Assembly (NCBI GenBank): GCA_014360805.1
Contig: JACIWU010000031.1
Location: 1-34,560 of the forward strand
Origin: Chloroflexota bacterium
Lineage (GTDB): Bacteria > Chloroflexota > Anaerolineae > DTLA01
Reading direction: 5' to 3'
Length of the DNA stretch: 34,560 nt
Positions 1 through 34,560 of this stretch are shown here, piece by piece. Under the pieces are notes generated by a model. The model worked only from the letters and a program-made list of their open reading frames with translations, was not told the DNA's origin and searched no databases. Position numbers and translations under genes: made by a program. Each line of letters starts with the position of its first letter. Within the stretch, counting starts at the first letter, position 1.

Positions 1-52
1 TGGTGATGCCCGTCAGTTCCAGTTTGCACGGCGCGTCAGGGCAGGAATTCAT
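1..52 (-). CDS. ABC transporter ATP-binding protein, N-terminal fragment (runs off the left edge)
   Basis: Reading leftwards from an ATG at 52-50, the first 17 codons give MNSCPDAPCKLELTGIT. The KLELTGIT part has the look of the first beta strand of an ABC ATPase (the usual continuation is K-x-F/Y). The start codon lies inside the last codons of the minus-strand binding-protein remnant (stop at 38-36), so the two genes overlap by 17 bases, as is typical for adjacent ABC transporter genes. The Walker motifs would lie outside the window, so the family call rests on a few residues plus context. NMT1/THI5-type importers normally pair with an SsuB/TauB-like ATPase, which fits. It could also be a chance frame. 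Confidence 0.4.
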   Translation of the reverse strand, partial: MNSCPDAPCKLELTGIT

Positions 53-242
53 TGGTGAACGCCTTGTCGGGGTCAAAGTCGCCGGTGATGAGGCCGTTGG
101 TCTTCATCCAGTCGCCGAAGGTGCGCCACGTCTCGGCCTTCTGCACGCCCCACTTGGGCGCGTCGGCCTTGTAGCGCGGGCTGAGCCACTCCTGGCTGCG
201 GCGGATGAGTTCGGGGTCGCTTTCGGGCGCGGCCGTCGGCAT
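36..242 (-). pseudogene. C-terminal remnant of an NMT1/THI5-type ABC substrate-binding protein
   Basis: The 68-residue frame reads like the extreme C-terminus of NMT1/THI5/SsuA-family binding proteins (riboflavin- or pyrimidine-type importers). A PELIRRSQEWLSPRYK segment is followed by a WGVQKAETW-like helix, an W-x-T-NGLI segment and an AFTNEFLP end, which matches the usual last ~60 residues of that family. Family members are about 320-350 residues, so roughly 80% is missing. The same frame is closed by TAA at 248-246. Upstream of that stop (about 249-370) the frame encodes a Cys-rich stretch that does not resemble a binding protein, and the + strand gene at 450 leaves no room for the rest. 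I read this as a deletion-truncated gene. The downstream ATPase start (52-50) overlaps its end, which supports an ancestral operon. Confidence 0.6.
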
Positions 243-449
243 AGGTTACCCCTCACCGGCGCGCCGAACATCCGGCTCCGCATAACCGATGTCCAACAGC
301 GTCTTGCGGAAGTCGCCGATGCAATGGGCACCGTAGGGGAACCTAGGGCGGGCGCTCAGCGTCCTACATAGCGGGCATTCCCCACAGCAGACCTCTCATG
401 TCCGCGGTTGGAACCGATGCCTCATCATAAATAAGTAGGAGGAATTTGT

Positions 450-2096
450 ATGTACAAGACCATAGCCTACGCACTGTCGCTCATTGTTGTCCTGAGCCTG
501 CTGGTCGCGTGCGGGCCTGGGGCCTTGCCCACCGCTACGCCGCCGGCGGCGTCCGAACCGACGGACACACCCGCGCCCACCCCTGTCGGCTCCGGCTCTC
601 CTGCCTCCTTTGAGGAGCACTTTGAGGGCGACTTGGAGCGGTGGCAGCAGGGCTCGGATGTCCCGGATGACCCAGATCGTCCCGGCCAGCCGGTCGCCTG
701 GAGCATTGAGATCAGCCCGGAACAGGCCGCGGGGGGAAGATCGGCAGCGCAGTTCACGCTGGACGGCAAGATGGACGACGGCACGATCTGGCTGGCCCGC
801 GCTTTCAATGTGGCGCCGAACGCCGCGCTTCAGGTCCGACTCGCCTTTGACCTGTGGAGCGACTCGGAGAGTTTCAACACCCTGGCCAAGGTCTGCGCCT
901 ACGCAGGCCCGCGCCCCCCGGCAGCCGAGGAGGATTTTGACGTGAGTCAGGCAGCTAACAGGGTGCAAGGCTGGAAGCGTTACGAATACGCGTTCAACTT
1001 CCGGAGCGGCGCAGATGGCCAAGCCTGGGTGGCCTTTGGCATTAGCGCTGTGTGGGAAACTACGATGACCTACTATGTGGACAATGTGCGAGTTGACATT
1101 GTCCCTGCAAGCGGGTCACCCACGGATGATGTGCTTCTCGTCCTGCCGGAGTCGGCGGTGGTGCTGTCTCACCTCTCCTTGGATATGGACGGCAACGGCG
1201 CTCCCGAAAGCGTTGTCCTGGCCGGCTGGGGTGGCGGGGCTGACCGCCTGGGCTACGACTTCTTGCAGGTCTTCGTGGTTGCTTTGCCTCCGATGGGCGA
1301 GCCCTTTGTGGTTTGGCAGAGTGAACAACTGCCTACCGACCGGGCAGAGGCTCTGCAGACGCAGGACTTGACCGGCGATGGCCTGCCCGAAGTGCTGTCG
1401 GTGCAGGCCATGGGAGCCGGCGGCGAGATGCTGTATGTCCTCGGGTGGCAAGGCGGAAGGTACGGCTGGCTTTTGCCACGCGGCGGGCATTTTGACGGTG
1501 CACAGTCGTTTGGTGAGAACGGCGTGCGCGTGGAAGACAGCGATGGCGACGGCCTTACCGACATCCTGGCGAGTTATGGCCCGGCCGCCTCGCTGACCGA
1601 TGTCTACACCTGGGACGGGCAGGCTTTCGTCTATCACAAGACCCTGGGCGATGACGAGCCGACGTACCAGCGTGTAACTCTGGCAGATGCAGGGCTGTCG
1701 CTGGATGTGCCTTCCGGCTGGGTGCAGAGCAAGACAGGTGTGTGGGTTGCGCCGCAAGACGATGCCCTGCGTCTAGGTGTGGCGTGGGCCGACCTGCAAC
1801 CGCCCGTGGAGGCGGAGACTTTACTGCTCCCTCAACCTGCTCAGATTCTGGATTCGGAGCCGGCAGAACTGTCCTGGGGCAAAGGGCGGCGCTTCACCGT
1901 TGAGGTCTACGGTGAGGCCGTCCAGGGAGAAGGCAAGGCCGCGGTCAAGGCCGTGGAGACCCACGTGCTGGTCGTGATCCAGCAGGATGGCGCCCGCCGC
2001 GCCTTTGACATCTACATCAGCGCGCCCGACGCCGAGCAACTGGCAAGCCTCAGCGCCGCGCTCCAGCGCGCGCTGACATCCGCTGCGCTCCGGTGA
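450..2096 (+). CDS. Secreted lipoprotein: jelly-roll-like domain, FG-GAP-like repeats and a PsbP/DUF1795-like C-terminus
   Basis: This 548-residue protein starts with a lipoprotein signal (hydrophobic residues 5-20, lipobox LLVAC with Cys21), followed by a Pro/Thr/Ala-rich linker to about residue 50. Residues about 52-215 form a beta-rich region starting FEEHFEGDLERWQQG and ending TMTYYVDNVRVDI, as in carbohydrate-binding-like jelly rolls. Residues about 240-370 carry three acidic Asp-Gly loops (DMDGNGAPE, DLTGDGLPE, DSDGDGLTD) of the FG-GAP/VCBS calcium-binding type. The last ~150 residues begin with an L-x-VPSGW motif as in PsbP/DUF1795-like domains. The start is well supported: AGGAGG at 437-442 lies 7 bases before the ATG. 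No enzyme motif is visible, so the role is unknown; it is probably displayed on the cell surface. It stands alone between the left-edge remnant and the repeat-rich gap before phoB. Confidence 0.85.
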   Translation: MYKTIAYALSLIVVLSLLVACGPGALPTATPPAASEPTDTPAPTPVGSGSPASFEEHFEGDLERWQQGSDVPDDPDRPGQPVAWSIEISPEQAAGGRSAAQFTLDGKMDDGTIWLARAFNVAPNAALQVRLAFDLWSDSESFNTLAKVCAYAGPRPPAAEEDFDVSQAANRVQGWKRYEYAFNFRSGADGQAWVAFGISAVWETTMTYYVDNVRVDIVPASGSPTDDVLLVLPESAVVLSHLSLDMDGNGAPESVVLAGWGGGADRLGYDFLQVFVVALPPMGEPFVVWQSEQLPTDRAEALQTQDLTGDGLPEVLSVQAMGAGGEMLYVLGWQGGRYGWLLPRGGHFDGAQSFGENGVRVEDSDGDGLTDILASYGPAASLTDVYTWDGQAFVYHKTLGDDEPTYQRVTLADAGLSLDVPSGWVQSKTGVWVAPQDDALRLGVAWADLQPPVEAETLLLPQPAQILDSEPAELSWGKGRRFTVEVYGEAVQGEGKAAVKAVETHVLVVIQQDGARRAFDIYISAPDAEQLASLSAALQRALTSAALR

Positions 2097-2246
2097 TGAT
2101 GGCCGCGGGGTCTACCTGCTAAAGGGAATCGGCGGACGGATTCGGGTATGATCCACAAGCGCCCGCCTCGCGCTTCCCCGCTGATAAAAGGGCGCCGCCA
2201 GGGCAGACTGAAGCACACCGGCCGCAGGGGCGGCAGAGAGCGCGGA

Positions 2247-2268
2247 CTGACAAGTTTCCGCCGAAATG
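2247..2268 (+). repeat. Direct repeat copy 1 (with promoter-like -35/-10 spacing)
   Basis: The 22 bases match 2443-2464 exactly; weaker similarity continues about 12 bases further right. The repeat begins CTGACA and is followed after 16 bases by TATACA (2269-2274), so copy 1 resembles a promoter. The core has a TTTC-N4-GAAA dyad. Confidence 0.85.
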
Positions 2269-2286
2269 TATACACTACAGGGAATT

Positions 2287-2362
2287 CACTGCGGAGACGC
2301 GGAGAACCCGGAGGGAATTCAGTTTATCCTTCTTCATCCGCGTCCTCTGCATCTCGGCGGTG
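2287..2362. repeat. Degenerate inverted repeat of the CACCGCAGAGACGCAGAG type
   Basis: The left arm 2287-2311 (CACTGCGGAGACGCGGAG...) and the reverse complement of the right arm 2338-2362 (CACCGCCGAGATGCAGAG...) agree at about 19 of 25 positions, with a 26-base centre. Similar CACCGCAGAGACGCAGAG arms are, from memory, common in intergenic regions of many bacteria, so this may be an old non-autonomous element or REP-like repeat. It lies between the two 22-bp direct repeats. Confidence 0.6.
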
Positions 2363-2442
2363 CAACAAGACTCACCGCAGGCAGGGGACAGGTATGGAAG
2401 CCTGCCCTACGCTCTATGCGTTTCATGCTGCCGTTCATCGTT

Positions 2443-2464
2443 CTGACAAGTTTCCGCCGAAATG
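2443..2464 (+). repeat. Direct repeat copy 2
   Basis: Exact second copy of the 22 bases at 2247-2268, offset by 196 bases. It runs directly into the palindrome at 2464-2481, about 90 bases before the phoB start. Confidence 0.85.
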
Positions 2465-2481
2465 CATATGCTACCATATGC
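2464..2481. repeat. Perfect palindrome upstream of phoB
   Basis: GCATATG (2464-2470), CTAC loop, CATATGC (2475-2481). The two 7-bp arms are perfectly complementary. It lies 9 bases upstream of the -35 of the phoB promoter, a sensible position for an operator, though it may simply be part of the adjoining repeat. Confidence 0.6.
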
Positions 2482-2490
2482 GGGGGCGGG

Positions 2491-2519
2491 TTGATTGCGG
2501 GGTGCAGATGCGCTAAAAT
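2491..2519 (+). promoter_or_regulatory. Sigma-70-type promoter of phoB-phoR
   Basis: TTGATT at 2491-2496, a 17-base spacer, then TAAAAT at 2514-2519. Transcription would start near 2526, leaving a short leader with a GAGAAAGGGG ribosome-binding site just before the ATG at 2554. Confidence 0.75.
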
Positions 2520-2553
2520 ATAAGCCAGATGAAAGCGGGAGAAAGGGGTATCC

Positions 2554-3273
2554 ATGACCGAGAGTATCGGAGGGACGGTCCTTGTCGTAGAGGACGAGCC
2601 GACGCTCCTGGAGACTTTGGCGTACAATCTCACGCGCCAGGGCTATCACGTGATCACGGCATCCGATGGCATGATGGCTGTGGAGCAGGCGCGGCGCGAG
2701 CGGCCAGACGTGATCGTGCTGGACATCATGCTGCCCAAGATGGACGGCTTTGAAGTCTGCCGCACCCTGCGCAAGGAGATGAATGTCCCCATCCTGATGT
2801 TGACCGCCCGCGATGATGAGATTGACAAGGTAGTGGGGCTGGAGGTGGGCGCGGACGATTACCTTACCAAACCCTTCTCCATGCGCGAACTCCTGGCCCG
2901 TGTGAAGGCCCTGCTGAGGCGCGTGCGCCTCATCCACGAGGAAATGGCCGCGACGACCGCCGTGCCCGCTTCGGAACGACTGGTCTTTGGCGACCTCGTG
3001 CTGGATTTGTCGCGCGGTGAAGTGCGCCTGGGAGACCGAGCCATTCCGCTGAAACCGAAGGAGTACGAATTGTTGGTCTTCCTGGCCCGAAACCGCGGCA
3101 TGGCGCTGTCGCGCGACCTGATTCTGGAGCGCGTTTGGGGCTGGGATTTCGCGGGCGGAACCCGCACCGTGGATGTGCATGTGCGGTGGCTGCGGCAGAA
3201 GATTGAGCGCGACCCCGCGCAACCAACGCGAATCGTTACGGTGCGGGGCATTGGGTACCGTTTTGATGGGTAA
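2554..3273 (+). CDS. phoB: OmpR/PhoB-family response regulator of the phosphate-starvation system
   Basis: This 239-residue protein is the DNA-binding half of a two-component system and should activate the Pho regulon when phosphorylated. The receiver domain spans about residues 8-125, with acidic pocket Glu13-Asp14-Glu15, phospho-acceptor Asp57 in [11 protein letters not shown], and the conserved Thr (MLTARDDE) and Lys (YLTKPFS) switch residues. A winged-helix domain follows at about 140-238 ([16 protein letters not shown], then [13 protein letters not shown]). Length and layout are normal for PhoB/PhoP. The phoR-type kinase follows with almost no gap and pstSCAB is next, so the phosphate role is well supported by context. 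Its likely binding site is the Pho box at 5050-5088. Confidence 0.93.
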
Positions 3274-3274
3274 C

Positions 3275-5053
3275 ATGTTTCACAACCTCCGCTGGCGCAT
3301 TGCCTCGCCTTATATCGCTCTGGTGCTCCTGCTCATGGCGGCCCTGACGGTGTACATGTCGGACTTTGTGCGTGGCGTGTATGTGGAAGATCTGCACGCG
3401 CAACTGTTGTCCGAGGCCCGCCTGTCTGCGGAGGCGCTGGGGGAGGTGCTTGCCCAGGGCTCCTCGGCAGCCGATCTGGATGCCATCGCGAAGCGCTGGG
3501 CGCTTCAGTTGGAGGCCCGCGTTACGATCATCGCGCCCGACGGCGTGGTGCTCGGCGATTCGCACGAAGATCGGACGCGCATGGACAATCATCTATCGCG
3601 CCCCGAAGTTCAGCAAGCGTTGGCCAGCGGGCAGGGCAGCAGCACGCGGTTTAGCGCAACGATGGGCTACGAGATGATGTACACCGCGGTGCCGGTGAGG
3701 GTGGACGAGAAGGTGGAGGCTATCGTGCGTGTGGCGCGTCCGCTGGGGATGATTGAGATTCATACGGCTAATCTGCGGCGGAGCATCTTGCTTGCGGCGC
3801 TGGTCGCTTCTGCGCTGGCGGCGCTTCTGGCGGTGCTCATCGCCGAGCGCATTGTGCGCCCGATACGTCATTTGACGCGCGAAGCGAGGCGGATGGCCGA
3901 GGGGGATCTGGGCGCGCCAGTTGTGCCGAATACCCGCGATGAAATTGGCCAACTGGGTTATGCCTTCAATCGGATGGCTGTTGAGTTGCGGGAAAAAATG
4001 GAGGCCGTGGGCGAGGAGAGGCGGCTGCTGGCCACGGTGCTTTCGCGCATGGCCGACGGCGCGATCATCACAGATGGCACCGGGCGTGTCAGGCTGATCA
4101 ACCCCGCTGCCGCACGGCTGTTGGGCACGACCGAGGAGAAGGCGGTAGGTCGCCCCTTTGCGCAGGTAGCACGGCATCACAGGCTCATTGACCTATGGCG
4201 GCGGAGCCGAGAGCGCGGCGAGGAATTGGAAGAGACCATAGAGATGTACCGCCAAGATGTCTTTCTGCGAGCCATCGTAACGCCTCTTGAAGAAGATGAG
4301 GGCGCCGGGGACACGCTGACCATAATCCAAGATCTGACTCGTGTGCGGCGGCTGGAAACCGTCCGACGCGATTTCGTCAGCAATGTCTCACACGAATTGC
4401 GCACGCCTTTGGCCTCGCTGAAGGCGCTGGTGGAAACGCTGCGCGATGGGGCGCTAGAGGACCCCAAGGCGGCGGCGCGATTCCTCAACAGCGTGGAGAC
4501 CGAGGTGGATGCGCTGACCCAGATGGTGCAGGAACTGTTGGATCTGTCGCGCGTGGAATCGGGACAGGTCCCGTTGAATCTCGTGCCCGCCGACGTCCGA
4601 GAATTGCTCCTGCAACCGGCCGAGCGGCTACGCCCTCAGGCCGAACGAGCCGGACTGACCCTCGTTGTGGAAGTGCCTTCGGATTTGCCGCGCGTCCTTG
4701 CGGATGTGGAGCGCATGCAGCAGGTGGTCATCAATTTGCTGCACAATGCGATCAAGTTCACGCCGCCAGGCGGGCGGGTAACCCTTTCTGCTGCGGTTGC
4801 TGGCGACGAAGTGGTCGTGTCGGTGCGCGACACCGGGGTTGGGATCGCCGCCGAGGACTTGCCCCGCATCTTTGAGCGGTTTTACAAGGCCGACCGCGCC
4901 CGTTCAGGCGGCGGGACCGGCCTGGGCCTCGCCATCGCGAAGCACATCGTCCAGGCGCACGGGGGGCGCATCTGGGCCGAGAGTGTGGAGGGAAGGGGCA
5001 GTACCTTCTACTTCACCCTACGGATCGCCGGGGCCCCCGACGCGAAACTTTAA
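3275..5053 (+). CDS. phoR: PhoR-type sensor histidine kinase
   Basis: A membrane sensor kinase partner of the regulator upstream, 592 residues from the ATG at 3275. Order: TM1 about 9-29, extracytoplasmic sensor about 30-168, TM2 about 169-190, HAMP about 191-245, PAS about 250-355, HisKA with phospho-acceptor His373 in FVSNVSHELRTPLAS, then a HATPase domain with N-box NLLHNAIKF (487-495), G1 box DTGVGI (519-524) and G2 box GTGLGL (547-552). HAMP-PAS-HisKA-HATPase is the usual PhoR layout. The frame stays open upstream, but MFHNLRWRIA is the natural N-terminus. An ATG at 3266, overlapping the phoB stop, is the alternative start. The stop codon overlaps the first repeat of the Pho box. Confidence 0.92.
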   Translation: MFHNLRWRIASPYIALVLLLMAALTVYMSDFVRGVYVEDLHAQLLSEARLSAEALGEVLAQGSSAADLDAIAKRWALQLEARVTIIAPDGVVLGDSHEDRTRMDNHLSRPEVQQALASGQGSSTRFSATMGYEMMYTAVPVRVDEKVEAIVRVARPLGMIEIHTANLRRSILLAALVASALAALLAVLIAERIVRPIRHLTREARRMAEGDLGAPVVPNTRDEIGQLGYAFNRMAVELREKMEAVGEERRLLATVLSRMADGAIITDGTGRVRLINPAAARLLGTTEEKAVGRPFAQVARHHRLIDLWRRSRERGEELEETIEMYRQDVFLRAIVTPLEEDEGAGDTLTIIQDLTRVRRLETVRRDFVSNVSHELRTPLASLKALVETLRDGALEDPKAAARFLNSVETEVDALTQMVQELLDLSRVESGQVPLNLVPADVRELLLQPAERLRPQAERAGLTLVVEVPSDLPRVLADVERMQQVVINLLHNAIKFTPPGGRVTLSAAVAGDEVVVSVRDTGVGIAAEDLPRIFERFYKADRARSGGGTGLGLAIAKHIVQAHGGRIWAESVEGRGSTFYFTLRIAGAPDAKL

Positions 5054-5103
5054 CAAGATGTTAACATGGTGTTGAACGGTCGTTAAACGGCGCGTGGTAG
5101 ACT
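5050..5103 (+). promoter_or_regulatory. Pho box (four 11-bp-phased TTAACA-like repeats) and pstS promoter
   Basis: TTAACA at 5050, TTAACA at 5061, TTGAAC at 5072 and TTAAAC at 5083 begin exactly 11 bases apart, so all four lie on one face of the helix. This matches the Bacillus PhoP box (TTAACA-like hexamers, 5-base spacers). A -10-like TAGACT follows at 5098-5103 with no proper -35, as expected for an activator-dependent promoter. Transcription would start near 5110, just before pstS. The first repeat overlaps the phoR stop codon. Confidence 0.9.
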
Positions 5104-5141
5104 CCTCGCTGCAAGATCAAAAAGCGAGAGGAGAAAAGACC

Positions 5142-6326
5142 ATGCGTAAAGTACTGTTCGTAACCCTTGTGTTGGCGATGCTGCTTTCGGCGTGCGGGGG
5201 CGCGCAGCCGACGACAGCACCGACCGCGGCCCCTACCACGGCGCCGGCGAACACACCGATCCCGGCGCTCACCCCCACGGCTACTCCGCTGCCGCCCGGG
5301 TCCATCCAGATCAATGGTGCGGGTGCGACGTTCCCGCTACCGGTGTACACCGAGTGGGCCTACGCCTACCAGTACGTGGACCCCGCGGTGGTAATCAACT
5401 ACCAGGGCATCGGCTCTGGCGGTGGCAAGAAGGCGATCGTTGACGGTACCGTGGACTTTGCCGGCTCCGACTCGCTCCTGAAAGACGAGGAATACCAGGC
5501 TGGCGGAGACCTGCAAATGTACCCCATGCTGGCGGGGGCAGTCGTTGTGATCTACAACATCAAGTGGGCGCAGGAGTTCCCGTCGGGAACCAAGGCGCCT
5601 GCCCTGGTGTTGGATCGGCAAACTCTGGTGGACATCTACAGCGCGAAAATCCTGAAGTGGAACGATCCCGCCATCCTTGCGCTGAATCCCGGCCTGAAGG
5701 GCTACCTGCCTGATGCGCCCATCACAGCGGTCCATCGCTCCGATGGCTCTGGCACGACTGAAATCTTCACCAAGGCGCTGTCGGCCTTCAGCGCGGAGTG
5801 GAAGAGCAGCGTCGGGGCCGGCTCGTCGGTGCAGTGGCCGGTTGACACCGCCGGCAACGGCGTGGGTGGCAAGGGTAACCAGGGTGTGGCCGCCGCAGTG
5901 CAGAACACGCCGAACTCGCTCGGCTACGTGGAACTGTCCTATGCCGTGTCCAACAAGCTGGCCTACGCCGACCTGGTCAACAAGGCCGGAAAAGCGGTCA
6001 AGGCGAACGCGAAGAGCGTGGAAGCGGCCATGGCCGACTTCGCCAATGCCTTTGATGCGAAGTTCACGGCGACCATCGTGGATGCGCCTGGTGAGGGTTC
6101 CTGGCCCATCGTTGGGTACACCTACCTGATCCTGCGCACCAAGAGCATGAAGGATTGCCTCAAGGCTCAGAAGTTGCTTGAGTACATCCGCTGGACCTTG
6201 ACCGACGCCGGCGCTGGGAAGCGGGCTGCCGAACTGGGCTATTCGGTCCTGCCCCCTGCAGTGCGCGACGCCGTACTGGCCAAACTTGGAGAGATTACGT
6301 GCGGGGGCCAGCCTGTTCTCAAGTAG
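5142..6326 (+). CDS. pstS: Phosphate ABC transporter, substrate-binding lipoprotein PstS
   Basis: A 394-residue high-affinity phosphate-binding protein. The signal peptide ends in the lipobox LLSAC (Cys18), followed by a Thr/Pro/Ala linker to about residue 53. The mature domain opens with the family motif INGAGATFPLPVYTEW, then YQGIGSGGG and DFAGSDSLL. The phosphate-binding loop HRSDGSGTTEIF is intact. The frame stays open upstream, but AGAGGAGA at 5126-5133 and the signal peptide fix the start at 5142. It is the first gene after the Pho box, heading pstSCAB. A stable stem-loop follows the gene, which should favour higher levels of this protein than of the permeases. Confidence 0.96.
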   Translation: MRKVLFVTLVLAMLLSACGGAQPTTAPTAAPTTAPANTPIPALTPTATPLPPGSIQINGAGATFPLPVYTEWAYAYQYVDPAVVINYQGIGSGGGKKAIVDGTVDFAGSDSLLKDEEYQAGGDLQMYPMLAGAVVVIYNIKWAQEFPSGTKAPALVLDRQTLVDIYSAKILKWNDPAILALNPGLKGYLPDAPITAVHRSDGSGTTEIFTKALSAFSAEWKSSVGAGSSVQWPVDTAGNGVGGKGNQGVAAAVQNTPNSLGYVELSYAVSNKLAYADLVNKAGKAVKANAKSVEAAMADFANAFDAKFTATIVDAPGEGSWPIVGYTYLILRTKSMKDCLKAQKLLEYIRWTLTDAGAGKRAAELGYSVLPPAVRDAVLAKLGEITCGGQPVLK

Positions 6327-6354
6327 CCCTTCATCATCAACTGGCACCCGACCT

Positions 6355-6384
6355 GGGAGAGCCCGACTCGCTTCGGGCTCTCCC
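6355..6384 (+). terminator. Strong stem-loop between pstS and pstC (partial terminator or mRNA stabiliser)
   Basis: A perfect 12-bp stem (GGGAGAGCCCGA at 6355-6366 with its complement at 6373-6384) and a 6-base loop. No T-run follows, so it is not a full intrinsic terminator. It more likely protects the 3' end of pstS mRNA or slows read-through into pstC. Confidence 0.75.
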
Positions 6385-6441
6385 GGTGCTTGAAACTCGC
6401 ACCGAACCGCCTGCAGATTCATCGGAAGGAAGACAGGTTCA

Positions 6442-7449
6442 ATGTTTGCTCAGTTCAAGACCCTTCTTGCATCTCCTAGTCCTGCCTGGCTTAAGCGACT
6501 TTACGGCCATGGCGACCCGATTTGGAAACTTTTGCTGATCCTCGGTTCAGTGCTGGTGGCGGTGTTGATCATCGCCATTGGCTGGATGCTTTGGAATCAA
6601 TCGGCTGATGCCCGCGCCGAGTTCGGTTGGGGATTTCTTCTGCCGACTTTGGATGCCCGTTGGGACCCTGTTGCGGACAGTTTTCGGGCTTGGCCGTTTG
6701 TTTATGGCACGTTGGTAACGTCTTTGGTCGCGATTTTGCTGGCAGTGCCCATGAGCGTGGGCGTTGCGATCTTTCTGGCTGAACTTTGTCCCTCATGGCT
6801 TCGCCTTCCGTTGAACTGGATGATAGAGTTGCTCGCTGCCATTCCCAGCGTAGTGTACGGACTGTGGGGCATCTTCGTGTTTCTGCCGAAGACCGTGCCG
6901 CTTGTGGGAGGCGTGCTGTCCAAGACGCTTGGCCAGATTCCGGTGCTGAGCACGCTGTTCGCCGGCCCGGTGCCGCAGAGTGGCGCCTCTCGGTTGGGGG
7001 CGGCCTTCATCCTTACCATCATGATCATGCCAACCATCACGGCGGTAACCCGCGATGTGTTGCTCTCCATTCCCAACAGTCAGCGCGAGGCGTCCCTGGC
7101 GCTTGGCTCTACCAAATGGGAGGCCATTTGGAGAGTGCTGCTCCCCTACGGCCTTTCGGGCATTCTGGGAGCAGTTCTCCTGGGCCTGGGCCGCGCCCTG
7201 GGCGAGACGATGGCGGTAACGATGGTCATCGGCAATTCCATCACCGCGAGGCCGACCCTGCTGTCTCCGGGCTACACCATGGCCAGTGTCATCGCCAACG
7301 AATTCGCCGAAGCCGTCTCCAAACTGCACAGCCAGGTGCTGATTGAAATCGGCCTTGTGCTGTTCTTCTTGACGCTTGTGCTAAACGTGGCCGCAAGGTT
7401 TCTCGTGTGGAGTGTGGCGCGGCGGACGTCGTGTGAGGTGCGTCTATGA
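6442..7449 (+). CDS. pstC: Phosphate ABC transporter permease PstC
   Basis: One of the two membrane subunits of the Pst importer, 335 residues. A cytoplasmic N-terminus is followed by a first transmembrane helix at about 29-50 (LLILGSVLVAVLIIAIGWML), a periplasmic loop with the DARWDPVADSFRAWPFVYGT segment, and five further helices. The ABC-coupling (EAA) region is [29 protein letters not shown], and GRALGETMAVTMVIGN is the PstC hallmark. The start has GGAAGGAAG upstream at 6424-6432. It overlaps pstA by four bases (ATGA), indicating translational coupling. Confidence 0.95.
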   Translation: MFAQFKTLLASPSPAWLKRLYGHGDPIWKLLLILGSVLVAVLIIAIGWMLWNQSADARAEFGWGFLLPTLDARWDPVADSFRAWPFVYGTLVTSLVAILLAVPMSVGVAIFLAELCPSWLRLPLNWMIELLAAIPSVVYGLWGIFVFLPKTVPLVGGVLSKTLGQIPVLSTLFAGPVPQSGASRLGAAFILTIMIMPTITAVTRDVLLSIPNSQREASLALGSTKWEAIWRVLLPYGLSGILGAVLLGLGRALGETMAVTMVIGNSITARPTLLSPGYTMASVIANEFAEAVSKLHSQVLIEIGLVLFFLTLVLNVAARFLVWSVARRTSCEVRL

Positions 7450-8390
7450 CCGTTCTGGAATCGCAGCCTACGGTGAATCAGATGGCCTTGGGGGTGCGGC
7501 GCAAAGCCACCAACGCGATTATGCTCTCCCTGACGGGCGTGATGACCCTGTTGGCGCTTGTCCCGCTGTTTTGGATTATCGGGTATGTGGTGTACCGAGG
7601 CGGCCAATCGCTGGATTGGGCTTTCTTCACCCAGTTGCCGAAGCCCTTGGGTATGGAGGGCGGCGGAATCCTGCACGCGCTTGAGGGCACAATTGTGATG
7701 ACCATCCTGGCGGCGGTCTTCGCCACCCCACCAGGGGTACTTGCCGCCTTCTACAGCGCGTATCACCCGAATACGCCTCTGGGTGTCGTTGTGCGGTTCA
7801 GCACCGATGTGCTGTCGGGCGTGCCGTCCATTGTCATCGGTCTGTTCGGGTATGCCGTCCTCGTGGTGCCCGCCGGACATTATTCCGCACTTGCGGGTGG
7901 GGCAGCGTTGGCTATCGTGATGCTGCCCACCATCGTTCGGACGACCGACGAAATGCTCAAGATGGTGCCGCACTCCCTGCGCGAAGCCTCGCTGGCGCTG
8001 GGTGCGCCGGAGTGGAAGACTTCGCTACAGGTCATTTTCCCTGCCGCTCTCAACGGTATCATCACGGGGTTCCTTCTCGCTGTGGCGCGCGCGGCAGGGG
8101 AAACCGCCCCGCTACTGTTTACGGCGCTGGGTAATGAGCGCTACGAAATCGGTCTGATCATCCGAAACGGGTTGGCGCAGCGTCAGAGCGCGCTCCAGAT
8201 CATTGGGCGGATTGTGGACCAACCGGTTGACTCGTTGCCGCTGACCCTGTGGAAGTACGCCCAGCAACCCTACCCAGAGCGTATTGAACAATCCTGGACG
8301 ATTGCCCTGGTGCTGATGATTCTCGTCTTGTTTCTCAATATCATCGCTCGCTTGTGGGTTGAAGCCCGCAGGCGGCGTCTGCAGGGTTGA
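7446..8390 (+). CDS. pstA: Phosphate ABC transporter permease PstA
   Basis: The second membrane subunit of the Pst importer, 314 residues. Six predicted helices are visible. Family motifs include [16 protein letters not shown] in the first periplasmic loop, [19 protein letters not shown], the coupling segment [29 protein letters not shown], and [17 protein letters not shown]. Its ATG sits in the ATGA overlap with the end of pstC, and pstB follows within 4 bases. Length is normal for the family. This gene is unrelated to the c-di-AMP receptor sometimes also called PstA, which is found at 12968. Confidence 0.95.
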
Positions 8391-8394
8391 TGCT

Positions 8395-9237
8395 ATGGAA
8401 GAGATGGCAGCCAAAGTGGCAACGCACGTGTACGTAGAAAACAGCAGGTTACAGCCGACATCTGACCTGCGCACCAAGGTGGATATCAGGAATGTCTCGG
8501 TGTACTATGGCAAGTTCCGCGCTTTGAAAGAGGTCAGCATGGCGGTATATGCCAATCGGATCACGGCTATCATCGGGCCTTCGGGGTGCGGCAAATCCAC
8601 GCTCCTGCGCTCGCTCAACCGCATGACCGGTCTGACGCCCAATGCGCGAGTGGAGGGTGAGATTCTTCTGGACGGCGAGGACATCAACGCGCCCAACGTG
8701 GACGTGGTTGACGTGCGCCGCCGCGTCGGGATGGTGTTTCAGCGACCCAATCCGTTCCCCAAGAGCATCTACGACAATGTGGCCTATGGCCCGCGCCTGT
8801 ACGGCATCCGCAAGAAGAGGGATTTGGATGAGATCGTTGTTCGGTCTTTGCAGCAGGCTGCCCTGTGGGATGAGGTCAAGGACAAACTCCATCAGAGCGC
8901 GCTGGCGCTGTCGGGCGGGCAGCAACAGCGGCTGTGCATCGCCCGCGCCATCGCGGTCAGGCCGGAGGTAATCCTGATGGATGAGCCTGCTTCGGCGCTG
9001 GATCCGATTGCCACGCTGAAGATAGAGGACCTGATGCACGAACTGGTGGAGCGGTACACGATTATCATCGTTACCCACAACATGCAGCAGGCGGCGCGGG
9101 TTGCAGACTACACCGCGTTCCTGATGATGGGCGAAGATCGCGCGGGGTACTTGGTGGAGTATGGCCTGACCCGCGACCTGTTCACCAAGCCCAAGGACAA
9201 GCGCACGGAAGATTATATCACGGGGAGGTTCGGATGA
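8395..9237 (+). CDS. pstB: Phosphate ABC transporter ATP-binding protein PstB
   Basis: The ATPase of the Pst importer, 280 residues from the ATG at 8395. Walker [10 protein letters not shown] is at 61-69, the family-specific Q-loop [20 protein letters not shown] follows at about 118, the signature LSGGQQQR is at 172-179, Walker [14 protein letters not shown] is at 192-204 and the switch His is in [10 protein letters not shown]. The first ~28 residues precede the ABC domain and are slightly longer than usual; a second ATG at 8404 is possible. The frame is open further upstream but would overlap pstA. Its stop overlaps the next gene's start. Confidence 0.95.
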
Positions 9238-9665
9238 TGGACAGGAAGCGAGTGCTGTTCTTGTGCACGGGGAACTCGGCCCGCAGTCAGATGGCCGAAG
9301 GGCTGGTCAATCACTTCCTGGGCGACAAGTGGCAGGCTCAGTCGGCGGGCACAAATCCGGCAGGATACGTGCACCCCATGGCCATCCAGGTCATGGCGGA
9401 ACTGGGCATAGACCTCTCCGGCGCGCGGTCCAAGTCTGTGGATGAGTTTCGCGGAGCCGAGTTTGATTTGATCATCACGGTCTGCGATCACGCCGCCGAG
9501 AACTGCCCGCTGTGGCTGGGCAAAGGGCGCAGGGTTCACGTTGGCTTCCGCGACCCCGCGGCTGCGGAGGGTAGCGAAGCGGAGCGCCTGGAGGTTTTCC
9601 GCGAGGTGCGCGATGACATTCGCCGCGAAGTGTTTGCGGTGCTAGACCAGGTGGAAGGGAGTTAG
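9234..9665 (+). CDS. arsC: Thioredoxin-coupled arsenate reductase / low-molecular-weight protein tyrosine phosphatase family
   Basis: A 143-residue protein of the LMW-PTP fold. The P-loop CTGNSARS starts at catalytic Cys11, and a redox pair Cys84/Cys91 sits in [11 protein letters not shown]. That triple matches the Cys10/Cys82/Cys89 relay of thioredoxin-linked ArsC of the Staphylococcus type, so arsenate reductase is a better call than plain tyrosine phosphatase. A conserved HVGFRDPA segment follows. It overlaps pstB by four bases, inside the phosphate operon. Because Pst also takes up arsenate by mimicry, co-expression makes sense: arsenate that enters during phosphate starvation would be reduced. 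No arsenite efflux gene is seen in the window. A second ATG at 9237 is possible. Confidence 0.85.
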
Positions 9666-9666
9666 C

Positions 9667-9858
9667 ATGTGGGTTTACGGCAATCGCAGGAGTGACTGCG
9701 CGCCCTTGTTGCTGTCGGGATTGCTGTTCCTGGCAGTCAGCCAGGGTCTGGAAGGCATGGGCGGTTCGGTGGCGGCGCTCTTCAGAGCGATACTGATCGG
9801 CCTCGCGGGAGTCTGCGGCCTGCTGGGGCTGGTTCTGTACGCCAGGCGGAAAGGATAA
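9667..9858 (+). CDS. Small membrane protein of unknown function in the pst-phoU operon
   Basis: A 63-residue frame with two hydrophobic segments (about 13-26 and 37-57), an Arg-rich N-terminus and a C-terminal ARRKG, consistent with a two-helix inner-membrane protein with both ends in the cytoplasm. GGAAGGGAG (9655-9663) lies just before the ATG. It starts one base after the arsC stop and ends 6 bases before phoU, so it is almost certainly translated with the operon. I do not recognise a family. It might assist the transporter or PhoU at the membrane, but that is only a guess from position. Confidence 0.65.
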   Translation: MWVYGNRRSDCAPLLLSGLLFLAVSQGLEGMGGSVAALFRAILIGLAGVCGLLGLVLYARRKG

Positions 9859-9864
9859 CCATGC

Positions 9865-10536
9865 ATGACGCGGCAAGCCTTTGATCAAGAATTGGAGAGA
9901 CTGCAAGGGGACGTGTTGACCCTGGGGAGCATGGCAGAGCAGGCCATCCTGGATTCCGTGGCCGCGCTTAGGCGCCGCGATCTGGAGGCTTCGCGCCGCC
10001 TGATTGCCAGAGATCGCGTCATCAACGAGGAGCGGTTTGCCATTGAAGCCGACTGCATTTCGCTCATCGCCACGCAGCAACCGATGGCGAAGGACTTGCG
10101 AATCCTCGCGGCGGTGCTGGAGATCGTTACGGAATTGGAGCGAATTGCGGACTATGCCAAAGGTATTGCGAAAATCAACCTCATGATGGGGGCGGAGCCG
10201 TTGGTCAAGCCCTTGGTTGACATTCCGCGCATGGCGGAGAAGGCGCAGGATATGCTCCATCGCGCCTTGGATGCTTTCGTGCGCCAAGATGCGGCGCTTG
10301 CGCGGGCGATTCCCCTGGAAGATGACGAGGTGGACTGCCTGTACAACCAGGTGCACAGGGAACTGCTGACCTACATCATCGCCGACCCCCGCGTTATTCA
10401 GCAGGCGAACTATCTGCTCTGGGTAGCGCACGATCTGGAGCGTGCCGCCGACCGCGTGAGCAATATCTGTGAGCGTGTAGTGTTCACCGTTACCGGCGAA
10501 GTGCTGGAGATGGACTCGGACGATACGGGCATGTAG
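9865..10536 (+). CDS. phoU: Phosphate-transport accessory/signalling protein PhoU
   Basis: A 223-residue all-helical protein with two PhoU repeats, linking Pst activity to PhoR and limiting phosphate uptake. The first repeat covers about 1-110, with the metal-site-like E-x-x-x-D segment RDRVINEERFAIEADCISLIATQQPMAKDLR cut by Arg/Glu-rich helices and ELERIADYAKGIAKI. The second covers about 115-215, ending in WVAHDLERAADRVSNICERVVF. Both (E/D)LER-x-(A/G)D motifs that bind iron or other metals in PhoU are present. AAAGGA at 9851-9856 precedes the ATG. It is the last gene of the operon; a strong intrinsic terminator follows. Confidence 0.94.
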   Translation: MTRQAFDQELERLQGDVLTLGSMAEQAILDSVAALRRRDLEASRRLIARDRVINEERFAIEADCISLIATQQPMAKDLRILAAVLEIVTELERIADYAKGIAKINLMMGAEPLVKPLVDIPRMAEKAQDMLHRALDAFVRQDAALARAIPLEDDEVDCLYNQVHRELLTYIIADPRVIQQANYLLWVAHDLERAADRVSNICERVVFTVTGEVLEMDSDDTGM

Positions 10537-10586
10537 CATGGGCGGCTCGGTTGCCCGCCACCTCGGGCAATGACCGATACGGCGCA

Positions 10587-10618
10587 AAACCGCGAGCAAA
10601 CTCGCGGTTTTTGTGTTT
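10587..10618 (+). terminator. Intrinsic terminator of the pst-phoU operon
   Basis: A perfect 10-bp stem (AAACCGCGAG at 10587-10596, CTCGCGGTTT at 10601-10610), loop CAAA, followed by TTGTGTTT. It lies 50 bases after the phoU stop. Confidence 0.92.
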
Positions 10619-10806
10619 CCCCTTCTCAAGGTGAGAGGTCCGAGGCGAAGCCATCCCGCGCACGCAACGGGTGGTTGGCGCAAGTCCAGAACACGTAGGG
10701 CGGCTTCCCATACTTCCGGAAGCGCGTCGCACCCTGGTCGCCAACACAAGATAGAGCCAAGTCTTGACGCGCTTTTTAGCAGAAATGGAAGCAGAGGCCA
10801 GAACTG

Positions 10807-10815
10807 TGGTATAAT
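10807..10815 (+). promoter_or_regulatory. Extended -10 promoter of the second two-component system
   Basis: TGGTATAAT, a perfect -10 hexamer with the TGN extension. No -35 is found at the right distance (TTGACG at 10764 is 40 bases away). A start near 10822 gives a leader of about 19 bases. Confidence 0.7.
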
Positions 10816-10840
10816 ATCGCCAGGCTTGGAACGCGGAGCG

Positions 10841-12112
10841 ATGCCCGTGCCTGGGATGAAGGAATGGCTTGGCAAGCAGAGGCTGGACGCGTCCATTAGG
10901 CCCGTCCTCTGGCTGCGATGGGCGGCTATTGCCCTCGCGGCCACTGTTGCGGTGCTCACGTCTGCACCGTCCTGGCCATTGCTGTTGGCAGTGGGCTACA
11001 ATGCCCTGGTGGACCTGTGGCAGCGGTTCTCCCCTCGCCTGCGAAGCCCTATGCTCTGGCTGGTGCCTGATGTGCTGGTCTTCGGCCGATTCGCCTACGA
11101 GACGGGCGATCTCCTCGGCCCGGGCTACTTGCTGTTCGTCGCCTCCGCAGCCTGGGCGGTGGTGGCCGACTCATCCCTTCAAGGCTGGCTCATCGGGCTT
11201 GTACTGGGCCTCGGGTATGATGTGGCGATTTTGCTGGCGATTCGGGCGTTTCCCGAAGCGGCGTCACTGGGCGGGTGGCTTGCGCTCGCGCTGGGCCTTT
11301 CGCTGGTGGGCGCGCTGTCGGCTGCTCTTGGCCGTCTGCTCCGTGCGGAACAGCAGCAGGTGCTCCAACAGGGCAAGGTGGCCGAGGAACTACGGACGCT
11401 GGAGCAACTTAAGAGCGATTTTCTGTCCACCGTGTCCCACGAGTTCCGAACCCCGCTCACGGCCATCAAGGTCTCCGTGGGCTTGTTGGCCGACAAACTG
11501 GGTGGCTCGGATGGGGAAGAGCAGCGCCTGATGAGCACCATCCTTCGCAATGTGGACAGGCTCAACCAGATGGTCGGCGGGGTGCTGGAAATGGCGCGAC
11601 TGCAGAGCGGCAAAGTCATCCTGCAGAAACGCTCCGTGGATGTGTGTCAGGTGGTTCGCGAGATCGCCGTCTCGCTCCAGCCGCTCATGGACGAGAAAGA
11701 TCAGTTGTTCACGCTTCGCCTGCCGGAGACGCCCGTCTTCCTGATGGCCGACGCGAACCGCCTGGAGCAAATCCTGAGCAACCTTCTTTCCAACGCACAG
11801 CGCTACACGCCCTGCGGAGGTGAGATTGCCGTGGAGGTGCGCGAGTTGGGCAACTGGGTTCGCATCTACGTCTCCGATACAGGCCCTGGCATCCCCTACA
11901 ACGAACTCCCCCACATCTTTGACCGCTTCTTCCGGGGCCAGGTGGGGCGCAAGGCGGGGCCTGGGACAGGGCTGGGGCTGTCCATCGCGCGGTCGCTGGC
12001 GCGGCTCCACGGCGGCGATGTGGGGGTCAGCACCAAGCCGGGTGAGGGCTGCGTTTTCTTTGTTACGTTGCCAAAAGGGGAGGCTGCGGGTGAAATTCCT
12101 GGTGGTGGATGA
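10841..12112 (+). CDS. Membrane histidine kinase with a multi-helix N-terminal sensor
   Basis: A 423-residue kinase from the ATG at 10841. The N-terminal ~165 residues hold about five to six hydrophobic helices with very short loops, so the signal is probably sensed within the membrane. A coiled-coil linker (LLRAEQQQVLQQGKVAEELRTLEQL) leads into HisKA with phospho-acceptor His200 in FLSTVSHEFRTPLTAIK. The HATPase domain has N-box NLLSNAQRY (314-322), G1 DTGPGI (346-351) and G2 GTGLGL (375-380). GGAG at 10835 is close to the ATG; an ATG at 10856 is an alternative. The promoter at 10807 rules out the longer upstream frame. It overlaps the next gene by 23 bases, so the two are a pair. The signal is unknown, and there is no sign that it belongs to the Pho system. 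Confidence 0.9.
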   Translation: MPVPGMKEWLGKQRLDASIRPVLWLRWAAIALAATVAVLTSAPSWPLLLAVGYNALVDLWQRFSPRLRSPMLWLVPDVLVFGRFAYETGDLLGPGYLLFVASAAWAVVADSSLQGWLIGLVLGLGYDVAILLAIRAFPEAASLGGWLALALGLSLVGALSAALGRLLRAEQQQVLQQGKVAEELRTLEQLKSDFLSTVSHEFRTPLTAIKVSVGLLADKLGGSDGEEQRLMSTILRNVDRLNQMVGGVLEMARLQSGKVILQKRSVDVCQVVREIAVSLQPLMDEKDQLFTLRLPETPVFLMADANRLEQILSNLLSNAQRYTPCGGEIAVEVRELGNWVRIYVSDTGPGIPYNELPHIFDRFFRGQVGRKAGPGTGLGLSIARSLARLHGGDVGVSTKPGEGCVFFVTLPKGEAAGEIPGGG

Positions 12113-12782
12113 TGAAGCGGATGTCGTGGAGGTGGTGTCTGTAACCCTCAAGATGCAGTGGGGGGACGAGGGGCAGGTCATCGCTGCGTACACGGGGGAG
12201 GAGGCGGTGTCGCTGGCGCTCTCGGAGCGGCCGGACTTGATCATCCTGGACATCGCCTTGCCGGACGTGGATGGGTTTGAGGTGTGCCGCAGGATTCGCG
12301 AATTCTCCGACGTGCCGATTCTGATGCTCACCGCCAAGGACGACGAGATGGACAAGGTGCGCGGGTTGGAACTCGGCGCGGACGACTACATTACCAAGCC
12401 TTTCGGGCACCTGGAGTTGATGGCCCGGATTCGGGCTGTGCTGCGCCGAGTTCAAATACCGCTCACTCCCGCTGGCGGCGCGCGGATCATTATCGGCGCT
12501 GTTGTGCTGGACTTGAATCGCCGCGAGGTGGAGGTGGATGGCCACCCGGTTCGGCTGACCCCGACCGAATTCAATCTTCTCCAGCAACTTATGCGCAATG
12601 CCGGCAAGGTGCTGCCCCATGAGACGTTGCTGGCCCGCGTGTGGGGGCCGGAGTACAGGCGCGAAATTGACTACCTGAAAGTGTACATCCGCCGCTTGCG
12701 TGAGAAACTGGAGCCAGACCCCCAGAATCCCGAGTACATCCTGACCGAGTACGGGATTGGCTACTGGTTTCGCAGTCCGTAG
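12090..12782 (+). CDS. OmpR/PhoB-family response regulator
   Basis: A 230-residue partner of the kinase upstream. The receiver domain has the acidic pair Asp7-Asp8, phospho-acceptor Asp54 in ILDIALPDVDGFEV, MLTAKDDE and YITKPFG. The winged-helix domain covers about 130-228 (LTPTEFNLLQQLMRNAGKV, then IDYLKVYIRRLREKLE). I chose the GTG at 12090 because it gives the normal KFLVVDDE N-terminus and has AGGGGAGG at 12076-12083. Longer frames start inside the kinase gene and give meaningless residues. Its target genes are unknown. The B12/opine cluster starts 185 bases downstream, in the same direction, but behind its own promoter. Confidence 0.9.
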   Translation: MKFLVVDDEADVVEVVSVTLKMQWGDEGQVIAAYTGEEAVSLALSERPDLIILDIALPDVDGFEVCRRIREFSDVPILMLTAKDDEMDKVRGLELGADDYITKPFGHLELMARIRAVLRRVQIPLTPAGGARIIIGAVVLDLNRREVEVDGHPVRLTPTEFNLLQQLMRNAGKVLPHETLLARVWGPEYRREIDYLKVYIRRLREKLEPDPQNPEYILTEYGIGYWFRSP

Positions 12783-12795
12783 GGGCACAAACTAC

Positions 12796-12813
12796 GGTTT
12801 GTTAACCTTTTTT
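12796..12813 (+). terminator. Weak terminator-like hairpin after the response regulator
   Basis: GGTT-TGTT-AACC (12796-12807) followed by six Ts (12808-12813). The 4-bp stem is short, so termination would be partial at best. Confidence 0.35.
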
Positions 12814-12847
12814 CACCGGTTTTTCCTCGCGATATTTACCCCCATCT

Positions 12848-12855
12848 GGTATGCT
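12848..12855 (+). promoter_or_regulatory. Putative extended -10 promoter of the B12/opine operon
   Basis: TGGTATGCT (TGN plus a 4/6 -10 match) resembles the better TGGTATAAT promoter at 10807. No clear -35 lies 17 bases upstream. It would give a leader of about 105 bases before the darA-like gene, whose GGAGG lies at 12954-12958. Confidence 0.45.
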
Positions 12856-12967
12856 GTAGACAGAAGCACCGCTTGTCCGGCGAGCGCCGCTCGGTCTGCG
12901 TTGCCCGCAAGTTGCCAGTGAAGGCTGTTGCGACAGAAGCCGGTATCTGCCGCGGAGGATGTAACCT

Positions 12968-13279
12968 ATGCGACTGGTTGCCGCGATGGTTCAGGATGCA
13001 GATGCGGATGATCTCCTGAATGCGCTCGTGGAGCATGGGTTCCGTGCGACGCGGATTGAGACGACGGGTGGGTTCCTGCGCGGCTCCAACAGTCTGATCC
13101 TCATCGGCGTGCCCATCCCCCAGGTGGAAGATGTCCTTGACGTGATCCGCCATCATTGCCGCACCCGCACCCAGATCGTTACCCCTGCCGATGCGCCGTT
13201 CCTGAATGGCGAAATGGAGGTGGAAATCGGCGGGGCTATTGTCTTCGTGTGGGAGATCACCCGCTTTGAGCGCCTATGA
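12968..13279 (+). CDS. darA: Cyclic-di-AMP receptor of the DarA (YaaQ, PII-like) family
   Basis: A 103-residue PII-like signalling protein. It matches the DarA/PstA(YaaQ) family along its whole length: MRLVAAMVQD at the first strand, TTGGFL at 32-37 in the nucleotide-binding loop, then a LILIGVP strand and the final EVEIGGAIVFVWEITRFERL. The usual family sequence GGFLxxGN is varied here to GGFLRGSN. Members form trimers that bind c-di-AMP between subunits and change loop conformation to act on unknown partners. GGAGG at 12954-12958 precedes the ATG. The stop overlaps the next ATG by four bases, so this sensor is translationally coupled to the GlmL-like gene. It may report c-di-AMP levels to the cluster; that is inference. 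Confidence 0.88.
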   Translation: MRLVAAMVQDADADDLLNALVEHGFRATRIETTGGFLRGSNSLILIGVPIPQVEDVLDVIRHHCRTRTQIVTPADAPFLNGEMEVEIGGAIVFVWEITRFERL

Positions 13280-14730
13280 TTGGTAGCACTCTGCATCCGA
13301 AAGTGCACCCGCACGCGCAAGCAGCCGCGCTGGAGTATCCTGCGCTCACCATTGACCTGGGGAGCACGTACACCAAGGTCGCCGTGATAGACCTGGCCAA
13401 GCCCAGGTTGATGGCGAGGGTGCAGGCCGTTACCACGGCGGAACATGACATAACCGTGGGGCTGAAGAACGCATTAGCGCAACTTCCCGGGGACTGGGGC
13501 ATCCGCGCTGTGGAGTTCCCGGTGCGGTTGGCGTGCTCCAGTGCGCGGGGCGGGTTGCGCGTGGTGGCGATCGGGCTGGTGCCAGAACTGACGGCGGAGG
13601 CGGCGCGGCGGGCCGCGTTGGGGGCGGGCGCTCGGGTCATGAAGGCGTATTCGCACCATTTGACCCTGGAGGAACTCGCCGAGGTCGTTCGCATGGAGCC
13701 TGACATCATCCTCCTGTGCGGCGGCACGGATGGCGGAAACCAGGAGGTGGTTTTACATAACGCGAAAATGCTTGCCCATTCGTCTGTGCGTGCGCCTATT
13801 GTGTTCGCGGGCAACAAACATGCTGCCGACGAGGCGCGCGCCCTGTTGGAGGGCCGGGGCAAGGAGGTCTTCGTTACCGAAAATGTCATGCCCGCGCTGG
13901 GCGAACTGAACGTGGAGCCGGCACGCCAGACCATCCGAGAGGTCTTCATGCGGAAGATCGTGGATGGGAAGGGCTTGCGAAACGTGGAGTCGTTCGTCCA
14001 ATGTGTCGCGATGCCGACGCCGGAGGCGGTTCTGCGGGCGGCCAGATTGCTGGCGAAGGGCACCAAATCTCGAGAGGGGTTGGGAGAACTGATGGTGGTG
14101 GATGTGGGCGGGGCCACAACGGACGTGCACTCCATCGCAGCAGGGGAGCCGACCATGCGCACCGTGGTTCAGCGTGGGCTGCCCGAGCCTTATGCGAAGC
14201 GGACCGTGGAAGGCGACCTGGGGCTGCGGGTCAGCGCGGCGTCGCTCTTGGAGTCCGTCGGCGAACGCCGCCTTGCCCAGGAAGCGGGCCTTCCCGATAA
14301 GAACGTGGTAACCATCGTGGAGAAATTGCCCCGCGACATCGGCTGGGTGGCCCATGATGAGACCGAGTGGGCGCTGGACGAGGGTATGGCCCAGGCCGCG
14401 GTTCGGCTGTCGGTGGAGAGGCACGTCGGCTACCTCAAAGAGATGTACCTGCCTGCGGGCTACTGCTACATTCAGATTGGGAAAGACCTGACGGGTGTGC
14501 GTCATCTCGTGGGGACGGGCGGCGTGTTTACCTACGGGAAGCACCCTTTCCGCATCCTGCGCGCCGGCCTTTACGATCCGCGAAATCCGCTGTCACTGAA
14601 GCCCAAGTCCCCTCGCCTTTGGATAGATAAGCCTTATATCCTGTGGGCGGTGGGCCTGCTGTCCGAAGTGAATCCCGACGCTGCGTTTGATCTCGGCGTC
14701 GCCAGTCTGCAAGCAGAGGAGGGAACATGA
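13276..14730 (+). CDS. glmL: GlmL/MutL-family ASKHA ATPase (accessory protein of a B12-dependent mutase)
   Basis: A 484-residue protein of the GlmL (MutL) family, whose founding member lies between the two glutamate mutase subunit genes in Clostridium and is thought to protect or reactivate the B12 enzyme. ASKHA-fold motifs are visible: phosphate-1 loop TIDLGSTYTKVAVIDL (25-40), phosphate-2 loop VVDVGGATTDVHSI (about 273-286) and an adenosine-loop-like GTGGVFTYG (about 412-420). The family segment DIILLCGGTDGGNQEVVLHNAKML is intact. The start overlaps darA by four bases (ATGA), and its end overlaps the next gene by four bases. A B12-type mutase three genes downstream supports the role. This is unrelated to the mismatch repair MutL. 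Confidence 0.9.
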   Translation: MIGSTLHPKVHPHAQAAALEYPALTIDLGSTYTKVAVIDLAKPRLMARVQAVTTAEHDITVGLKNALAQLPGDWGIRAVEFPVRLACSSARGGLRVVAIGLVPELTAEAARRAALGAGARVMKAYSHHLTLEELAEVVRMEPDIILLCGGTDGGNQEVVLHNAKMLAHSSVRAPIVFAGNKHAADEARALLEGRGKEVFVTENVMPALGELNVEPARQTIREVFMRKIVDGKGLRNVESFVQCVAMPTPEAVLRAARLLAKGTKSREGLGELMVVDVGGATTDVHSIAAGEPTMRTVVQRGLPEPYAKRTVEGDLGLRVSAASLLESVGERRLAQEAGLPDKNVVTIVEKLPRDIGWVAHDETEWALDEGMAQAAVRLSVERHVGYLKEMYLPAGYCYIQIGKDLTGVRHLVGTGGVFTYGKHPFRILRAGLYDPRNPLSLKPKSPRLWIDKPYILWAVGLLSEVNPDAAFDLGVASLQAEEGT

Positions 14731-15821
14731 CAAGCCCGGTCAAGGTTGCGATTGTCGGTGGAGGCAATGGTGCCCACGCCATGGCGGGGCATCTGGCCCT
14801 GAAGGGCCACACGGTTCGGCTGTACAGCGCCTTTCCCCAGGAGGTTCGCGCGATGCAGGAGGCCGGCGGCGTCTTCGTGGAAGGCGCGGTAGAGGGTTTC
14901 GGCCGGCTGGATGTCGTTTCAGCGGACCCGGCGTCGGTCATTCCCTGGGCCGAGGTGATCATGGTAGTGGTGCCGGCGTTTGCGCATCGGCCTCTGGCCG
15001 AGAGCCTTGCCCCGCACCTGCGCGACGGGCAAGTGCTGTTGCTCAATCCCGGGAGGACGGGCGGGGCGCTGGAGGTGGCGGCCGTGCTGAAACGTCTGGG
15101 GGTGCGGGCCGATGTGGTTGTCGGCGAGGCGCAGACCCTTATCTATGCGTGCCGCATCTCCGGGCCTGCGCGGGTGCGGGTGCTGGGCCTCAAGCGGGCC
15201 GTGCCCGTGGCGGCGCTGCCGGCGACCCAAACCGAGCGACTTCTGTCCCAGGTTACGCGGCTCTTCCCGGAGTTTTGCGCCGCGCAGAATGTGCTGGAAA
15301 CCAGCCTGGACAACATCGGCGCGGTCTTCCATCCCGCCACGATGGTGCTGAACGCCAACCGAATTGAAGCCGGCAACGACTTTGACTTCTACCAGGGGAT
15401 GACGCCCATGGTTACCAAGACGCTGGAGGCTGTGGATGCCGAGCGAATTGCCGTGGCGCAGGCATATGGCGTCGCCACCGAGTCCGCCGCCGACTGGCTC
15501 CTCAAGGCGTATGACGGGGTCCGAGGCGATACGCTGTACGAGCGTATCCAGAGCAACCGCGCCTACGCGGGCATCAAGGCCCCCAAGTCGCTGAACGTGC
15601 GCTATATCACCGAGGATGTGCCCACGGGGCTGGTCCCCATCGCGGCTTTTGGCAAGGCGGCGGGCATCCCCATGCGGACGTGCGAGGGCATCATTGACCT
15701 GTGCTGCACGCTGTTGGGGCGGGACTTCTGGGCCGAGGGGCGGAATCTGGAGAACCTGGGACTCGCCGGCATGGATCGGGAGGCCATCCTTCGCTACGTC
15801 AACGAGGGGGCGGGGGCCTGA
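14727..15821 (+). CDS. NAD(P)-dependent octopine/nopaline dehydrogenase family enzyme (paralog 1)
   Basis: A 364-residue enzyme of the opine dehydrogenase fold. Such enzymes reversibly join an amino acid's amino group to a 2-keto acid with NAD(P)H. The Rossmann domain begins VAIVGGGNGAHAMAGHLA (GGGNGAHA at 11-18) and includes MVVVPAFAH and LLNPGRTGGALE. The C-terminal helical domain carries VLETSLDNIGAVFHPATMVLNANRIE; His202 here is the likely counterpart of the catalytic His of octopine dehydrogenase. The start overlaps glmL by four bases. The next gene is a close paralog. Substrate is unknown. In this cluster the enzyme may run in the oxidative direction, releasing an amino acid for the downstream mutase. 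Confidence 0.87.
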   Translation: MTSPVKVAIVGGGNGAHAMAGHLALKGHTVRLYSAFPQEVRAMQEAGGVFVEGAVEGFGRLDVVSADPASVIPWAEVIMVVVPAFAHRPLAESLAPHLRDGQVLLLNPGRTGGALEVAAVLKRLGVRADVVVGEAQTLIYACRISGPARVRVLGLKRAVPVAALPATQTERLLSQVTRLFPEFCAAQNVLETSLDNIGAVFHPATMVLNANRIEAGNDFDFYQGMTPMVTKTLEAVDAERIAVAQAYGVATESAADWLLKAYDGVRGDTLYERIQSNRAYAGIKAPKSLNVRYITEDVPTGLVPIAAFGKAAGIPMRTCEGIIDLCCTLLGRDFWAEGRNLENLGLAGMDREAILRYVNEGAGA

Positions 15822-15839
15822 TCGGAGGCGCATATCCCG

Positions 15840-16934
15840 ATGGACACGAGCAGGCCACGAATTCTGGTCATCGGCGCGGGACACGGCGGGAAGGCGATGG
15901 CCGCCGACCTGGCCATCAGGGGGTTCCCCGTGCGCCTGTATAACCGGACGTACTCACGGATTGAGATGATCGCCCTGCGCGGGGGAATAGACCTGGAGTT
16001 TGAGGACGGGCGCTCGGAGTTTGGCCCGCTTGAGATGGTTGCATCCGACCTGGGCATGGCGCTGGAGGGCGTGAACCTGATCATGGTTGTGGTGCCTGCA
16101 TCGGCCCACGCGGACATCGCGGCCCAGTGTGCGCCGTTCTTGGAAAGCGGCCAGGTCATCATCCTGAACCCTGGGCGAACGGGCGGCGCGCTGGAGTTCC
16201 GTCGCGTGTTGGCCGAGAAGGGCTGCCGCGCCTCCGTGGTCGTCGCCGAGGCGCAGACGTTTGTGCTCTCAAGCCGCTCCACGGGGCCTGCGGAGGCGCA
16301 CCTGTTCCGCTCCAAGATTACCGTGCCGCTGGCGGCGCTCCCCTCTACGGACACGCCACGGGCCTTGGAGTTGGCCAGAGCCGCGTATCCCCAATTCATC
16401 CCGGCGCGCAATGTGCTGGAGACCAGCCTGGACAATATGGGAGCGGTGATGCATCCGTCGCTGATGATCCTGAACGCCGGGCGCATTGAGGCCACCCGAG
16501 GCGAATTTCAGTTCTACATTGACGGGGCAACGCCCGGGGTGGCAACTGTCCTGGAGCAGGTGGACGAGGAGCGGGTGGCGGTGGCCCGCGCGCTTCAGGT
16601 GCGGGCGCGGTCGGCTCTGGAATGGCTGCGCGCGGCCTATGCGTCGGTGGGCGACGACCTGTTCCACGCTATACAAGGCACGCCCACGTACAGGGGGGTG
16701 GCGGCCCCGCGCTCGCTGATGCATCGGTACCTCTTTGAGGACGTGCCCATGAGCCTGGTGCCCATCGCGACCATCGGGGCGCATTACGGCGTGGAAACGC
16801 CGACCATCCGCGCGGTGATCCAACTCGCGTGCGTCCTGCATCGCAAAGACTATCTCGCCTTGGGCCGCACCCCTGCGCGCCTGGGCATTGAGAACATGAG
16901 CGTGGAGCAGTTGACACGCTACGTGGAAGGATGA
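15840..16934 (+). CDS. NAD(P)-dependent octopine/nopaline dehydrogenase family enzyme (paralog 2)
   Basis: Also 364 residues, and clearly homologous to the previous gene throughout. Shared blocks include MVVVPA-x-AH, NPGRTGGALE, V-x-EAQT, VLETSLDN(I/M)GAV-x-HP and N-x-RIEA. Its NAD-binding turn differs: VIGAGHGGKAMAADLA (GAGHGG at 12-17) in place of GGGNGAHA. The likely catalytic His is His205. GGAGG at 15824-15828 precedes the ATG at 15840. The tandem arrangement suggests duplication followed by a split in cofactor or substrate preference, or two subunits of one enzyme. Like its twin it lies between the mutase chaperone and the mutase, so it should act in the same pathway. Confidence 0.86.
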   Translation: MDTSRPRILVIGAGHGGKAMAADLAIRGFPVRLYNRTYSRIEMIALRGGIDLEFEDGRSEFGPLEMVASDLGMALEGVNLIMVVVPASAHADIAAQCAPFLESGQVIILNPGRTGGALEFRRVLAEKGCRASVVVAEAQTFVLSSRSTGPAEAHLFRSKITVPLAALPSTDTPRALELARAAYPQFIPARNVLETSLDNMGAVMHPSLMILNAGRIEATRGEFQFYIDGATPGVATVLEQVDEERVAVARALQVRARSALEWLRAAYASVGDDLFHAIQGTPTYRGVAAPRSLMHRYLFEDVPMSLVPIATIGAHYGVETPTIRAVIQLACVLHRKDYLALGRTPARLGIENMSVEQLTRYVEG

Positions 16935-16979
16935 TAGTAACGCGATACCGAAACCAGAGAATTGCATGAAGGAGGAATC

Positions 16980-18623
16980 ATGGCAGAGAAGACGATACTG
17001 GGCGGCTCACTAGGGGAGTGCGTTCACGTCGCCGGCGTTCTGAACTTTCTGCGCATCGCCGAGGAGCAGGGATACAGGACCGAGTTTACGGGGCCGGCGA
17101 CATCCATCGCCGAGTTCGTGGCGGCGGCCCAGGAGGTTGACCCGGACATCCTGGCCATCAGTTACCGCCTGACACCCGAGAACGCCCGAACCCTGCTCCG
17201 CGACCTGTGGCAGGCCTGCGAGGAGGCCGGGCTGACGCACAAACGGTTCGTATTTGGCGGAACGCCGCCGGTGGCCGCCGTCGCCCGCGAGGCGGGGTAC
17301 TTTGAGGCGGTGTTCAGCGGCGAGCAGCCGGTGGAGGCGGTGATCGCCTACCTGCGCGGGCAGCGGTTTGAGGAGATGACTGCCGCCGACTTCCCCGACG
17401 AGACCATGGCGCGCATCCGCTGGAAGGCGCCCTTCCCCATCATCCGCCACCACTTTGGCCTTCCGGCCGAGACCATTGAGCCGACGGTGGAGGGCATCAG
17501 GAAAATCTCCGAGGCCGGCGTGCTGGATGTGATCTCCCTCGGCCCCGATCAGGACGCGCAGGAGAACTTCTTCCACCCCGAGCGCCAGAACCCCAAGCGC
17601 AAGGGCGCGGGCGGGGTGCCATTCCGTACCGAAGAGGACCTCATTCGCCTGTACGAGGCGTCGCGCTGCGGGAACTATCCCCTCATGCGTTCCTACTCGG
17701 GCACGTCGGATCTGCTGGAGTACGCCGAGGTGCTCTGGCGCACCATCCGTAACGCCTGGTGCGCCACCTCGCTCTTCTGGTTCAATGTGGTGGATGGGCG
17801 CGGCCCGTTGAGCCTGCGCGACTCCATCCGCGATCACATGCTGCTCATGAAGTGGCATGGCGAGCGGGGAATCCCCGTGGAGGGCAACGAGCCGTACCAT
17901 TGGGGCCTGCGCGATGGGCATGACGCCGTAGTGTGCGCGGTCTCGTACATCTACGCCCACGTCGCCAAGGCCATGGGCGTGCGCGATTACATCAGCACGT
18001 ACATGTTTGAGACGCCGCCGAACACATCCAACAAGATGGACCTGGCCAAGGCGCTGGCCCAGATTGAACTGGCCGAAAGCCAGCAGGATGCCCACTTCAA
18101 CGTCGTTCGCCAGACCCGCACCGGGCTGATGAGTTATCCGGTGGATATGGACTACGCCAAGGGGCATTTGGGGTCTTCGGTGTACCTGCAAATGGCCCTC
18201 AAGCCCTCCATTGTGCATGTGGTCGGATATTGCGAGGCCAATCACGCCGCCACGCCCGAAGATGTCATTGAGAGTTGCAAAATGGCGCGGCAGGTCATCC
18301 AGACGGCGCTGGCGGGCCAGCCCGACATGACCGCCGATCCCGAAGTCCAGCGCCGCAAAGATGAACTCGTGCGCGAGGCTATGGTCATCGTGGACGCTGT
18401 GCGGCAACTGGGGAGCGGCGTGGCCGATCCGCTGACCGACGTGGAAGTGCTGGCTCGGGCGGTGGAAATCGGCCTGCTGGACGCGCCCCAACTCAAGGGA
18501 AACCCCCATGCCTGCGGCAAGGTGCGCACGCGCCCGGTCAACGGCGCGATTGTGGCTGTGGATGAAGAGGGGCGGCCTTTGACGGAGTCGGAGCGAATTG
18601 CCAAAATCTTCCAAAGCCTGTAG
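16980..18623 (+). CDS. Probable B12-dependent carbon-skeleton mutase: fused GlmS-like B12 domain and GlmE-like barrel
   Basis: A 547-residue protein. Residues 1-130 fit a B12-binding Rossmann domain like GlmS: LGECVHVAG at the cobalt-ligand loop (His16), then ILAISYRLTPENAR and a FVFGGTPP loop. The usual DxHxxG reads CxHxxG here, with the ligand His and the Gly kept. Residues about 140-547 resemble the glutamate mutase epsilon barrel; the C-terminus AVEIGLLDAP...GKVRTRP...PLTESERI parallels the GlmE end (FETGVMDIP...GKMMPVR...PFTEEI). Glutamate mutase is usually two subunits, so this is a natural fusion with the B12 domain first. I could not confirm the glutamate-binding Arg residues, so the substrate may differ. 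AAGGAGG (16969-16975) sets the start at 16980. With glmL upstream, a 1,2-rearrangement of an amino or carboxylic acid is the likely reaction. Confidence 0.75.
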   Translation: MAEKTILGGSLGECVHVAGVLNFLRIAEEQGYRTEFTGPATSIAEFVAAAQEVDPDILAISYRLTPENARTLLRDLWQACEEAGLTHKRFVFGGTPPVAAVAREAGYFEAVFSGEQPVEAVIAYLRGQRFEEMTAADFPDETMARIRWKAPFPIIRHHFGLPAETIEPTVEGIRKISEAGVLDVISLGPDQDAQENFFHPERQNPKRKGAGGVPFRTEEDLIRLYEASRCGNYPLMRSYSGTSDLLEYAEVLWRTIRNAWCATSLFWFNVVDGRGPLSLRDSIRDHMLLMKWHGERGIPVEGNEPYHWGLRDGHDAVVCAVSYIYAHVAKAMGVRDYISTYMFETPPNTSNKMDLAKALAQIELAESQQDAHFNVVRQTRTGLMSYPVDMDYAKGHLGSSVYLQMALKPSIVHVVGYCEANHAATPEDVIESCKMARQVIQTALAGQPDMTADPEVQRRKDELVREAMVIVDAVRQLGSGVADPLTDVEVLARAVEIGLLDAPQLKGNPHACGKVRTRPVNGAIVAVDEEGRPLTESERIAKIFQSL

Positions 18624-18628
18624 AATAT

Positions 18629-18645
18629 AGTCGGAACTTCCGACT
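18629..18645. promoter_or_regulatory. Perfect 17-base palindrome (candidate operator) between mutase and importer
   Basis: AGTCGGAA-C-TTCCGACT: two perfect 8-bp half-sites around one base, 5 bases after the mutase stop. The 1-base centre suits a dimeric repressor site better than an RNA hairpin. A small GGGGC-TTT-GCCCC hairpin (18647-18659) follows at once; with no T-run it is not a clear terminator. Confidence 0.6.
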
Positions 18646-18676
18646 AGGGGCTTTGCCCCCCTGATCGGTGAGGCAC

Positions 18677-18691
18677 GGAAAGGAGGTGATC
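18677..18691 (+). promoter_or_regulatory. Unusually long Shine-Dalgarno-like sequence with no start codon at normal distance
   Basis: GGAAAGGAGGTGATC contains 14 bases fully complementary to the conserved 3' tail of 16S rRNA. It lies about 80 bases upstream of the binding-protein ATG, which has its own AAGGAGG. A GTG inside it (18686) opens a 20-codon frame ending at 18748; that GTG is too close to the site for ordinary initiation. Confidence 0.45.
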
Positions 18692-18769
18692 GGAGGAGAA
18701 AACCGGCGCGAGCGTTTCGGAGCCTTTTGGAAGTTGGTTCGTTTCTAGTGCAGCAAAAGGAGGAAACAC

Positions 18770-20443
18770 ATGGCTAGAGCAAGACTCAAGGTAATCGCGT
18801 CTGTTGCGTTGTTGGCGATGACCCTGCCGCTCATCGCAGCCTGTGGAGGAGCAGGCCCCACACCCACGCCGGAGAAGGTCGTTGTCAAAGAGACGGTTCC
18901 CGTCAAAGAGACCGTGGTCGTGCAGATCACTCCTACGCCCGGGCCCAAGCGGGGCGGCACCCTCATCGTAGGGTTGATGAGCCCCGTGCTCAGCCTGGAC
19001 CCGGCGGACTACCGCGACCGCCAGACCGAGACGGTCATCCGCAACATGTTTGACGGCCTGGTAACCCGCACCAAGGACAACCAGGTGGTGCTGGAGATGG
19101 CGCAATCGGCCACGCTGATTGACCCTCAAACCTGGGAGTTCAAACTCAAAGAGGGGATGACATTCCACAACGGGGACCCGGTAACCGCCGAGGACGTCAA
19201 GTTCACCTTTGACCGCATCATCACGGAAGGCGCCATTGAGTACCCGGAGCCCCACACCGCTGCCCGCAAGGGCCTCATCGCGCCGCTGGAGAGCGTGGAG
19301 GTCGTGGATCCGCTCACCGTGCGCTTCCACCTGAAGGCGCCGTGGCCCGTGTTCATGCAGATGCTGTGCCACCAGCAGATCATCCCCAAGAAGTACTTTG
19401 AGTCGGTGGGCGGCACCAAGGGGTTCATTGAGAAGCCCGTTGGGGCAGGGCCGTTCAAGTTCGTGGAAGGGAAACTGGACGACCAGATCGTGCTGGAGCG
19501 GTACGAGAACTACTACGGCGGCGCCGATGACCTGCCGCCCGTCGGGCCGGCTTTCGCCGACCGGGTGATCTTCAAGATCATCCCCGAGCGGTCGTCCCGC
19601 GTTGCGGCCCTCCAGGCGGGCGAGGTGAACATCATCCAAGGAGTGCCGTCCTACATCGTGCCGCAGTTGCTCAGCGACCCCAGACTGCAGGTGAAGACCT
19701 GCGCCGGGACGCGCCCGCACTTCATGGAAGTCAACGTCAAACAGAAGCCCTTTGACGACGTGCGCGTCCGCCAGGCCCTCAACTACGGCGTCAATGTGGA
19801 CCTCATCCTTGCCAAGATCCTGAGCGGCTACGGCGTGCGCCTGCCGGGCATCCTGTCCCCGTTCAACAACTTCGCAGACCCCAACCTCAAGCCTTATCCG
19901 TTTGATGTGGAGAAGGCGAAAGCCTTGCTGAAAGAGGCGGGTTACGAAAACGGGTTCTCCTTCGTCATTGATGTGAGCGCCGACAACAAGGAACTGGCCG
20001 AGGCCATCGCGGGAGAACTGCGCACCAACCTGGGGCTGGATGTCAGCGTCCGCGTCTGGGACTGGGCCGTGCTGCGGCCGAAGTTGCTGGCCGGGGAGCG
20101 CCAGGCGACCGTCGGCAGTTGGGGCGACTCGGCCTTTGACCCGGTGGGCTACCTGGAGGCAAAGGTGCACACCTACGTTGAGGGCTCCACCTACGGGCGC
20201 GGCAACTACAGCGGGTACAGCAACCCGCGCGTGGACGAACTTATCAAAGCGGGCGAGGTTGAGACCGACGTTGCGAAGCGCCATGAGATCTACAACGAGA
20301 TTCAACGCATCGTCTGGGAAGAAGCGCCCATGGTCTTCCTGTTCGTCCCGCAGGAGATTGAGGCTGCCGCTGCCAATGTGCAGAACTGGAGTCCTTCGCC
20401 CGACAGCCGCATCAACCTCCACGATGTCTGGTTGTCTCAGTAG
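18770..20443 (+). CDS. Peptide-type ABC transporter substrate-binding lipoprotein (SBP family 5, DppA/OppA-like)
   Basis: A 557-residue extracytoplasmic binding protein. The signal peptide ends in the lipobox LIAAC (Cys25), followed by a Thr/Pro/Val linker to about 60. The mature part shows family-5 hallmarks: RGGTLIVGL...SLDPADYRD, WEFKLKEGMTFHNGDPVTAEDVKFTFDR, VGAGPFKFVE, and a C-terminal RVDELIKAGEVETDVAKRHEIYNEIQRIVWEEAPM. Length is normal. AAGGAGG (18757-18763) precedes the ATG. Family 5 proteins bind peptides, but also opines such as nopaline and octopine-type compounds, nickel and sugars, so the ligand cannot be read from sequence. Its place right after two opine-dehydrogenase-family genes makes an N-substituted amino acid attractive. 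A strong stem-loop follows the gene. Confidence 0.92.
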   Translation: MARARLKVIASVALLAMTLPLIAACGGAGPTPTPEKVVVKETVPVKETVVVQITPTPGPKRGGTLIVGLMSPVLSLDPADYRDRQTETVIRNMFDGLVTRTKDNQVVLEMAQSATLIDPQTWEFKLKEGMTFHNGDPVTAEDVKFTFDRIITEGAIEYPEPHTAARKGLIAPLESVEVVDPLTVRFHLKAPWPVFMQMLCHQQIIPKKYFESVGGTKGFIEKPVGAGPFKFVEGKLDDQIVLERYENYYGGADDLPPVGPAFADRVIFKIIPERSSRVAALQAGEVNIIQGVPSYIVPQLLSDPRLQVKTCAGTRPHFMEVNVKQKPFDDVRVRQALNYGVNVDLILAKILSGYGVRLPGILSPFNNFADPNLKPYPFDVEKAKALLKEAGYENGFSFVIDVSADNKELAEAIAGELRTNLGLDVSVRVWDWAVLRPKLLAGERQATVGSWGDSAFDPVGYLEAKVHTYVEGSTYGRGNYSGYSNPRVDELIKAGEVETDVAKRHEIYNEIQRIVWEEAPMVFLFVPQEIEAAAANVQNWSPSPDSRINLHDVWLSQ

Positions 20444-20458
20444 TCGGGTAACTTGGGC

Positions 20459-20492
20459 GGATCAGGGGAGCGGTTCGCCGCTCCTCTGATCC
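20459..20492 (+). terminator. Strong stem-loop after the binding-protein gene (partial terminator or mRNA stabiliser)
   Basis: A 15-bp stem (20459-20473 with 20478-20492) with one mismatch and a TTCG tetraloop. No T-run follows. It has the same position relative to its operon as the hairpin after pstS, so it probably raises the ratio of binding protein to permease. Confidence 0.78.
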
Positions 20493-20513
20493 CCGCAATG
20501 GTGAGGCGTGCCG

Positions 20514-21524
20514 ATGCGAGGCGTCAAAATCCTTGAACGATTGCTATACACAATTCCCATCATGTTCGGCGTGGCGGTGTTGGTGTTCTTGTTTATGCGC
20601 ATGACGCCGGGCGATCCTGTGGATATCATGATGGGTGAGGCGGGCACCATTGCCCCAGGCGAGATGGAGCAACTTCGGAAGGAGTTCCATCTGGACGAAC
20701 CGCTGCACGTTCAGTTGTACCTGTTTCTCTCCAACGCGTTGCGCGGCGATTTGGGCTACTCCTACGCGTACAAGAAGCCGGTTACGGAACTCATCGCGGA
20801 GCAACTCCCGGCAACCATAGAACTGGCATTGGGCGCGCTTCTGTTTTCGTTGATCATCGCTGTGCCGATCGGCATCTGGTCGGCGGTGAAACAGTATTCC
20901 ATCGTGGACCGTGTGAGCATGGCCGGCGCTTTTTTGGGCGTTTCCATGCCCGCTTTCTGGCTTGGCATTCTTCTTATCTTGATTTTCTCGGTGAGACTGC
21001 GGTGGCTGCCCGTAACGGGGCGCATTGACTACAACGCCGGGCTTCAGGTGGTAACAGGGTTCTACGTGGTGGATAGCATTCTCACCCATAACACAGCGGC
21101 GCTGGTGTCATCGCTGAAGCATCTGCTCCTACCGTCCATCGCCCTCGGCGCAGGTGCGGCGGCGATGGTGGCCCGCGTGCTTCGTTCTAGCATGATAGAG
21201 GCCCTTCGGCAGGACTACGTAACCCTGGCACGGGCCAAGGGGGTGCGCGAAACGTGGGTGGTGCTGAAGCATGCGCTGCGCAACGCCCTCATCCCCACGG
21301 TAACGGTGGTGGGGATTCAGGTGGGCGTGCTCCTGGGCGGCAACATGATCGTGGAGCAAGTCTTCAGTTGGCCCGGCCTGGGCAGGTTGGCCGTGCGCGC
21401 CATTTTCTCGCGTGACTTCCCGCTGGTCCAGGGCGTGGTCATGGTGTACGCCCTGACGTTCGTGCTGGCGAACCTCATCGTGGACATCCTGTACACCTAT
21501 ATCAATCCGAAGATCACCCTGTAG
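20514..21524 (+). CDS. Peptide-type ABC transporter permease, DppB-like
   Basis: A 336-residue inner-membrane subunit with six predicted helices. It has the DppB-type N-terminus (ILERLLYTIPIMFGVAVLVFLFMRMTPGDPV), the LRKEFHLDEPLHVQLYLFL segment, LRGDLGYSYAYKKPV, and the ABC-coupling loop EALRQDYVTLARAKGVRETWVVLKHALRNALIPTV shortened here to its key parts: DYV-x-LARAKG and HALRNALIP. GGTGAGG at 20500-20506 favours the ATG at 20514 over the GTG at 20508. It pairs with the DppC-like permease 13 bases downstream. Confidence 0.93.
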   Translation: MRGVKILERLLYTIPIMFGVAVLVFLFMRMTPGDPVDIMMGEAGTIAPGEMEQLRKEFHLDEPLHVQLYLFLSNALRGDLGYSYAYKKPVTELIAEQLPATIELALGALLFSLIIAVPIGIWSAVKQYSIVDRVSMAGAFLGVSMPAFWLGILLILIFSVRLRWLPVTGRIDYNAGLQVVTGFYVVDSILTHNTAALVSSLKHLLLPSIALGAGAAAMVARVLRSSMIEALRQDYVTLARAKGVRETWVVLKHALRNALIPTVTVVGIQVGVLLGGNMIVEQVFSWPGLGRLAVRAIFSRDFPLVQGVVMVYALTFVLANLIVDILYTYINPKITL

Positions 21525-21537
21525 CAGGGGGAAGGCC

Positions 21538-22458
21538 ATGCAGACCACACAAACCGCAATGCCCTGGTGGTATCCGCTGACCATCCGACTGCGGATTTGG
21601 GCCGCGAATGCCGCGGGGTTCTTCCGCGACCTAGCTGGCCACCCCATTGCCCTAGCGGGTGGGCTGGTGGTGGTCTTATACGTCGCGATGGCCATTTTTG
21701 CGCCGCAGATCGCGCCGCATGACCCCACCAAAGGGGAGTTAATACGCCGACTTGAGCCGCCAGTGTGGGCCGGGGGAACCATGGACTACTGGCTCGGCAC
21801 GGATGCCCAGGGGCGCGACCTGTGGTCTCGCATCGTCTTCGGGAGCCGCATTTCGCTCTGGGTGGGGTTCGTATCCGTGGTCATCTCGGCGGTCGTGGGC
21901 GTGCTTCTGGGATGCCTGGCGGGGTACTTCCGGGGCGCGCTGGACGAGGTACTGTCGCGTTTCTCGGACCTGTTGCTGGCGTTCCCCTACTTGATCTTCG
22001 CCATCGCCGTGATGGCGTTCATGGGGCCGGGGATGACGAACCTGCTCCTGGCCCTGACGTTCAAAGGCTGGGTGGAGTTCTACCGTCTTGCGCGCGGGGA
22101 GATGCTCTCGGAGAAGACGAAGGAGTACGTTCCGGCGGCTGTGGCCGTGGGCATGGGCGACCTGCGCATTATCGTCTCCGAGGTGTTGCCCAACATCTTC
22201 CACTCGGTGCTGGTTCTCGCCACGCTGCGCCTTGGCGTCATGATCGTCATGGAAGCAAGTCTCAGTTTCCTCGGCCTGGGCATTCAGCCGCCCACGCCCG
22301 CTTGGGGGTCTATGGTGTCGGAGGGGCGCGACTACCTGACTACGTCCTGGTGGGTGTCCACGATACCCGGCCTGGCCATTCTCGTCTTGGTGCTGGCGAT
22401 CAACGTTTTCGGCGAAGGGTTGCGCGACATCCTGGACCCGCGACTGAAGATTGAATAA
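21538..22458 (+). CDS. Peptide-type ABC transporter permease, DppC-like
   Basis: A 306-residue second membrane subunit. It has a cytoplasmic N-terminus, a first helix at about 36-58, the DppC family motif HWLGTD-like DYWLGTDAQGRDLWSRIVFG, YFRGALDEVLSRFSDLLLAFP, a coupling loop around LSEKTKEYVPAAVAVGMGD and VLPNIFHSVLVLATL, and EASLSFLGLGIQPPTPAWGSM near the end. All are standard for the DppC/OppC subfamily, and the length is normal. GGGGGAAGG lies just before the ATG. It ends 9 bases before the first ATPase gene. Confidence 0.93.
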   Translation: MQTTQTAMPWWYPLTIRLRIWAANAAGFFRDLAGHPIALAGGLVVVLYVAMAIFAPQIAPHDPTKGELIRRLEPPVWAGGTMDYWLGTDAQGRDLWSRIVFGSRISLWVGFVSVVISAVVGVLLGCLAGYFRGALDEVLSRFSDLLLAFPYLIFAIAVMAFMGPGMTNLLLALTFKGWVEFYRLARGEMLSEKTKEYVPAAVAVGMGDLRIIVSEVLPNIFHSVLVLATLRLGVMIVMEASLSFLGLGIQPPTPAWGSMVSEGRDYLTTSWWVSTIPGLAILVLVLAINVFGEGLRDILDPRLKIE

Positions 22459-22467
22459 GAGGGCACG

Positions 22468-23478
22468 ATGGCACAATCACAGCCATTGTTGGAGATTCGG
22501 CATCTTACGACGGTTTTCCCGACCCGCAGAGGGGTGGTGCGCGCGGTGTCGGGCCTGGACCTAACGTTGGCCCGCGGGGAATTGCTGGGCCTCGTGGGCG
22601 AGTCGGGCTGCGGGAAAAGCGTGTCCATGCTCTCCATCTTGCGCCTGGTGTCGCATCCGGGCAGGATTGTAGCGGGTGAGATTCTGCTGGAAGGCCAGAA
22701 TCTGTTGAAACTCCCGATGCACGCCATGAGGCAAATCCGCGGTCGGCAGATCAGCATGATTTTCCAGGACCCCATGACGACTCTGAATCCGGCGTTCCGC
22801 GTGGGCGACCAGATCGCCGAGGCGCTGCGCATTCATGGGATGCTCAACGGCTCCGGCCCGTCGCTGTGGCCCTTTGGCAGGGCGCGGGCCGAAGCCGAGC
22901 GGAAGCGCGTGGTGGAGTTGCTGGACGAGGTGGGCATTGCCGTTCCGTGGGAGGCCCGCAAGCGCTATCCGCACGAGTTCAGCGGGGGGATGCAGCAGCG
23001 CGCCCTCATCGCCATTGCCGTTTCGTGCAAGCCGAAGATACTCCTCGCGGATGAGCCTACTACCGCCCTGGATGTTACCATTCAGGCGCAGATTATGGAT
23101 TTGCTGCGGAGGCTCAACCAGGAGTACGGCACAAGCGTCGTTCTGGTTACGCACAATCTGGCGTTGGCTGCCACGTTCTGCCAGAATATCGCCGTCATGT
23201 ACGCCGGGCGGTTGATGGAAAAGGGGCCTACCGACGCGGTGATTGAAGATCCGAAGCACCCGTATACCCGTGGCCTGTTGGAATGCATTCCCAAGATCGG
23301 CGCGACACGCGAGCCGCTGCAACCGATTCCAGGGAACGTCCCAGACCTGGCCGAACTTCCGCCGGGATGCGCCTTCCACCCTCGGTGCGGACACGCGCAG
23401 GAGGCTTGCCAGGAGGGTGAGGTGCCACTGGTTACGCTGCCAGACGGCCGCCAGGTGCGGTGTCTGCTTTACGTCTAG
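22468..23478 (+). CDS. Peptide-type ABC transporter ATP-binding protein, DppD-like
   Basis: A 336-residue ATPase. Visible motifs: Walker [11 protein letters not shown] at about 47-56 (the family's usual Ser/Thr pair), Q-loop MIFQDPMTTLNPAFRVGDQI, signature FSGGMQQR, Walker B ILLADEPTTALDVTIQAQ and switch His in VTHNLALA. The C-terminal oligopeptide/dipeptide transporter extension with PGNVPDLAELPPGCAFHPRC and further Cys residues is present; in this family those Cys can hold an iron-sulfur cluster. Immediately followed by its partner ATPase, 11 bases away. Confidence 0.93.
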   Translation: MAQSQPLLEIRHLTTVFPTRRGVVRAVSGLDLTLARGELLGLVGESGCGKSVSMLSILRLVSHPGRIVAGEILLEGQNLLKLPMHAMRQIRGRQISMIFQDPMTTLNPAFRVGDQIAEALRIHGMLNGSGPSLWPFGRARAEAERKRVVELLDEVGIAVPWEARKRYPHEFSGGMQQRALIAIAVSCKPKILLADEPTTALDVTIQAQIMDLLRRLNQEYGTSVVLVTHNLALAATFCQNIAVMYAGRLMEKGPTDAVIEDPKHPYTRGLLECIPKIGATREPLQPIPGNVPDLAELPPGCAFHPRCGHAQEACQEGEVPLVTLPDGRQVRCLLYV

Positions 23479-23489
23479 AGGCGAGTGCG

Positions 23490-24545
23490 ATGCAAACTCT
23501 TTTGGAAAAGAACAACATGGTGGAGGATGTGGGGCCAGCGCCGCCCCAGCCGCTTATCTCTGCAATGGGGATTCGCAAGTACTTCTACATCCGCCCCAGC
23601 CTGTTGGCGCGCGTTCTGGCTCGCCGCCGGGTGCAGATTGTCAAGGCCGTGGACAGCGTGGACCTGGTGGTGTACCCGGATGAGACCGTGGGCCTGGCGG
23701 GCGAGTCGGGTTGCGGCAAGACGACGCTGGGACGGGTGCTCACCCGCCTGCACGAGCCGACCGCGGGCCGGATGCTCTTTGAGGGTAAGTTGGTATTCGG
23801 AGAGGATGCTGGTGAGACGACGCCGCGGATGACGGACCGGGAGTTTCGGCGGTCGGCCCAGATTATTTTCCAAAACCCCTATTCTTCCCTCAACCCCCGC
23901 AAAACGGTGCGCGATATCTTGTCGGTCCCACTGCGGGCGCGGGGCGTAACCGGAATGCAGGAGTTGGAGAACGAGATCCTGTACCTGCTGAGCCGGGTGG
24001 GGTTGAGCCGACGCCACATTGACCGCTACCCTCACCAGTTCAGCGGGGGCCAGCGCCAACGCATCGGCATCGCACGCGCCCTTGCCATGCGCCCGAAATT
24101 CGTCGTCGCCGATGAACCTGTCTCCTCGCTGGATGTCTCCATTCAGGCCCAGGTCATCAACCTTCTGAAGGAACTCCAGGCTGAATTTCATCTGACCTAC
24201 TTGTTCGTCGCCCACGATCTCAGCCTTATCTACCATATCAGCGACCGCGTGGCTATCATGTACCTGGGGAAGATCGTGGAGACAGGGCCTACGGACCTGC
24301 TGTTCGCGGAACCTTTGCATCCCTACACTCAGGCGCTTCTGGCCGCAGTGCCCAGGGTGGACAGGGCCACCCGTCGTCAGCGCATCATCCTTGAGGGCAA
24401 CGTGCCCAGCCCGATAGATCCGCCGTCGGGGTGTCGTTTCCATCCGCGTTGCTTTGCTCGCCTGGGCGACATCTGCAAGGAAGAGGAGCCTCCTTTGCGG
24501 GCTGTCGGCCCGAAATACGCCGTGGCTTGCCATCGCTATTCATAA
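23490..24545 (+). CDS. Peptide-type ABC transporter ATP-binding protein, DppF-like
   Basis: A 351-residue second ATPase of the importer. After a non-conserved leader of about 30 residues come [15 protein letters not shown], Walker [11 protein letters not shown]-loop [16 protein letters not shown], signature FSGGQRQRI, Walker [19 protein letters not shown], and switch His in VAHDLSL. The C-terminal extension has [19 protein letters not shown] and a later Cys pair, the DppF/OppF hallmark. I chose the ATG at 23490 because AGAGGCGAG lies just upstream; the longer frame begins inside the DppD-like gene. The C45 hydrolase gene starts 9 bases later. Confidence 0.92.
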
Positions 24546-24554
24546 GAGGAGCCT

Positions 24555-25667
24555 ATGCGAGTTCTCACCCTGGAAGGGACGCCCTACGAGATGGGCTTGC
24601 AGTATGGTGCACTGCCAGGCCCCTTGCGTCAGTTCGTCGTGGCGCGCATCTACCGCCGCCTGCGAAGACTCGTTCCGCACCCGCAGACCGAGGCCTGGTA
24701 CGCAGAGGTGCTGGCCCTGCTTGAACACGAGGCTGAAGGATTCCTTCAGTACGTCCAGGGCCAAACCGATGGCCTGGGGATAGAGCGCGACGTGCTCCTG
24801 CGGTTCTCGCTGGCGTCGTACCTGGAGGACCGCGCGCAGGCTTCCGCTGCGGTTGCGGAAGGATGCACGGCCTGGGCCGCGCGCCCCGACTGGACGGAAA
24901 CGGGGCAGCCGCTCTTGGCGAAGAACCGCGACCAGAACCTGGAACAACTGGGGCTGCAATGCGTCGTCCGCGCGAGGCCCACGAGCGGATACCCGTACGT
25001 GGGTGTTACCGCCCTAGGGTGGCCGGGGTTAGCGTCTTCGGGGCTCAATGCCGCCGGCCTGGCCGTGGCCGACACCCACGTGCCCAGCACCGACCTGGGG
25101 CCTGGCCTGCCGCGCTGGTGGATGATGGTCTGCATCCTGGAGCGCTGCCGGACGGTGGGCGAGGCGCTGGATTACCTGACAGCGGCCCCACGCCTGGGGA
25201 ACGGCAATCTCGTCTTGGCCGACGCCCAAGGCGCTATCGCTGTGTTTGAGGAAGGGCATGCCCATTTTGGCATTCGGACGCCCGAAGATGAGCAGGGGTA
25301 CCTTGTGGCTAGCAATCATTTCGTTACCGACCTGCTGCGGAACCGATGCCGCCTAGAGGGCCTGGGCAAGAAGGGGGATACCCTGGCGCGGAAGGCGCGG
25401 ATGGAGGCGGCGCTTGCCGAGGCGAAGGGTGTTGTGTCGCCCTCGTGGGCGCGGGTGATCATGTCCTCGGCGGATGGGACGGGCGCCCTGTGTTGGCAAG
25501 ACCCGGAGCGGCACTGCGGGACGATTTCCACCGTTATCGTCTCGCCTGCAACCGGCACGATCTGGGTTAGGCATGGGTGGATGTGGCATGGGCGATTCCG
25601 GCGGTTCGTCATGAGCGATTTCCAGTGGGCGAATGGCGCATCGGTGTATCAGGCTGTGAGGGTGTGA
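24555..25667 (+). CDS. C45-family Ntn-hydrolase (acyl-CoA:6-APA acyltransferase-like amidohydrolase)
   Basis: A 370-residue protein of peptidase family C45, which matures by self-cleavage to expose an N-terminal Cys nucleophile. The cleavage site is EGCTAWAA: Gly103-Cys104 would be cut, leaving Cys104 as the catalytic residue. Other family marks are the N-terminal YEMGLQYGALPGP, LAKNRDQN after the nucleophile, GWPGLASSGLNAAGLAV, and SNHFVT. Known relatives hydrolyse or transfer acyl groups on small amides such as penicillins and N-acyl amino acids. It is cytoplasmic (no signal peptide) and directly behind a complete peptide-type importer, so its likely job is to cleave the imported amide. AAGAGGAG precedes the ATG. 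Confidence 0.87.
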   Translation: MRVLTLEGTPYEMGLQYGALPGPLRQFVVARIYRRLRRLVPHPQTEAWYAEVLALLEHEAEGFLQYVQGQTDGLGIERDVLLRFSLASYLEDRAQASAAVAEGCTAWAARPDWTETGQPLLAKNRDQNLEQLGLQCVVRARPTSGYPYVGVTALGWPGLASSGLNAAGLAVADTHVPSTDLGPGLPRWWMMVCILERCRTVGEALDYLTAAPRLGNGNLVLADAQGAIAVFEEGHAHFGIRTPEDEQGYLVASNHFVTDLLRNRCRLEGLGKKGDTLARKARMEAALAEAKGVVSPSWARVIMSSADGTGALCWQDPERHCGTISTVIVSPATGTIWVRHGWMWHGRFRRFVMSDFQWANGASVYQAVRV

Positions 25668-25682
25668 GGAGTGAACACGCAG

Positions 25683-26690
25683 ATGGAGAAAGTCCTTGTT
25701 ACGGGCGGCACCGGCTTCTTGGGCGTCCACCTGGTTCGCGCCCTGGTCCAGCGTCATTACAATGTGCGTGTCCTGACGCGGGATCCTGCAAGAATGCACG
25801 GTCAGACCCATCTTCCTGTGGAGACTGTGGTGGGAGATGTTACCTCGCCGCAGGACGTGCGCAGGGCCGTTGAGGGATGCCTGGGCGTTTTCCATCTTGC
25901 GGCCAAGGTTACGCTCAGCGCCAAGGAGGCCGATGAAGTCTTCGCGGTCAATGTAGAGGGCACGCGCAACGTGATGGAGGCTGTCCTGGAGGCGGGCGTG
26001 CGGCGCGTGGTACATGTGAGCACCATCGGGACGCTGGAAGGGCCCTCGGAGGACAGCGTGGTGGATGAGACATGTCCGTTGCGCACCTCGGATGTGGGGA
26101 CGCCGTACCTGGATTCCAAGGTGCGGGCGGAGAGGGTGGTGCTTGACATAATTGAGCGGGGCCTTCCTGCGCTTATCGTGAATCCAGGGGGGATGATCGG
26201 CCCAGAAGATAATTTCCATTCGCCCTCGTCGGCGCTGCTCAAGTTGTTCTTCCATCGGATCAACCCATTTGTCGTGGCGTGGCGGTTGAATCTGGCAGAT
26301 GTGCGGGATGTGGCGGATGGCCTCGTGCAGGTCTACCGCAACGGGCGGCTGGGAGAGCGCTATATCCTGGGAGGGGAAAACACCGACACGATTACGGTGT
26401 TCCGGCATTTGCGAGAGATTACGGATTTCAACAGAGCGATCTGGCCGCTGGCCTGGGAGACACTTGAGATGGTCTCGGAACTGTCGGCCCTCCTCTCGCA
26501 GCCGCTGGTGGAGAAGAGCGTTGCCGCGTTCTATCACTACGCCTTCTGGGCATCCAGCGAGAAAGCCGAGCGCGAACTGGGCTACAAGCACCGCACGCTG
26601 GGGGAGACCCTCGCCGACGCCGCGGCCTGGTACGAAGCGACGTTCCTGAAGCCGCAACCGTGGGCGTCCTCTTATCTCGCGGGCGAGTAG
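25683..26690 (+). CDS. NAD(P)-dependent extended SDR (epimerase/dihydroflavonol-reductase-like)
   Basis: A 335-residue extended short-chain dehydrogenase. The cofactor loop TGGTGFLG is at 7-14, the HLAAKV strand follows at about 82, VVHVSTIGTL gives the active-site Ser/Thr, and the catalytic pair is Tyr142/Lys146 in YLDSK. NPGGMIGPED is the usual post-catalytic segment. The layout is closest to the NAD-dependent epimerase / dihydroflavonol-4-reductase / HpnA-like group, and the substrate cannot be read from sequence. The ATG at 25683 has AGGAG 11 bases upstream; GTG at 25671 would overlap that site. It is the last gene of the importer operon, 15 bases after the C45 gene. Confidence 0.87.
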   Translation: MEKVLVTGGTGFLGVHLVRALVQRHYNVRVLTRDPARMHGQTHLPVETVVGDVTSPQDVRRAVEGCLGVFHLAAKVTLSAKEADEVFAVNVEGTRNVMEAVLEAGVRRVVHVSTIGTLEGPSEDSVVDETCPLRTSDVGTPYLDSKVRAERVVLDIIERGLPALIVNPGGMIGPEDNFHSPSSALLKLFFHRINPFVVAWRLNLADVRDVADGLVQVYRNGRLGERYILGGENTDTITVFRHLREITDFNRAIWPLAWETLEMVSELSALLSQPLVEKSVAAFYHYAFWASSEKAERELGYKHRTLGETLADAAAWYEATFLKPQPWASSYLAGE

Positions 26691-26762
26691 TCCGGTGGGG
26701 GCCGGGCGACAGGGGAACCCGGTTGCTATGCTTGCGGGCCACGCGGTAGCCGAGGCTCTTGC

Positions 26763-26785
26763 GTTGCGCGCTCGCAATCTTTTCT
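26763..26785 (+). terminator. Weak intrinsic terminator after the importer operon
   Basis: Stem TTGCG/CGCAA (26764-26768 with 26773-26777, plus a G-U pair), loop CGCT, followed by TCTTTTCT. The stem is short; a second small CCGGG/CCCGG stem lies upstream at 26702-26722. Confidence 0.45.
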
Positions 26786-26859
26786 AATCTGACTATGAGT
26801 CGGGAGCGGTCTTTGCGATTTTGCCTGATTCGGTTGCGCGGGGACAGATAGACGCCGAT

Positions 26860-26889
26860 TTGACGATTGGGGGCTAGGGGGCCTATAAT
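26860..26889 (+). promoter_or_regulatory. Sigma-70 promoter of the fluoride riboswitch
   Basis: TTGACG at 26860-26865, 18-base spacer, TATAAT at 26884-26889. The transcript would start near 26896, just before the aptamer. Confidence 0.88.
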
Positions 26890-26905
26890 ACAAAAGCAAT
26901 GGATG

Positions 26906-26953
26906 GGGCGATGAGGCTCGCCCTTGATCGCCGTCTGGCTGATAGCCTCTACG
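26906..26953 (+). promoter_or_regulatory. Fluoride riboswitch aptamer (crcB motif)
   Basis: The RNA GGGCGAUGAGGCUCGCCC then UUGAU, CGCC-GUCU-GGC, UGAU and AGCCUCUAC matches the crystallised Thermotoga petrophila fluoride aptamer almost base for base. Pairings: GGGCG 26906-26910 with CGCCC 26919-26923; GAGGCU 26913-26918 with AGCCUC 26944-26949; and a 3-bp GCC/GGC hairpin (26930-26939). The conserved GAUG, CUGAU and CUAC elements are all present. Fluoride (with Mg2+) should stabilise this fold and block the overlapping terminator, turning expression on. Next gene: MutS-family remnant; crcB-motif RNAs upstream of mutS-type genes have been reported. Confidence 0.96.
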
Positions 26954-26987
26954 GAGGAGCGTGTTCTTCGTAGAGGCTTTTTTCTTT
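26944..26987 (+). terminator. Riboswitch-controlled intrinsic terminator
   Basis: AGCCTCTACG (26944-26953) pairs with CGTAGAGGCT (26969-26978); with wobble pairs the stem extends to about 14-15 bp around loop GCGTG. It ends in a T-rich run from 26978. Its left arm is the same AGCCUCUAC that the aptamer needs, so aptamer and terminator exclude each other. Confidence 0.95.
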
Positions 26988-27056
26988 GAAGCGGCAGGAG
27001 ATTTTGCAACGGGAGAAGAACCTTGACTGTTCAAAGCGTCCTCCACGCCAACAGAT

Positions 27057-27614
27057 GTGGTCATCATCACGGGCCCGAACCAGGGCGGGAAAACCACCTT
27101 CTTGCGCAGCGTCGGCCTGGCGCAATTGATGATGCAGGCCGGCATGTTCGTCCAGGCGGAGTCCTTTTCAGGCAACCTGTGCTCGGGCCTCTTTACGCAC
27201 TTCAAGCGGGAAGAGGACAAAACCATGGAACGCGGTAAGTTTGAGGAGGAACTGAAGAGAATGAGCGCCATCGTTGACTTCGTGAAACCCGATGGCCTCA
27301 TTTTGCTCAACGAGTCCTTTGCCAGCACCAACGAACGCGAGGGTTCCGAGATCGCGAGGGAGGTGGTCCGCGCCCTCCGCGAAGCGGGCGTCAAGGTTTT
27401 CTACGTTACGCACCTGTGGGAGTTTGCCCGCCTTGTTCGGGAGGAAAGGGCCAAGAGCGTCCTTTTCTTGCGGGCAGAGAGGCTGCCAGATGGAAGGCGG
27501 ACTTTCAAGATAAAAGATGGCGCTCCCCTGGACACGAGTTATGGTATAGACCTGTACGCCCGCATATTCGCGGCGGAGGGGCAGGAAGTATTGGCATCCC
27601 CAGGGACCTCCTGA
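27057..27614 (+). pseudogene. C-terminal ATPase domain of a MutS-family protein, N-terminally truncated
   Basis: The 185-residue frame is the complete ABC-type ATPase domain of MutS-family proteins. Walker A is GPNQGGKTT, then FLRSVGLAQLMMQAGMF, FTHFKREEDKTMERGKFEEEL, Walker B-like LILLNESFASTNEREGSEIA, and VTHLWEFARL. Full members of this subgroup are, as I recall, several hundred residues longer, with clamp and lever domains that are absent here. Only about 70 bases separate the riboswitch terminator from the domain, and they hold no room for the missing part. The frame is closed by TGA at 27024. The first possible start (GTG 27057) has no ribosome-binding site, while a TTG at 27023 with GGGAGAAG upstream is in another frame. 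This looks like an internal deletion that joined the leader to the 3' end. A short functional protein cannot be excluded. Confidence 0.7.
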
Positions 27615-27686
27615 CGCCGCGTTCGTGACCGGCAGATGGGCGTGGCCAGCCGCGGCCCGTGCAGCGTGTCGGGCCGTGCGGGGGCG

Positions 27687-28835
27687 TCAGTCTTCCACCC
27701 GCAACCATCGCCGCAGGCGGGCGCTTTCCCCGATGGCCTCACACAGCACCATCTGGCGGTGCCCGTCGGCAACCGTCGGGAAGGTTGCCGACGAATAGGG
27801 GGTGCCGCTCCCGATGTGTTCATGCACATCCTGGAAGAGTCGCACAAACGTATCCGGATACCCCTCGGCGTGGCCCGCAGGATACGCCGCATAGCGCCGC
27901 GCGTCGGGCTGCATGAGTCCGGGGGATTTGATCAGCACCTGGTTGGGCGCGTCGAGATGCCCAATCCAAAGCCGATTGGGATCCTCGGCGTTCCACCACA
28001 TGGAGCCCTCGGAACCGTTGAGTTCCCACCACAGGTGATTCTTGCGGCCCGCGCAGACCTGCGACAGGGTTACCGATCCCCGCGCACCGTTGGAGAACGC
28101 CAGCAGGAGCGCGGCGTAGTCCTCGCCCGCCGCCGGTACTTCTTGCGCGCCGTCCTCACGCGCTCCAGCAGAGAAGGTCTCGGCGCCGCCGGCAGGCTTG
28201 AGCCGTTTTGGGATGAACGTCGTGAGATCGGCGCACACCTCGGTAACCCGCAGGCCGCTCAGCCATTCCACTAGGTCCAGCCAGTGGCTCCCGATGTCGG
28301 CCACCGTGCGCAGCGCGCCGCCCACCGACGAGTCCAACCGCCAACTCCACACCACAGGCGAGAACAGCCAATCCTGCAGAAACTGCCCATGCACCATGCG
28401 CACCTGGCCGATCTGCCCGGCGAGGACTCGCGCCCGCGCCTCGTGGCAGAGAGGATAGTATCGCAGGTTGAAGCAGACGGCGCATACCCGGCCGGTTTCC
28501 TGCTGGATGCGCACGAGTTCGCGCGACTCCTGTGCCGTCAGGGCCAGCGGCTTCTCGCAGATGACGTGTTTCCCCGCGCGCATGGCAGCAGATGCCATGG
28601 CCAGGTGCAGGTTGTTGGGGGTGCACACGTGCACGACATCCACCGAGGCGTCCGCGAGCAGTTCGGCGAAGTCCACATAACCACGAGCGATGCCAAGGGT
28701 CTGCGCGGCGGAGCGGCTCTTGTCGGGCGTACTGCCCAGCACGCCGGCCACGTGGATGCCGAGGCGTCGCAGCGCCTCCAAGTGGGCGCGGCCCACGAAT
28801 CCGACTCCGGCGATTGCAGCGTTCAGCCCCTCCAT
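27687..28835 (-). CDS. Gfo/Idh/MocA-family NAD(P)-dependent oxidoreductase
   Basis: A 382-residue oxidoreductase of the type acting on sugars, inositols and their derivatives. The Rossmann loop GVGFVG is at 10-15, the strand DVVHVCTPNNLH follows, and Glu94-Lys95-Pro96 (CEKPLALT) is the family signature with the catalytic Lys. RTVADIGSHWLDLVEWL in the C-terminal domain carries the usual D-x-x-x-H residues. I set the start at 28835, where GGAGGAGAAC precedes the ATG and the protein begins just before the first beta strand; the longer frame overlaps the regulator's end. It lies 44 bases downstream of an RpiR-family regulator on the same strand and is probably co-transcribed with it. Substrate unknown. 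Confidence 0.9.
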   Translation of the reverse strand: MEGLNAAIAGVGFVGRAHLEALRRLGIHVAGVLGSTPDKSRSAAQTLGIARGYVDFAELLADASVDVVHVCTPNNLHLAMASAAMRAGKHVICEKPLALTAQESRELVRIQQETGRVCAVCFNLRYYPLCHEARARVLAGQIGQVRMVHGQFLQDWLFSPVVWSWRLDSSVGGALRTVADIGSHWLDLVEWLSGLRVTEVCADLTTFIPKRLKPAGGAETFSAGAREDGAQEVPAAGEDYAALLLAFSNGARGSVTLSQVCAGRKNHLWWELNGSEGSMWWNAEDPNRLWIGHLDAPNQVLIKSPGLMQPDARRYAAYPAGHAEGYPDTFVRLFQDVHEHIGSGTPYSSATFPTVADGHRQMVLCEAIGESARLRRWLRVED

Positions 28836-28879
28836 GTTCTCCTCCAGTCGCGTGAGGTGATGATGCAAGTTGAGGGTGG

Positions 28880-29782
28880 CTAGCCCGCGCCCTTCTTTTC
28901 CCGCCACCAGATGCGCACCGGCACGTCAAAACCCAGGCGCCGACGAATTTCGTCCAGTTTGTCCAGGGTGGCCAGGGATTTCTCCTCGTCGGCCATGGCC
29001 ACGGCGATAATGAGCGCCTGGATGATGGCCATGGGCACGATGAGCGAGTGAAACGCCATCACCGGGCCGCGCTGGGCTTCCAGCAGCACGTCGGTGTACT
29101 CACGGAGCAGGAGGCCCAACGTGTCCGTGAGCAGAATCACCTTGGCGCCGCAGGCTTTGGCGTACGCCAGGGTCGCCTCCATAACATCCGAGAGATTGAA
29201 GAAGAGCAGCGCGAAGAGCACATCCTGGCTCCCCAGCGCAAGCAGCGGTTCGCAAATCTCGCGGCCCGACTGGGTTAGGAGCACCACCTCCAGACCGAAG
29301 CGGCGGAGGCGGAGCTGGAGCAATTCGGCCAGGGTTGTAGAACCGCTCAGGGCATAGACGAAGATGCGCCGCGCCCCGCAGATGAGACGCACCGCCTCGT
29401 CAAAGGCGTCGCGGGACACGGTTTGCAAGGCGTCGGTGAGGTATTCCATCTCCATGGCCACGACCTGCTCCAGGATGTGCGATTCGGGGCTGATCTCGGC
29501 CAGTTTCTTGCGCAGGCGCGCCGCGTGCGAAACCCTGCGCCGGAACAGGTCTTGCAAGCAGGCACGAAGTTCGGGGAAGCCGGAGAAGCCCAGGGTGTGG
29601 GCGAATCGGACGATGGTTGCTTCACTCAACCCCAGGCGGTCGGCCAACCCGGCGGCGGACAGGAACGCGGCCTCGTCGGAGTTGTGGAGGATGTAGTCGG
29701 CGATGCGGCGCTCACTCTTGGTGAGCGAATCAAAATGTGCGCACACCAGTTCGCTGAACTCGTTGCACTCGTTCTCGCTCAC
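28880..29782 (-). CDS. RpiR-family transcriptional regulator (HTH-6 plus SIS domain), copy 1
   Basis: A 300-residue regulator. The N-terminal helix-turn-helix (residues about 1-77) includes SLTKSERRIADYILHNSDEAAFLSA and the recognition segment LGLSEATIVRFAHTLGFSGFPELR. The SIS domain (about 120-255) begins IFVYALSGSTTLAELLQLRLRRFG and should bind a phosphorylated sugar or related ligand. The GTG at 29782 is chosen because AAGGAGG (plus-strand 29794-29788) lies 5 bases upstream; the frame is open for another 76 codons that have no family resemblance. It is transcribed away from a close paralog at 30144 and leads the Gfo/Idh gene. Confidence 0.9.
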   Translation of the reverse strand: MSENECNEFSELVCAHFDSLTKSERRIADYILHNSDEAAFLSAAGLADRLGLSEATIVRFAHTLGFSGFPELRACLQDLFRRRVSHAARLRKKLAEISPESHILEQVVAMEMEYLTDALQTVSRDAFDEAVRLICGARRIFVYALSGSTTLAELLQLRLRRFGLEVVLLTQSGREICEPLLALGSQDVLFALLFFNLSDVMEATLAYAKACGAKVILLTDTLGLLLREYTDVLLEAQRGPVMAFHSLIVPMAIIQALIIAVAMADEEKSLATLDKLDEIRRRLGFDVPVRIWWREKKGAG

Positions 29783-30143
29783 GGTAACCTCCTTGCGGAT
29801 GGCGTGTGCCTGGCGGGTGTCGGCTTGATGCAAAACTATACTACAAAATCGGCGGTTTTGCCAGTCCACTTGCAGGGGAAAGGGCGGTTCGCAAGATTGT
29901 CGGCGCCCGTCGTCGTGAGGGACGAAGCCTGGAGCAATCTCTGCGGCGGCGGGGTGGCCCAATGGGATGGCTTGCACGGAGTCGTCGGCACGGGATGATA
30001 CCGAGGCCACAGGGGGTTAGGGGCCTAAGTTTAAAATCTCGTGCAAAATGAAATTCTACTTGCATTTTTGGAGATTCTGATGTATAATCTTTCATAACGA
30101 GAGGCTGATAACGTGTGCATTGCGTCCCGCTGCGAGGTCGCAG
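29783..30143. other. Divergent control region between the two RpiR-type genes
   Basis: No gene is seen in this 361-base stretch. Leftward, TATAGT (complement of 29835-29840) with a weak TGGCAA 17 bases before it could serve copy 1. Rightward, an operator-like dyad and promoter lie at 30045-30088. TGCAAAA occurs near both promoters (29829-29835 and 30042-30048, approximately), hinting at shared control. Confidence 0.5.
30045..30088 (+). promoter_or_regulatory. Promoter of RpiR copy 2 with overlapping operator-like dyad
   Basis: TATAAT at 30083-30088 with TTGCAT (30060-30065) 17 bases upstream. The -35 lies inside a dyad of half-sites AAAATGAAA (30045-30053) and TTGCATTTT (30060-30068), 8 of 9 positions symmetric, 6-base centre. 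Binding there would block RNA polymerase. Confidence 0.65.
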
Positions 30144-31052
30144 ATGGAAGAAGGGCTCAACGGCTTCCGGCAGCGGCTGGAAGACCGCTTCCCAAGCCTC
30201 ACCAAGAGTCAACAGCGCATCGCCAATTACCTGCTCGCCAACTATGACGAGGCTGCGTTCTTGACTGCGGCCGACCTGGTAGAGCGGCTTCAGGTCAGCG
30301 AGGCCACGCTGGGGCGATTCGCCCGAGCCGTCGGGTTCCGCGGGTTTCCCGAACTGCGGCGCTGCCTTCAGGAACTGTTCCGTCAGAAAACAACCCCCGC
30401 CAGCCGACTCCAATGCAAACTCCACGAACTTGCGGACGGCGAAGGTTCCACGCTCAGCAAAGTCCTGGAAATGGAAGTCCAGTACCTAAACGAAGCGGCC
30501 CACAGCATAAGCGCGGCCGATTTTGACCGTGCGGTGGAGGTTCTCCTGGGCGGCGAGCGAATCTTCGTATTCGCCAGTGGCCCCTCGGCCGTCCTCGCCG
30601 ATTTGGCTGAGTTGCGGTTCAGACGGCTGGGCATCCTGACCCTGGCCATGACCGAGTCGGGGCGCCATCTGCTGGAGAAGTTGCAGTTGCTCCAACCCGG
30701 GGATGTGGTGCTGGCGGCTGGCTTCCAATATGTGCGGCACGAGTTGGTCGCGGTGCTGGACCATGCCCGCGCCATAGGGTGCCGGGCGGTGCTCCTCACC
30801 GACACGCTGGGGCCGGCACTTCGTCACAAGGCGGACGTCGTACTCGCCGCGCGCAGGGGGCCCGTCTCCACCTTCCACTCGCTGACCGTGCCGATGTCCG
30901 TACTCAACGCGTTGATCCTGGCCGTGGCGATGGCCAGGCCCGACGAGAGTATCGCCGCGCTCAACCGCCTTGAGCAGTTGCGCGCGATCTATAACATGGA
31001 TGTGCCGGTGAAACTCACGTGGGATGACCATAAGCCTGGGGCCGGCGCCTAG
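30144..31052 (+). CDS. RpiR-family transcriptional regulator (HTH-6 plus SIS domain), copy 2
   Basis: A 302-residue regulator, closely similar to copy 1. Shared blocks: SLTKS-x-x-RIA-x-YLL, DEAAFL-x-A, VSEAT-x-x-RFAR, FRGFPELR-x-CLQ(D/E)LFR. The SIS domain begins IFVFASGPSAVLADLAELRFRRLG. The recognition helix (QVSEATLGRFARAVGF) differs only slightly from copy 1, so the two may bind similar sites. GAGG at 30134-30137 supports the ATG at 30144; TTG at 30120 is a weaker alternative. It is followed after 90 bases by an ABC importer on the same strand, which it probably controls together with its own promoter. Confidence 0.9.
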   Translation: MEEGLNGFRQRLEDRFPSLTKSQQRIANYLLANYDEAAFLTAADLVERLQVSEATLGRFARAVGFRGFPELRRCLQELFRQKTTPASRLQCKLHELADGEGSTLSKVLEMEVQYLNEAAHSISAADFDRAVEVLLGGERIFVFASGPSAVLADLAELRFRRLGILTLAMTESGRHLLEKLQLLQPGDVVLAAGFQYVRHELVAVLDHARAIGCRAVLLTDTLGPALRHKADVVLAARRGPVSTFHSLTVPMSVLNALILAVAMARPDESIAALNRLEQLRAIYNMDVPVKLTWDDHKPGAGA

Positions 31053-31142
31053 AAACGCTGCCTGTAGACCGCTTGCCGCCGGGCTTGGGTTCGGCGTCTC
31101 GGAGGGGCTGCCGTATCGGATCTGACCGTCGGGGGAGGGGGC

Positions 31143-32978
31143 ATGAGTGTTCCTGAGGTTCTTCAGCCGCCGTTGTCGCTTCGGGTGCTGGCCGCTTACC
31201 GAAGGTTTATCCGCTGGCTGACCAGCGCAAGGGTGCTCCTGGCCTTGATCTTGCTGATCATGATGGTGTACCTCATCCTGATTCCGCTCTACCGCATGGT
31301 GGAAACGACGCTCACATACCAGGAGCGCGACGTCCTGGCCGTTCCCGATGCGGTGCCCGGTGAGTTGACCACCTATCACTGGGTGCGAATGCTGGCCAGT
31401 CGCATCAGCAAGGTCTTCCTGTATACGCCGCTCCAGCATTCGCTTGTTGTCGCCACCGGCGCGACGCTCCTGGCCATGCTCATCGGGTCTATCCTGGCGT
31501 GGCTGGTCATCCGTACCGACATGCCCGGGCGCAATCTCATCAACAACCTAGCCACGATTCCGTACATCATGCCCTCATGGACCATCGCCATGGCCTGGAA
31601 GGTGCTGTTCAACACGCGCGTCGCGGGCGGCACGCCCGGCCTGCTGGAGTATCTGATAGGCCGGCCCGTGCCCACCTGGCTGGCATACGGTCCCCTCCCC
31701 ATCATCATCAGCAGCGCGCTGCACTACTACACGTTTTTCTTCCTGTTCGTGTCGGCGGCGCTGATGTCCATTGACTCCAACCTGGAGGAAGCGGCGGAAC
31801 TCATGGGGTCCAGCCGGGGGCGGATTCTCAGGCGCATCACCTTCCCGCTGGTGCTGCCGGCCCTGCTGTCGGGGTTCATCATGACATTCTCCAAGGTGAT
31901 GGGCACCTTCGGCGGCCCCAACGTGCTGGGTACGCCCGTGCGCTACTACGTCGTCGCCACCATGATCCGCTCCAATGTCGCTATCGGCGAGTTCGCGGAC
32001 GGGTTCGTGCTGGCCATCGTGCTCATCCTGTTCACCATCGTAACCATCTACATCAACCAGCGGCTGATCGGCACGCGCAAGAGTTACGAGACCATCGGGG
32101 GGCGCGGGTTTGTGGCCCACGTGGCGCGGCTGCGCCGATGGCGTGGGGTTCTGGCGGCGGCCGTGATCATCTTCCAGGTCCTGGTGATCGCCCTGCCGCT
32201 CGGTTTGCTCGCCTATGACACGTTCATGTTGCGCTCCGGCGATTTCAGCCTCTCCAACTTCACGCTGCACTACTGGATCGGCAAGAGCGACATCAACATT
32301 GCCAATGGTGCGCCGGGAGTGCTGCGCAATCCCAAAATCTACTCCAGCGCCTGGAACTCCATCCGTCTGTCGCTGGCTACCGCCTTCTTCACGGCGCTGC
32401 TCGGAGTGATCCTCGGCTACGCCATTGTGAAGGGGCGCGGCACCCGCCTTTCCAAACTCGTGGAGCAAATCTCCTTCGTCCCGTATGTGATTCCGGGGAT
32501 CGCTTTCGGAGCGGTGTATATCTCCATGTTCTCCAAGCGGGTGGGGCCGATTCCACCGCTCTACGGCACGTTTGCGCTCCTCGTGGTGGTGTCTGTGGCG
32601 AAACACATCCCCTACTCGGCGAGAAGCGGCGTGTCGGCCATGCTTCAGGTGGGGCGGGAACTGGAGGAGGCCGGGCAGATCGCCGGAGCCAACCTCTGGG
32701 AGCGATTCAAGCGCATCATCTTCCCGCTCACGAGCGCAGGGTTTGTCTCCGGATTCCTGCTGACGTTCATCACGACGATGCGGGAACTGTCCCTGATCAT
32801 CCTGTTGGTAACGCCGGCCACGCAAGTCCTGGCGAGCCAGACGATGCGCTACACCGAGAACGGCGACGACCAGATGGCCAACGCCGTGATCCTCATCCTC
32901 ATCACGCTGGTGCTGATCGGGAACTTCTTGATCGGGCGCTTCAGGGGCGGCAGCCTCAAGAAGGGCCTTGGAATGTAG
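31143..32978 (+). CDS. AfuB/FbpB-type ABC transporter permease, two fused membrane modules
   Basis: A 611-residue permease made of two tandem membrane domains (about 30-315 and 330-605), each with about six helices. Each has an ABC-coupling motif: EEAAELMGSSRGRILRRITFPL in the first and EEAGQIAGANLWERFKRIIFPL in the second. This double architecture is typical of the ferric-iron (FbpB/SfuB), hexose-phosphate (AfuB), thiamine and phosphonate-type importers. GGGGAGGGG precedes the ATG. The ATPase gene follows 13 bases later. The substrate is not readable from sequence; the RpiR regulators and the Gfo/Idh gene nearby argue for a sugar phosphate or polyol rather than iron. Confidence 0.92.
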   Translation: MSVPEVLQPPLSLRVLAAYRRFIRWLTSARVLLALILLIMMVYLILIPLYRMVETTLTYQERDVLAVPDAVPGELTTYHWVRMLASRISKVFLYTPLQHSLVVATGATLLAMLIGSILAWLVIRTDMPGRNLINNLATIPYIMPSWTIAMAWKVLFNTRVAGGTPGLLEYLIGRPVPTWLAYGPLPIIISSALHYYTFFFLFVSAALMSIDSNLEEAAELMGSSRGRILRRITFPLVLPALLSGFIMTFSKVMGTFGGPNVLGTPVRYYVVATMIRSNVAIGEFADGFVLAIVLILFTIVTIYINQRLIGTRKSYETIGGRGFVAHVARLRRWRGVLAAAVIIFQVLVIALPLGLLAYDTFMLRSGDFSLSNFTLHYWIGKSDINIANGAPGVLRNPKIYSSAWNSIRLSLATAFFTALLGVILGYAIVKGRGTRLSKLVEQISFVPYVIPGIAFGAVYISMFSKRVGPIPPLYGTFALLVVVSVAKHIPYSARSGVSAMLQVGRELEEAGQIAGANLWERFKRIIFPLTSAGFVSGFLLTFITTMRELSLIILLVTPATQVLASQTMRYTENGDDQMANAVILILITLVLIGNFLIGRFRGGSLKKGLGM

Positions 32979-32991
32979 ATAGGGGGAAATC

Positions 32992-34083
32992 ATGGGCACA
33001 ACCATCACCATCAAGAACCTGACCAAGCGTTTTGGCGATGTGGTCGCGGTCAACAATGTGAGCCTGACCGTGGAGGCGGGGACCTTCCTGACCCTTCTCG
33101 GCCCGTCGGGCTGCGGCAAGACCACGCTCCTGCGATGTGTGGCGGGCCTGGAAGACCCAGACGAGGGCGAAATCTACATCGGCGACAAACTCGTGTATTC
33201 GCGCGCTCAGGGCATCTCCGTGCCGGCGGGCCAGCGAGATGTGGGGCTGGTGTTCCAGAACTATGCCCTCTGGCCCCACATGACGGTCTACAAGAACATG
33301 AGTTTTGCCCTGGAGATTCGCAAACTGCCCAAATCGGAGATTGACAAGCGCGTCAAGGAGTCGCTGGCCGAAGTCAAAATGCTGGGGTACGAGCATCGCT
33401 ACCCCCGCGAGATGAGCGGTGGACAGCAGCAGCGCATCGCCCTGGCGCGCATGTTGGCCTATCGCCCCAAGGTGTTCCTGATGGACGAGCCGCTATCCAA
33501 CCTGGACGCGCGCCTGCGGATGGACATGCGGGCCGAACTGAAGCGGCTGCATCATGTGGCCGGCGCAACAACCGTCTACGTTACCCACGATCAGGTGGAG
33601 GCGCTCACCATGTCCAGCCTCATCGCCGTCATGAAAGACGGCGTCCTCCAGCAGGTGGACACTCCCGACCGTGTGTACCGGTGCCCATCCAACCTGTTCG
33701 TGGCCGACTTCATCGGCAACCCGAAGGTGAATCTCCTGGAAGGGGTGGTGGACGGCCAAGGGCACGTGGATTTGGGCGAGTTCAAGGTGCCTGTGAACGT
33801 ATGCGGGGTGCAGGGGAAGGTGGTGTTGGCCGTCCGGCCCGAAGACATCGCGGTCTATACGGAGCCGACGACGGGCGCGGTGGAATCCTCGGTCTACTCG
33901 GTGCTGCCATCGGGTGCCGATTCTACCATCGTGGCGTGCGTGGGCGAGCGGGAAATCACCATCCGCGTGCCCGGCCTCAGTTCCCTTAAGATGGACGACC
34001 GCGTGTGGCTGGGGTTTGACCCGCGGACGATCAATCTGTACGACGGAGATACCGGCAACCTGATCGCGGTTCGCGAAGTGTAG
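32992..34083 (+). CDS. ABC transporter ATP-binding protein, FbpC/AfuC/PotA-like
   Basis: A 363-residue ATPase energising the fused permease. Walker A GPSGCGKTT is at 37-45, Q-loop VFQNYALWPHMTVYKNMSF follows, the signature MSGGQQQR is at 141-148, Walker B VFLMDEPLSNLDAR is at 161-174 and the switch His is in VTHDQVEALTM. The C-terminal ~120 residues form TOBE-like beta domains (VVLAVRPEDIAVY, then VWLGFDPRTINLYDGDTGN). Such domains can bind regulatory ligands. Sugar and polyamine importer ATPases share this layout. AGGGGGAAA lies just before the ATG. Confidence 0.93.
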   Translation: MGTTITIKNLTKRFGDVVAVNNVSLTVEAGTFLTLLGPSGCGKTTLLRCVAGLEDPDEGEIYIGDKLVYSRAQGISVPAGQRDVGLVFQNYALWPHMTVYKNMSFALEIRKLPKSEIDKRVKESLAEVKMLGYEHRYPREMSGGQQQRIALARMLAYRPKVFLMDEPLSNLDARLRMDMRAELKRLHHVAGATTVYVTHDQVEALTMSSLIAVMKDGVLQQVDTPDRVYRCPSNLFVADFIGNPKVNLLEGVVDGQGHVDLGEFKVPVNVCGVQGKVVLAVRPEDIAVYTEPTTGAVESSVYSVLPSGADSTIVACVGEREITIRVPGLSSLKMDDRVWLGFDPRTINLYDGDTGNLIAVREV

Positions 34084-34084
34084 C

Positions 34085-34099
34085 CGCGCTTCAAGCGCG
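34085..34099 (+). repeat. Small perfect hairpin after the ATPase gene
   Basis: CGCGCTT-C-AAGCGCG, 1 base after the stop codon. A GC-rich CCCC/GGGG stem follows at about 34105-34119. No T-run, so not a clear terminator. The rest of the gap to 34218 has a GAAAGGAGG-like sequence (34137-34145) with no gene attached. Confidence 0.45.
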
Positions 34100-34218
34100 T
34101 CGCGCCCCCTGTTCGGGGAGCGGTAGTTGACGCAATGAAAGGAGGGGAGAACGAGCAGCGACACATATCCGATTGGTGAAGCGGTTTCGGCCCACTATTG
34201 CATTGCCAGGAGGGAGAA

Positions 34219-34560
34219 ATGAAGATACTGGTGAGGATTCTGTCAATCTGCATGTTGGTTACCCTGATCGCGGGGTGCGCCGCGCCGGCTGCGACGCCGA
34301 CGCCCAGGCCGGCGCCTACCGCCGCGCCGCAACAGCCCACCCAGCCCCCGACTCCAACGCCGGAGCCGACGCTGACGCCCAATGAGCAGTGGCTGAAGGC
34401 GGCGGAACTGGGCAAGTTCGCCCCCGCCAAGCAGGACTGGGCCGCCATTGAAGCCGCGGCGAAGAAGGAAGGCAAGGTCATCGTCTATGCCAACTCTGGA
34501 GGGTCGAGAGCGGGCAGTGGGATGAGAAGACCTTGCGGAGGGCTGCCTTCTGCCGTGACA
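34219..34560 (+). CDS. ABC transporter substrate-binding lipoprotein, partial (runs off the right edge)
   Basis: The first 114 codons of a binding protein. The signal peptide (MKILVRILSICMLVTLIAG) ends in a lipobox LIAGC (Cys20), then a long Pro/Thr/Ala linker to about 52. The mature start NEQWLKAAELGKFAPAKQDWAAIEAAAKKEGKVIVYANS fits extracellular binding proteins of the iron/AfuA type (family 1/6), which have GKVVVYANSS at this point. After YANS (residue about 94) the frame reads GGSRAGSGMRRPCGG, which does not look like the family. A frameshift, sequence error or junction near 34495 is possible. AGGAGGGAG sets the start. It completes the importer begun at 31143. Confidence 0.8.
   Translation, partial: MKILVRILSICMLVTLIAGCAAPAATPTPRPAPTAAPQQPTQPPTPTPEPTLTPNEQWLKAAELGKFAPAKQDWAAIEAAAKKEGKVIVYANSGGSRAGSGMRRPCGGLPSAVT

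Follow-up and report, generated by a model that had tools for sequence, protein, structure and literature searches.

A fused B12-binding and GlmE-like protein linked to octopine-dehydrogenase-family enzymes: a candidate amino-acid pathway in Chloroflexota and other bacteria

The window analysed here is a stretch of 34,560 nucleotides from a Chloroflexota bacterium. Within it the earlier note had described five closely packed, co-directional genes, and this arrangement was borne out: all five open reading frames are present on the + strand, with gaps of -4, -4, +18 and +27 bp (Table 1). They encode a DarA-like protein, GlmL, two octopine-dehydrogenase-family enzymes (ODH1 and ODH2) and a protein, MUT, in which a B12-binding domain precedes a GlmE-like barrel. 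For MUT, the ATG at 16980, which lies behind a GGAGG, is preferred as the start over the TTG at 16962. The five genes are linked as had been proposed, but the unit extends beyond 18623. It continues up to 26690, at intergenic distances between -19 and +146 bp, with the genes for a family 5 solute-binding protein (SBP5), OppB, OppC, OppD and OppF, a C45 hydrolase and an SDR enzyme; the importer and hydrolase genes had been missed. The transcription unit probably extends past MUT through the importer, C45 and SDR genes to a hairpin near 26,978, in which case the SDR gene would be its last gene and the hairpin its probable end. No Rfam match to a cobalamin riboswitch was found within the window.

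Table 1. Genes and features of the locus, with the evidence for each assignment
Feature	Position	Strand	Evidence
DarA-like PII-family c-di-AMP receptor, putative	12968..13279	+	PF06153 2e-29; NCBIfam DarA 97.9 bits, cut-off 140
GlmL (ASKHA ATPase)	13276..14730	+	NF040745 604 bits, cut-off 475; PF13941 4e-167
ODH1, octopine/nopaline-dehydrogenase family NAD(P)-dependent oxidoreductase	14727..15821	+	PF02317 1e-45; best PDB 1bg6, 8e-84
ODH2, second octopine-dehydrogenase family enzyme	15840..16934	+	PF02317 2e-45; best PDB 1bg6, 7e-76
MUT, B12-binding domain and GlmE-like TIM barrel	16980..18623 (ORF from 16962)	+	PF02310 6e-10; PF06368 3e-7
SBP5, family 5 solute-binding lipoprotein of importer	18770..20443	+	PF00496 5e-85
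OppB, OppC, OppD, OppF-type ABC importer genes	20508..24545	+	Pfam, NCBIfam; gaps -19 to +64 bp
C45/AAT Ntn-hydrolase (autoproteolytic acyltransferase/amidase)	24555..25667	+	NF040521 184 bits, cut-off 85
SDR/epimerase-family NAD-dependent enzyme	25671..26690	+	PF01370 9e-32; 3 bp past C45 gene
Intrinsic-terminator-like hairpin	26944..26978	+	15-bp stem, 5-nt loop, T tract; pattern match only

The AF2 model of MUT (pLDDT 88.7, pTM 0.84) has GlmE as its top PDB match in Foldseek (6h9e_B, E 2e-16; 1cb7_B, E 6e-16), followed by the ornithine and lysine aminomutases OraE and KamD, and its B12 domain matches the GlmS fold. In a profile comparison by hhalign the whole barrel was aligned with GlmE (E 7e-11). 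The barrel therefore has the GlmE-type fold that the earlier note had assigned to it, but the residues with which GlmE binds glutamate are replaced: R66 has become His and R100 Gln in 87 of 87 sequences, and E171 is Pro or Ser. R149 is probably kept as R243, with the register uncertain by one residue. Judged from these alignments, MUT and glutamate mutase are homologous, but the active site of MUT appears to be a different one. The B12 lower-ligand His22 and Gly25 are invariant across the family, while in 85 of the 86 readable sequences Cys stands in place of the Asp of D-x-H-x-x-G; the equivalent of E330, which contacts the adenosine, is invariant, and K326 is Val. The substitutions of the motif Asp and of K326 may indicate that coenzyme handling differs from the canonical form. 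A PduO-type adenosyltransferase, the only type covered by our search, is present in 10 of 20 MUT genomes.

The family, whose members were grouped by direct BLAST, has MUT as a single open frame in nearly all cases examined, the frame being split in two at one locus (L040). An NCBIfam scan of MUT gave only a weak GlmS match. A relationship to methionine synthase or the corrinoid methyltransferases was considered and rejected, as the profile matches to those PDB entries span the B12 domain only, and the barrel matches GlmE.

MUT shares with the glutamate mutase of Clostridium cochlearium (GlmS/GlmE with GlmL; PDB 1cb7, 1i9c and 6h9e) the barrel fold, the B12-domain fold, the base-off/His-on histidine and an accessory GlmL. 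It differs in carrying both domains on a single polypeptide, the B12 domain at the N-terminal end, where glutamate mutase has separate S and E subunits, in the motif and pocket substitutions given above, and in its partner, which is ODH and not methylaspartate ammonia-lyase. The homology to GlmE and the presence of GlmL could be read to mean that MUT is a diverged glutamate mutase supplying the methylaspartate pathway. We consider this very improbable. The window's genome holds a separate, genuine GlmSE-GlmL elsewhere, GlmE is absent from 42 of 45 MUT genomes and methylaspartate ammonia-lyase from 39 of 45; on the pocket residues, the second GlmSE and the absence of the ammonia-lyase from most of these genomes, a role of MUT as a replacement for glutamate mutase was rejected. 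The curated glutamate mutase model TIGR01503 matched another gene (G000:C49) and not MUT.

Both ODHs contain the PF02317 domain, and the catalytic His212 and Asp329 as well as Arg324 (octopine dehydrogenase numbering) are kept in the ODH family. Across the family the equivalents of H212, R324 and D329 are kept in 84, 84 and 80 of 84 sequences, respectively, the remaining four having Glu in the last position; all three are present in ODH1. The ODH profile matches N-(1-D-carboxyethyl)-L-norvaline dehydrogenase (PDB 1bg6) with an E value of 5e-108, and ODH has in common with this enzyme and with octopine dehydrogenase (3c7a) its family, the catalytic His and Asp and the carboxylate-binding Arg; unlike them it is the near-obligate genomic partner of a putative B12 mutase. 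ODH1 and ODH2 are 46% identical to one another. ODH2, which is 52-58% identical to other Chloroflexota ODHs, represents the form that accompanies MUT in the majority of Chloroflexota.

All 53 loci with sufficient context have an ODH gene within 4 kb of MUT and in the same orientation, a linkage far above chance. At the level of genomes, 44 carry both genes (44 of the 45 with MUT), one carries MUT alone, one ODH alone and 54 neither (Fisher p 4e-26). MUT is found in six phyla, in about 45% of the sampled genomes of the window's class (Anaerolineae), and its carriers are mostly anaerobic bacteria. Since MUT is nearly always beside ODH, the two very probably catalyse consecutive steps, and the pathway to which these belong would be an undescribed one of amino-acid metabolism. 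The proposal that the fused mutase, GlmL and the opine-dehydrogenase-family partners form a linked, conserved unit is thus upheld by the related genomes, and the full gene set was found again in another family (L178). The conserved core is nevertheless MUT and ODH, which particular lineages have supplemented with GlmL, a second ODH and DarA.

GlmL is presumed to be the reactivase or chaperone of MUT. In at least seven Anaerolineae genomes (L136-L142) the two are fused into one protein, mostly with an adjoining ODH, an RpiR regulator and an Opp importer, while in the window and in the Bacillota and Sumerlaeota loci GlmL is unfused. A universal partnership was rejected. In most GlmL-less Anaerolineae genomes the MutL-family matches are proteins of about 590 amino acids encoded elsewhere in the genome; at the loci inspected these lie mostly within an unrelated conserved membrane-protein cluster and were therefore not counted as partners of MUT. 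A GlmL tree was mostly too poorly resolved to separate MUT-linked from GlmSE-linked forms. The DarA-like gene adjoins MUT also in L178, L184, L065, L078 and L134. Its product clearly matches the PF06153 domain but scores under the curated DarA cut-off, and can be called no more than DarA-like.

We put at about 0.6 the probability of the following reading: MUT is a carbon-skeleton mutase that depends on adenosylcobalamin and acts on a compound different from L-glutamate, and it is coupled with ODH in one pathway, which in the window's lineage is probably catabolic. With a GlmS-like B12 domain naturally fused to a GlmE-like barrel, MUT would carry out a radical rearrangement; ODH would use NAD(P) to form or break the C-N bond in an N-(carboxyalkyl) amino acid, or to oxidise the corresponding amine, so that both would act on consecutive intermediates. 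In the window's lineage a peptide- or opine-like solute would enter through the Opp-type importer, the C45 hydrolase would free it of an acyl or peptidyl group, and ODH1/ODH2 and MUT would act on the product by oxidation and rearrangement; GlmL would reactivate the mutase at the expense of ATP, and DarA may couple the activity to c-di-AMP. A catabolic role is supported by the importer and RpiR at the fused loci, where SBP5 of the window's type adjoins MUT-GlmL in L137, L139, L140 and L142, and by the importer and C45 gene shared by the window and the rearranged locus L178. The SDR gene is also present in L003.

Most GlmL-less Anaerolineae loci lack an importer, and in some its place is taken by a gene for an AsnB-like amidotransferase or for an ATP-grasp enzyme resembling D-Ala-D-Ala ligase, which fits synthesis better than catabolism. 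In 17 of 110 loci an AsnB-like gene stands next to MUT and ODH or separates the two, L009, L025, L027 and L104 have the ATP-grasp gene adjacent to the pair, and a D-glutamate-cyclase-like gene lies inside L035. MUT could then make, from a common amino acid, an unusual one which ODH condenses with a keto acid to an opine-like solute or metallophore, the importer-linked copies being later catabolic recruitments; the reductive direction is also the usual one for ODH-family enzymes. We regard this biosynthetic role as distinctly unlikely in view of importer and hydrolase genes in the window, at L178 and at fused loci, and of regulators (GntR at L010/L012, RpiR at the fusions) that suggest induction by substrate.

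The ornithine 4,5- and lysine 5,6-aminomutase modules follow the same logic of B12 enzyme, NAD dehydrogenase and GlmL-type reactivase, with a related barrel; they differ in that their dehydrogenases are of other families and the aminomutases are PLP-dependent. It is conceivable that MUT acts in this way in amino-acid fermentation, with no opine involved and ODH oxidising the rearranged amine in the role of 2,4-diaminopentanoate or 3,5-diaminohexanoate dehydrogenase. A GlmL relative of its own (NF040744) belongs to the ornithine operon, the fusion locus L136 is adjoined by an ornithine-racemase-like gene that scores 312 bits against a cut-off of 480, and after GlmE the best-matching folds are those of OraE and KamD. 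This too seems unlikely, for the closest fold is GlmE, the annotation of MUT shows no PLP-binding domain of the OraE/KamDE kind and has the whole chain covered by the B12 and GlmE-like domains, and ODH retains all three residues of the opine-dehydrogenase triad, among them the Arg to which the carboxylate of the amino acid binds. Opine cleavage and B12-dependent rearrangement in either order, as first suggested for this locus, form a hypothesis compatible with the evidence. That MUT rearranges an opine (an N-(carboxyalkyl) amino acid) or its cleavage product, and so provides opine-type amino acids with a previously undescribed B12 route, widespread among anaerobic Chloroflexota and occurring also in five or more further phyla, is a tentative extension of the coupled mutase-dehydrogenase reading.

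Carbon-skeleton mutases that depend on adenosylcobalamin are, to our knowledge, few in number, and with each of them a pathway was opened up. The MUT family combines an invariant pocket unlike that of glutamate mutase with a near-obligate dehydrogenase partner. The earlier statement that no pathway with this gene set had been described holds; the pair of ODH and B12 protein had, however, been reported in 2009 as an operon of unexplained role, comprising the octopine dehydrogenase and 'cobalamin B12 binding protein' genes Hore_09740/09750 of Halothermothrix orenii (PMC2626281). The B12 protein was given only a distant similarity to methionine synthase and no function, and the report is without the mutase identity, GlmL, the fusion and the importer or hydrolase context (PMC2626281). 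What appears to be new is the assignment as a GlmE-type mutase, the GlmL fusion and the context of importer and hydrolase, and the MUT family offers a testable identity for that operon, with a small set of genes and substrates for assay. The 2009 operon is very likely the same gene pair as MUT-ODH. It was described also from other thermophilic anaerobes including Roseiflexus (PMC2626281), and MUT-ODH is present at three Roseiflexus loci (L029, L037 and L038).

MUT, a single-chain protein with a B12 domain and a GlmE-like barrel, is a putative B12 mutase of the GlmE type that differs from those known and has a near-obligate partner, a dehydrogenase of the octopine/nopaline family (ODH, PF02317). 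Once near-copies of the window had been set aside, 110 MUT loci remained, 53 of them with at least 2.5 kb on both sides; in each of these 53 an ODH gene was found within 4 kb of MUT and on the same strand. Among 100 sampled genomes of the window's class, 45 carried MUT (E < 1e-50, tallied by hand from tables); both genes were present in 44, MUT only in 1 (G267, where the hit is truncated), ODH only in 1 and neither in 54 (Fisher p 4e-26, which overstates independence as the sampled genomes are related). The MUT tree covers Chloroflexota, Bacillota, Sumerlaeota, Bipolaricaulota, Poribacteria and Armatimonadota. The catalytic His of octopine dehydrogenase and the Arg that binds the carboxylate are retained in 84 of 84 ODH sequences; the catalytic Asp is retained in 80 and is Glu in the other 4.

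By its modelled fold MUT is a relative of glutamate mutase. PDB searches with a single MUT sequence returned almost nothing, and the family profile matched only the B12 domain. The best PDB matches of an AlphaFold2 model built from 36 relatives (pLDDT 88.7) were GlmE chains (E 2e-16 and 6e-16); ornithine and lysine aminomutases and methylmalonyl-CoA mutase came next, and its B12 domain matched GlmS. The MUT-GlmE profile-profile alignment spans the entire barrel (E 7e-11), and the TM-score against GlmE, about 0.6 over the two-domain chain, is moderate, as expected since GlmE is without the B12 domain.

That MUT is itself a glutamate mutase was rejected, because the pocket residues are changed and the window's own genome has a genuine GlmE-GlmS-GlmL set elsewhere (L083, G000:C49), beside an aspartokinase-like gene. 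Seven functional GlmE positions were compared, with their numbering checked on the profile alignment. R66 and R100 are replaced by His164 and Gln200 in 87 of 87 sequences, E171 by Pro or Ser, Y177 by Asn and K326 by Val, whereas E330 is retained and R149 probably so, as Arg243, the alignment there being ambiguous by one residue. The B12 motif D-x-H-x-x-G has become C-x-H-x-x-G. In glutamate mutase E171 touches the free amino group of glutamate; its loss, together with the altered set of Arg residues, would suit a substrate with a substituted or differently placed amino group. By the same hand tally, GlmE is absent from 42 of the 45 MUT genomes in the sample, and methylaspartate ammonia-lyase from 39.

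Read most economically, the pair would carry out a two-enzyme step: ODH would make or cleave an N-(carboxyalkyl) amino acid, with MUT rearranging a carbon skeleton before or after. The earlier note's interpretation is partly supported: opine chemistry coupled to rearrangement is compatible with the mutase and its ODH partner, whereas GlmL and DarA, also included there, are not core. The direction is probably catabolic in loci with an importer or hydrolase. Neighbouring genes of AsnB-like, ATP-grasp, D-glutamate-cyclase-like, ornithine-racemase-like and gamma-glutamyltransferase type, each confined to some lineages, may point to D-amino acids or glutamyl peptides. In L035 the AsnB-like gene has Ser for its first Cys. 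The L154 contig has three consecutive genes: one apparently ornithine-aminomutase-like, one for a GlmL relative and one for a racemase.

A combination of glutamate mutase with opine dehydrogenase was not found in the open-licence literature searched. The unexplained operon of octopine dehydrogenase and 'cobalamin B12 binding protein' (Hore_09740/09750) described from Halothermothrix orenii and other thermophilic anaerobes, Roseiflexus among them (PMC2626281), is very likely the MUT-ODH pair, since Roseiflexus loci (L029, L037, L038) carry MUT with ODH. A Thermoanaerobacter octopine dehydrogenase is up-regulated in ethanol-adapted cells (PMC3751872).

A separate GlmL gene lies beside MUT in the window's genus and in Bacillota and Sumerlaeota loci. 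Profile searches of Chloroflexota genomes also recovered fused chains of about 1,250 residues, MUT followed by a GlmL domain (L136-L142; L138 and L140 are close to contig ends). ODH adjoins the fusion in L136, L137, L139, L141 and L142, an RpiR regulator accompanies it in L137, L139, L141 and L142, and an SBP5/Opp importer in L137, L139, L140 and L142; in G328, the opposite end of the fusion (L185) reads RpiR-ODH-MUT. Such fusions speak strongly for GlmL serving MUT, but it is not obligatory, as most Anaerolineae MUT loci have no GlmL nearby. MutL-family proteins of about 590 aa occur in a conserved membrane-protein cluster of Anaerolineae (L156-L169).

The five same-direction, tightly spaced genes first noticed in the window were confirmed by family search, with gaps of -4, -4, +18 and +27 bp; for MUT, the ATG start, preceded by GGAGG, is preferable to TTG at 16962. 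The unit goes on beyond MUT with a closely spaced SBP5/OppBCDF-type importer, C45 (AAT) Ntn-hydrolase and SDR. In L178, from a different family, OppC-OppD-OppF, C45, DarA, GlmL, ODH1, ODH2 and MUT (78% identical to the window's) lie on one strand in changed order, and DarA is beside MUT also in L184, L065, L078 and L134; importer, hydrolase and DarA are therefore recurrent partners, not core.

Features of the window and of two other loci
Feature	Location	Strand	Remark
Sensor kinase/response regulator pair	10613-12782		immediately 5' of operon; L003 likewise has a pair upstream
DarA-like	12968-13279	+
GlmL	13276-14730	+
ODH1	14727-15821	+
ODH2	15840-16934	+
MUT	16980-18623	+
Strong terminator-like hairpin	26944-26978		after SDR, probable end of unit
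MutS-V ATPase, N-terminally truncated	27057-27614		just 3' of terminator
Oxidoreductase like Gfo/Idh/MocA type	27687-28907	-	by sequence reading; + strand has only unmatched ORFs
Two divergent RpiR-family regulators, then PhnU-type permease and ABC ATPase	28880-31052
Ornithine-racemase-like gene and gamma-glutamyltransferase	L136:2-2905		immediately 5' of ODH and MUT-GlmL fusion
D-glutamate-cyclase-like gene (PF14336, 1e-70)	L035:3403-5846		between MUT and AsnB-like gene

RpiR genes are found both in this part of the window and flanking the fusion loci. The MutS-V ATPase resembles KamC (79 bits, cut-off 300), the ATPase that reactivates lysine 5,6-aminomutase, and looks like a gene remnant, because stops close the frames upstream.
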